From assembly GCF_964204865.1 (NCBI RefSeq), contig NC_135251.1, positions 13,330,001 through 13,394,000 of the forward strand: DNA of 64,000 nt, read 5' to 3'. The first letter of the stretch is position 1. Each line of letters opens with the position of its first letter. The notes below the pieces were generated by a model. It was not told where the DNA came from and made no database searches. It saw nothing but the letters and a program-made list of their open reading frames with translations. Source of the stretch: Styela clava. Taxonomy: Eukaryota > Chordata > Ascidiacea > Stolidobranchia > Styelidae. Shown in pieces: positions 1 through 64,000 of this stretch. Position numbers and translations under genes: made by a program.

Positions 1-409
1 TTTCTTACTCGCGCTAATACTATTGTTCTATCGACATAAGCAAAGATCGAAAAAACAACTGCGAATGAAAGGTTAGTTATATATTATACCACACAATTAG
101 GTCTTATGTTTCATATACTTTACGTGACACCTTTCCAGTTGACGCCCTAACCTTTGTCCATAGATGAGTCTCCTTTACTTTTGAGTCTCCTCACAAAATT
201 TTGGTTTGGTACCAAGGAATTGTATATAGAAAATAATTGCAAACATTCAAATTAAAACCAAAAAGGTTGATGCAAAATATATATTTGAATTTTGGACGCT
301 TCAAAATTAAAAGGCAGAATAAGAATTCTTCAAGTGGTTAGTTACCACCAGAATGGTTCGCTGTAATTTATTTTCATTCATCTCTATTCGTTTTACAGAA
401 GCGCGAAAA
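1..409. other. Upstream region of first gene
   Basis: No coding exon is supported here. A pyrimidine-rich stretch ending in AG at 397-398 looks like a 3' splice site 11 bases before the start codon at 410, so the start may lie in a second exon whose partner is outside the window, or the site may accept a trans-spliced leader. The in-frame ATG at 353 would be spliced away under that model. Confidence 0.4.
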
Positions 410-3400
410 ATGGCGCGCACCCTTTTGTATAAGACCGATGACAAGCCGTCTTACGCTTCGAGATCAAATCCATCCAATCAACAACGTTCTTCCTCCAATA
501 CTGAGAATGATGACGTCATAAGTGGAGTGGAGGTGGTGGAAGATGTACTTTTGATTAGAACTTCAACGAGTAGCGAAAGCGACAATGAATCTGGATTAAG
601 GGTATAGAGTTGTTTTGCTATACTTGGGGAAATTATTTCACATTTACTCATAATAAATCTCTGAGCCAGAACCCGTACGGAATATATTTTCTGGTTGCTG
701 AAATACCGTAATCCGTATTTGTGTACTTCGAGTGCAGTACATTTGCGCTATTTTGGGCAAATGAATACAGTAAGTATATAAATTCGCGACAGAAGCGATT
801 GATTCGCGCAAAAGGTTTATTCGCTAATAACTCCCGATTCTATTTGATCCACCCAATAGCCAAATCGATCCAGTGTGACATGTAGCGTGTAAAATTTTTC
901 AGATAACCTCGATTGGTATGGAAGTAAGTAGCATCACTGAACCGTATGCAGATGACAATATTCAACAACAAGAACTCACTTATCGACCTTCGAATACCTT
1001 GGCGAATCATGGCGGGGAAAGAAGTGCTTTATCGTCGTCACACTCGGAAAAGAATGCCGGTCCTAAAAACAGTTTAAGTGACGAAAGTAAGAAATCGGAA
1101 GGAAAAAAATCATTGAAAGACAATGTAGAGTTGGCTGTTTTTCGTGATCCAATTTCTTCAGGTATGATACAAATTATCTTTATGGCGAACTGGAGTTTCT
1201 AAGTATTATGGCATCGCATTTTTGGCCGTAATTTTATATAACTAAAATCAAAGTCTTAAAATTGTTAATTTTGTGAATTTTAGAACAAGTATTTTGATGC
1301 GATTCTGAGAAACTTTTTTTTCATATCACCCAATAATTAGAGTATAGGCCTATAGGGGATGTACAATACCACCTAAATTGAAGTAAACTTTGTCATTTAC
1401 CAAATATCCGTTTTTGTAGAATATAAACTATAGGAAAATTGTTACATAAGTGCAGGCAACTTGTTGTATGAAAAAATATTAAAAGAACGTATAAATAGCA
1501 CTCTTTGTTGTAAATTCTGAAATTCTTTGTGGAGCAATGAACGTGCAGAGGCCAGTAGTCACGCGGACTAAATAAAACTTTGCAATTGTAGTAATTCAAT
1601 GTCTTCTTATTCTCTGGATTTATATTTCTAGGCTTGAATTCAAGCGTGGGATATTTTTGATAACAAAATGTTAAATTTCAATTTTAGACGACGAAGATCA
1701 TGAATCTACTCTACCACTCGTGTGCGACGAGAGCGCTTTCGGTGACTCTGGTACTTGGTCATATTTTCAACCCGGTTCGAAGGCCAGAAGACCAAAGAAG
1801 AAATACAATCCGATTCCTACTAAAGAGACTCAACCTAAACCTATTCCAAGACGGTGTTCGTCTACTTCATCTGGAACCGACGAAGAACTCGCCCAAGTTT
1901 TCGGTCTCACATCATCAAAACGAAAATTCAAACCAGTATCAGTTGAAAACGTAGAACAACCACGGAACATACCAAAATCCGCAAATTCGGACATAAACGA
2001 TAATTACAAACCTATTACAAAAGATAATTACCTTCCAAATGAACAAAATATTGGCCCCGTGATGGCAAAAATGGGCCCGCAATTGAGCACCCGAAGAACA
2101 GATCACTATTATGCAGTTGGAAATAGTCAAGATCGCTCTCATTCAGCAAGTATGCTGCAGCAACGCGGTTCAAGACCACACAAAGCTCTTCCACAAGATT
2201 CGATGCACACTGACAACAGGAGACCTCACATTCCAATGCAAGTTCAAAATCGACCTGTCGTGCCGAATTTAAACCCTTTTAAAACCATGTTTAAACCTAC
2301 CGGTCAGTTACCGGTTCCTATAAATTTACATCGACCGTCGCCTGGACATTATAGAGGTCATACATTCTCAAATGACCAGATGTCTCATCATTTGGGTCAA
2401 AATACAGCACCATACAAAGATAATTTAAATAATAGAATCGCACCATATGGTACAAATACCTTAAATTCGTCTCCTTATGGAGAGAGGCAGTGGGTGAACT
2501 CGTATGACTCACAATACGGTACCGCCAAAAGTAAACGCCCATCTTGGGGCTCCACTGAACTCGATAAAGAATGTTTTTACACTCCTCCGTCGAGCAACGT
2601 TTCATCGTCCAAATGCGACCCCCATATTATCCCCCCACCCAAGTACCAACGACCACTTGATATTGCCACAAACCCCTCTACCAGAAAATTGGAGTCAAAC
2701 AGCCCTCGTGATTCTGGAATAGGAAGCGACGAAGCCCCAAGTTCGCGCAACACGACTTCGTCCGTGTCTCCGCCCCAAATGAAAGGACGAAACGAGCAAG
2801 AAAAATCATTGGAAAGTTTGGACGAAGTTGTCTCCCAAAAAGGAAATCGTTCAAGTTCATGTAGCAGTTCGGGTGCCGGTGCTATTTATGCAATGACGCC
2901 TCCGCCGACTCCACCAGCTTCTGAAGCTAAACTGACGCCGCATATTTTTGGTAAGTTGGATAATTTTGCTTGACATTGATAAGCATTTTCACTTTATCAA
3001 TAAGCATGAAATGCATATGCATTCGGGTATTCAAATATGGAGAGTCAGATGGAAAATGCGTTTTAAGTAACTCCAACTTTATAATAATGAATACAGAACA
3101 ATGTTTAGCAGCGCTAGTAAGATGATAATATATTTTTGTACGGAAATTTTCATACTTTTTGTTTCTCCCTCATAACAAGGCATCACCCAAGTAACCTTAT
3201 AGGCATTTGCAGTTCTTATTTAATATATACACAAGAATGCCAATACTTATTTCATGATTTAATTTGAATTTCAAGATTCAAAATTTGACATAGCATTTTA
3301 AAAATCGAAATGGATTTTGGAATACCTCACTATTTTGATAAGGTATGCATACTAGCAAATAACCCTATACCAGTACTATAGTGCATGAAATTTACTTCTC

Positions 3401-3802
3401 TATATCTATATTTCAGTTGATATTTCATCAAAATGCAACACCACACCAACACGTACATCTCGACAATCATATCCACCCAGCATACAAGTTCCTAATGCCG
3501 GTTATCGCCATCATTTAACGCCTCCCACAAAACTGGGTGAATACTTACCCACACCCCCACCTTCCGGACCCACGTCACCAACAGATAAACTCTCTATTCC
3601 ACGCCCCCGAAAATCTGGAGGATGGGGTGTTGCCAATTTGGACGGACTCGGAAAATATCAAAATAAAAGCGACTCCCATCTAGCGGAAAATGAAATTACT
3701 GAGAAACGCTCACGAGCAAAAATACCTGATCGTAATTCATCCGATACTACATATCGAATGAACAATGATGATAATACCTGGCAAGCATCGACTTTAGTTT
3801 GA
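410..3802 (+). CDS. Disordered Pro/Ser-rich protein with degron-like and PDZ-ligand-like motifs (four exons)
   Basis: I do not recognise the family. Exons 410-601, 903-1161, 1688-2950 and 3417-3802 join in frame with GT-AG borders (phases 0, 1, 1) to give about 699 aa. The start at 410 was chosen because a 3' splice-like AG at 397-398 removes the in-frame ATG at 353. There is no signal peptide, membrane segment or obvious folded domain. The chain is rich in Ser, Pro, Asn and Gln, has basic patches (KARRPKKK after 1770) and proline runs (MTPPPTPPASE near 2895). DSGIGS at 2710-2727 fits the beta-TrCP degron DSGxxS, and DSGTWS at 1744-1761 fits it loosely. The protein ends in ASTLV, a class I PDZ-ligand pattern. 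It may be a regulated cytoplasmic scaffold or adaptor; that is inference. The exon structure is well supported, the function is not. Confidence 0.75.
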
Positions 3803-3917
3803 ACTATGAACCAGGAAGTTGACCCGGGAAGGTCAATATTAGTATATGTATCTATGACTTTGGTAGTTTAAAGTACATTGCTACCTACACACTGCTACCT
3901 ACAATTTAACGGATTGT

Positions 3918-3923
3918 AATAAA
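3918..3923 (+). terminator. Candidate polyadenylation signal AATAAA of the first gene
   Basis: AATAAA lies about 116 bases after the stop codon at 3800-3802 and is the first canonical hexamer I found downstream. Confidence 0.5.
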
Positions 3924-4753
3924 AATGGTACTTGCAGGCAAGGCCTCACTTGCGTCATAAATTTTCAATCCGTAAGCGTATATTGGAAAAATAGTATGAA
4001 CTAAAAATGTCAAGTCTGAAATAATATTAACAACTAACTTATTGAATTCAAGACAAAAATTTGATAAAAACTGTTTACACAGTGCTGTATAAGCAGAAAA
4101 TATCAAATATATATGTGTAAAATGATGATTTTTCATTTTCGAATAAGAAGCGTTAGGTATGTGATAGGCTGGTAATACTCTTTTAAGAAGTATGTTGCCT
4201 CTATATTTACGTTTGTACACACTTTTTGATCCGCTGACGAATATCCTTTTGAGACCTATGCCTGTACGATATATATATTCAATGTGCATGTATTTGAATA
4301 GGGCCTATGTGAAAATTTAAAAAATCGAAACGTGTTTTTTGTTTATTTGTCATTTTTGATTGTTTTTGCAATATTTTATTTATACTTTTCATTGATATAA
4401 AACTACTTTAAAAATCATGATTTGTCTTACATTTTCCGTTTTTGTTCTAACTTTTATCTTTCATTACTTTTCCTGTCATAATCTCCCTTTTTTCATTTTT
4501 GAGTATCTGACAATAAATTTCGTGGAAAAAGTAACAAAAATCTATACGATTGAAAAAGCGCAAAAGATTGTGACTAGAATTTAAAAAGCAGTTCGGATAT
4601 CGCGAGTGGTTGCTATCAGGTTTATTCATGCACAATTTTTAAAGACGCAAAGGGCACAGTTTAGCCTGAGTTTTAAATTTTTCCATATACTTTATATCGA
4701 ATAATTAACTTTCCGGGAATGAATTAGTTTGTTTAAATATAAGATTATATGAC

Positions 4754-4950
4754 GCTCCCGAAGTATGTGAACCAAGATGGCGGACACCGGAACGTAGTAT
4801 GTGTACCAGGTTAGGGTTAGGCCATAATTTCAGGTACAAATACTACAGGGGTCACTTGGCTAGTTCTTGGAACTCCGTAATTATGGCCTAACCTGGTACA
4901 CATACTACGTTCCAGTATCCGCCATCTAGGTTCACGCACTTCAGGAGTAC
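4754..4950. mobile_element. Palindromic MITE (AAGATGGCGGACAC family)
   Basis: The two ends are long inverted repeats, roughly 4754-4828 against 4876-4950, sharing GAAGTATGTGAACC-type ends, AGATGGCGGA and GTATGTGTACCAGGTTAG. There is no coding capacity. Relatives lie at 11880-12090, 24471-24667, 33561-33668 and 41688-41818, so this is a dispersed family. The superfamily is not clear to me. Confidence 0.8.
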
Positions 4951-5178
4951 CGATTGTATAGCATTACAAAAGCATGGGACAATAGAGCAATGCTCAAATA
5001 TATTAGCACCAAATACAAACGACTGGTCAGTTTAAACGACAGATAACAATAATTGGTGCAAACAGTTCTTAACATGATTCATTAATTTATTTAAATATTA
5101 CCATTGAGTAGGAAATATACACCTCACAATGTTTGAAAAGCGATTACTCGCTTTATCATCTGTCTAGTTATTCTACGT

Positions 5179-5576
5179 CAGGTGTTCCCAAACTTTGTAA
5201 CAACGTTACCCCTAAGTCGAATTACCAAAAGCTCAATTACTTCTTTCATAAAAATTAGGATTGTACGAATGCAATTATCAATCTACCTATGAATGACCTA
5301 TGAATGAAGTATAGAATTGGGCAGAATAAGTATGGAGGCGATTTGTAAAGACTGAAGCACGATAAAGGCGTTCCAAAGATTTTATTCACATGAATACAAT
5401 ATTTAAAGGAAATACTACAACAATAGAACATATAATATAACACTGCACACCCAGATTTTCCGTAGATAAACAAAATAGACATACATAAGAAATTACTATG
5501 ACAGTCAATATCGATTACCCCTAAAAATGTCAAATTACCCTTTTGGGGGTAATTACCCCCAGTTTGGGAACCACTA
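5179..5576. mobile_element. Non-autonomous hAT element with 8-bp target duplication
   Basis: The left end CAGGTGTTCCCAAACTTTG and the right end (reverse complement TAGTGGTTCCCAAACTGGG) form about 16-bp terminal inverted repeats of hAT type. The flanks TTCTACGT (5171-5178) and TTCTATGT (5577-5584) are an 8-bp direct repeat with one mismatch, as hAT insertion produces. There is no transposase. Confidence 0.8.
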
Positions 5577-7906
5577 TTCTATGTCATCACACATGCCATG
5601 ACTATTGTGTGCCGAAGGCTATATCAAATTGAAACTGCCCACTACAACGCAGTCTGTACAATGTTGGCTAAAACATGACAGCAAGGATGAAAAATGGAAA
5701 TTTCAGAACTAAAAAATAGAAAATTGACGGGAATTTTTTTTAGTAGAGGGTAGCTTACTGTACATTGAATAAATGAAAATGGCATTTAAGTAAGATATTA
5801 TGACGAAGGCTGATTATTCAATTTCTATTTTTTATATGGTGTTAATTTCCAATATATCTGTAGCCTCCTGCAGATATTGAGCGGGTTCTTTAACTATTTT
5901 GTCTGAGTTTCCATGAATACACAATATTCGGGAAATAAAAAAGGGGTTAATATATTTTGTTGACCCAAATGCGATATGCCATCTTCATTCAATAAACTAA
6001 ATTGTTCATAAAGATGTTGATCTTTGTTAATGTTTGCAGAGCAATTAAACGGTCACTTAGAAACAAGGTATTATTTATTTGAATTTCCAAAATTCAATAT
6101 AAATACATAAACTACATAAAATTAGAGTTTTGTTGGAAAGAATGACAAATTGTACGTTATTCCTGCTTTTCAATCCAAATTAAAAGACATACCAAGAAAT
6201 ATGAAAAAAGCTATGAAGGCTGGTACTGCTGGTCGCTTTTTTGAAGGTATAGACGTATACAGTTACTTTCTTACTAACCACAATGTATGGTTGTTCCTAA
6301 CTGAAGATGATAAGATGGAATGTTTTTATGAAGTAAAATATAGTTTACGCTATATTTTAGTTTACGCCACCTTACGACGAAAGATTCAGTGGTTGGAGCG
6401 CAGTCGAGTTTCATCACGTGAGTAAAACTATGATTTGTTATTAAAAGCCTTGAAGATCTTGTAAGTTTTTAAACTGTCCTTGACAGAGGTTAGTGGTCTA
6501 TATGCAAAATGATGTAGGTTCATTTCTCTATTATTTATGAGCCAATGACCCCACTGATTCCCTGTAATTTTTCAATCTTACTCCTCAATCGCTTTTTTCT
6601 CCTTGAAAAAATAAATCGTGCAGAATCACGTTGTCATGTTGGAGTTAGCTACGGTGCCACATTTTCGTCGACTCAAAAACTGATTATTTGACATGTCTTC
6701 AGCTTTTGATTTATACAAATACCTTCACTATCCTCAATTCATTTTCAGAAATTACTCCTTTGCGTCCTCGGATATAAATATATACTTTGTTTTCCTCGTA
6801 CACAAAGGATGGAAATACCAGTCTGACACCTCAGAACAGAAAATAAAAGAAAGCAGGGCACATAATAAAATGGAATGATTTTTTAAATGACCTCTCAATG
6901 TTATAAAATAGATTCAGAGTTGCTTATCATACTTGAATAAATTTGTTTTGAAAGTCACCACATGAAATTTTAAAGAACATTCTCGGCACTTAGTTTGGGT
7001 GAAAAATTTAATTTTTTTATTTTCTGTTGTTAAAGCAAGAAATTTGACTAGGAGTTAAAAAAACATCTCCATAGCAACAAAGTGTAATATTTTCTGATTC
7101 TGATATTTAAACATAATTTCCATACTGTTGTTAAACAAAACTGCCTGATGAGTGCGTGACTTCAATTGTACACTGAAATTAATTAATATGTATGACGAAC
7201 AAACGATTTTTTCAAAATAATTCTTTTTTTTGCTGACTATTGAACATTTGCATATTTACCACAGGACTTGTATTACAGTCATTTTACTAGAATTAGTCTT
7301 GGAAAAATCTTTTTGGATTTTTTTTATACTTTTTTATTAAGCATTTAGGGTTGTTCTTTGAATAAAATTATAGAAGTTAAACTTTGCATATGATAGATAG
7401 ATAGTCAACTTTAGCTTTAGATTTTTTTGCGAATTAATCGTTGTATACAATATGATATAAAAACTGACAGACAGTTCTGAGTATGACAGTGAGTGAGCCC
7501 AAAACTCTATAAGTTTTATTAATCAGATCAATAAATTCCTAGTAAGTAGTGGTAATTAATTTCCTAGTAATCTGATGGTAAGAAATACTTACATTAATGC
7601 AAAAAAAGTTGTCGGATAGGCACATAATATAATACCAATGCACCAAAGGTTTTATATATGAAATAGTAACTTGTTTTAATCCTTAATAAAATTTGTCAAA
7701 AATTGAAGATTTAAATTCAGAAGAATTTATCAAAATGCTGCATTTTCATCGTGAAAATCTTCTTGTTATTAACTAGTTTTACGCTTATTGCGTCATAATG
7801 CAAATTGTAGAAATAATTTTTCACTAATACTTTGGCTAATATATAGAGTCTGCTTCTGAGGCTTTTAGTTAAAAGCTATTTGTCAAAAGTAGGGTAGACC
7901 GCTAAA

Positions 7907-10900
7907 ATGCGGGGTTTTTGGCATTTTCAAGTACTAGCTGTAACGTTAATATTATCAAATGATATTTGTAATATAAAAGCAACATCAGAGCCGGTAGGTC
8001 CGGCGAACACGGCGCAACCAGGAGATTTTCTCGAAGAAACTGTGCGTAACTTTCTGACTAATACAGCGGGATTAGAGGAATTTCAAGAAATAATTGATTC
8101 GTCCGAGTTCGCATACACAAGACTTGATTCTGAAAATCTTGTGCACGAAATGGTGGCATCGTTAACTGAAAAATTTCGAAACACAGCTTCTGCAGTGGAA
8201 CGTTTACGGACGGCAGCGACACAAGCGTATTCATATGGCCAATGGATTTATGATGTTACTGAGTGTTGCCAGCTTGAAATCATGAATGGCTCTTGGTCGC
8301 CGAAATATGACCAAAGATTTGGAAGAGAGGTAACTTGGCTATATTATAGGTGGATCCCCAAAGAACGGAACTCTGGTCATTTGAAACATAAGAAAAATAG
8401 GTTTTTAATTGACTCAAAAAACGACATCGCATTCGCTGATTAATTATCACTACATTTCAATAACGCGTTCGCACAAACCCGTGTAGTCCCTTGAATCCCA
8501 CCACTGCCCTTACGTCACCGCACCTCGCAGTTTGAATCCTGTAGGTGTAGGGGGTAATTATGTGCGAGATGATTGCTGAACTCCTCGTCGCCGTAGAGTG
8601 GTTCACGTAAATGCTGGTTGGTTATGGTTAAGTCATGCATATGAAACAAATACTTGGCTAACGAAGCCCACACCCGACATGGACTGGTAACCGGACGAGA
8701 GGTCGTAGTTCGCCATATGATTAAGCCGCCATATCGGCTTTCTTATCCCCAGGGTCAAATATGTAAATCCTGTCTTATCCTAACGAAACTTCTCACAGGT
8801 CGACCTGTTTCAAGCATGTGCTAGAATAAGTGGAGATAGATACGCAGAAGCACGTTTGTATGAAACTATGCGTCGATCACCGTCATCATTGATTGCATCT
8901 TCTATGGAAAGTCTCTACTCAACGTCAGGAATCAAATATCAGTATTACGGAAGTGAAGAAGGAATGTTTACACAATACCCTGCTGCAAGTACCGGGTTTG
9001 ATTGTACATCTTACGACAACAGATTCCGTCCATGGTAAGTGTACTCCCCACCGATACCAAAATTCAAACAGGGTGACTATTGTATATTGCGCATCTTATA
9101 AGATGCGTAATATACAATAGTCACCCTGTTTGAATTTTGGTACATTACTCATAGCAATAGAAAATAAATTTATGAAATTGTAACAGGTATGTCGTTGCTG
9201 CCACACCGCAACCTAAAGATGTTGTTATCGTGATCGACACATCTGGCTCAATGTTGATGGAAAATCGAATGGAAGGAGCAAAGGCAGCAGTAGCTACAGT
9301 ACTTGAGACCCTCAATCCTAATGACCGAGTTGCCGTAATTGCGTTTTCCAGCAATATAATTCTCCCCCCTGGACCACCACACTGTTACCAAGAGGAAATG
9401 GCTCTTGCAACTCCAGCCAACACCAAGTATTTACGCCAATGGGTTGGAGGACTATACGCCATGGGCGGGACACATTTCATCAGCCCTCTCAACGCAGCCT
9501 TTGATTACTTTGAGACCACGTATGAAGATACTTCAGATTATTCGGAGATATCAAGAAATCAAGTCATACTTTTTATGTCGGATGGCGAACCAAATGATAA
9601 TAAAACAGACATTTTCTGGACGATTTACAACAGAAATGCAAAATTTCATCACTCGATTGTGATTATGACGTATGCATTCGGTGCTCAAGCCCCCGGTGAA
9701 GTGTTAGAAAAAATGTCTCGACAAGACGGTACGGATTACGGTGTTCCGAGGGCCTCTGCCGCTCGAGAGGGATTACACGTTGCTATAACTGACACTGACA
9801 ATCTGAGGTATTTTTAACGACAATCTTTCCACGCTGATAAATGTTTATATTGGAAATGAATATCATTTATTTTCAGAACAAAAATGGGTTCTTACTACAA
9901 TTTCTTCAAGTCAGAATCAATCAATACACACGTACACTGGAGCGTGCCATATTACGATGCCATCGGTGGAGCTGGTCTCGTCATAACGGCATCTGCTGCT
10001 GTAGTTTATGATGGTTTGTATAATTCTCTAAACTTTAAAACGAAACTGGAATTTTGGGCTGAAAAGCGTTAGTTTGTCAAATACAACTAGCGAGTTTCAA
10101 AAATCGCAAAACAAATTTGAAAAAATACAGAATTGAGTTCTGGAGCATGATTTTATCTGTTGTCTAACATTCGAAAACGGTTAATACGCTTTTGTTTCTC
10201 GCAATAACAAGATTTTGCAAGACGATCTCTTAGTCCACCCGATGTCCAGTTATAGAACTTCGGTAAACCATTTATCTATAAATATTTATTTATTCAAATG
10301 TTTTTATTTCAAATCTACAGACTTGTATTTTCACTATCTGATTATAGTTGTTAATAATCTGTAGCAAATATCACATATATTTAACATAACATATATTATT
10401 ATACAGGAACCCTGAAAGGTGTTGTTGGTGCAGATATAAGCATGAGAGAATTATTGACAGAAATAACGTATTTTAAAGTGAACAGTGATATGGGATACTC
10501 ATTCCTTGTTGATAAAAACTTTCGAGCTATTGCTCATCCGTTCTTACCGGCACCGTCATCTGTCGACGGTGATCCTGTAATGGTGAATATTACTATGTTG
10601 GAAAGGAGGTAAGATTCATAAAAATTAGATTGTGTCAGATGTTAGGTACATGCTTTTTAGAGTGTCGGTGATTATAAATGCTGATTCGTAATATCGTATT
10701 TGCTCGTTTAATAGTCCGGGCGCTTATTTTTTAAACATACTCACTAACCGGGCCCTTATTCAAACCGGCCCTTATTCAAGCAGGGGCGCTTGTTAATTTT
10801 AAAGTAAAATTACACACAAAAATACCGGTAGATACCAATCGTTACAATAATTGATACCGTATATTGTCATTTCCAGTTCACAAGTATGATTTAAACGAGA

Positions 10901-13900
10901 ATAATGAAAATTTCGACTTTTTTTACGCATCGCAGGTACAAATCCGCAAAAAAAAAAAAAAACTTTTACACCGGGCGGGTATTCAAGCACCGGCGCTTAT
11001 TTATTTTTATGTCCTGTTCACATGGGCGGCTATTCAAACGGGCCCTTAATCAAGACCGGGCGTTAAAACGAGCATTTACGGTATGTGGGACAAGTACATA
11101 CGAGTTCAATTACCCCATGGCAAACAAGTACCGGAAATAGTTTGTGTTATTTCATGAAAGTTATTTATTCTTCTAGCCATCACATTTCTCGAAGCGGTGA
11201 TAATAGACTTTTCCCTACTCTGGAATTGTTTTCGCGAGTTGTCGCTTACAAACTGGCTTGCACGTTTCAAAGCTATCATTTTTACTCAAAAGATTCAAGA
11301 ATCTACCATTTACACATACTCATAGCTGATTTTGGTTAGGCATATATATATGATGCATATATCTTTACGGCTAAATTTTTATTACTGCAACTACGCTAAA
11401 AACGCTCTGGAAGATAAAATGACCATTGAGTAAATTGATTTATCCCCAAATTTTGGAAACACAACCAAAAACTGATAAATACCTCAAAAAATCGGAAGCG
11501 AGCTGATGTTAACCACCACTTCAAAAATCGGCAATACAGTATTGAAAAATATCTGAGCGTTTGCCAAAATTTGAACAAATATTACGTCATGTCTGACATT
11601 GCTAATTAGTTAATGCTACAGAAATAAACAAGGAAGTCGATGCTCAGGGAGTAATTCACGTATTTGTATGCCACCCCAATTGCCAGACCAGGCTGATCAT
11701 ATTGTTATTTTGACGGATAGTTATGATGCTTTTCATATTTTATCTATTTAGTCCTGCGTTGAAAGATGGTCTTTTGCCTGCGATTATGAATTTGTACAAC
11801 CACGATAGTATTCACGATATGGCGGCAACGATGGAAATTCGCACAATGTTTGTAAAAGAGGCGGTAAGCAGAATTAGTTTTCCGTAGTGTGTGTACCAGG
11901 TTGAGGTTAGGCCATAATTTTATTCCGATTTTGCTTATTTTAGTTCTATTACGAGTTCGGGACTGTCTGTATTAGACAAATGAATATACCCACTTCACAT
12001 GGGTTTCAGTCTCTTCACACAACTTAATGTAAAGTAGGCGAACAAAAGTAGTTACCGCCAAATTGGTACACATACTTCTGGAGCGCCGTTTCACTCACTG
12101 ATATGCGCTCGACAACATATTGTTTATTCACTACTGAAATCTACTCCAGATTCAATATTTTATCTGTTTGCCAGGAGCATGGCTTGGTCTCAGCCGAATC
12201 AAAGTTGGCCAGATTTTCATGTCAGTTGGTTACGGATTCTCCGTTCGCAGCATGTGTGGTAGTTGATACGGTTAGAAATACACAGAGTACCTTAGAAGAA
12301 CAAGAAGTTTCAGATTCACCATCTTTCCAATATCACAGGTAAAGAGGATCTATCCTATTCGAAGTCAGTATTTACCAGTACAATTACGGTGTTGAACGTT
12401 CAAATAGCATGTCATCGTAACTTCAATACTGTTAAAATGTGTCGGTCGTTAAATGTTCAAATGGCATTTCACTGTGACTTCAATACTGTTAAAAAGCGTC
12501 TGTCGTGAAACATTTAAATAGAGTTCACCGTAACGTTAATACTGTCAATATTCGATTTTACTGGAGGTATTAGTTTGGGTTACAACGCGAGACAACTCTA
12601 TTAAGTCCATGACCATAATGTACGAATCACATTTTTTCGTTTTAGACTTGACCTCGATCCTCCGGAGAATGAATGTCTGCATTTGAGCCGCATCGCATAT
12701 CACGGGTCTGCAGTTAAGTTGTCGCCGAAAGCATTCAAACATATGGAAAGGTAAAGTATGCTCAACTTCCTTTGCATGATCAAAATTACTTGCCAGTTTT
12801 CCAGCAATTATCACTTGTAATTTTAGTATAAAACTTGCTGCCCTCATTTGGAAATAAAATAATCAACTAGGCGTAACTTTGGCCAGTCACAGACAGAAAA
12901 ACAAGAAAGATAAACTGCTCATCAAGTAGAATCCCAGCCACCCAAATAATAGCAAATACCGGTACGACCCGGTTTACAGCAGCTATTCGAAGTTAGTGTG
13001 ACTATTTCCTCATAGCATAAACTATCGTAATATATATATTTTGTTGGGCAGATAAGCGACCTCGTCGATCTTGAACTAGTAGGAAACTAGACTGCTTGTA
13101 GCTACCGGCGAAGTAACCACCTTTTTCTAACATAACACATATATCGTTTATTATAGTTACTTAGAATTTGAAGAGACTGCAAACAACGTCACATCTTATA
13201 AAAACATGATTGAAAATGATTTCTACGACGAAGAAGGATTGCAAATAGAGCAAGCTGCAGTAAATGATGTAAGGCTAACGTCAAGGTATTTGTTTCCTAT
13301 TGTATTTTATTTAATCCATTTGTAAAAAAAATACCACCTTATTATTAATCACATATACAGAATGGATGAGATATGGAAGAATAACAATATCTTCAATGCA
13401 TCTATTCCCGCTTTGTGGCGTTATTTAGGAACTGAATCTGGTGTGTTTCGAATATGGCCAGGAGTACGCTTGGCACAGGTGAATTAATCTTATGTTATAT
13501 GTAGCGTAATTAATTTTAAACTCGATATCTTTATCATACAACGCATTAATTTACATCCAAACGTACTTTCTGTATATCTGATTTGAGAGCGCCATATGAT
13601 GTTGTTACCTTCGCAGCATCAAGCTCTCACATGAGCAAACTACGGCCCGTGGGCCAAATCCGGCCCGTTTTGTACTCAAATATGGCCACAATCAAACTAC
13701 CAAATTCTGATGTTTTAGCTAAAAAAAAAAATAGTCCACGGAATTGTTGAGGTTGCGATTTAATTTAGTTTTGACACGAGGCATATTGTTTTCCACTTTT
13801 GCTTTTGTAACGCTGTGAATATTGTTCATCGTCACACTTACAAGTTCCGCCAGTCTAGGTGGGCAAAATTGTTGGCCCTGGTTCAAAAAACCTTGCCCAC

Positions 13901-16900
13901 CGCTGAATTCTAGGTCATACACGCAATCACTTTTTGAATATATCACCGTAACAAACACGCCGCGTAGATGATGTTCATACTCTCTGCTAAATTCTGGCAC
14001 ATCCGACTGGGAAGGTTCTATAGTCTAATGTGTCCTACGTCGATCATAGAAAGAAACTCCACTGTAAATGTAAAATGACGGTTCGTGCAATATTTCTCCA
14101 CTATTATCGATATAATGTCTAATTTATTCACTTTAACTGTGCTGTTTCTCTGGCACCGTTGGCTATAATTCGTACAGATACATCTTTTGCAAGAATAAAC
14201 TTATATGTGTATTTTATGGTCGCCTGTAACTAATATTCACTTTCAGTTCAGAGGTAGATGCCTTTCTTTGATCGAATTAATATTTGAATTCATATTTTTT
14301 TCTTTTAACTACCTCCACGCAAATTGTTGAGCGGATGAACAAACAAGGATCATACTATAGTAAAATATTATTTGGATTATTTACGCCATCAGTATAATAA
14401 CGCAATTTTAGGATACTAGGTACATAATCATTTAATGAAATGATTTTTTTATTTTTAAGGAATACGATCCTACATTGAGGCCATGGTATAAGACAGCAAT
14501 GGCGCATCGTGATGATCTCGCAATAACAACTCCATACACCGACGCATCGACAGGAATGTGGATTATAACTATGACAAAGGCTGTTATGGTTGACGAAGGA
14601 CATCCATACGGAGTAATTGCATCAGACGTATTCCTATCTGATTTCAAGGTGGGTAGAGTTTCTTAAAGTAAGCTACACGTATGGAAATTTTTAGAAGAGG
14701 ACGCCCTGATTGTTTTCTAAATTTTTGTTTTTGTTATTATTGCCGCTTCTCTCTATACCAGTGGTTCTGATACTTTTTAGAATTTTTCAAGTCCCGCGCT
14801 CCACCTCAAAAATAACTAGCTATCAATGAGCTACAAATAACAGATAGTAAGGCGAAAGTTTGTTTTATTCAAAAAACACGTTGAAAATACGTGGATGGAA
14901 CGTAAATATCCAACATTAGGCGGACAAGATCGAATCTAACAAAAATGTTTGTATTTTCAATTAGCTTCACGCCCACTCAAAAAACTGTCTACGCCCCCCT
15001 TGTTGGGCGCGCCCCACCGTTTGGGAACCACTGCTCTTTTACTATAACTTCTGTATAATTTTTTTGGGGGGGGGGACGCCCGGTTCGGAGAGAACGACAT
15101 ATAAATACGTCTTATAAAATAATTGTTGGTAAAGCAAGATGGAGATGTCGTAACGTTATACTGCTGGCACTCTTAAATATTTTATCCGGAATTATGCAGC
15201 TTCGATTCAGGTCAAATTATTCCGATTTTACAAAATTTCGCCGCACCGTCGAATGGTCGATTCATTTTCCAATGAGAGCCGTTGTTTTACTTGACGATAG
15301 GCTCCCGTGTAACGGACTTCTTGTTCATATACATTCACAAGTTTTTATTTCAATCTATTACTTTGTTTAATCAATGTTCATTTGTTTTAAAAATTACATG
15401 TATTACTGGAATACATTTTATACGTGAAAATAGTAACTATAAATATTATGCTAAAATGGGCATTTATTTACAGGACATGTTTCTTGGGTACGAATGTGGA
15501 CGAGAGGATTGTACTTTGATAGATCTATCCTGTCATGTAATCTATCATAAATCTTACTCGTGGTCTCATGGTTCGAGTGATATACTTGGACGTGATCTGA
15601 CTACTGTTGATCCAAATCTGGCAAGTGTAGTTTTCGACCAAAGATTGCTTGTTACTGAATCTTGCATTGACGTAAACAAAATAAGAACTGAGCATTCTTG
15701 CCGCGTTAATTTGGAAAAACTAGATCAATTGAGTGAAATTGATTTCGAAGGAAAGGAATTTTTCGCACGAAGAATACATGGGACCAATACAGTTCTTATT
15801 ATTAATCATTGGGATTCTCATTATTACTGTACGAAGCATGCTTCAGTCGATGAACATTGTCAGTGAGTGTAATTCATTTGTTAAATTTAGATAGCAGCTT
15901 TGACGAGATCTAGTTACCAGCGACCGGATATGTGGGCTAATACAATCAGAATGAGCTTTGTCATAAAATATTTGTAAATTTTAGTCGTAAATTATTTTTA
16001 AGAAATTTAGAAAATTGCAGTTGAGTATATATCTTAATTAAATCTCTTGCGCCATTTTTTTTGCGTGACAACTCTTTTCTGTAAACAACTATTAAATAAT
16101 ATCGCAGCGCCGTATTTATTTGAATAACTAAGAAATTGGGTCGGGATCATATTTTACCTTCGACATTGGGTACCGGATATTAATAGCCTTTTGAATATGT
16201 TATGCTGAAAGTTTCATAGTTTTTCAACATTAGAACCGCTACCAATTGATACTACAGCAACGATTCTTCCAGTTTCAATTTTCTTAATCAAGACCACCAG
16301 TTAATTCAACATCCTTAATCTAAGTAATTTTTTATTCGCAATTTACGCGACCTTAGAAAGATACTCAACCTTTGAATATAACACTTTCCCTTTTGTTTAT
16401 AGCTACGACGACAACAGCGAGTATTGCGAGTCAGCATGTCATACAAGTGCCAAATTCGACTACTGTAGCAATTCCGAATCTTACGACTGGGCTTTAGACC
16501 CACCACCATGCGTAGCCTCAAAGCCTAAAGTTAGCGTTTTGCCGCCTGTAGATGCTTTAACTGATTTGCCTTCGTGTTACGACGCTCTTGCATCATGGGA
16601 GACGGAATCGAATGACGGACTTTGGGATGACTATCCTGTTGACTATAATGAAAAGAAACCCCATTCCAATTCCTTTGGATTGATATTTGGCCTGTCAACG
16701 GCTGTAACGCTGGTGTTTGTCAGCTGTGTGATGTACGTATCCAGGAGTAAAAACAGATCAGTATCTCCTCAACAAACGCAGCACCAACAACCACACTTTC
16801 AAACGACACCGAATCAACAACCAATCATTCATCCAACAACAACAATGACTCAAAATCCTAATCAGTTCGCTGCGCCTTTCTCCCAACAACCAGGCTCTCC

Positions 16901-17108
16901 AAATCCTTATGTTCAAGTAAATATGACGAATCAATTTAGCGTTCCTCCAGGCACTATACAAAATCAACACCAACCTCCCCCAATTGCACCTCCATCTTAT
17001 AACAACGCAATGACGTTTGATAGCGGTATTCCACCGCCGCCAATCTACATTCCACCAACTCCTATAATTAATCCATCAGACCTACCACCTGCCCCTCGAT
17101 ACATGTGA
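7907..17108 (+). CDS. CACHD1/alpha2delta-like VWA-Cache membrane protein, copy A (13 exons)
   Basis: Exons 7907-8329, 8799-9034, 9187-9807, 9877-10013, 10407-10608, 11752-11863, 12175-12338, 12646-12750, 13157-13285, 13361-13478, 14460-14648, 15474-15862 and 16403-17108 join in frame to about 1176 aa. Order: signal peptide (about 1-25); N-terminal region ending in SYDNRFRPWY (212-221); VWA domain with a complete MIDAS (D237-T-S-G-S241, later GGTHF and MSDGEP); first Cache half; second Cache with EYDPTLRPWY (750-759); Cys-rich stretch; one TM helix (about 1033-1054); Gln/Pro-rich tail with PPSY (1138-1141). Family knowledge: alpha2delta and CACHD1 proteins modulate voltage-gated Ca2+ channels at the cell surface. 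The RIWPG and RPWY region is closest to CACHD1; the metal site and YxxxxRPWY before the VWA resemble alpha2delta. A tandem paralogue follows. Length is near human CACHD1, and the exon structure is very secure. Confidence 0.92.
8460..8785 (+). repeat. tRNA-derived SINE (degenerate) in intron 1 of CACHD1-like A
   Basis: The body matches the SINE at 35994-36311: TATGTGCGAGA-GATTGCT, GTGGTTCACGTAA-TGCTGG, TGGTAACCGGACGAGAGG, a CGCCATATG motif, a SINE-type 3' end and TATGTAAATCCT. The tRNA-like head is eroded. Confidence 0.7.
9055..9142. repeat. 88-bp near-perfect palindrome in intron 2 of CACHD1-like A
   Basis: Two 44-base arms (9055-9098 and 9099-9142) are reverse complements with one mismatch and no loop; the centre is CTTATAAG. 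The RNA would fold into a long hairpin. It ends 44 bases before the exon 3 acceptor. It is probably a short foldback MITE. Confidence 0.9.
10720..11080. repeat. Repeat rich in CGGGCGCTTATTCAAAC-type units, intron 5 of CACHD1-like A
   Basis: Short GC-rich phrases such as GGGCCCTTATTCAAAC, GGCGCTTATT and GGGCCCTTAATCAAG recur on either side of an AT-rich core with a poly-A run near 10950. The clusters at both edges suggest a degenerate non-autonomous element. Confidence 0.5.
11880..12090. mobile_element. MITE copy (GTGTGTACCAGGTTAGG family), intron 6 of CACHD1-like A
   Basis: It starts TCCGTAGTGTGTGTACCAGG and ends GTACACATACTTCTGGAGCG. About 200 bases match a copy in intron 10 of the neighbouring paralogue (24471-24667), and the ends match the palindromic MITE at 4754. 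Confidence 0.7.
12392..12550. repeat. Three imperfect 57-bp tandem units, intron 7 of CACHD1-like A
   Basis: Units begin at 12392, 12449 and 12506 and share GTTCAAATRGCAT, CTTCAATACTGTTAAAA and a GTCGGTCG-like end. The third is truncated and more diverged. Confidence 0.75.
13625..14030. mobile_element. hAT-like element remnant, intron 10 of CACHD1-like A
   Basis: The left end GAGCAAACTACGGCCCGTGG followed by CCAAATCCGGCCCG is typical of hAT-family ends. I could not fix the right end or a target duplication, so the extent is approximate. Confidence 0.4.
14759..15033. mobile_element. Short hAT-type MITE, intron 10 of CACHD1-like A
   Basis: The left end CAGTGGTTCTGATAC pairs with the right end GTTTGGGAACCACTG as hAT-type inverted repeats. 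GC-rich subterminal sequence (CCCGCGCTCCACC and GGGCGCGCCCCACC) supports one element. The flanks CTCTATAC and CTCTTTTA are at best a decayed 8-bp duplication. Confidence 0.65.
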
Positions 17109-17687
17109 ATATTACTGTTTAATATGCAATAAAATGATTGTACTTACTTCAATATGTGTTGTTCGAGTATTATTAGGAAATAGTCTGTGTCTTGACAACC
17201 ATTATGATATAATATTTGAAGTGGGCATATTTACAACTTACGAACTCAAAAGTTATTGTAAAAGAATCCTATTTCACTCGTTTACAAATACATTTTACGA
17301 GTTGGCTGGCAATATGCCAGCATTTATCAATAGTATCGGAATTTGAAATCGTTTGCTTAATTTTGAAATCGTTGTGATTTTCTACCTTCAAAATAGAACA
17401 GAAAAATATCTCAGACTATAAAATGATCCCATGCTGGTATGACACAAACGTTTTTAAAAAATTAACAAAAAAGAAGCTGTGTTTATGAATTTTTGATTTT
17501 AAGCACTCTTTATCGCCAATATCCAAAACAACTTGCTTGTCTGATAGTTAGATTATTACATCATAATAAAAACAGACTGCAAATTTTGGTAAAGAATAAC
17601 GAAGTATTTTCTTTAGTTGAACTAAAGTCCATGCCAGCGTCGTTTTCGTTTATTTTAGGCTCAAAACGTTCTGCTGTGATAGTTAAA
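17109..17687. other. Spacer between the two CACHD1-like genes, with polyA signal
   Basis: AATAAA at 17128-17133 lies 20 bases after the stop of copy A. The rest is AT-rich without a clear feature, apart from a strong 3' splice-like TTTATTTTAG ending at 17658, 29 bases before the ATG of copy B. Confidence 0.6.
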
Positions 17688-20600
17688 ATGTACAGCGCTC
17701 TACTGGCAAGTCTACTTATAATAGGTTTATGTTATGGGAGAGTGGATAGTCAGTCGTCATTCGCTGAAACAGTCGAGTCTTACGTGAATGACACTCTGGG
17801 GGCTGCGATAATGCAGAAAAAAATGAACGATGTTCAAACGTCAGAGAAAGCTATTGATTCGCAACCGCTCCTCCGTAAAATCGAAAAAAACATTTCCCAT
17901 AAATTGTCAAATTTAGCTGAATCAATGACAAAATTAAGGGAATCATTGAAAATCAAAACTCCAACCAAATCTGAAATCAAACTTCGAGACTGTTGTAAAG
18001 TAGCATACAGTTGGGAAGAAGGTCAACACAAGGTAAGGCTTACTATACTAAAGATAACTTTGCGATGAAGCATTGAATACCACGCATACATCATCTCATT
18101 ATTGCTTCGATTACAATTACAACTCGCTAAGACAGATGAACAAATCGAAAATATGAGTCAGGTTTATTATTAATACCTAGTTTCTAGATTAAGCATTGAA
18201 AAACGGTGCATTATTATAATACATGCAGTTCATGATTTTCTTCAGAAAAACCTACACATCTTCCACAACATCTGCAGGTAATACGCAAATTTGGAATATC
18301 AGTAGATCCGTATTAAAAGAAAAGTTAATTTCTGACTGTATTGTTAATTTAGGAGCCGTGGCACTCGTGTTATCCACAAAACTTGATGAAAAAACCTGAC
18401 CTGGGCATAATCAAACGCGATTGATCTTTCAAATAAAAATTTTGACTTGCATTTGTTTACCGCGATTTTATCAGATTTTTAATTCGCCACAAATTGTCCA
18501 GATTGACAACACTTCCTACTGTCTAATGCACAACGAGAAAGAATCGGCTGCCGATCTGGAAACTGACAATTTGTTGACTGCGGCTGCACATAATCGACGT
18601 TCTTATCCTGAAATAGGATACCAAAGATATCGAGGAATTAATGGGGCGATATTACAATATCCAGCTTATTATGGAGACATTTTTTGTGAGAAATCTGATG
18701 ATTTTGAATCGTGAGTACCGTGAACTTGATTTCACAATCTTAGCTTATTTAAATATAATAAAGTAATTTGCACTACAATTTGCAAAAGATATCTACGTGG
18801 AGTATATAAAATTAGAAAAAAGCTTTATTTTCAAGTGTATCTGCTAAGTTTTGAAAGAAAGCATTTTGTGTGGTTAATTCGTTAGCTGGAAATCAATTTT
18901 GGCCGGCTCGATGGATTAGCAGACTTAACGGTGTTGGCATCGCAAATTACACATTCCGGGTTCAAATCCTATTCCCGCCACATCATCCAGGGTGTAATAA
19001 ATTGAGTAGGCAGGCAGATTCCGGTTCTTCCTAATAATATGTAGCGCCATACATTTTGTTATATATTAGTGACTTCTTGTATAAGGAATGCCTTGTTTAA
19101 AACGAATGGCGGGATTTGACGTTGCATAATAAAAATTACATGCTATTACTACCCCTGTTTCCGCCCGAGTGCCAAATTCCTACCCACAAGTAAGCCTCTA
19201 TGTATGTACCGCCGGGACGGGTCAGATTATAGAAGAGTAAGTCTATTCAGACGACATTGAATCAATGTATCTAAGCAAAAGATATTTTTGTGGTTGATAT
19301 ATCTTAATTTGTTCATTGCAAATCCAGGTTTGCATCTTCATTTTTCTCGACTGCTAAAGACTTAGTTATCGTCATGGATGGTGATCTGTTGCAGCAGCAC
19401 AGACCAGAAATGATGGATGCGGTCGAATATGTTTTCAAAGCCGTTAACGTTGCAGACAACATTGCTTTTGTGGTTTATTCGTCTGATGTGGTGACTCTCT
19501 CTAATGGACCAAACGGTGCAATAAAATGCAAAAACAAAGAAATGGTTTCAGCTACGCACAAAAACGTAGAAGCGATTTTAGCCTGGTTAAAAACTACAGA
19601 ACGTAAAAGTGGAAATGCTAATTTTAGCAAAGCTCTGAATGCAGCATTTGACTATCTTGAAAACACAAGAAGCACGAATAGAAAAATGATATTATTTGTC
19701 AGTGGCTCCCAACACGAGGATTCCAAAGACGATATTCTACAGACAGTTTCCGATAGAAAATCAAATTTTCAGAATTCGGTGAATATTCTAACTTATGGCG
19801 TTAAAAATCCAGCAAGTAATGACGTTCTACAGGAAATTGCTGAATTGAATGAACCTGACACCGGAAAGCATTTCTCTTATGTGGAAGAGACAGATCATTT
19901 AATGTGAGACTATGTATATGGTATTAAATATAAACCGGAATAATATAAAAAAAATCCCTAAAAAAGTACGACAGTGTGTGGTAGAAATACGAAAACATAT
20001 AAACATACAATTACTAAATGTAAATGGAATATAAGATATATTGTGCACCATGAACTTAAACGACAATGGAGGATCTGATTAATGATACCAAACAAGCCTG
20101 TAGTGGAATTACGGATTGTACATTTATTTCTTCTCTGTATTAGTGATAATTAGTCAGAATCAAATGTTCAATTTTTCGTAGTCAGAGTCATTTATTAATC
20201 ACACGGAGTCAGAATTTCAGTCTTTAGTCAAGTAGGTAGTTGTAGTTGAAATTTTCTGTTGAAACTAATAGAAAGCAAACCTCGTAACTCTGTGTCAAAT
20301 AAAACTTTTATCCGATTGAACAAAACTACTTGATATAGTTTAATGGAGCAAAAAACGTGTTATATAAATTACAGAAAACACTTGTCATTTGAACATTTTC
20401 CTTCATCAAGCGAAAATGAGATTCAATGGAAATGGCCAGAATTAAATAAGCTTTCCGATGGTGAAATCGTGGTGACTGCTTTGCAATCAGTCTTTGTTGA
20501 TGGTAAATACATTATTACATGCATATATAATTATATACATCTGTAACCGATTCTCTTGATTACCGACTAAGAGTATGTACGTTTGGATGGTGACCGTCGA

Positions 20601-23600
20601 GCGCATTGTTGGACGCGAGTTGAACTCTTGGATCTATTGCTTTTCGATTTTCGGTTGTTTGAGAATTTTTTTGCCTATTTTGAAATGATTGGTTGAATTT
20701 CTCACTGACGAAAGTCCACTGGTAAAAACTTCGTTCTAATTGACCTACGCTTTGTTGTTTACAAACGAGCTTGCTTCTGTTTTCACAGATAAGTTGAAAG
20801 GCGTTATTAGCGTTGACATCTTATTGCAAGTTCTGATAAGTGAAGTCTTAAACTTCGAAGTACAAGAAGACGATGCATATGTTTTTGTCATGGACAAAAA
20901 TTTTAACGTTATTTACCATCCGTTCATTTCTTATTCTTCAAAACGTGAATGGTCGGACCGAATTCTCAATATTCGTGAACTAGAGAAAAGGTTTGTACAT
21001 CGTAAAGTATTTAAAAAAGTATTCTTACAAATGAGAATTAGCCTAAGATACAGAAGACGAGATAAATCAAAACACCATTCATACATTTCTCTCTCCTTTA
21101 ACCATCGGAGAGCATGCCCGTGTTTACTCACTAAGATCTGATGGAATAAGATTGAAAATTTAGAAATGAATATTTTAGTAGTTGTTGTGTATAATTACAA
21201 ATGCTTACAACTCTTAGGTCAGTTATCGTTCAGCTTCGTTTATTATCATTCATTAATTATATTCATCATTATTTTTTCAATAAAATATTTGATATCCCAA
21301 AATTACACGTAAAGAATCGTTAATATTGAAGAGTTGAGAGACTCAGACAACTGTAATTAACCACGTGAAAGCGAAAATCTAAATCTGAAGAAAATAGCTA
21401 AAATTCTTGCGTTGCTTTCCAGATAAATTCTTTGGTAACAACACCAAGTAGATTAATTTGATCGCGAGGTTTTCAAAAACCTAATCGAGTACCAACCGAC
21501 TTGTCGATTTCAATGGATTGACGAGGATAGGCAAGATTTAAATCCGATATAGACGACGCGAGTTATATATATACGATGACATGAGTGCTATGAAGTGCCG
21601 GTAGCAAATAAATATCAATTTGTCGCATTGCTGTATTTGTTGAATATTCATGTTCTTTTTTTAATTTTTTGTAGCGATGATTTACAAACACTCCTGTCTA
21701 AAATACAAGAAAACCAAGATTCTGAGAGTGTTTCCTCGGATCGAGTTATCACTGTATCAATGAAAACAACATGGAGGACGCTAAAGGTTAAATTGCTTTC
21801 TTGCATTTTATGCCGTCTCAAACTCGTTTGACCTTAAGAACTAAGGCAGGACTATTGTTGGATCCGAATTCCTGGTCTTTTTGAATTTTCAATGGAATAT
21901 ATTGAGAGCATTTTAAACTAAGAGAAGCATTTTGATTACTCTCTTTAGGTAATATAGTCCAGAAACAATGTCTAAACAATATATATAAAACAATCAAAAG
22001 AGTTTTGATGTAAATTAAAGATTTGTTAGAAAATTAAAATATACAATTACAATATTATTAATGTAACTTTGAATTGGGTTGCGCGCGACTAACTAACTCC
22101 CTATCTTTCCTCTATGCCTTTATGCTAGTGGATCCGTATGCATATACTGCAAGGATCCTGTATAGCGGGAATAGACATGACTATTCTATACAATTAAAGA
22201 GTCTTGCTGCACACTAACACAAATGTATTTCTGTAACGTTTCGTCCGACCAAAGTCAGACTTCCTCTGACAAGCAGTTTACAACAATGCTGTACAACTGG
22301 ACACTTTAATTGAATAGATTATTTAATGTAATTGTGTTTTCTTCTATTTGGTTTTGCAGGATAAAATAAATGCCGATTACTCTCTCCATAATTCCAAAGT
22401 AACGTGCGCATTAACAGATTTCAAACTTTTCACGGTTTGTCTAAACGTAAAAGATGGCGCCGAGAAGACGGTTCATGTAAAAGGTGTAACCGTTCCGGAA
22501 GAATTTCAATTTCATTATCACAGGTTAGCGTTACATTGCGTAAAATAGTATGCTGAGAAATTGAAAGTGCAAATCGTGTATCGGGTATATATATATAGTG
22601 TTTACTCAGCCTTGTAGCTGTGGTTTGTTTCATAGAATTGGTTTGGAAAATATTTCTTTTTCGCGTAACTCAAATTTATGAATTGACAGGTGTATTACCC
22701 TTTGTTGTTAGCTTTTTCGAATGATTATACCGGATATTTATTTCAATATTCATCTTCAGGATAGATTTCAGTGACAATCCCGAAGGTGACTGCAGTCATT
22801 TAAAAAGAGCATCATTCCTTGCAACAACAGTTTATCTTGCTCCAAAAGCATTTGTCAATCCAGACAGGTGATCATACTTTGAATAAAACGTTTAGCAGAA
22901 AAGTCATAATATTGCCGTACATCATTGATTACTGACAGCGGGCACACGCAGTATACTAATGGAACAGCGCATACAAGTGCATCTAGATTTGCGAACGAAT
23001 AAATAATATTTTTTGTCGTGTTCGTCTCATGTATCTACTCTATGACAGGAACGTCACGATATCGACTGTCGTTGGCATGAACTGCTGTAGAGAAATGTTT
23101 TTGAGAATTAAACAAAAATCATAATTTCACAAATTACGATTGTCACATGTTAGTTATAAGTGCGCGATCCAAACATAGAGCTGAAAACTTCACAAGCCAG
23201 CCGTTATACCAACGAAACAACGCATCCAATTGAACCTTCAGTTGCAAATGAACAAATAATATTTTTGTTTTGTGTGCGTGATTTATGATTATTCTATGGC
23301 AAGAAAAGTTTCAAGCAGGCCATCAATCTTTCTTCTGAACTAATTTCGTTTTAGTAAGATAGTAGTATACCTAGCCAAATAACTTACAAATTGACGACAG
23401 TTCTTGTAAAAGGTGTTAACGAGAGAAAAGAATTGGGTCAATGCATAAATTCTGAAAAATCATATAGATCCGAGAAAATTAAAATACAGTTCTTTGCGAT
23501 AAATCTATTTGAAACTGTGATAATTGCATTCATATTTTATTAGCACTGATAGATCTTCACTATCTTTAACAGATATTTGACCCAGGACGAAGATCCAAGC

Positions 23601-26600
23601 CGCATTGAAAAATATGCAAAAGACATCCAAACACAGAGTGGAAATATAATCACTGATTCTGCAATCCAGGATATCTTTTTGACGTTTGGGTAAAAATTGT
23701 TTTCATGTTATTTTTCAAATTGAATAAAATACTAACATGGGTAAAATACCAACAGGGTGTAAAAATGTTTTAATCACTGTAATTTACTTAGGATATGATC
23801 ATTAAAGTATCAATGGGGAAACTTCACATTCCACAGAATATATAATAAGAAAATTATCATTATTTTTTAGAATATACTTCACTATAGAATATTTTATTTT
23901 GCTTACGATTACATCTATAAAACTGAATATTGCTATATATATTATTTATTTTTATAATAGCTTTTTATTTTCCTACCAATATACTACAGTAGAACGTGGA
24001 TGACAATAAATATACGGTATACGGTAACGCTTTTATAATGCAAAACTTCAGAAAAAAAAAAATTAAGAAAAATACCTATTTACAATTATAATACAGGTAC
24101 ATGTCTGTTAACGGAAAATCTACTTTATGGTTCAATTTGTGGAATCATAAAATTTGGAATAAAACAGTGGCCCGGTGACCCCATATAAAAAACAAATTGT
24201 GTAAATAAATGTCTTCCAGGAAGACACTTCTATCTTTAACAGTATTTTTTCTTTGATAACTTTGATTGGGGGGCGTGAAAAAGTAAAGACTAGCTAAAAT
24301 ATTGTCTGTATCTTCAGTTTAGAGGAGCACTGGTTCGAATCTGATGAGAACGAAAATCTATTCAAATCTCAGATTGCCCCACATGTAATATGGAAATATA
24401 TTGGAACCAAAAATGGAGTGCTCCGTATATGGCCTGGAGTTCAACTTTCTAAGGTGAGATTTTAGGTACTTCCGTAGTGTGTGTACCAGGTTAGGGTCAG
24501 GCCCTAATTTTATTCCGATTTCCCTTATTTTAGTTATATTACGAGTTCAGGGACTGTCTGTGTTAGCCAAGTGAATATACCCCCATTCCCATAGGTTTCA
24601 GTCCCTTCACACAACTTGATGTGAAGTGGGCGAACAAAATTAGTTACCTACACTTCTGGAGCGCCCGTTGGAGAATTTAATATCGTTAGGTGATCATAAA
24701 AGCTTTTCTCTTCATGGATGCATCATGAGGAATTAGGTATATATTGAAGTTTCGTGTTATAAAAAATCCTATTGTACATTGTATTTCTCGTTCTTCTTGT
24801 TTGTCGAATTCATTTGTGTGTCTAAGCATTTTTATTCACAGGATTTTGATCACACTGCAAGGCCTTGGTATCAGGCAGCTCTGACAAACAAGGATGACAA
24901 ATTCACCATTACTTCGCCGTATTTGGATGCGGCCACTAAAGAGTGGATCATATCGTTTTCAAAAGCAATCACCATGAAAACTTCATCTGATAGCGATAAA
25001 GTTTACGCAGTCATTGGATATGATATTACAATCTGGAAATTCTATGTGAGTTATTAATATTTCATAACAAAATTCCCTTCGAAAAAAATTGTTAAAAAGT
25101 ACGATTGAGCTAAAGAATAAATAACTTTTGCCATGAAAATTCGTTCAGAATGCGTATACTAATAGTTTATTGCAGAATTCCAAGTTATAATTCATAGAAT
25201 CGATACACAAAAAAAATTAAAATAGATACATGTATAATTGGCTTTTAATTAAGTAGGGAGAAGAATTATCTGGGCTATTGGACGATACCTTGCTTGAAAC
25301 TAAACCTAAATGATTCAATAAAAATGTATTAAAAAGTCACAGCATTCATCTTGACAAAACTTTTCTTATCAGGAAATGCTACAAGCTATCGACAAACGCT
25401 GCAACGACATGTGTATGATATTAGATCCGTCAGGGTACGTTGTCTATCATCCCAACATGATTATAGATAATTATGACTACAAGAGTCATGTGGTCGAATT
25501 TGAACCGGCCGTTTCCAAGTTTCTCATCGACAAAAAGATTTTTATAAAACAACGATGCTTTGATCAGGGATCTCAAAAAGCTTATCGAGAATATCACAGC
25601 GTGGATGTACAGAAGTTGCCTGCAAGTGGCGACAGTGATCTATTCAGATTAGAACTTCTTGCCGGCACTCATATTATCCTATTTTCAAGTCATGAATCTG
25701 GCAGGTGGGAAAGTTGGGAGCAATGCTCAAAGGAAGAGATCAGATCATCCTGCAGGTACGAATATGTAAAGAACTGGTCAATGGCGTTATTTTTCCACCT
25801 CTTTTATCCACCATATATTTAGCACATTGACAATTATCTATTCCAGGGTCGTCCAACTTTCTTGGCCAAAGGGCCATATGTACTTTACTAATAATTACGC
25901 GGGACACTTAACATGGCATTTTGTTATAGTTTTGCTACACTGACTACAGGTTAATGAAAAAACAAACACTACCCGCACATCAGACTTTCACAATTATTAT
26001 ACCAATAAAACTGTTGTTATCCAATCATTGATTGGGCGCCATCAGTAGTTATTTTCGAAAGTTTCGCCAAAGCCAAGCCAAGACGCTTGATCTTTTTCAT
26101 CACAGCTCCCAACAGACCGATGCCCCTAGTCGTACCCTTAATATGGACAATGGCTGCGAGTTCTGCAGTATTTTTAAAATCATTAATAACTCCCCGCAAG
26201 AAGATCGACAACTAAGCAGTAACCTGGATATCATTGCTCTCGTCAAGCGGCAAGGAATACGATGAAAATTTTCCCGCCTTTGAAATTAAAGTTTCCGCTG
26301 TAGAGTTCTCCAGCTCTTCAGCATGACGAGGAATGGCCTATCTTGACAGACTATTTCTGCAAACACCTCTTTTATTTCCGGACGTAAAACGTTGGCAACT
26401 CGAACAATACATGATATACATTCCTTAACGAATTCTCAATCTGAAAATGGCTTCGATTGGTTTGCGATAACGTCATATAGATAGGCAAAAGACCAAGTGT
26501 GTAATCGTCTATGGCACCTTTATTTATCGATATCTCCTCCCAGTTGGTTTCGATTCAAATTGGCACTAATGGCTCGTTCGAAAGGGCTGGCGGAGCGCAT

Positions 26601-27505
26601 TTAAGGAAAAGAAACAAATCGATTGTATCACATATTTGTATACTACATCACTCAAAAAATAGTTTTACTTCAATTTTTCTTTAGTCAATCCCGAGAAATA
26701 CAGCGCGGGTCACTCGAAATGCTTCCGCAGACCACGGGTTGGACGACCCTGATCTGTTCTATTAGGCTACTTGACTACTTCGCATTCCTTGTTGAATTTT
26801 TCATTATGCGCCGGATTTTAATGAAATTTGTGTTTGGTTTGCAGAATTACAGATGCCTGCCAAACGCCATGCTTTAATAAATCAGAGTCAGAGTGTAGAA
26901 ATGAATATGTGACTGCATGTATTCCCGACCATCCCCACGTTCATCCCGTGCATGACGAACCACGCGAGTCGGACCCCTGTTTTGAACACTTGGATGATTT
27001 TCATGAAAATCGAATGAAACTAGAATTAGGGTGGCTGGGAAATGCTGTCAGTGGGTTCTTCATTATCGCATTCTCAATCGGATGCGCACTTGGTAAAAAA
27101 TGGTGGCTTGGAAATAGATCTCAACAACAACATGTACCTGGAGGAATCCCTCAAACTGCTATTTTAGCATCTGAATTTGGAGGTCAACCTGCCCAAGACT
27201 TTGTGAACGGTCCGATGCAACCTGGTATTGGGGGTCAATTCCCGCAAACAAACGGTCCCTTCTCTGGTGTGGTCGGTAATCCCCAGATCCCACAGGCGTA
27301 TGGGTTTGCTCCTATAGTTCAGCAACAAAATCAGTTCAACGCCCCTCCGGCCTATGGATACAATCCACAGCATCCAATTCCACCACCTCCCCCAGGTACG
27401 ACACCTATACCGCAAACTATGCCGGGGTTTATTCCCCCTGGATCCCAGCCACCATCGTACAACAGTGCAATGACTGGACAGTATAACACAACCCAGTTCA
27501 ATTAA
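17688..27505 (+). CDS. CACHD1-like VWA-Cache membrane protein, copy B, with degenerate VWA metal site (13 exons)
   Basis: Exons 17688-18032, 18502-18710, 19328-19903, 20375-20502, 20789-20990, 21675-21786, 22360-22523, 22760-22867, 23573-23689, 24318-24453, 24842-25045, 25373-25755 and 26845-27505 join in frame to about 1114 aa. Every intron matches copy A in position and phase, so the pair arose by tandem duplication. The ATG at 17688 starts a clear signal peptide (MYSALLASLLIIGLCYG). The VWA keeps its fold pattern (DLVIVMD, LNAAFDYL, ILTYGV), but the MIDAS reads D202-G-D-L-L, the Thr loop reads GNANF and the third loop FVSGSQ. The motif ahead of the VWA is also lost. The second Cache keeps DFDHTARPWY (700-709), with Phe for Tyr as in human CACHD1. 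One TM helix (about 958-978) and a Pro/Gln tail with PPAY and PPSY follow. It is probably surface-anchored with a non-metal-dependent role. Confidence 0.9.
18900..19060 (+). repeat. Possible tRNA-derived SINE, intron 2 of CACHD1-like B
   Basis: GGCCGGCTCGATGGATTAGC resembles an A-box region, and GGGTTCAAATCC about 60 bases on is a good B box. The 3' part differs from the other SINEs in the window, so it would be a second family. Confidence 0.45.
24471..24667. mobile_element. MITE copy, intron 10 of CACHD1-like B
   Basis: It is closely similar over its length to 11880-12090, with the same ends. It sits in a non-homologous intron of the paralogue, so the two insertions are independent rather than inherited through the gene duplication. 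Confidence 0.7.
25844..26840 (-). mobile_element. Degenerate hAT transposon with transposase remnant in intron 12 of CACHD1-like B
   Basis: CAGGGTCGTCCAACTTTCTTGGCC at 25844 is a hAT-like terminus. On the minus strand, about 26320 down to 26017, the reading frame (one internal stop) gives FSSYSLPLDESNDIQVTA and then KGTTRG and KITTDGAQSM. This pattern belongs to the catalytic core of hAT transposases of the GTF2IRD2/SCAND3-related group. Further upstream the frame is broken. The right end was not located; the end given is the intron end and is only an upper bound. Confidence 0.7.
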
Positions 27506-27564
27506 ATTACATTTTTGTTATTAATATTTTTTCATTTTATGTCGCACAACCTATGTAAGATGCT

Positions 27565-27570
27565 AATAAA
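27565..27570 (+). terminator. Candidate polyadenylation signal of CACHD1-like B
   Basis: AATAAA lies 60 bases after the stop codon of copy B. Confidence 0.55.
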
Positions 27571-28296
27571 TATTGTAATGTCGTTACGATTTTGATTTAT
27601 GAATGTTTCGCATTTTGAATTTAAACACTAAGCTTTCCGGGAAACGGTCGGGTTTCTATATTTCCCAAGGGAGAGGAAAGTCGACAAAATGGCTTGATCA
27701 TATGAGCACGGCTTCTTCGTCGATTACCAATCGCGTTCTGTTATGAACAAATGCATGGGCTTGGAGTCCAGCAATTCGTTCGCAAAAAGATAAGTGATTT
27801 AGAACTTTGCCATACACAATACAAACACACAGGAAGAAAATTCAGAAAAGTTGCAAAATGATGTTCAAAATATGGGACAAAAAAGTACTGCATGACAATC
27901 TCCTTTTGGAAATTTCAATAAAAATGAAAAAGTCTGATAATGCATAAATAAAGAAATCGATGAGATGCTCCTTAATCGGACTAATCTTGTGAGTAGTGTG
28001 ATAATATATGTGGATGACGTATTCGCAGGAGCAGTGGAAATAAAAGAAATAATGTAATAAATGCGGACACATACTAACCGCGCATACCAGGTATAACATT
28101 GTCCCGTGAACGCACTAAAGGTAATAAGCGATGACTTGTATATCTCTTAAAGCCCATTGCGAAGGCACCAAACATTAACAAATGCTGAACACCTAGTCCG
28201 TATTACAACAAAATATATGTAAAGATTAAAGATATGATCCAAATACTTCCGATTTCGGCCAGGTCAAATCTTCAATCAGTAAATATTACTCCAGAG

Positions 28297-28901
28297 CAGG
28301 TCTGCCCAACTTTTTAAGTGCAGCAAGCGCTTTCACTCGAAGAAATTCATTGCGGGTCGCAAACGCGTTTGCCAAACTCAAATACCAGCAGAGTTCTGAT
28401 AAACATGAGCAAAAAGCAACTTTAATAACATAACATCAATGAAGTCAACAGTCTCTAGTGACTAAGTGGGGATATAGCCGAAAGATTGGACAGTGGTTTA
28501 CTATCTGGAGTCAACAGAAAATATATTACTTTTGTGCCGATAAGGACGACACGAAAGCTAATAAAAAAGAATAAAATAAGTTTGTAAATTTAGGTTACAA
28601 ATTCATTTTATAATTTTCTTCGGCGTCTCGTCGCCAATGACGGCGCAATAGCGTTGTTTGTCGAATCGAACTCGCAATTCCGGAAGGAATAAAAAAATAA
28701 GCAGCAATGTCCACCAAGGCACAAGACTCGATGCATGCGTAAATAGGGAACCTGACATTTAGATGTGGATGGCCAGAACAATCGCACCAAAATTCCGAAA
28801 CATACTTTAGTCTATAAAAGTACTAGAAAATTTAATGAAAAGTCTGCTTATATACCCATTATATGTCGGGCCGCATGTGGCTCGCTGGTGAGGCAGCCAT
28901 G
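28297..28901. mobile_element. Non-autonomous hAT element (CAGGYCTGC family)
   Basis: The left end CAGGTCTGCCCAACTTTTTA and a right end containing GGGCCGCATGTGGC match the architecture of the element at 62778-63743, so both belong to one family. The right boundary is approximate and no clear target duplication is seen. Confidence 0.55.
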
Positions 28902-28915
28902 ATCTAGTACTAGTA

Positions 28916-30895
28916 CAGTGATTTTCAACCGGTGTTCCGCGGAACACTGGTGTCCCGCGAGAGACCTTCAGGTGTTCCGCGAAAAATTGCTTTTTTGAAG
29001 GAATATTACGTCATAACTGAAATTCAACGAGCCGATGAACTTATACAAATTACACAAGGCTGCGGGTTGATGTACTTCTAGAAACTTTCTGGATTGGGGC
29101 CTCCAGGAAATTTCCAATTCGTGCTAAAAAGCACTTTCAATCTTGCTACCATTTTTCACTACCTATCCTTGCGAAATGAGCTTTTTGAACATGATCGAAT
29201 AGAGAATGGAAAATTAAAATATTCGAATGATATTTTACCATTCGTATATCCGATACCACGTGACATGTACCGCTCTGCTTGGATTGGCACGAAACTCGCG
29301 CGCGCTGGTAAATCATCTCTTGGATTTTGCAAAAAGTGCGCCGACAATATTTCGTAAATGTAGAAACGTCAATTCAAATAGGATATTTAGAATAACGTTC
29401 TCGGACTTAAGATGTTATTAATCATTCCACGCGTGACCGGGATATAAAATTCATTATCGGAAATTAAGAGTTACGAAGACGTTTTCAATAGCCTACGTTC
29501 CTAGACGTTTTCGTTCAAAGTGTGCTTAAGATGTTATTAATCATTCCACGCGTGACCGGGATATAAAATTCATTATCGGAAATTAAGAGTTACGAAGACG
29601 TTTTCAATAGCCTACGTTCCTAGACGTTTTCGTTCAAAGTGTGCTATCGTCAACTTGCTTAACGGTCACTTAGAAATGGCCTTATTCCAGATTTTAAAGC
29701 CGATGCAAATAAGAAAAATCAGAATAGAATTAATTTGGGCTTTGAAATCACTCCTTAATTTCATTAACATCTCTGTCGCCGATGTGATAGCATAGTTATA
29801 CCAATAATATGAAACTTTGATCTCCGCCGACCCTCAAGAATTAATAATTGCGCACAGGAACGAAAAGCGGAAATATAAAAACGTACAGGGGACAAAATGA
29901 TCGATTATGACAAAATTAACCAGTAAAAATCGCTTTGTTGCCGATTTTCAATTTTTCTATTGATTTCCAAACCGACCTCCGGCGTTCTGGAATCATGTTG
30001 TGTGTTATAGGGCAACAAAGATTCGACCCTATCTGCGTGTCCACACTCCCGTGTTATTGAACACACGTTAACAGAGTGTAACTCCGATCTTGACTCCTTC
30101 AGAGGTCAAAAAGCACACAATGTATTGAATGCCAATTGTTATATTGTAAAGTTGCACAATCGAATTGATCCAAATAACGAATTACACTTGAAACCTTAGC
30201 AAGTATATTATATGAAACCAAATTTCTAACTAACAAAGAACGGCAAAGACAAGCTACACTGAGTGAGAGAAATACACCATAAAGGAAATGAATTGGGACA
30301 ACGACCTTGTTTCAGGCAAATAACATGCACTACTAACAATAAGTTGTGAAAATATTAAAATACACAGTAACTATCCTTATGTACTTGCTACAGTGTAAAA
30401 AATATTGTCATAGGACTATTCGGTATTCGAATTATTTCAGTTGAAAAAATATTTGATTTTACCCACCACTTTATTGGCCACTATGCAAGTCGAAAAACGT
30501 GGGAAATAAAGGGCCGTTGAAAAAAGCTGCGTGTTCCTGTCACTTCAAGTCCAGTCAGAATCAAATATTTAAAACTCATCGTAACAGCCCCAAATATCAC
30601 ACTAAAATACCATCCCTGTTTCTAGCTTATTATAGTATGCATAAGCAAACTCGCAAAAACATTTACCGTATATATGTGTACCATACTTTAGCTCTTGTAG
30701 CTCTGAATCGGAACGTGCCACGTCTTTTCCAGCTAAAGAGGACAAGTTATATAATCAATTTCGTTATTTTCATGTCGAAATGATCGATGTCAGTTAAATT
30801 ACATAATATAGTTTAAAAAAATCTCATTTGGTGCTTCGCCATAATTTTAGACTATGAAAAGTGTTCCGCGGTACAAAAAAGGTTGAAAATCACTG
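28916..30895. mobile_element. About 2-kb hAT-type element without transposase
   Basis: The left end CAGTGATTTTCAACCGGTGTT continues into GTTCCGCGGAAC; the right end, read in reverse complement, is CAGTGATTTTCAACCTTTTTT with GTACCGCGGAACAC just inside. These terminal inverted repeats are of the common hAT type. The interior has only short open frames unrelated to transposase. The flanks TACTAGTA and TTTAGTAG are not a clean 8-bp duplication. Confidence 0.7.
29406..29643. repeat. Exact 119-bp tandem duplication
   Basis: Two adjacent copies, 29406-29524 and 29525-29643, starting CTTAAGATGTTATTAATC and ending TTTTCGTTCAAAGTGTG, look identical. They lie inside the 2-kb hAT element, so they arose within it, recently. 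Confidence 0.9.
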
Positions 30896-32494
30896 TTTAG
30901 TAGAGCATTGGTTCCCTACAATTACATGGTCACAGAGTCTTTGCGAGGCCCCACAGCAGTAGGAGCAAAAAATGCAATTTCGTCGGCATACTTTTCCTCT
31001 ATAGTAAAATTTCCCGCCTTTCAGATAGTCATCACCTGCCAAGGTTACTTCACAGAGTGTTTTTATTCTTCTGTACATGAATTGCTTGATCATAATGGGT
31101 TATCTGTCAATCAAAATGACCTGTAAATACTGAATACCGCTGCGAATTCTAACCTTTGTAGTTGTTTAACAATCCACCCGACTTCTATTGTAGACGCAGA
31201 ACAAATCTTACATTTCTAATATTTCCAAGGAACGGCAATGAGGCGATAATTTCATTGACTTTGACAAAGTAAGCTTAGGCTGCGAACCACTGCTCTAGAC
31301 TTCTGTGTCGCGGTTGCCATGAAAGAATCAAACGGTAGTAGTATATCCCGTTTTAGGCGCACAGTCCCACTTTTCAACGTCTTGCCTTGAGGTCACAAAA
31401 ATATGGATTATGGTCAGATTCCTTGATTATCGCACTCAATCCTCGCCCCGTTCGAAGACGTACAACATAACGCGATTTGTAAAACAGCCATCGCGACACC
31501 GCGCCATATTTTTTTTTGATTCGAATCAAACACAAATTTCTGGACATAAAAATGCGTAGGAGAAACTAAGATAATACAACAACTTCATATTAAAACAATA
31601 CGAACGAGCATTCAAGTGTACCCTCAATAATGACACCGGAAACTGTTGTCAAGTATGAATATCAGCACACCAGATTGCAAGCTGTTTCAAGAACTTTTCT
31701 CTATCAATTTTGTTGAAATATGCTAACTTTTATAGCAATTAGCAAGTGTGCCGCCCCAAACTTAGACCTCACTGATGTGACAAAATACAAATATTTTGTA
31801 AACACTGATCTAAAATTACAACATAACAGCAGCAATACAATAACAGCAAACAGTGAGCAAATACACAACAGTTCAGGTTAGAAACAACACATTAGTACCA
31901 TATTAATGCATCAGGGCAGGGGTATATCCGACTCCCGTGCTATTTTCTTGATTTATAAATTACAGACATATTCCCAATATAAACAATTCTTTCAATCACA
32001 GAAAGACCAATACAACTATTAAGATGATAAAATTTTTATTTTCTATAAATGTGAAATGGAATCGATATTAAGCCATGAATTCAGGCTGGTGTGGACTTAA
32101 CAATAACTGACTCAGATGATTGTAAATGGCTGTATCGTCACTACACAATCATCTACCAGAAACTTTCAAATCTGATGTTTTATTAATAATCGTATATCAT
32201 GTGTTTTCTGGTTTGACAAAAAAAAATTTCTCTCTCCCTCGTGGTAATTTACAATGACTTAAACTGTATCATTAGAAATAGAAAATTTTCTGCCTTAAAA
32301 TTAGAATAAGCACCTTACGAACATGCAATGAAACCTATCATATAAAATTGTAAATTAATTGAACAAAATATTACATAGTGTTACTTACAATAAAGAACAA
32401 AATTAGTACAAAAATAAATGCAATTAACCCTTAAATACAGAAATTTGAGGAGAATATGAACTTTCTGATTACCGATATCGCCAGAAGAAAACCC

Positions 32495-32500
32495 TTTATT
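32495..32500 (-). terminator. Candidate polyadenylation signal of TBCB
   Basis: TTTATT on the plus strand reads AATAAA on the minus strand, 42 bases beyond the TBCB stop codon (32543-32545). Confidence 0.55.
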
Positions 32501-32542
32501 TCAGTTTTTATCCAAACATTAAGGACCAAGGTAATCATCAAA

Positions 32543-35500
32543 TTACATTTCTTCATCATCATCGTCCAAACCATCATCAAGCGGAGGAAAATCTCCACAT
32601 TTAACACTGAAAGGTCTCAGAAAACTGCCATATTTATTAGCACATTCAAAATATTTTATTCCATCTACAGTTCCATTATTTTTTCCATATGGTTCATCAT
32701 ATTCAACACCAATCCATAAGTTAGGTTGAAACTCTGTCATACCTAGAAAAATTTGGTTATGATAACAAATAAACCTGTGTTGCATTACATGTAGAGAAAG
32801 AGCACTCGGATTGAATCTGGACATTTACTCTTGGGTAAAGGGGGTAAGTGGATCACTCATCCAGTTACCAGTCCAGATTGGGTATGGTATATCAATTCCA
32901 CGCTTCAGAAAACAAATAACTGGCTAATTAATCCCATACCCACCTTGGACTGGTAACCTGACAAGGGGCTGTGGATTGTCATATGATTTAGCCGTCTTTT
33001 CTCCTTTCCTTAAGAAATGAGGGCGTCTGACACAACGTCAGATTGTGTCATGCTTGTCTCGATAATAATCAAAGATGTAAATCCTATCCTATATGCATGG
33101 TGATGTCCATATATGTGTATAAAGTTTGTGATCAACTCAAATGTTTTTTTTTTGAATAAGGTATAAAATAAAGAATAATTAATTACTGCCACTCAAAAAA
33201 AAAATGCAAAAATACAAGCTAGAAAATTAAACTAACTAAATATATTCATTGAATAATATATCAAATTCACATAATACCTTCATTTAACTAGGGTTAATCT
33301 TACCAACAAATTTCACTGTGCCCCTTCGTGGCATATTATTTGGCAGCTTAACTTCACATCTGCTGCCAACTTTTATATTTTCCAACGCTTCCTTCTCCAT
33401 CTGTTTCCTTTCTTCCTCTTTTTGTTTCATTCTTACCTGTTCTTCAGGATCGTATTTTCCCATTTTTTTCTTTTTTAAAAATGCTCTAACAGAATCTATG
33501 AAAATAATGAGTAATTAGGTCTTAAACACACAAACAAGACCTTACCCATTTAATAATTCCGCGCTCCCGGAGTATGTGCACCAAGATAGCGCACAACCTG
33601 AACCCTAACCTGGTACAACTACTATGTTCAGGTTGTGCGCAATCTTAGTGCACATACTTCTGGAGGTTCAATAATCCAATACTATTGATAGAATTTTATT
33701 TTGATAGACATATGACTAATTTTTAAATACTCCCTGAAATATTCAGATGAAATTTTCAAAGAGGAAACGTTTGATACGATAGCATAGTTTGCAGTAGTGA
33801 AGTCTCAAGGTACAAACCTGATTTTTTACTATAGGCTTCGTCTGATATCGAATATTTTTCTACTTTCGATACATCTTCGTATTCCCCAACTTTTCTAGAC
33901 TTTTCTCTGTCAATAACCTGAAATGTTAAATAAATACTTATATATAATAACACTTGTAATATAATTATTATTTATTTTATTTCATATTGGATGAAGCCAT
34001 CCAATAGGGCTGGGCATTTTCGAATATCTGATGATTTCAGAATCAAATCAAATATTTTTTCCAAATAGAATCTATATTACTTGGAAGATATGTAATTCTA
34101 CTGACTGTTTCATTGTAATGGGTCCTTTAGATACATAAATTAGTGAATACACGTAATCTATTACTCACACAGTTCGCAGAGTGTTCACAAATAGTGAGAA
34201 ACATGTTTCATCAATAACTCACTTGGAAGATAAGAGTCATATGTTAGAATTGCATTTTGAAAATTTGACATGAATTAAAAAAATGAGGGATTCATCTCGA
34301 CCTGTGGGCAGACAAAAAAAGCAAGACGGCGGCGATTTGAAATTCCCATCTAAACCGATTCGAATAATTCACTATTCGATTCGAATTGCCCATCCCTAAC
34401 CATTTGAAGTCATCAGAGTCTGTTACCAGCTTAAACATTTCCTCCAAAAGAAACTTCAAAATGAAGCTTTCCATGCGGTAATTAAAAAAATAGTTGCTAA
34501 CTTGCTACCACCTGGCTTATATATCTTTAATAACTTACATGCAGTCTCATATTATCATCAATATGATATGAACCAAGAAGTGCAGATGAGTCGCTCAATT
34601 TACAAGCGAGTTTATTATCTTCTGTATAAACTTCCAAGTCCATGTTAAGTGCAGGAATACCTGTTATGAGCTCCAGTTTATCCTGTACAAACGATATGAC
34701 AAAACAATATGGTAAACACATGGATTGTATTATGCAGGTTTATGTTATGTGAACTTGTGAAGAATGTTTGACTAAGAATAAGTGAGACATTAAATTGTTG
34801 AACACAAAACCTTAGAGACAATGAAAATTAAAAATGAACTTCAGGGGTCGAGCAGTCTTTATATATCACAGAAGCATAAAAAAATTACACAACAATAACA
34901 TATAGAAAGTAATTTTGAGGTAAATGCATCAGAATTATGCTGTGAATTAATATTTATTTTTTTTCAAAAGTCAAGAATATCAAAGTATTCATATATCTAG
35001 ATATAGAAATCCATGAATAGCTTTACGGCCCATGGACAATACGCCCAAGATATTTTGTCCCTTGAACCATTCCAATGTATAACCCGCAAATGATAATTTG
35101 AGTTATGACTTTGACTATCGGCCATCTTGAGCTTTGTTTAAAAATAATAATATCTAAATACACAAATATATATATACAGTATAGATTCATTCACTACAGT
35201 AGCGACATATACCATATAGCCTACTGTTAATTTGTGATTGGAAAATTCGAAGCCCTGGGGCAAAAGTCTGTATAGTCTATACCAATAAATATTCTGTCAC
35301 TTTGTCAAGAATAGGTATCGGTACCGTAAAACAGAAACAAAGAATAAAGTATAGTTTTGTAAAGTAAAGTATTGTATTTGAATTGTGAATTTAGTATAAT
35401 GGGCACAGTTCTCTGATTCCAAGATGTCCCGACATTTGGTCCAATAAAACAAACAAACACTCTATTTGTCTCAGAAATGAGGGCATCTGACACAACGTCA

Positions 35501-36590
35501 GATTGTGTCATGCTTGTCTTGATAATAATCAAAATTAATCATGGTCGCCACAAGACAAAAATTGCAGTATTCTGTTAAAAACTCTCAAATGCTACAGTTT
35601 CCATTAGTAAATCTAAGTAAATTTTTCCAAGGAATTTAATGGCAATGTTTTTAGATTGCGTTCCTTTTAGTTTATTGCGCCGTGTTGGATTATCAATATG
35701 GAGGCCAAATCATGTAAAGAGGTTCGCACTCATTGTTATGACTGATGTGTCAATGTCAGAATGTAGGGGCTATTCTTGGAATCAGAGAACTGTGCCGCAC
35801 TGATATGAATTTGGTAGCCTAAGATATGTAAATAAAAGCCGAGAACATGTTCAAACATTGATAGAATGCCCTGGGGCAAAAGTCTGTATAGTCTATACCA
35901 ATAAATATTCTGTCACTTTGTCAAGAATAGGTACCGGTACCGTAAAACAGAAACAAAGTATAGTTTTGTAAAGTATTGTATTTGAATTGTGGCGGCGGAG
36001 TGGCTCAACGGGCTAAGCGCTCGCCACCGCATCTCTAATTACTCTGCGTGGGTTCACAGGTTCGAATCCCATGCAGGGATGGTTATGTGCGAGAGGATTG
36101 CTGGACTCCTCGCCGTCGTTGGGTGGTTCACGTAACTGCTGGTCGGTTAGGGCTTCCTCCACCACCAAGTCCCTGCTTCCGAAAACAAACGATACAGTAA
36201 AACTAATCCCATACCCGACTTGGAATGGTAACCGGACGAGAGGCCGTGGTTCGCCATATGGATAAGCCGTCTTATCGGCTTTCCTCTCCCTCGGGATAAA
36301 TATGTAAATCCTAATAGACATATGAAAAATGCAACCTTTCTACTTATGCATGCTTTCTGCTATTTATTTTTGGTCATATTTTATTGCAGTATTGTATCGG
36401 AAAAAAGAAAATGATGAACGCAAAAAAAAATTTATGATTAGTTAGAAAATAATATTTCCCATACCTTCAAGGCATCAATTGTAAGACCTCTACCGAATTT
36501 CCGTTCACTATAACATGTGTTCAGGCTGATGGAAGAACTCAAACTAAGCTGAACAACTTCTGCCGAATGTATAGAAATAGTCTCCATCAT
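32543..36590 (-). CDS. TBCB: Tubulin-folding cofactor B (five exons)
   Basis: In transcript order the exons are 36590-36465, 34682-34539, 33917-33818, 33495-33304 and 32742-32543. They join in frame (phases 0, 0, 1, 1) to about 253 aa; human TBCB has 244. The N-terminal half is a ubiquitin-like domain (SLNTCYSERKFGRGLTIDAL, MDLEVYTEDN, LLGSYHIDDNMRLHVID). A charged helical linker follows (VGEYEDVSKVEKYSISDEAY, then SVRAFLKKKKMGKYDPEE). The C-terminal half is a CAP-Gly domain (VGSRCEVKLP, RRGTVKFVG, WIGVEYDEPYGKNNGTVDG, KYFECANKYGSFLRP). The protein ends DDDDEEM, where vertebrate TBCB ends in DEI. Known role: cytosolic chaperone that works with TBCE on alpha-tubulin. Two Met codons (36590 and 36587) can both serve as start. 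It is divergent from the dynein light chain gene. Confidence 0.96.
32820..33095 (+). repeat. Truncated SINE, last intron of TBCB
   Basis: It shares AATCCCATACCCACCTTGGA, CTGGTAACC, a CATATGATTTAGCCGTCTT stretch and TGTAAATCCTATCC with the SINE at 35994. A stretch at 33025-33075 (CTGACACAACGTCAGATTGT onward) recurs at 35478-35530. Confidence 0.6.
33561..33668. mobile_element. Compact palindromic MITE, intron of TBCB
   Basis: GCTCCCGGAGTATGTGCACC at the left and the complementary GTGCACATACTTCTGGAGG at the right, with internal GCGCACAACCTGAAC arms, form a nearly complete foldback. Same family as 4754-4950. Confidence 0.75.
35253..35992. repeat. Direct-repeat pair (35253-35394 and 35869-35992) in TBCB intron 1
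   Basis: Two copies, about 95% alike, start CCCTGGGGCAAAAGTCTGTA and run through GGTAYCGGTACCGTAAAACAG to TTTGAATTGTG. The sequence GGCACAGTTCTCTGATTCC at 35402 recurs inverted near 35775-35797. The second copy abuts the SINE head at 35993, so the block looks like a composite or nested element. Confidence 0.7.
35993..36311 (+). repeat. tRNA-derived SINE, near full length
   Basis: The head has a good A box (TGGCTCAACGG at 36000) and B box (GGTTCGAATCC at 36059), the RNA polymerase III promoter of a tRNA-derived SINE. The body is shared with copies at 8460, 32820 and, inverted, 40843. It lies in intron 1 of TBCB, opposite to the gene. Confidence 0.8.
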
Positions 36591-37117
36591 GATAAACTTC
36601 GAATGCTGTGTAGCCTAGTTGAAGATAGAAAATCTTCCAGTTTGCAAGAACTTTTCAAGGCAAGAAGTTGTCGAAAAGTCGTAGAAGGATCGAGAGACAC
36701 AGAAACGCCCGAGACACTCAGAAAATCACGTTTATTACTGTTGGGTCACGCTACACTAATTATTCGAACTTTGAGATCAAAGGTTATACCACTGAATCCC
36801 CAATTGCAACATTTAAATTGAATGGTATCTTGAGTAGCTCTATAAAAATATATAAAAGTAGATTATTAACTTAATATTAAATAAAAACCTCCCTATATTA
36901 CGCATCCTGTCACATTATACAACCAGCTTTATCCATGCGAAAAATGGGTGCCATGGTGATCGACAAGCTTCACTGAATTTGTAGTACGCCAGTTTGCTAA
37001 GGTGGATTTTCGGTTGGAAAGCATTTTGTATTTTTGCTTATTCACTATCATAAACGCTGTTACTCGGTAGATATTTTCAAAATTTAAGTATTCGGAATCG
37101 TTTTTGTAGTGGTTAAA
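36591..37117. promoter_or_regulatory. Divergent intergenic region TBCB - DNAL1
   Basis: 527 bp separate the start codons of two divergently transcribed tubulin/cilium genes, so any promoter elements must lie here or in the first introns. No clear TATA box was recognised. TTTTTGTAG ending at 37109 is a 3' splice-like site 8 bases before the DNAL1 ATG. Confidence 0.5.
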
Positions 37118-40100
37118 ATGGTAAGTTACTAGCTACAGTAAATTATATAAATTGGTAATCTTTAGGAAAATTCTTGAATCCAGTTAATCTTTGTAAACTA
37201 TGGCTTATACATTTTTCATTAATTCATATTATGTTTCGTTTAACTATTCGTATTTTATTACAATGTTATAACCTTATATAAAATGATGTAATATGATGTT
37301 TTTTTTGAATATTCGATTTTTCATCAACATTACATTATAATAGCTGTTGTAAATATATTTCTTTATATGCATATTGCATATTAAATTATTGGCTTTATGT
37401 ATAAAACATACTGTATATTTTTGGTTTGTTTGAGTATATTTTCTAACACCATCTTGCCTTAACTACCTGCAGTTCCCATGAAAATAAATTGGTAAATATT
37501 GAAATAGTAGTGACTTAAACCCTGGTAATGCTGTAACAGAATATGTTTCGATATTCAATCAATCAATTTTTTATTATAATGAATAAATAATTACATTATT
37601 TCAGTAATGAAGTAACTTGTTTACTGCAAAGAAAACGTGCAATTTTGAAATTTGTTCATTTGCTAGGTAGTTACTTTTCCTCTCTATAAATAATTTACAC
37701 ATCAAATCTTTTTCTAGGCAGCAAAAGGAACAAGCATAAAAGATGCTCTTAGCAAATGGGTGAGAAATTTGATTTTTTTTTTATTCGAACTATGGTGATG
37801 GAGGAGTTGGAAGGTTTAAATTACTAATTTTAACTAATAAAAGGTATCCAATAAAGGCTCACGTCTCGATAATATGCTCATCATTATCAACTTTATCTTA
37901 ATATTTTTCGGTATTATTTTTTGCAAGCACCCGAACAATTGAAAATATTAATGTATATTTGAATCTTATCGGAGAAGTTTTTGACAGATGTCTCTTATAT
38001 AGAATTGAGTTTACTTAGTTAGCACTCTCAAAATATTACTAACCGAATAATTGCTTGTGGATGCTTTTGTAGGCTACATGTAGATTTATTGTTTCTGCCG
38101 ATACCCCAGCATATAAGTATCTATTGATCCGAGATTTGAAAACAAGTCAGCATAAAAAAAAAATTTTCCAGGAGGCAGAAAACGAAGAGAAAGCCCCAGA
38201 ATCAAAAATGGTCAAACTTTGTGGCCAACTACCTCCAATTGAAAAAATGGATGCATCACTTTCAACATTATCTTCATGCGAGTGAGCTTCATCTAGAAAT
38301 TGTTACATATAAGTAGAGGAATTTAATACGGAAATTTGGACTAATCACATTTTCCATAGTGGTCTCCAATGGTCGGAAAATAAAACAAAATTTCTAAATT
38401 TATTTAGTAAATTCACATAATATTTCTCTATAACATATTTGAAGCAAACTTTTTCTTACATATGATATGATGATTGTCTATTTTATTGATTGACATCAAT
38501 TTTCATATATTTCAGACAATTATCTTTATCAAGCAACTGCATTGAAAAGATTGCAAACCTGAATGGCTTGAGTAAGTTTTTTCATAATTCAGATTCCTAA
38601 ATTAAACTTAGAACTATGGTGAATATTATGGCACTGTAGTAACTAGTATTATTACTTATTGATCTCGATTGGGAAATATGTTGATAGGTATTTGTCTGTT
38701 TGTTTGTTTCTTTCGTATGTTACGCAATATCTCACGAAAGCGAGGTTGAATCTGCTCCAAATTGCATGTGCATTGATCATATCCCGGACCAGATGCTTAT
38801 TGATTTTGGATGAATTATGTCGTATAATTACCCAGTTATTATTTAATTAGTGATGGGACACGCGGTGTAGCTATTGGGTCAGAGCGAAGGAATCGAAACC
38901 GCAGATCGATGAGTCGGCGGTCTCCGACCGCTATCTAGATTTGAATATTACCCACTCATTTATTTATTCGTCTCCCTATTTTCAGAAAACTTGAAAATTT
39001 TATCATTAGCAAGAAACAACATAAAGAACCTCAATGGACTGGTACTTTTAAATATTTTTAAATATTTGCTTGTTACTTTTGATGCAAATGAATAAATACC
39101 TAATAATAAAGTTAAATACTTCCACTGCAAGTTGACTCAAATGAATGCCGCAGACTCGCAACTGAAAGTCGGAAAATAAATGGCGAAAAGTTTGTGAGAT
39201 TTATTTCTAGGAATTTTAGCAAAAAATTTTTTTGGTTTGTGCTGTGTTTTTCAGATCCAGTTTTTTCAGTGTATTATTATGTTATTTTTTTAGCACAATC
39301 TTTTGACTTTTAACATGGTAATTAAACTAGTTATGGTAACTTGAATATAGTTTATGAAATAACGTTTTTCAATGCATTTCTATATTTTTTATAGGAAGCC
39401 GTTGGCGACACATTAACCGAGTTATGGATTTCGTATAATTTTATTGAAAAATTAAAAGGCATCCATGTACTCAAAAAACTTCAGGTAAATATTGATAATT
39501 GATATTGTTGTGTGTAAAATATACTTCGTTGAAATGTTAACATTTCAATAAAAATTATTTTTTCAGTATTGACTTTTCACTTGATTAATGTGTTTCATGA
39601 GATTTGACATTTGTTTTCTGTTTTCTAACTAATTTTCTTGCTATGTGGTATTTACTATAACAAAGAGAGGCTGCTCCACAAAGACTCATTCATTTCTTGA
39701 GTTATATTATAATTGATTAATATTAAAGTATTAGGAATCTTAACTAAAGTCAGCAATCTTTCAATTCATAGATCTTGTACATGAGTAACAATTCAGTAAA
39801 AGATGCAAACGAATTCAAGAAGTTGGCTGACCTTCCCTGCCTTGTGGAACTTTTGTTTGAAGGTTAGTTTTTATGTAAATGTGCATCAAGACTTCAAAGT
39901 TAAATTATTTGTATCAGAACATTAAACTCAAGACAGTTTGGTTAATACTAAATGGAAAATTTAATACAGTATATGAATAATAATAATTGTCTTGCTAAAA
40001 CATGTACATAGAGATTACCAGGTCAACTAAGCTACATGGCCAAATTCCTTGTTCAACAATTTTCTTAATTAAAGTCATCAGCCATGATTAAAAGTACTAT

Positions 40101-40390
40101 TATTTTATCATTTAAATATCAATTCAGCGTTAAACATTTCTCATTTTTATGAATTCACTATTTCCATTGAAAGACATTTATCGTAATTCAGTATTAATGA
40201 AATTTTTACTTGAAAACTTGTAGAGAAATTTGAAATCTCAATATTTGATTTGAATTGTCTTCCTTATCCAGGCAACCCATTAAAAGAAACTAAAGGTGAT
40301 GACTACATGGACTTTGTCATGGGAGCATTACCAAAATTGAAAAAATTAGATAATCAGCCAATTGTAAGAAATGATGATGATGAGGACTAG
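37118..40390 (+). CDS. DNAL1: Axonemal dynein light chain 1, leucine-rich repeat protein (eight exons)
   Basis: Exons 37118-37120, 37718-37759, 38172-38281, 38516-38571, 38986-39041, 39395-39484, 39772-39862 and 40272-40390 join in frame to about 188 aa; human DNAL1 has 190. The first coding exon holds only the ATG, immediately followed by GTAAGT. Family hallmarks are [78 protein letters not shown] and LLFEGNPLKE, followed by an acidic NDDDED end. The leucine-rich repeats cover roughly residues 45-150. Known role: LC1 binds the motor domain of an outer-arm dynein heavy chain and axonemal tubulin and tunes ciliary beating. The gene shares a divergent intergenic region with TBCB. Identification is secure. 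Confidence 0.97.
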
Positions 40391-40842
40391 CTTTGTGTTT
40401 TTTTTAATCTGTAAATATTTCATTTGTAATTGTATATTTCAATACATTATTTTTTGCACAATCGAGAGTTTTCGTGAAATGAATCCAGATTCAAATTGAA
40501 CCAAGTTCATCAAGGGTTTTCCCATTCATAGGCGAACCGAACCCGCTTTGTGGTTCAGTAATTTGGACCTGAATCGCCATATTTGGTCCAACAAAATATT
40601 GAATTGCTGAATATCCTTATTGCTTTAATAATATTCAATGCCTGCCAAATCAAAAATGCGAAAAGACGGACAACTCATCAGGCCTCTCTGTAGTAGAGTT
40701 GTCTCTTGTAAGTTGTCGGTGTAGTAGAGTTGTCCGCCTCCCATTTCAACTAGTTGGACACACATAGACGCACTGTTGATCTACCGCAAGTACTTGACAT
40801 GACAACACCGTACGGTTTAGGTTAGGATTTACGTATTTATCG

Positions 40843-41155
40843 CGGGGGGGGGGGGGGAGTCGATAAGACGGCTTAACCTTATGGCGAACCACGGCCTCTC
40901 GCCCTGTCACCATTCCATGCCGGATGTGGGGTTAGTTATTTGTTCCCTCAAGCATGAACTTGATGGTGGAGAAAGCCGTAACCGACCAGCGGTTACGTGA
41001 ACCGCCTTACGGCGGCGAGGAGTCCAGCAATCCTCTCGCACATATCTATCCCCGCATGGGATTCGATTATCGAACCTGCGAACCCGCGCAGAGTAATCAG
41101 AGGTGCGGTGGCAAGCGTATTCCAAGCGCTCAGCACGATGAGCCACACCGCCGCG
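40843..41155 (-). repeat. tRNA-derived SINE, inverted copy with G14 tract
   Basis: The reverse complement carries the same body as 35993-36311 (GTGCGAGAGGATTGCTGGAC, GGTTCACGTAACCGCTGG, TCGCCATAAGGTTAAGCCGT). The B box is interrupted by a short insertion (GTTCGATAATCGAATCC). A run of 14 G (40844-40857) marks its 3' end. Confidence 0.75.
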
Positions 41156-41290
41156 TTAGTTATTTGTGATTGCTTGGAAATCTCTTCACCCTTGGCGGTT
41201 ATTTATTAGCAGTATCTTCTTTTTCATTTGTATCAGGGAATTGAATTTCCTTTAATAATACTAACCACACACATTTAAGAATGCAGTAGC

Positions 41291-41622
41291 TAGTGGTTCC
41301 CAACCGCTGGTCCGCGAGAAATCTCGTTGTGTTGTTTTCCTGCCGTCCCAATCGCTTCACCACAGGCGAAGTTGCGTTGGTTTATTACGCAATTTCTCTT
41401 CCGCCGTCATATTGCTGTCTGATAAGTGCGGTATTAATTGCCCCGCGCCATCTAGACGCCGAGCAACCACACTTTTCGCTTTTTCTGTTTCGATTCATCG
41501 CGAAAGCGATCCGTCAAATCTCGCTAGATTCGGAAACCCAAAATCGGCAAGCGTGTTTTTTCTGTTCTGCATGATTTTATTTTAATTTTTTTGCCGGTCC
41601 GCCAGGTTAGGAACCACTGCGT
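41291..41622. mobile_element. hAT-type MITE
   Basis: The left end TAGTGGTTCCCAACCGCTGG and right end CAGGTTAGGAACCACTGC are inverted repeats of hAT type, with GGTCCGCGAG and GCCGGTCCGCC just inside. The interior is GC-richer than its surroundings. There is no transposase. Confidence 0.65.
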
Positions 41623-41687
41623 TAGACAACTATGAAGTGCACGGGTTCAAAATATATCGAACGTCCCAACAACGAGCAATTTTCTTG

Positions 41688-41818
41688 GTACTCCAGAAGT
41701 ATGTGCACCAAGATGGCGGACACCGAAACGTCGTATGTGTACCAGGTTAGGGTTAGGTCATAATTTTAGGTACAAATACTATACAGGAGTCACTTGGTTA
41801 GTCACCAAACTCGTAACA
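41688..41818. mobile_element. Partial MITE of the AAGATGGCGGACAC family
   Basis: CCAGAAGTATGTGCACCAAG, ATGGCGGACACCGAAACG and TATGTGTACCAGGTTAGGG match the left half of the palindromic MITE at 4754. The right arm is missing or decayed. Confidence 0.65.
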
Positions 41819-42583
41819 GAACTAAAATAAAAAAAAGTGAAATAAAATCATGGCCCAACTCTAATACCACGTGATACCACGTTATATCCGCTTAGAAATT
41901 GTATGAACCGACATGTTTTCATTTAATACTTTATTATTTTGCATGAAATGAATGATTTTGTGTGAACAGGTATTCTGCCATTAAGATACATTTCAATACG
42001 AGAAACCAATCAATACGGTTTTGTTCCACAAAAAGTTTTTGCATAATCTGCATAAATCCAATCGTCAGTCACAAAATCTTTGAAATGAAGTTCTGAACAA
42101 TGGTGGCCCGAGGGGAATTTCTTTCGCTACAACAATCGGGCCATCATCCATTCATCTCCTGATAATACATGTGAAAACGCATCGTTGTGTCGTTTCTATA
42201 CAATTGTGCAAGGGAAATTACCCGAAGTCAACAGTTACACTGAAGAACTTGTAACACTAGCGTAACTTATTCACTCAATAAGTTCGCCCATACTTGTTGA
42301 ATTAAAAAAAAGTGGAAATGCGATACACAATCGTTGATGAAAGTGGAGACTATTCGGAAAACATTTGAATGGATCATTCGAATATTAACAGAAGATATTC
42401 CATACGTTTGCATAATGGCGCGCACGGTTAACGCTTCATTCAAATAGGGCTAGACAATAAACATGAAAATTTATAAACATGCACGATACGATTACTATCC
42501 TTTATTACGTTTTAACTCTCATACAGTGGACTTGTGATCTATAGGTAGATATTCGCACTCTACGTGGCGGATTCGATACGTGG

Positions 42584-43573
42584 ATGATAGTAGATATGAA
42601 TAACACATTCGCCAACGAATCTGAATGCTATACGCACTACAGTAGTAAAGAGCATGGACAGTGGCAGGCAGCAGTTATATTGACTATTTTCCTGTTTGCC
42701 TTTGATGTTTACTTATTAACAGTAACATTGAATTACGAATGGAAAGTGATGAAAGAGAATTGGGAAATCGCAAGGAGAGCCCGCGAAAAAAGACGTTATC
42801 ACTTCATAAAAAAGGATGTAGTCGGAGACACATCAAGATATTTGATAATTGTGTCAGAAATTATTGTAATCATACTGCAATGTTTGAATGCGGTGGAGCT
42901 GCATTTTTCTTGTGGTGAAATTGAAATTTGTAACCCACTGCGAATTGTTAGGTACACTCTGTCTGCATCGTGTACTGGGATCCTATTTTTTATTCTTTGG
43001 ATGCGACAGTTTGAACTTTATAAACAAGAAGAATACAAACCTGTATGCAACAAAGTTGTAACTGCGTTGAGTCGTTTCATTTTAGTTATATTGATATTAG
43101 GTAACATAATATTTCTGGTTTTGTTCGTGACAAGAGTATATCAAACTTCTTCTATTGGATGCGTTCTGATAGATTTCCAGGTATCCCAAATAGAATCGGG
43201 AGGATTTCTATTCGCAACCTCAGTTACATTCTTATTTATCTGGCTAGGTCTATTTGTGTATCCGTTAATCAAATTCAAGAATAAAAAGGATCATGTTATG
43301 GCAAATTTAAGAATATTGAGAAGAACTCTCAAGCGAACTGTAATCGTTGCTGTAATTTGCATTCTTGTCTTTGGCCTTATTGCTTTGATTTTAGTTGTCA
43401 CTTATGAGTCATTGCTCGATATTGTGGAGACACTTTTGCTCGACTTCAACATTATAATATTTATATTTTGCGTAATAAATCTGTACGATGACAGTAAACA
43501 TAGGTTATTTCCATGTTTCAAGTATGTATCTTTAGTACAAGGTACTCTCATAGACACCAGAGATATTTCGTGA
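42584..43573 (+). CDS. Seven-transmembrane orphan receptor-like protein, single exon
   Basis: An uninterrupted 329-codon frame with seven hydrophobic segments at about residues 28-49, 86-104, 121-140, 163-183, 206-229, 252-273 and 281-301. The short N-terminus has two glycosylation sequons (NNT at 6-8, NES at 11-13). The loop between segments 1 and 2 is long and basic (ARRAREKRRYHFIKK); segment 7 ends FCVINLYDD, before a short tail. The shape is that of a G-protein-coupled or chemosensory receptor, but I see no DRY motif and no clear NPxxY, so the family is not assigned. Another seven-TM protein type is possible. An 8-kb tandem duplication downstream starts inside this gene at codon 257; a truncated copy lies at 51337-51556. 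Confidence 0.75.
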   Translation: MIVDMNNTFANESECYTHYSSKEHGQWQAAVILTIFLFAFDVYLLTVTLNYEWKVMKENWEIARRAREKRRYHFIKKDVVGDTSRYLIIVSEIIVIILQCLNAVELHFSCGEIEICNPLRIVRYTLSASCTGILFFILWMRQFELYKQEEYKPVCNKVVTALSRFILVILILGNIIFLVLFVTRVYQTSSIGCVLIDFQVSQIESGGFLFATSVTFLFIWLGLFVYPLIKFKNKKDHVMANLRILRRTLKRTVIVAVICILVFGLIALILVVTYESLLDIVETLLLDFNIIIFIFCVINLYDDSKHRLFPCFKYVSLVQGTLIDTRDIS

Positions 43574-46396
43574 TCGTTCCATTTTTTTATCGAACATTAT
43601 ATATTGTACATTATTTTTACTTCCTTATAATATAACTCGTTTATGCTAACAACAACGTCATTTACCACCATAATTTTCCAAAATTCATTGGGTTATAGTG
43701 GTGACTAATTTTATATTTTTTAAATCGTGATATTTAACATCAGATATTCATTCAAATTGCGTTATGACTCGCTTGATTGTGAAAGCCCTTATTTAAAAAA
43801 AAGTCACATTAAGAATTAGTTCCTAGCTTTTCCTGCTTTTTTTTGTAACTTGAATCAGCAGGTTATGTCCATTTACTTTTTTGTATTGGAATTTGACTTA
43901 AAAAAGCATACATAGAAATCTTGTTGTTCATAAAAATAAATGATTCGTTCTCCCAATCATATTCCTAAACTCAGGGTATACATTGAATATCACCGGAGAA
44001 TAAAAAAAACCTTCAAGTTGAAACCAAATGTCATTTAGTAATTTTACACTTACTTCAAAAATATAATTGTTAATAATGATCTCATAATTGACCTGCAAAA
44101 TTTATATTTATAATAAAATGCATATGAATATGATTGTTTTTGACGTCTGTGTGACGTGATGTCGATAATAATAAATAAATTATTATTCAACTTTAAGTGG
44201 CGAGATACCAAGAGATACTCTTTTCTAGAAAGTTGAAGCAAGGGTAAAATAATTAGGGGATAAGCACGCGAACAGGAGAACGATTTTTTCGTATAAAATG
44301 ACGTAATATCCTATCCAATCATCAATCGTTGAGATGATTTTGTTATGATTTTGAGATGATTTTGTTTGATGATTAATGTTAGCTATATTAATGGAAGATG
44401 CCGACCGCAATATGGCACTATAGTATATTGAAAGACGGCAATTCTGGCAATGCTTAATTTCGTATAAAAATATTATAGAAATAGGAGGTTTCTACCAAGT
44501 CCTGTTTTGCATTGATGGCATAGTTAATCTTTGCGCAACATTATTACTAGTTTTTGAATTTATTAATGAATTAGTTGTATACTAAGTCTTTTTTGGGGTC
44601 ATTTATATTTTCTTCAAAGCATTTCGCAAAATATATCTCTTTGCCTTTATTTTTCAAGTGGCATAATTTGTTCGCGTATCTCTTATAGTGCTGTTTTTGT
44701 TCAATGGATCCGATATTAAAGTGCGTTTTATGCAATTTATCTCCTATTTTGGTTGAGCGCAAGATGCCAGCTGAAGGTCGAGGGTCGAACATTCCAAAAT
44801 GCTTGAACAGAAAAAAAAAATTTTTTCTTGCGCATTTCAAAACCAGTTTGCTCGATATGCACGGTCAGCATCGCAGATAAGGGATTCAATGTTCAACTCG
44901 ACGAAACGTGTCGACGAAAATTCGACCCCGAGACGCTGGGACTGCGTCACAGCTCATCTGTGCGACAGTACAAAACATGTGATCTGCACGTTCGGAAGCT
45001 CATATTGCTGGGAGAAGCTTTATCTAAAATGCATTGCACTTAGAATAAATATGCCCATGCCCAGTCAGCATCTCAGACTTTTGCCATAAAAGCAACATAT
45101 ATATGATGATAAGTGAATAAAAACAATATATTGTTGGAATATATATAAAAAAATGTCACATACACATCTAAATATGGCAGACTTTTAACGCAGCAATAGA
45201 AGGTGCGAAAGCGCCATAATTTGAAGTTTTATTGTGGCGATTATTCGAAGGCGGAAATATTGCGACCGCGCGCTACCAAAAAAGTCTATATTTGGCCTGC
45301 AAATACATAAAGTTTGCCGACCACGGACCACTGGTCTACAGTTTTAATTTTAGAGTTCCAGCACGTGTCTGCTTGAAATTAGCATACGCTGAATGTCCTC
45401 TACGGTCATTGAACGTTTGTATGTTGATCGCTTTAAAAAACCATTATCCGCAGACCGCAATACCTTCCCATGGATTTTTGGACACGTTTAGTGGCCATAA
45501 CGATCGTTTCAAAATTTTGTTGTTATTGTTATTTTCTTTCGTCATTACCATTAAAAAATCGCTTTTCTCTTCGAATACTGGACCAATTGCTTTGGAATTT
45601 TCAGTGGTTCAAGATTGATTTTTTTTGCCAGAAGGCTATTACTTTCATTTATTCCTTAATTTTCTATGAATCTTATGAGATCTAATATTTCATCCAAAAT
45701 TGCGCTGTATTAATTTTTAATTATGGGAACACGGTTTTTAATCCGCCAAGCGTGACGACTGACTGTGAAAATTCTTGCGACTGGAAACCCGGAACTTTTT
45801 GAGGGTACGGTACCGGTAACGTCAAAGGTAAACCCTGTTTCGCTCTAGTCCACGTGTCCATATATTTGAGCGTTGCTCTCTTGTTTTCATTGTTTTTACA
45901 CTTTAGGAATGTTCTGTTTCATACTACAGCCGGACTTGAACATCAGGTGATACGGGTGATACGCTTGACTGGCTAAGTCAATCTTTTTTGTGAATAGCCC
46001 AGTACAGTACATCCGTTGGGGGTCTCATTTGCATGTAAAAGACACTGATGCAGAATCCGGTGTTCTGCTCGGATACGTTGTTGGAAAAGTCTAGCCTACG
46101 ATTAGCCGGATGAGACGCGTAGATGAAACACACTTCGGACATAGTCCCTACAACCCTTTTTTGGAAATGAAAACGCAAAAGCTGACTATGATTAATATTT
46201 ATAATTGGTAAATGTTCCAGCAATTTTATTCTGCTGTCCTAAAGTTATAGACGATGCCATTAGTTATAACAAACTTATTTCCTAACTTACATTTTTGAAT
46301 AGGTTATGCGATTACTGGGTTACATTTTTGATATGTTTAGCATTGTGTAACATCAATTACATATATTAGATATAATATTTAGTAAGCATTAGCATT
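43574..46396. other. Non-coding part of duplicated unit 1
   Basis: Between the 7TM stop and the lipocalin A stop I find only a LINE fragment (44571-44860), a possible polyA signal for the 7TM gene (AATAAA, 43935-43940), and TTTATT at 46225-46230, which is AATAAA for the minus-strand lipocalin. Open frames here are not conserved in unit 2. Confidence 0.55.
44571..44860 (-). mobile_element. Non-LTR retrotransposon (LINE) fragment, unit 1
   Basis: The minus-strand frame reads RSTKIGDKLHKTHF, EQKQHYKRYANKLCHLKNKG and then KEIYFAKCFEENINDPKK. This pattern is typical of the linker between endonuclease and reverse transcriptase in LINE ORF2. The frame is cut at both ends. A sister copy is at 52525-52872. 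Confidence 0.6.
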
Positions 46397-49213
46397 TTAG
46401 TAAGCAATTGTTTCTGGCATGCTGGATTTATGACAGCCGGATAAGTACAAGGGAACTGCGCTCCAGCCACCACCGATTGTAACAAGCTTCTTGTGAACTC
46501 GTAGAATGTCTTCTGCAGTGGGATGTGGATTACGACTATGTACCCATATATACTGTGGACCTGAAAAGAGAGAATTGGAGAAGCATTTATGATGGTAATA
46601 AAATCGCTCGATTTAAAATGGCAACAACTGCTGCCCTTCCCAAATTAACCTTGAGAGCAAACCTGCTTCCTTCTTCAATCAAAGCGATCATGAAATTATC
46701 AGTTTTGATTTCATCAACGGTAAACGGGATTTTTACCTTACTATTTTGTACAATTTGATGAGTGTTTCCAGGAGGTTCGAGTATCCATGTCTATTTCTGT
46801 GTCAATGTCTAGGAAACGCCCAACGAATCTTTTTAATAATATGATACTAATATTTGATTGTATTGCAGCTGAAATGTTTAGTTGAAATCAATACTGACCT
46901 TCTCCACCACACTGCAAGCACATGTAATAATGCTCATAATCTGTGAAGCAACTCATCGGATGCTCGTTAATGTAATGAATCTCTGCAAAACAAATTGAAG
47001 AAAGTATATTTATTGATCAGTTCTGTCACCATCTTCCTCTATGCATTCACAGCACATTCACTTCCTCTATGCACAGATATCTAGTAGTAAGATTGTAGCT
47101 CAATAATACGTTTGTTCATTAAGAGTTCATTGAGTTTTTTTTTACCTTTCGCGCTATCTTGTTTTTTAAAGTAATGCTTATCATCAAAAACAGTGCAAAT
47201 TAGGCGAACTGAAGAATGTCTGTAAATTTCCGAGTCAATCCGAAAAAGACAACTAAAGGGTATACATCGTATTGTGGAAGATAAATTCATGTCACTTGAA
47301 GAAGTAGAGAAAGTTAAAGAACTATCTTTGGTATATTCATTTTGAGTTACATGTTTTTGCTAGGATTGCCTTATTATATAAATTTGCTACGTGGTTGTTT
47401 TTTGAGTGCATCTGCTTTGATCAATTTTTTATATGGAATAATTTATAGCAATGTGAATCATAGTGAAAATAAAAGTTTATAATAAAAATCACGAGAATTT
47501 ACCTTCCAAAGCATGTTCACCTGCTCCGTTAGGTTTTCCCCCAATAAACCACAAAAATTCTGCAAAAAAATGATCATTTGTTAGAAAAGTTCAAATTACT
47601 TTAAATTTAACAAGTAATTTTTTTTTACAAACCAAAATTTGGGTCGCGTCTGGTGATTGAAGTTCCATTGTCATACCAACGGAATGGTATGATTTCGTTA
47701 AGTGACATTGTACCTCTGCATAGGAAAAAAACATGTTAAACGTAAGCACTTACTAAGAAACTGAAAATTTCATTTGTACCTTCTTTATTTCAGTCGTGAA
47801 ACATTTATTTACAAAGGTTATATCGTATGCCACTCCCATTATTTCTTATCGAATATCCGGTTTAGCAATTCTCTGCGTCTGCAGAATTCATTCTACTATT
47901 ATTTGTTACACCAGTTTGTCGGCTGTTGAAACTTTTATAAATCTTAAACTCAGAAAATATCGGACATATTTCCACTGAAAAAAGCGATAGATTTATAGTC
48001 CCGATAGGGATATCTTTGACTCAATATTAGGGTGCAAACATAACTCAATCCGTAACCAACATGTTACTAACCGAGAAAAAAAAAGCAAAAATACGTCGGT
48101 ATGTTCCATTTTGGATCTTATAGTCCCCATTTCAAAAGTTTACCTCTCTCCATTGTCATAATCTATTTGCTATTGTCAGTTGTTAACGCCGCAAATTCAC
48201 GGTTGACAAACTTATTCAACTTCTATAATCCCGAATAGGGCAGTGAATACTGAAACCGATTAGTAGGTAACTATTTTATAATAAATTATTTATGTATATC
48301 AAAATCATTTACTTTTCCACTGATGAAATACCCTGGAATTCAGCAAAAATTCCGTCGGCAGTTTCTTTGAAATATTTGATCACATAACATGGCACATTGC
48401 GTTCAACTGGATCATTGGTGTTTAGAATTTGATACCAAGAATCAGGAAGCTGCAAATGTAGTGATACAAATATTTATAGAAGAAGCTGGAAATTTCTCTG
48501 AAGGCTACGTGGTTGAATCCTTTCAATTTTCTCAGTATAGAATATATACATTCCTTAAATAGATATATATGTATACGCAGGCTTGTCCCTGGGACATATT
48601 TTTCTGTCCCCATCCCATCCCATAGCAATTATGCCTGTCCCATCACATCCCATGAGATTCCCATTAGAATAAAATTCAATAAAAGTTGTTAAATTTAGGT
48701 TTAGCGTCTACTAAATATGACTACAAGTACGATAAGACATGCAAAACTATAACATGCATAACTATTATACATGTGTCATCAGCCCCTTCACGAAGTATAT
48801 TTTTAATGCTGAATATATTTTGCTCTTTATAACTAACAAGAGAGCTATGCTCAATTATATGGACACGAAATCCATAATGAAATGTTTTACCATCATTTCG
48901 ACGAAAATCATACGATTTCGTGTCCCACGTGTCCATGGGAAATACAAATGTGTGCTCTCCCATCCCATGGGACGTTTCCCATGGACAAGCCTGCGTATAC
49001 GTACGTGGCGTAATTTAAACCCCCTTTATCGTCAAGTATTTGTTTTTTCAACTCAATTCAATAATTTTTATGATTGCTCACCATATTATAATTGACTTTC
49101 TCAGACACAGGCAATGCACAATTTTCGTTTTCACGACGGTATCCTGGTTTTCCAACAGCCGGGTTGAACAACAAGCAAACGATCAAAATAAAGACACACC
49201 TTGAGAAGATCAT
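46397..49213 (-). CDS. ApoD-type lipocalin, copy A (six exons)
   Basis: In transcript order the exons are 49213-49082, 48449-48313, 47715-47633, 47559-47503, 46982-46899 and 46560-46397, joining in frame to 218 aa. The ATG at 49213 starts a signal peptide (MIFSRCVFILIVCLLFNPA). Lipocalin signatures are all present: VNYNMLPDSWYQIL around W49 (motif 1, here DSW for the usual GxW), FTDYEHYY (motif 2, T150-D-Y152) and WVHSRNPHP (motif 3, R174) before the C-terminal helix. Cysteines at about 32, 65, 148 and 207 could form the usual disulfides. Lipocalins of this type are secreted carriers of small lipophilic molecules; the ligand is unknown. The last codons are KSSMPETIAY. The protein is identical to copy B. 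A hAT-type MITE sits in intron 1. Confidence 0.88.
48578..48993. mobile_element. hAT-type MITE in intron 1 of lipocalin A
   Basis: Left end CAGGCTTGTCCCTGGGACA, right end TTCCCATGGACAAGCCTG, with internal CCCATCCCATGGGA repeats. It is flanked by TGTATACG and CGTATACG. The same element at the same site in unit 2 shows that it inserted before the duplication. Confidence 0.8.
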
Positions 49214-49483
49214 TGTTACTCGTTCGACAGCCTTAAACGGAATGAGAAAATCTGCCCTGATAAAGCAATATTGAATCGGGGATGTCGGGAAAAGGGAGTT
49301 TACTTTCCTACGTTTTCCTCACGTGCTACTTACATGCAGTGCATTGCACACGTTTCTATCGCATGTTTAGTCTATGGTATGCGTATGCAATAACAAAGTG
49401 CAGACGTTACGAGATTTTCTGTTTTTGAATAAGATCAATCTTGTCCATTCGTGCAAAGACAAGTCACGATAGAACAAGGAGCG
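49214..49483. promoter_or_regulatory. Divergent spacer between lipocalin A and small candidate gene
   Basis: About 270 bp lie between the lipocalin start (minus) and the candidate small gene start (plus). The counterpart in unit 2 is 57611-57847. No specific element was identified. Confidence 0.35.
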
Positions 49484-50043
49484 ATGCTCAAAGATATGAA
49501 ATCAAATAAACCTAAAATACATGCACGCAAATCACTACCTTCAGAGTGCCTAACTTCGTATGAAGGCCCCAATTTCAAGGTAACCTCACCATCTTCAATT
49601 CGGTGTCAAATTCAACTAATAATACATTTATTTTATAGTATTTGTCTGTTTAAACGCCAGAAATTTACACAAATGAGGCGCGCGGTCTCATCGTCTCACC
49701 TTAATTTGTTAACTTTTAGATGCAATCGGCAGGTCAAAAAGTTCTCCAATGTATGTTAATATGTCTTTGTCTGCTCGCAATGAGTAAGTTAAAAGAACAA
49801 GACCCACTTACCAAGAACTAATGTGTTCTTTTTTGCTGTTACTGAGTTAACAAAACAAAATACATATATATTTCAATTTCAATATGTGCATTGGTATCAG
49901 GGTGAAAGGTCATCAATCTTTTTAAATATTTATTAGCATGTCTGCATATATGTTGTTCATTGCATGGTTTCTAATATTTCAATTTATAATATCATACCTG
50001 TAATTTATTTACAGTCAAAGATTGGACTATGGTGAAGTACTAG
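49484..50043 (+). CDS. Candidate small single-pass membrane protein, copy A (three exons)
   Basis: Putative exons 49484-49579, 49720-49783 and 50015-50043 join with GT-AG borders and compatible phases (0, 1) to 62 aa. Exon 2 encodes a hydrophobic stretch (VLQCMLICLCLLAM) that could be a membrane anchor or signal; the end is KDWTMVKY. All splice sites and the stop are kept in unit 2, where an extra upstream ATG makes it 67 aa. One difference is non-synonymous (Glu/Lys). I recognise no family, and it could instead be non-coding RNA or a decayed gene. Confidence 0.3.
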
Positions 50044-51336
50044 GACATAGGCAGCTTCGGTATACATTTTGACAACATTTATGTAAATGCCAACTGGGCC
50101 ATTTCAGACCATCCAAAATTCTAGAGATGCAGAAATATTTTACAAAAAAGGATATTCAAGATTCAGAAGTCGAATAGTAAATATACAACCAATGGAAAAT
50201 TAAGAATCAGCTGCTTGAAATATATATGTCATATTTTATAATGCTAAATCGATTCATCTTGTCGCCGCCGCAAGTTCTCCGATCACTTCCATCCTCAAAA
50301 ATAGCACAGTTTTAAACAACTTAGAAGTCGTCAGACATTACTCCTCAGATTCATGTTGAACAACCACAAATATTAATTATCAGTTAACCAACAAACTGTT
50401 CATGAGTCCAACAGTAATATGATCACAAGAAGAGCTGTAATTATTCAACTCGAGCACATGCTTCGTTGAGAAATCTGGATTTTTTATCATGTTAATGCAA
50501 CTACATAAATGTTCTCAATCACTCAATATTGAATCTTTGTCAGTTAATAGCCCATCACGAAGTAAGTAATTCCGAGTAAGTGTGTTATTTGAGTTATTGT
50601 CATGACGTGATCATGGTTACAAATATGGAACAATTGTCATGGCACCGCGAGGGGCTAAGCAAACAAGCGCTTCCGTAGTGTGACTTCGCTTGTAATTAGA
50701 AAAAATAATGCGTTCAAGTATAGATTAGAAAACTTCTTAGTTTTGAATTATGTTTCATCTATGATCAGTGTTAAATGGCTGAATCCAACTCTTCGTAAAC
50801 TTGAGGCATCACGTTTTTTTAAAGTGTGAAGGCTGTGAGTCTACTATACTATAAACAGAATCTCCAAACTCTGTCAAGGCTACAAAAATTCTGCTCATTG
50901 TTTAGGGATTTAGACTGAAACCCTGGGCATCCAACTAGCAACGTTCAGATGTAATGCAGATAACAGATTCGCAAACAGTTCATTCTTTTTACCAATTTTG
51001 AGCTTTTAGCTGTCTCTGCAAAGACATGATCGCCATTTAACCAAGTGTAGGTCATAGGTACGGATCTAAACAAGAACTCAAAATTGCCTCGGTTCAGGCC
51101 TGTAAAATACTTGAAATTTGAAATAACTTTCTGTTACCCTGTCCCGACTAAACTTTCATTTGTTCTCCAGGAAAGCAGGTACGAATTGCAACCGCGCAAA
51201 CTCTCAGGTCGTGACTCGTGAGACGAGGCCCTGAAAAACGCCTAGAAAATGAGTTTCGTAGCGCACATCTGGGAACTATATAAATTCATTAGTTTTGTAT
51301 GAAAATAAACATACTGAACGCATTGCAGCTTGTTTC
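50044..51336. other. Non-coding end of unit 1
   Basis: No gene seen. It holds the 183 bp present only in unit 1 (50287-50469) and ends at the duplication junction 51336/51337. Confidence 0.5.
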
Positions 51337-51556
51337 AATTTGCATTTTTGTCTTTGGCCTTTTTTCTTTGATTTTGGTTGTCACTTATGAGTCATTGCTC
51401 GATATTGTGGAGACACTTTTTCTCGACTTCAACAATATAATATTTATTTGTTGCGTAATAAATCTGTACGATAACAGTGCACATAGGTTATTTCCATGTT
51501 TCAAGTATGTATCTTTAGTACAAGGTACTCTCATAGACACTAGAGATATTTCGTGA
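51299..51556 (+). pseudogene. Truncated 3' end of the 7TM gene (start of unit 2)
   Basis: From 51337 on, the frame matches codons 257-329 of the 7TM gene, ending in the same VQGTLIDTRDIS. It covers most of TM6, TM7 and the tail. The first 13 codons of the open frame come from the end of unit 1, so it is a chimera. With five of seven helices missing it cannot make a receptor. Substitutions (FSLIL, LFLDFNNIIFICC, DNSAHR) indicate relaxed constraint. Confidence 0.85.
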
Positions 51557-54500
51557 TCGTTCCATTTTTTCCATCGAACATTATATGTTGTACAATATTT
51601 TTACCTCCTTATAATATGACTCGTTTATGCTATCAACAACGTCATTTGCTTCCATAATTTTCCAAAATTCGTTGGGTTATAGTGATGCCTAATTTTATAT
51701 TTTTTAAATCGTGATATTAAACATCAGATATTAATTCAAATTGCGTTATGACTCGCTAGATTGTGAAAGCACTTATTTAAAAAAATAAGTCACATTAAGA
51801 ATTAGTTCCTAGCTTTTCCTGCATTTTTTGCAACTTGAATCAGCAGGTTATGTCTATTTACTTTTTTTGTATTTGAATTTGACTTAAAAAAGCATACATA
51901 GAAATCTTGTTGTTCATAAAAATAAATGATTCGTTCTCCCAATCATATTCCTAAACCTAGGGTATGCATTGAATATCACCAGAGAATCAAAAAAACCTTC
52001 AAGTTGAAACCAAATGTCATTTAGTAATTTTATGAGATTTGGGCCACTCAATTTTCTTTGGACTCTGTAGCAAATATTAAATTTGCATCGCTAAGCATGT
52101 ACACTTAGTTCGAAAATATAATTGTTAATAATGATCTCTTAATTGACCTGCAAAATTTATATTTATTTTAAAATGCATATGAATATGATTGTTTTTGACG
52201 TCTGTGTGACGTGATGTCGATAATAATAAATAAATTATTATTCAACAATAAGTGGCGAGATACCAAGAGATACTCTTTTATAGAAAGTTGAAGCAAGGGT
52301 AAAATAATTAGGGGATAAGCACGCGAACAGGAAAACGATTTTTTCGTATAAAATGGCATAATATCCTATCCAATTATCAATCGTTGAGATGATTTTGTTT
52401 GATGATTAATGTTAGCTATATTAATGGAAGATACCGACCGCAATATGGCACTATAGCATATTCAAAGACGGCAATCCTGGCAATGCTTAATTTCGTATAA
52501 AAATATTATAAAAATAGGAGGTTTCTACCAAGTCCTGTTTCGCATTGATGGCATAGTTAATCTTTGCGCAACATTATTACTAGTTTTTAAATTTATTAAT
52601 GAATTAATTGTATACCAAGTTTTTTTTGGGTCATTTATATATTTTTCAAAGCGTTTCGCAAAATATATCTCTTTGCCTTTATTTTTCAAGTGGCATAATT
52701 TGTTCGCGTATCTCTTATAGTGCTGTTTTTGTTCAATGGATCCGTTAATAAAGTGCGTTTTATGCAATTTATCTCTTATTTTAGTTGAGCGCAAGATTCC
52801 AGCTGAAGGTCGAGGGTCGAACATTCCAAAATGCTTGAACAGAAAAATATTTTTCTTTCTTGCGCATTTCAAAACCAGTTTACTCGATATGCACGGTCAA
52901 CATAGCAAATAAGGGATTCAATGTTCAACTCGACGAAACGTGTCGACGAAAATTGGACCCCGAGACGCTGGGACTGCGTCACAGCTCATCTGTGAGACAG
53001 GACAAAACGTGTGATCTGCACGTTCGGAAGCCCATATTGCTGGGAGAAGCTTTATCTAAGATGCATTGCACTTAGAATAAATATGCCCATGCCCAGTCAG
53101 CATCTCAAACTTTTGCCATAAAAGCAACATATATATGATGATAAGTGAATAAAAACAATATATTGTTGGAATATATATAAAAAAATGTCACATACACATC
53201 TAAATATGGCAGACTTTTAACGCAGCAATAGAAGGTGCGAAAGCGCCATAATTTGAAGTTTATTGTGGCGATTATTCGAAGACGGAAATATTGCGACCGC
53301 GCGCTACCAAAAAAGTCTATATTTGGCCTGCAAATACATAAAGTTTGCCGACCACGGACCACTGGTCTACAGTTTTAATTTTAGAGTTCCAGCACGTGTC
53401 TGCTTGAAATTAGCATAAGCTGAATGTCCTCTACGGTCATTGAACGTTTGTATGTTGATCGCTTTAAAAAACCATTATCCGCAGACCGCAATACCTTCCC
53501 ATGGATTTTTGGACACGTTTAGTGGCCATAACGATCGTTTCAAAATTTTGTTGTTATTGTTATTTTCTTTCGTCATTACCATTAAAAAATAGCTTTTCTC
53601 TTCGAATACTGGACCAATTGCTTTGGAATTTTCAGTGGTTGAAGATTGATTTTTTTGCCAGAAGTCTATTACTTTCATTTATTCCTTAATTTTCTATGAA
53701 TTAATTTTTAATTATGGGAACATGGTTTTTAATCCGCCAAGCGTGACGACTGACTGTGAAAATTCTTGCGACTGGAAACCCGGAACTTTTTGAGGGTACG
53801 GTACCGGTAACGTCAAAGGTAAACCCTGTTTCGCTCTAGTCCACGTGTCCATATATTTGAGCGTTGCTCTCTTGTTTTCATTGTTTTTACACTTTAGGAA
53901 TGTTCTGTTTCATACTACAGCCGGACTTGAACATCAGCAGACAAGTTCTGGAAAGACCGGACATCGGTCTATGTACCGGTGCGCGCCCGCAGGGTATGAT
54001 CGAATACGGTTGCATTGCTATGTTGCAACGCGTAAAATGAAATATCTATTTTATCTTTTATTTTGAACAAAGAAAGAAAATTTAATCGCCACAAATTCGG
54101 ATTTCCGGGGACATGAGCAACTTCAAGTTACAACAGCAATGAATGGTGAAATGAAATGTCAATATAATAACACCAAATGATAGGGATTGTTTATAACCAT
54201 AAAGCTTTTTTCACGAAGCAAAATAGAAGACATCAGCAAAGTTTATAAAATAGCATCATCATACGCAATATACCGCGTCAACCGACAAACGAACGCCCCA
54301 AATACGGGTGATACGCTTGACTGGCTAAGTCAATCTTTTTTGTGAATAGCCCAGTACAGTACATCCGTTGGGGGTCTCATTCGCATGTAAAAGACACTGA
54401 TGCAGAATCCGGTGTTCTACTCGGATACGTTGTTGGAAAAGTCTAGCCTACGATTAGCCGGATGAGACGCGTAGATGAAACACACTTCGGACATAGTCCC

Positions 54501-54748
54501 TACAACCCTTTTTTGGAAATGAAAACGCAAAAGCTGACTATGATTAATATTTATAATTGGTAAATGTTCCAGCAATTTTATTCTGCTGTCCTAAAGTTAT
54601 AGACGATGCCATTAGTTATAACAAACTTATTTCCTAACTTACATTTTTGAATAGGTTATGCGATTACTGGGTTACATTTTTGATATGTTTAGCATTGTAT
54701 AACATCAATTACATATATTAGATATAATATTTAGTAGGCATTAGCATT
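51557..54748. other. Non-coding part of duplicated unit 2
   Basis: It parallels 43574-46396. It has a LINE fragment (52525-52872), a stretch unique to unit 2 (53937-54302) and TTTATT at 54577-54582 (AATAAA for lipocalin B on the minus strand). No host gene is supported. Confidence 0.55.
52525..52872 (-). mobile_element. Non-LTR retrotransposon (LINE) fragment, unit 2
   Basis: The frame is longer than in unit 1: it runs on through KRFEKYINDPKKTWYTINSL, a clearer match to the region before the reverse transcriptase domain of LINEs. In unit 1 the frame is shifted just before this point. Confidence 0.65.
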
Positions 54749-57610
54749 TTAGTAAGCAATTGTTTCTGGCATGCTGGATTTATGACAGCCGGATAAGTAC
54801 AAGGGAACTGCGCTCCAGCCACCACCGATTGTAACAAGCTTCTTGTGAACTCGTAGAATGTCTTCTGCAGTGGGATGTGGATTACGACTATGTACCCATA
54901 TATACTGTGGACCTGAAAAGAGAGAATTGGAGAAGCATTTATGAAGCTACATTGTCAAGGAAGAATAATCGACATTAATAAAATCGCTCGATTTAAAATG
55001 GCAACAACTGCTGCCCTTCCCAAATTAACCTTGAGAGCAAACCTGCTTCCTTCTTCAATCAAAGCGATCATGAAATTATCAGTTTTGATTTCATCAACGG
55101 TAAACGGGATTTTTACCTTACTATTTTGTACAATTTGATGAGTGTTTCCAGGAGGTTCGAGTATCCATGTCTATTTCTGTGTCAATGTCTAGGAAACGCC
55201 CAACGAATCTTTTTAATAATATGATACTAATATTTGATTGTATTGCAGCTGAAATGTTTAGTTGAAATCAATACTGACCTTCTCCACCACACTGCAAGCA
55301 CATGTAATAATGCTCATAATCTGTGAAGCAACTCATCGGATGCTCGTTAATGTAATGAATCTCTGCAAAACAAATTGAAGAAAGTATATTTATTGATCAG
55401 TTCTGTCACCATCTTCCTCTATGCATTCACAGCACATTCACTTCCTCAATGCACAGATATCTAGTAGTAGGATTGTAGCTCAATAATACGTTTGTTCATT
55501 AAGAGTTCATTGAGTTTTTTTTTACCTTTCGCGCTATCTTGTTTTTTAAAGTATTACTTATCATCAAAAACAGTGCAAATTAGGCGAACTGAAGAATGTC
55601 TGTAAATTTCCGAGTCAATCCGAAAAAGACAACTAAAGGGTATACATCGTATTGTGGAAGATAAATTCATGTCACTTGAAGAAGTAGAGAAAGTTAAAGA
55701 ACTATCTTTGGTATATTCATTTTGAGTTACATGTTTTTGCTAGGATTGCCTTATTATATATATTTGCTACGTGGTTGTTTTTTGAGTGCATCTGCTTTGA
55801 TCAATTTTTTATATGGAATAATTTATAGCAATGTGAATCATAGTGAAAATAAAAGTTTATAATAAAAATCACGAGAATTTACCTTCCAAAGCATGTTCAC
55901 CTGCTCCGTTAGGTTTTCCCCCAATAAACCACAAAAATTCTGCAAAAAAAGGATCATTTGTTAGAAAAGTTCAAATTACTTCAAATTTAACAAGTAATTT
56001 TTTTTTACAAACCAAAATTTGGGTCGCGTCTGGTGATTGAAGTTCCATTGTCATACCAACGGAATGGTATGATTTCGTTAAGTGACATTGTACCCCTGCA
56101 TAGGAAAAAAACATGTTAAACGTAAGCACATACTAAGAAACTGAAAATTTCATTAGTAACTTCTTTATTTCAGTCGTGAAACATTTATTTACAAAAGTTA
56201 TATCGTATGCCACTCCAATTATTTCTTATCGAATATAATATCCGGTTTAGCAATTCTCTGCGTCTGCAGAATTCATTCTACTATTATTTGTTACACCAGT
56301 TTGTCGGCTGTTAAAACTTTTATAAATCTTAAACTCAGAAAATATCGGACATATTTTCACTGAAAAAAGCGATAGATTTATAGTCCCGATAGGAATAACT
56401 TTAACTCAATATTAGGGTGCAAACATAACTCAATCCGTAACCAACACGTTACTAACCGGAAAAAAAAAACTACGTCGGTATGTTCCATTTTGGATCTTAA
56501 AGTCCTCATTTCAAAAGTTTACCTATCTCCATCGTCATAATCTATTTGCTATTGTCAGTTGTTAACGCCGCACATTCACGGTTGACAAACTTATTCAACT
56601 TCTATAATCCCGAATAGGGCAGTGCATACTGAAACCGATTAGTAGGTAACTATTTTATAATAAATTATTTATGTATATCAAAATCATTTACTTTTCCACT
56701 GATGAAATACCCTGGAATTCAGCGAAAATTCCGTCGGCAGTTTCTTTGAAATATTTGATCACATAACATGGCACATTGCGTTCGACTGGATCATTGGTGT
56801 TTAGAATTTGATACCAAGAATCAGGAAGCTGCAAATGTAGTGATACAAATATTTACAGAAGAAGCTGGAAAATTCTCTGGAGGCTACGTGGTTAAATCCT
56901 TAATCAATTTTCTCAGTATAGAATATATACATTCCTTAAATAGATATATACGTATACGCAGGCTTGTCCATGGGACATATTTTTCTGTCCCCATCCCATC
57001 CCATCTTATAGCAATTATATATGCCTGTCCCATCACATCCCATCTATGGGATTCCCATTAGAATAAAACTCAATGAAAGTTGTTAAATTTAGGTTTAGCG
57101 TCTACTAAATAGGACTACAAGTACGAAAAGACATGCAAAACTATAACATGCATAACTATTATAAATGTGTCAATCAGCCCCTTCACGAAGTATATTTTTA
57201 ATGTTGAATATATTTTGCTCTTTATAACTAACAAGAGAGCTATGCTCAATTATATGAACACGACATCCATAACGAAATGTTTTACCATCATTTCGACGAA
57301 AATCATACGATTTACGTGTCCCATGGGAAATACAAATGTGTGCTCTGAGTGCTCTCCCATCCCATGGGACGTTTCCTATGGACAAGCCTGCGTATACGTA
57401 CGTGGCGTTATTTAAACCCTTTTTATCGTCAAGTATTTGTTTTTTCAACTCAATGCAATAATTTTTATGATTGCTCACCATATTATAATTGACTTTCTCA
57501 GACACAGGCAATGCACAATTTTCGTTTTCACGACGGTATCCTGGTTTTCCAACAGCCGGGTTGAACAACAAGCAAACGATCAAAATAAAGACACACCTTG
57601 AGAAGATCAT
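54749..57610 (-). CDS. ApoD-type lipocalin, copy B (six exons)
   Basis: In transcript order the exons are 57610-57479, 56828-56692, 56095-56013, 55939-55883, 55362-55279 and 54912-54749, joining to 218 aa. The frame upstream of the ATG at 57610 stays open but has no further ATG, so 57610 is taken as start. It has the same signal peptide, DSWY, TDY and R174 motifs as copy A. Reading both copies base by base I find three coding differences (GTC/GTT in a Val codon, TTC/TTT in a Phe codon, AAG/AAA in a Lys codon), all synonymous. Splice sites are all kept. A secreted lipophile carrier is the family expectation. Both genes appear functional. Confidence 0.88.
56959..57390. mobile_element. hAT-type MITE in intron 1 of lipocalin B, perfect 8-bp target duplication
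   Basis: Left end CAGGCTTGTCCATGGGACA, right end TTCCTATGGACAAGCCTG. It is flanked on both sides by CGTATACG (56951-56958 and 57391-57398), a perfect 8-bp duplication, itself a palindrome. It was inherited with the unit. Confidence 0.85.
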
Positions 57611-57847
57611 TGTTACTCGTTCGACAGCCTTAAACAAAATGACAAAATCTGCCCTGATAAAGCAATATCAAATCAGGAAAAGGGAGTTTACTTTCCTACG
57701 TTTTCTTCACGTGCTACTTACATGCAGTGCATTGCACACGTTTCTATCGCATGTTTAGTCTATGGTATGCGTATGCAATAACAAAGTGCAGACGTTACGA
57801 GATTTTCTGTTTTTGAATAAGATCAATCTTGTCAATTCGAATTCACG

Positions 57848-58566
57848 ATGGAACAAGGAGCGATGCTCAAAGATATGAAATCAAATAAACCTAAAATACA
57901 TGCACGCAAATCACTACCTTCAAAGTGCCTAACTTCGTATGAAGGCCCCAATTTCAAGGTAACCTCACCATCTTCAATTCGGTGTCAAATTTAACCAATA
58001 ATACATTTATTTATCATGTGAAATTTATATTCTATCTATAAAAATGAAAATAAATCACATTTAGGTTAAGAAGCATCCAAAATAATTCTCATTGGCGACA
58101 ATATGAGGTAATATTGCTTATTCTATATTAATGTTTCCTAAAACTTCATTCATTTTATAGTATTTGTCTGTTTAAATGCCATAAATTTACACAAATGCGG
58201 CGCGCGGTCTCATCGTCTCACCTCAATTTGTTAACTTTTAGATGCAATCGGCAGGTCAAAAAGTTCTCCAATGTATGTTAATATGTCTTTGTCTGCTCGC
58301 TATGAGTAATTTAAAAGAACAAGACCCACTTACCAAGAACTAATATGTTCTGTTTTGCTGCTACTGAGTTAACAAAACAAAATACATATATATTTCAATT
58401 TCAATATGTGCATTGGCATCAGGGTGAAAGGTCATCAATCTTTTTAAATATTTATGTAGCATGTCTGCATATATGTTGTTCATTGCATGGTTTCTAATAT
58501 TTCAATTTATATTATCATACCTATAATTTATTTACAGTCAAAGATTGGACTATGGTGAAGTACTAG
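57848..58566 (+). CDS. Candidate small single-pass membrane protein, copy B (three exons)
   Basis: Putative exons 57848-57958, 58242-58305 and 58538-58566 give 67 aa, starting MEQGAMLKDM and ending DWTMVKY, with a hydrophobic LQCMLICLCLLAM stretch. Its first intron holds about 140 bp absent from unit 1. The exon 2 donor is GTAATT rather than GTAAGT as in unit 1. The support is conservation of frame and splice sites between the copies; function is unknown. Confidence 0.3.
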
Positions 58567-61500
58567 GACATAGGCAGCTTCGGTATACATTTTGACAACA
58601 TTTATGTAAATGCCAACTGGGCCATTTCAGACCATCCAAAATTCTAGAGATGCAGAAATATTTTACAAAAAAGGATATTCAAGATTTAGAAGTCAAAAGG
58701 TAAATATACAACCAATGGAAAATTAAGAATCAGCTGCTTGAAATATGTCATACTTTATAATGCTAAATCTATTCATCTTGTCGCCGCCGCAAGTGCTCCG
58801 ATCACGAAATCTGGATTTTTCATCATGTTAATGCAACTAAATAAATGTTCTCAATCACTCAATATTGAATCTTTGTCAGTTAATAGCCCATCACGAAGTA
58901 CGCAATTCCGAGTAAGTGTGTTATTTGAGTTATTGTCATGACGTGATCATGGATACAAATCTGGAACAATTGTCATGGCACCGCGAGGGGCTAAGCAAAC
59001 AAGCGCTTCCGTAGTGTGACTTCGCTTGTAATTAGAAAAAATAATGCGTTCAAGTATAGATTAGAAAACTTCTTAGTTTTGAATTCTGTTTCATCCATGA
59101 CCAAGTGTTAAATGGCTGAATCCAACTCTTGATTCCAACTAAACTTGAGGCATCACGTTTCTTTGATGTGTGAAGGCTGTGAGTCTACTATACCATAAAC
59201 AGCATCTCCGAACTCTGTTCAGGCTACAAAAATTCTGCTCATTGTTTAGGAATTTAGGCTGAAACCTTGGGCATCCAACCAGCAACGTCCAGATGTAATG
59301 CAGATAACAGATTCGCAAACAGCTCATTCTTTTTACCAATTTTGAGCTTTTAGCTGTCTCTGCAAAGACATGATCGCCATTTAACCAAGTGTAGGTCAAA
59401 GGTACGGATCTAAACAAGAACTCAAAATTGCCTCGGTTTAGGCCTGTAAAATACTTGAAATTTAAATAACTTTCTGTTACCGTGTCCCGACTAAACTTTC
59501 ATTTGTTCTACAGGAAAGCAGGTACGAATTGCAACCGCGCGAACACTTAGGCCGTGAGACGAGGCACTGAAAAACGCCTAGAAAATGAGTTTCGTAGCGC
59601 ACATCTGGGAACTATATAAATTCATTAGTTTTGCATGAAAATGAACATACTGAACGCATTGCAGCTCGTTTCCAATAACTATTAAACTAACTTCCACAAA
59701 CTATTACACATGCTTCAAAAATCCTGATGCAAAAATGCTTACAAGGAGATTCTCCGAAAATCAATAACCATACGTTTGTTTACAAGGACACAGCATTCAT
59801 TTTATAGGATTTATATATTAATTTTTATACGACAAAGTCGCAAATTAACAACTATGAGCACTTGAACAAAAGTATACTAGTAAAGTATTTTCCCAGGTCC
59901 AGGTGAGAAAATAGTCCGCGACCAAAAAAGGTTGGGAAACGCTGGTCAAGGTCTAGTCTTTTTAGCATGACTCCCGTGGATTTTTCAATCTATCCCAGCG
60001 CAGTATTGTGAAAATTTGTGAAGCGGATAGATATTGCTGAATTTGCCATTCCTTTCTGTAACAGCGGGTGCAAGAATCTGTACGGAAGTCGCAATTTTGT
60101 CCGAAATAAGCATCGTCCGTTGTGTACACATACATGTGCAACATGGGAAACTCGTTTTACAGTTGGTTATCTCAGGCTCTAAAGGCAATAGAATCCTCTC
60201 CATAGAATCATAATATAATTTACGTTCATTGGATCGAAAAATAGTATATATATAAACAACTAGGTATTTGTATAATGTCGAATAATTTTCAAAATCTTTG
60301 TAATATATAAAGGAATAAATAAATAAATATCATTTATCAAAAATAAAAAATAAATCCAAAATAATGAACACTGATATTTTCGAATCGAAATTTGAATTAA
60401 TGGTTGAATAGAAATTCATAGTCACAAATTTTGTGATAGTAAATTTGTGTTATCTGAGATGGATAGCGTGAGCAACTTCAACTAAATTAGAAGTCCTAAA
60501 CTTCAAAAATAATTTATAATCGTGTACTGAGCTTACTGTTTCACTGAAATTTAGTTTAGATAAAAACTAATCAAATCAATGATATATTTGTGATATGATA
60601 AGTTGATAACGTGATTATACTTTATCAATGTGATTATATATATATATATATATCGTAAGAAGTGATAAGAACGTGTATATAATTTTGTAAGGCGATTGCT
60701 TTGTTTTACGTAATGTTATCTAAAATTGGGAAAATTCTTTTTTATTAACAAGAAATCACTTTCGAGGTTATCAACAACTAACTATTCAGACTTACTGAGG
60801 AATGAGATGGAAAGTCTTCGAAGTACAAGGCATCGCGATTACGCTTTCTCACAAACTAACGTGTGCATCAATTACGTAGTGAGGGATGTATCAATGAATG
60901 TAGTAATTAACTCAATTAAATATCGGATCAATGTTGAATACATCAAATTAATTGAATGGAACATTTAAGCGGAAATTTCTAGTGCATTGTTGTTATGTGA
61001 ATAATAGGTCGGAATCGAACAAAGACGAACGAAAATGAACGTTCGAGGAAAATGCACAATAAAATAAGCACATCGACAAAACCTTGCCAAGGTGTCAATT
61101 TTGAATATTTTCTGAGTATTTTGTGAAATACGTTAATATTTCGATTTGGCATGGCGTTTTTCAGGTCAAGTGAGCATGTTGGTTTTCACAGCACCTCATA
61201 TTACACTTTGTATAGAGTATAATACCATAAACACGTGTACTGGTGGAAATGAGACGGAGTTATAGTTATTTTCCCAGCATGACGTTTTTTAATTATTTCA
61301 CTCGAGGTGAAGTTCATGTCGTGATCTGATGAATTCAACGTTGCTGCATCTGCGTCACCTTGCAGACGCCTTAGTGATGTTTATTCGTCTGTAACCAATG
61401 ATATTGCTTGTAAGGAGACACTAAAATACGCGGCAGCTATGTCTTGCTTATACTCCAAAGCTTCTTTCTGATAAAGTTTTGAGTATTTGAATATTCCCTA

Positions 61501-62777
61501 TAGAATAATATGTTATTTGTGGAGGTGTAAATAACATGTGTAAGGTATTCTGGCACTTATCGAGTAATTATTTTCCCCCAAAGTAAATATACAAAGTATT
61601 AAACGGCAAGATGGTCAAGGTATTAAAACATTTGTCATATATATATATTAGGAAAAGTAAAACCAAACGTGAATGTTATTATTTTTATGGATTAACGTAA
61701 AAAAATAAAAGCTGCAAATCCAAAACATATGTGCAATGATATATACTAACATTAATAAATGAAAATATAATCGTGCATATGGTTCTTTGGAGATGTAATT
61801 AGCGATCAGCCAATGCCCGCCACTATTTTATATTACATATAAGACATATATCCACGTTGAATTTGGATTCATGAACAATTACCAAACTATTCGTTCAACA
61901 TAAATATTCTTTGATGTTATGTATTGGCTAATTGTGGTGTTTTATCTTTCTCTCGTGGCCTGGGTGCGCAATACGGCTTGAACAATATGACATTATTTAT
62001 TATTTATTTCATGGTTCAAGTATGAAAATATTCTATGGTGGGACCATATCATTTTTGCGTTCGATATTGGTCATAAAACTTGTTGCATATTTTTAGTTTC
62101 ACTTCCATCTCATCATACCGTGAAATATAAAATTAACATCATACGAATACGTCATACACTGTTAAATAAGCGAATAAGTTGATATTTGAATACAATCTAT
62201 GATGGTTTTAATCTTATACATTCAAATTGATTGAACATAATAAAAGTTATGATCATTTACGGCGTCCTTAAAAGAGAAAGTCAAATATCGATCGTCGCTA
62301 TTGAATTAAGAGAATAATATTTCATGCTTCTGTATCTATTACAATAACACGCATTGGAAATATAGATTTACATATTTACTGTGCTATAGTGCACTTTATT
62401 GAAATATGGAAAAACAATAAATAACATGACAAGAAGATCGTGACTGTATTTCGTATTGAATTCAACTTTTTATGGTCTGGCGAATTCGATCCATTGTGAC
62501 ATCAGCGTTCGATAAAACGTTGCACAAGACTCAAAGACCAATATGTTCAGGGCAATAAAATATTTAACAACAATTAGAGAAAGTAAAACCAAACGCGAAT
62601 ATTATTATTATTAAGGATTAATAATAGGAATGATAAAATATGCGTTAATATACCAACAGTTTGACAATGGTAATATAATGTTATTGATTTGTCTTTCTAA
62701 ATATTATATTGAAAACTACAACCAAATATTTAAATAAATTGTATCGTCAGCAAAGAAGTTTATTTAATCATTTAAAG
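58567..62777. other. Gene-free stretch: end of unit 2 and downstream
   Basis: To 59672 this is duplicated non-coding DNA. Beyond, a hAT-like terminus lies near 59906-59944 (reverse complement CAGCGTTTCCCAACCTTTTT), a (TA)n tract at 60634-60653, and a dispersed repeat pair (near 61654 and 62578, GAAARGTAAAACCAAACG). The open frame at 60726-60968 shows no recognisable protein. Confidence 0.5.
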
Positions 62778-63743
62778 CAGGCCTGCACAACTCAAATTAC
62801 CACGAGGGCCTCAAGGATAAATCTGAAGGCCCGGCGGGCCGCAAACTTTGCCACATACATATTTCACAAGATGAACTTCAAATCAAAATAATATTGTGAA
62901 ACAGTTAAATTTGATGAAACACTTTCATTACTGAAAAGCTTAAAAATATGAAGAATCTTATTTTCTTGAGTATTTAGTGGTTCATCTACCTTGAAAACCC
63001 ACCCTTCTTTCTCAATATTTTTTTTTTTATTAGAATTAGGTATTGCGTGTAGCAGTATAAACTGACTGCAGGAAAATATTTTACTCAGGTTCAGTTTTGT
63101 AAAATCGTCCCACATATAAGTATTCAGTCATATCTATCTATCTAGATATTTCCATTGCAGGCTGGACAAACAATCCGTTTAGTAGCGATAGATCTTCCTC
63201 TGTTGTACTTTTTCGACTGTTAAATTACATTTTTCTACAAAATCTGCTCCAAATTTTTGAAGTTTTACAGTAAATAGCAATATCTTTTGTGCGAGAATTT
63301 CTGCAGCATTCATAAATGAAAAAATTGTTTTTCAAGTTCTAAATTTGAAAAAGAAACTTCAGTTTCATAAACTAAAAAATAGTGGGGTTATTAATAGGTT
63401 GCTAATATGCACTAATGGGTGTGAGATTGTATACCGATATTGTTTTGAGCGTGATTCAGTTTGAATACCGAGATATCTAAATCAGGGTTTTCGAAACTCG
63501 GGGGCGAGAGGTCGAGCGACGAATTTCGGTCGCGAAGGTCGCGAAGGGCACACCAATTTTACACCAAGTTCGATATTTATTGAAACTGGTGCAAAACATA
63601 AATCTCACGATTTCTAATATGATCAGAGTAGCGGCGCGCTTGCATGAATAACAATGTAACAAAAAAAATAATAACAAAGATTTGTTTCCAAATCACCCGC
63701 GGGCCGCACAGAAGTATCTAGCGGGCCGCATGCGGCAGGCCTG
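62778..63743. mobile_element. Non-autonomous hAT element (CAGGCCTG ends)
   Basis: Left end CAGGCCTGCACAACTCAAA with GGCCCGGCGGGCCGC inside; right end GCGGGCCGCATGCGGCAGG followed by CCTG. Flanks ATTTAAAG and ATTAAAG are a nearly intact target duplication. Same family as 28297-28901. There is no transposase frame. Confidence 0.75.
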
Positions 63744-64000
63744 ATTAAAGACTTAAATTGAAACTCAGCATTTGGATACGCAACAACATTGATTCAAAAC
63801 AGCATATTTTCGTTTATATTTTTTGATAGCAATTTGTTGAAAGGTTCTTTTTGGTATGTCGTAAGTTTACATCACTCACAGTGAGATCAAAAATTAACAA
63901 AACTACATCGGCAAAAAATTGGTCGGTAGATGTCACCGTAGAGCAACATAGGAAATCTGATAATCGGATGATAATTCTTGACAAACACAAAAGATTTATT
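63744..64000. other. Window end, nothing recognised
   Basis: AT-rich sequence with no supported exon or repeat. Confidence 0.5.

Follow-up and report, generated by a model that had tools for sequence, protein, structure and literature searches.

Tandem CACHD1-like genes of Styela clava, one with intact and one with degenerate metal and first-dCache amino-acid sites

The window analysed here, a stretch of 64,000 nucleotides of Styela clava, carries two CACHD1-like genes in tandem, copy A and copy B. In the account that we consider probable, the two are duplicates whose ancestral sites—the MIDAS metal site and the first-dCache amino-acid pocket—were intact; the outer half of copy B then evolved about threefold faster, and its loss of the two sites was separate from that in vertebrates.

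Gene structures and family identity

Both copies are complete, with frames uninterrupted across 13 exons each in the spliced models:

7907..17108, + strand: copy A, CACHD1-like gene; 13 exons, 1176 aa; spliced model, all GT-AG, open frame
7907-8329, 8799-9034, 9187-9807, 9877-10013, 10407-10608, 11752-11863, 12175-12338, + strand: copy A exons 1-7
12646-12750, 13157-13285, 13361-13478, 14460-14648, 15474-15862, 16403-17108 (with stop), + strand: copy A exons 8-13
17688..27505, + strand: copy B, CACHD1-like gene; 13 exons, 1123 aa; spliced model, all GT-AG, open frame
17688-18032, 18475-18710, 19328-19903, 20375-20502, 20789-20990, 21675-21786, 22360-22523, + strand: copy B exons 1-7
22760-22867, 23573-23689, 24318-24453, 24842-25045, 25373-25755, 26845-27505 (with stop), + strand: copy B exons 8-13

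The intron phases of the two genes are the same at 12 of 12 junctions, and 10 of the 12 fall in the same alignment column. The proteins share 27% identity by blastp (E=6.7e-107), a divergence too great for trustworthy synonymous counts.

By sequence, both copies are CACHD1-like. Copy A scores 245.8 bits against CACHD1 and 68.8 against alpha2delta-1, copy B 165.2 and 14.8, and the best PDB match of both is CACHD1 (8S7C; E=6.7e-72 for A and 1.4e-47 for B), with phmmer alignments spanning nearly the whole ectodomain (A 42-1013, B 20-943). As judged by Pfam matches and these long alignments, both feature a VWA inside dCache1 and a second dCache. Hydropathy windows predict a C-terminal transmembrane segment at residues 1030-1055 of A and 967-987 of B; the predicted tails are Pro/Gln-rich and comprise 124 residues from A1053 and 128 residues from B996. 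The other hydropathy windows of copy B are at 1-19 (signal peptide) and at 431-451 in the first dCache, the latter taken as globular. The VWA in dCache1, the second dCache, the transmembrane segment and the cytoplasmic tail are shared by both copies with vertebrate CACHD1 (PDB 8S7C/9EQ6). The preliminary description had called A alpha2delta-like and supposed that B became CACHD1-like; this is not supported, since both score far better to CACHD1 and both carry the predicted transmembrane segment and long tail. Vertebrate CACHD1 has a Frizzled-interaction (FZI) domain, and its first cache contacts LRP6, as described in PMC7615972. The phmmer extension into the Cys-rich region of A and B is weak (ending at 1013 and 943), and homology of this region to FZI is not established.

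Copy A has in common with alpha2delta-1 (CACNA2D1) both the full YxxxxRxWY ... Y ... D signature of the first dCache and an undamaged MIDAS (DxSxS, T, D). However, alpha2delta-1 differs from both copies by its terminal GPI signal, by lacking the second-dCache signature found in A and B, by its far lower score and by the VGCC_alpha2 domain (PF08473), of which Pfam showed no match in A or B even with hits up to E=1 allowed. A gene distinct from the two copies, on contig C10, has an above-threshold VGCC_alpha2 match. A third VGCC_alpha2 match, this one below threshold, lies on contig C16; when the surrounding 20 kb were searched with A, B and alpha2delta-1, no hit reached E<0.1.

Metal site and amino-acid pockets

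The sites in the first dCache and the VWA are as follows:

9012-9034 joined to 9187-9190, + strand: copy A first-dCache amino-acid half-motif YDNRFRPWY, residues 213-221
9236..9250, + strand: copy A MIDAS DTSGS
9464..9478, + strand: copy A MIDAS loop 2 GGTHF (Thr315)
9575..9592, + strand: copy A MIDAS loop 3 MSDGEP (Asp352)
18688-18710 joined to 19328-19331, + strand: copy B counterpart EKSDDFESF; same phase-2 junction; Tyr, Arg and Trp absent
19377..19391, + strand: copy B degenerate MIDAS DGDLL, first Asp alone retained
19611..19625, + strand: copy B loop 2 GNANF, with Ala in place of Thr
19698..19712, + strand: copy B loop 3 VSGSQ, with Gly in place of Asp

The six uninterrupted motifs that had been reported from the letters were recovered at 9236 (DTSGS), 9464 (GGTHF), 9575 (MSDGEP), 19377 (DGDLL), 19611 (GNANF) and 19698 (VSGSQ). 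YDNRFRPWY is interrupted by intron 2, after TG of Trp, and its correspondence to EKSDDFESF at the same phase-2 exon junction is confirmed. In an inventory of 11 residues, five of the MIDAS and six of the first-dCache pocket, copy A and human alpha2delta-1 retain 11, mouse CACHD1 seven and copy B two; the comparison of VWA and pocket is one of sequences. The description of the pair as CACHD1-like paralogues in tandem, of which one is intact and the other degenerate, is supported.

The loss in copy B is not undone by alternative exons, as far as a scan of 17500-27600 on the + strand can tell. The patterns [YF]xxxxRx[WF], RxWY, DxSxS and the [FS][ST]DG loop gave five matches—two within one genuine dCache2 motif, two with stop codons and one an isolated DLSIS within intron 5—and intron 2 of copy B gave zero.

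The second dCache carries the amino-acid signature in both copies:

14463..14489, + strand: copy A second-dCache amino-acid half-motif YDPTLRPWY
24845..24871, + strand: copy B second-dCache half-motif FDHTARPWY, retained

Copy B keeps R, W, Y, Y and D of this signature, with Phe for the first Tyr. The claim that B had lost its amino-acid-binding signature is hence correct for the first dCache and incorrect for the second, and vertebrate CACHD1 retains the second-dCache signature as well. The amino-acid motif is taken as cited in PMC9901441. In both copies the second dCache matches the bacterial dCache_1 amino-acid chemoreceptors PctA, PctB and PctC, with the RxWY region covered (A 1.1e-11 and B 9.5e-9 against PctA 5LTX). 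In contrast to these receptors, no methyl-accepting domain was found in A or B, and the context is that of an animal membrane protein.

The genome holds at least seven CACHD1-like genes: A, B, C10copy, C6a, C6b, C6c and C6d. CACHD1 is the best PDB match of C10copy (225.5 bits vs 71.9 for alpha2delta-1), C6c (266.7 vs 67.5) and C6d (140.9 vs 59.6). The four well-covered paralogues retain 10-11 of the 11 sites (C10copy, C6a and C6b 11, C6c 10), so that intact sites look ancestral and copy B the exception. C6d counts 10/11, but the first Tyr credited there is probably intron sequence. The models of C6b, C6c and C6d are partial; those of C6a, C6c and C10copy were extended. The C10copy model omits the WYQQAKA stretch of the same exon, and its Cys at A758 is a model artefact. 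C6a has Lys at the last dCache2 Asp, against the signature, in a stretch of very short exons where the model is not trusted. For the recent pair C6a/C6b, dN/dS is 0.29 over 616 codons, which has no direct bearing on copy B. A genome search with B gave A as the top non-self match (63.9 bits); among the matches listed, none was another B-like gene.

Rate asymmetry between the halves of copy B

The acceleration of copy B is confined to the membrane-distal N half, which comprises dCache1 and the VWA; the C half comprises the middle region and dCache2. The asymmetry is based mainly on branch lengths bootstrapped on the fixed ML topology. The observed B/A branch ratio is 2.90 for the N half and 1.12 for the C half, with bootstrap medians of 2.84 (95% 2.04-4.04) and 1.17 (0.71-1.80), and the N-half ratio exceeds the C-half ratio in 150 of 150 bootstraps. 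A comparison of the halves at conserved sites depends on the reference set: it goes in the same direction in all six sets and is significant in two (p=0.0097 and 0.0041), borderline in one (0.053) and non-significant in three (0.35-0.40).

Loss of the 11 key sites exceeds general decay marginally at most—the P values are 0.115, 0.043, 0.079 and 0.034 within the outer half, and 0.013, 0.109, 0.139 and 0.080 over the whole protein—so it need not be targeted. A reading that retains some plausibility, if distinctly less than the one preferred here, is that the outer half of B, instead of decaying, was remodelled as positive selection adapted it to a new partner (neofunctionalisation). That Pfam still detects the VWA (VWA_3, E=6.2e-8), that the frame is intact and that the half evolves about three times faster than in A would suit such remodelling; however, positive selection and relaxed constraint fit the divergence of B alike here.

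Origin and meaning of the loss in copy B

The tree consists of ten sequences, with one invertebrate genome and mouse as the sole vertebrate CACHD1. A and B are sisters (SH-aLRT/UFBoot 94.4/94; 82/75 for the N half and 51/56 for the C half), and a weakly supported branch unites alpha2delta, C6d and CACHD1. Grouping A with CACHD1 is rejected (AU p=0.0013). Two arrangements are not rejected: A with C10copy to the exclusion of B (AU p=0.077), and all seven genes as one clade apart from CACHD1 and alpha2delta (AU p=0.24).

That B and vertebrate CACHD1 are true orthologues, with one ancestral loss common to both, is very unlikely. Both proteins are CACHD1-like with a transmembrane segment and a weakened MIDAS, and the four sites lost in mouse CACHD1 (S239, D352, W220 and Y452) are all lost in B as well. 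With nine of 11 sites lost in B, the chance probability of this overlap is P=0.38, so that the overlap neither supports nor excludes a shared loss. Against a common loss, the AU test rejects a tree that joins B to mouse CACHD1 (p=0.0042), and five of the nine sites lost in B (S241, T315, Y213, R218 and Y221) have the ancestral residue in mouse CACHD1. The latter reads DHGAS at the MIDAS and YEHRSRPIY at the first half-motif, where Y, R and Y are retained; with seven of 11 sites, including the ligand arginine of the pocket, its state is not the one copied by B. Since B stands with A in the tree and its grouping with CACHD1 is rejected, the loss in B is most likely independent of the milder loss in vertebrate CACHD1—the second of two options raised by the preliminary description. 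The first, the pair as a model of how CACHD1 lost its sites, is not borne out: the five further CACHD1-like genes mostly keep the sites, so A and B do not document the course of the vertebrate loss.

Two readings have hardly any standing. A degenerate ancestral state with sites regained in A and its paralogues could appeal to the degenerate DHGAS of vertebrate CACHD1, which is described in PMC6231325 as an alpha2delta relative with disrupted MIDAS; yet the five MIDAS residues are identical in alpha2delta-1, C10copy, C6a, C6b and C6c, and the six pocket residues in alpha2delta-1, C10copy, C6a and C6b, which makes repeated regain implausible. A pseudogene or assembly artefact, suggested by the high divergence of the outer half of B, is rejected on 1123 open codons over 13 exons with every splice site and phase retained, on the retained dCache2 signature in a half not clearly faster than in A, and on the position of the window inside a 31 Mb contig.

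In the preferred account of duplication and independent loss, both the MIDAS and the first-dCache pocket would have been intact in the ancestral form of the family in this animal. After duplication, A would have stayed under constraint, the dCache1 and VWA half of B would have diverged about three times faster until both sites were lost, and the half made up of the middle region and dCache2, amino-acid signature included, would have kept roughly the pace of A. Gene structures, site counts, best matches, tree tests and the rate asymmetry are direct results, whereas metal and ligand binding, the functional roles and the constraint on A are what we infer: A may bind a partner via a metal-bridged VWA and sense amino acids in dCache1, and B may be metal-independent, blind to a dCache1 ligand and active via its membrane-proximal half. 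The analogy is with vertebrate CACHD1, which raises CaV2.2 currents without need of a metal-bridged contact. A point against this account is that the channel mutation D122A reduced the effect of vertebrate CACHD1 on CaV2.2 trafficking into neurites in neurons (PMC6231325), so that even the weakened vertebrate MIDAS may still count.

Literature searches gave no paper joining CACHD1 with Ciona or CACHD1 with tag-180; for alpha2delta, Ciona and MIDAS, nothing was on topic as judged by title and abstract. More speculatively, and rather improbably as a whole, the CACHD1-like ancestor might have been a receptor that combined two amino-acid pockets with a VWA dependent on metal, as several genes here would still be, and B a one-pocket, metal-free form sensing via the second dCache only; A and B would then be a two-input and a one-input receptor, parallel to the vertebrate change. 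The genes described here include CACHD1-like proteins in which MIDAS and amino-acid pocket are both intact, next to one that has lost the two in a single half. The A/B pair is therefore a natural comparison for which half of CACHD1 carries the channel and Wnt-receptor functions, and it bears on whether the second dCache of CACHD1 binds an amino acid.

Copies A and B

Copies A and B are neighboring genes on the forward strand of the window. Both were rebuilt from the raw sequence; every intron is of the GT-AG type, and the frame is open from end to end. These two genes and two further coding features of the window are as follows:

7907–17108, + strand: copy A, 13 exons, 1176 aa
17688–27505, + strand: copy B, 13 exons, 1123 aa
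32546–33514, − strand: CAP-Gly domain gene, probably tubulin cofactor B-like
42545–43570, + strand: open frame of 342 aa in which several hydrophobic stretches were noted by eye; no Pfam match above the cut-off

The proteins of A and B align with 27% identity (E=6.7e-107); all 12 intron phases are identical, and 10 of the 12 junctions occupy matching columns of the alignment, the first two being displaced by gaps. The motifs quoted in the preliminary description are in place in both frames; hence, the finding rests on two real, complete genes. Alternative exons restoring the motifs of B, which that description had named as speaking against its reading, did not emerge when the + strand was scanned across this gene. 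Intron 2 of A carries an almost perfect palindrome with arms of ~40 bases (window 9057–9142, by eye), which sits between both halves of YDNRFRPWY.

Both copies are CACHD1-like. The top match of each in a PDB sequence search is mouse CACHD1 (8S7C): A scores 245.8 bits with it and 68.8 with the best alpha2delta-1, B 165.2 and 14.8. Pfam detects VWA and cache domains and no VGCC_alpha2 domain in either copy, so that the earlier division into an alpha2delta-like A and a CACHD1-like B is not supported. Hydropathy predicts a C-terminal TM helix (A 1030–1055; B 967–987) and, in B, an extra hydrophobic window at 431–451 within the first dCache. Both are predicted to end in a long Pro/Gln-rich tail (window 16734–17105 in A and 27119–27502 in B); the tails have PPSYN(N/S)AMT in common and bear two PPxY motifs each (shuffle P 0.02 and 0.01)—possibly a WW-domain/NEDD4-type ligand.

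The window also contains a recent tandem segmental duplication (~44000–51100 and ~52100–59450, spacing ~8.0–8.5 kb) with ten pairs of 300-base copies that are 94–100% identical. A dispersed element with a string like gtaccaggttagggttaggcc was seen by eye at ~4795–4925, ~11885–11960, and ~24475–24560—inverted at 4.8 kb—and looks like a small transposable element.

The CACHD1-like family in the genome

The genome of the window (376.6 Mb, 379 contigs) was searched with A as query, and the CACHD1-like exons found were modeled into five further genes by a spliced-alignment script. As a control, the script run with A on B recovered 13/13 known exons, 10 of them exactly, with exon 1 partial, exon 4 longer by 36 bases, and exon 13 split. 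The paralogues, named by contig, and the related loci are:

C10:15.590–15.603 Mb: C10copy
C6:9.512 Mb: C6a, clustered with C6b and C6c
C6:9.540 Mb: C6b, same cluster
C6:9.558–9.571 Mb: C6c, same cluster
C6:1.386–1.392 Mb: C6d
C10:16727604–16745344: true alpha2delta gene, separate from the CACHD1-like genes
C8:7.055 Mb: alpha2delta-like VWA exon

The PDB search covered three of the five paralogues and favors CACHD1 over alpha2delta-1 for C10copy (225.5 vs 71.9 bits), C6c (266.7 vs 67.5), and C6d (140.9 vs 59.6). With B as query, the best non-self match is A, and no second B-like gene is listed. C6a and C6b lie ~28 kb apart and closely resemble each other; both have MIDAS (the VWA metal site) and first pocket intact and evolve under purifying selection (dN/dS 0.29 over 616 codons). 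The end of C10copy (C10:15600301–15607000, an unmodeled frame) possibly holds a hydrophobic segment followed by only ~12 residues; if so, it may resemble a GPI signal more than the long tail seen in A and in B.

A phylogeny was built from ten sequences and 691 columns, with one invertebrate genome and mouse as the one vertebrate CACHD1. A and B are sisters (support 94.4/94), with C10copy next to them (trio 98.6/87) and branch lengths of 1.34 for B and 0.56 for A. Extended models return A+B again, with 93.7/92 for the whole protein and 82/75 and 51/56 for the two halves. Constrained trees grouping mouse CACHD1 with B (AU p=0.0042) or with A (p=0.0013) are rejected; B thus does not come out as the orthologue of vertebrate CACHD1 in these trees. 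Two other constraints are not rejected: A+C10copy without B (p=0.077), and all seven genes forming one clade that leaves out CACHD1 and alpha2delta (p=0.24).

Metal site and amino-acid pockets

Eleven residues were scored (A numbering): D237, S239, S241, T315, and D352 of the MIDAS and Y213, R218, W220, Y221, Y452, and D482 of the first pocket, the amino-acid motif of the first dCache. The definition of this motif was taken from PMC9901441, where it is printed as YxxxRxWY ... Y ... D; Tyr and Arg are spaced by four residues in alpha2delta-1 (YDVRRRPWY) and in A. All 11 sites are kept in A, C10copy, C6a, C6b, and human alpha2delta-1, and 10 in C6c (Trp to Phe) and C6d (Thr to Ser; first Tyr uncertain). 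Mouse CACHD1 and the alpha2delta of this genome keep 7/11 and copy B 2/11. The true alpha2delta gene reads FDSRISPWF in place of YDVRRRPWY—with the gabapentin/amino-acid Arg replaced by Ser—and its MIDAS Thr is Ser. Site erosion is not limited to a single branch of the superfamily in this genome.

Of the pocket residues, mouse CACHD1 retains the arginine (YEHRSRPIY) but not Trp220 or Tyr452; of the MIDAS, S239 and D352 are missing. These four are also lost in B, an overlap expected by chance (P=0.38) given that B has lost 9/11. The alignment agrees with published site descriptions of vertebrate CACHD1, namely a DHGAS conserved across human, rat, mouse, and zebrafish (PMC6231325) and a variant R-S-R site (PMC6527056); in the view of the authors of the latter, the vertebrate MIDAS may still be completed by a Thr and an Asp further downstream, and metal binding does not always require a perfect one. 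With 2/11 sites against 7/11, B is more degenerate than vertebrate CACHD1. Taking the trees together with the intact sites in A and four well-covered paralogues, separate losses in B and vertebrate CACHD1 are the simplest reading.

The loss of the amino-acid signature described earlier for B applies to the first dCache only. The second carries a half-motif in A (YDPTLRPWY), B (FDHTARPWY), and mouse CACHD1 (FDPTRRQWY), and the later Tyr and Asp are present in all three, so that amino-acid signatures are not wholly lost from B. In contrast, the second dCache of alpha2delta-1 lacks the first Tyr, Arg, Trp, and later Asp. Bacterial amino-acid chemoreceptors such as PctA match this region in A (1.1e-11) and B (9.5e-9). 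Alpha2delta and Cachd1 are jointly credited with a universal amino-acid pocket, the available text not specifying which Cachd1 dCache carries it (PMC9901441).

Change across one half of copy B

Branch ratios were determined on the fixed best topology with 150 column bootstraps. The B/A ratio is 2.90 in the dCache1+VWA half (median 2.84, 95% 2.04–4.04) and 1.12 in the middle+dCache2 half (median 1.17, 0.71–1.80), the alpha2delta-1 outgroup sequence of that half being provisional past ~residue 544. The former exceeds the latter in 150/150 bootstraps. Counts of reference-invariant residues show the same direction in 6/6 reference sets, significant in only two. Loss of the 11 sites exceeds the general rate of B at most marginally, with P 0.034–0.115 within the dCache1+VWA half and 0.013–0.139 over the whole protein (four reference sets each). 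The half-wide rate rise and this marginal excess indicate that the whole half of B has decayed or been remodeled, the lost sites being part thereof.

In vertebrates, CACHD1 increases CaV2.2 currents despite its disrupted MIDAS; the increase persists when the channel residue contacting the alpha2delta MIDAS is mutated, although the same mutation lowers the CACHD1 effect on trafficking into neurites (PMC6231325). CACHD1 is further described to bind Frizzled via its C-terminal FZI domain and LRP6 via the first cache (PMC7615972); hence, the fast half of B includes the counterpart of the region that contacts LRP6 in vertebrates. Copy B would act in a metal-independent mode with the membrane-proximal half kept, as opposed to a metal-bridged, two-pocket mode for copy A.
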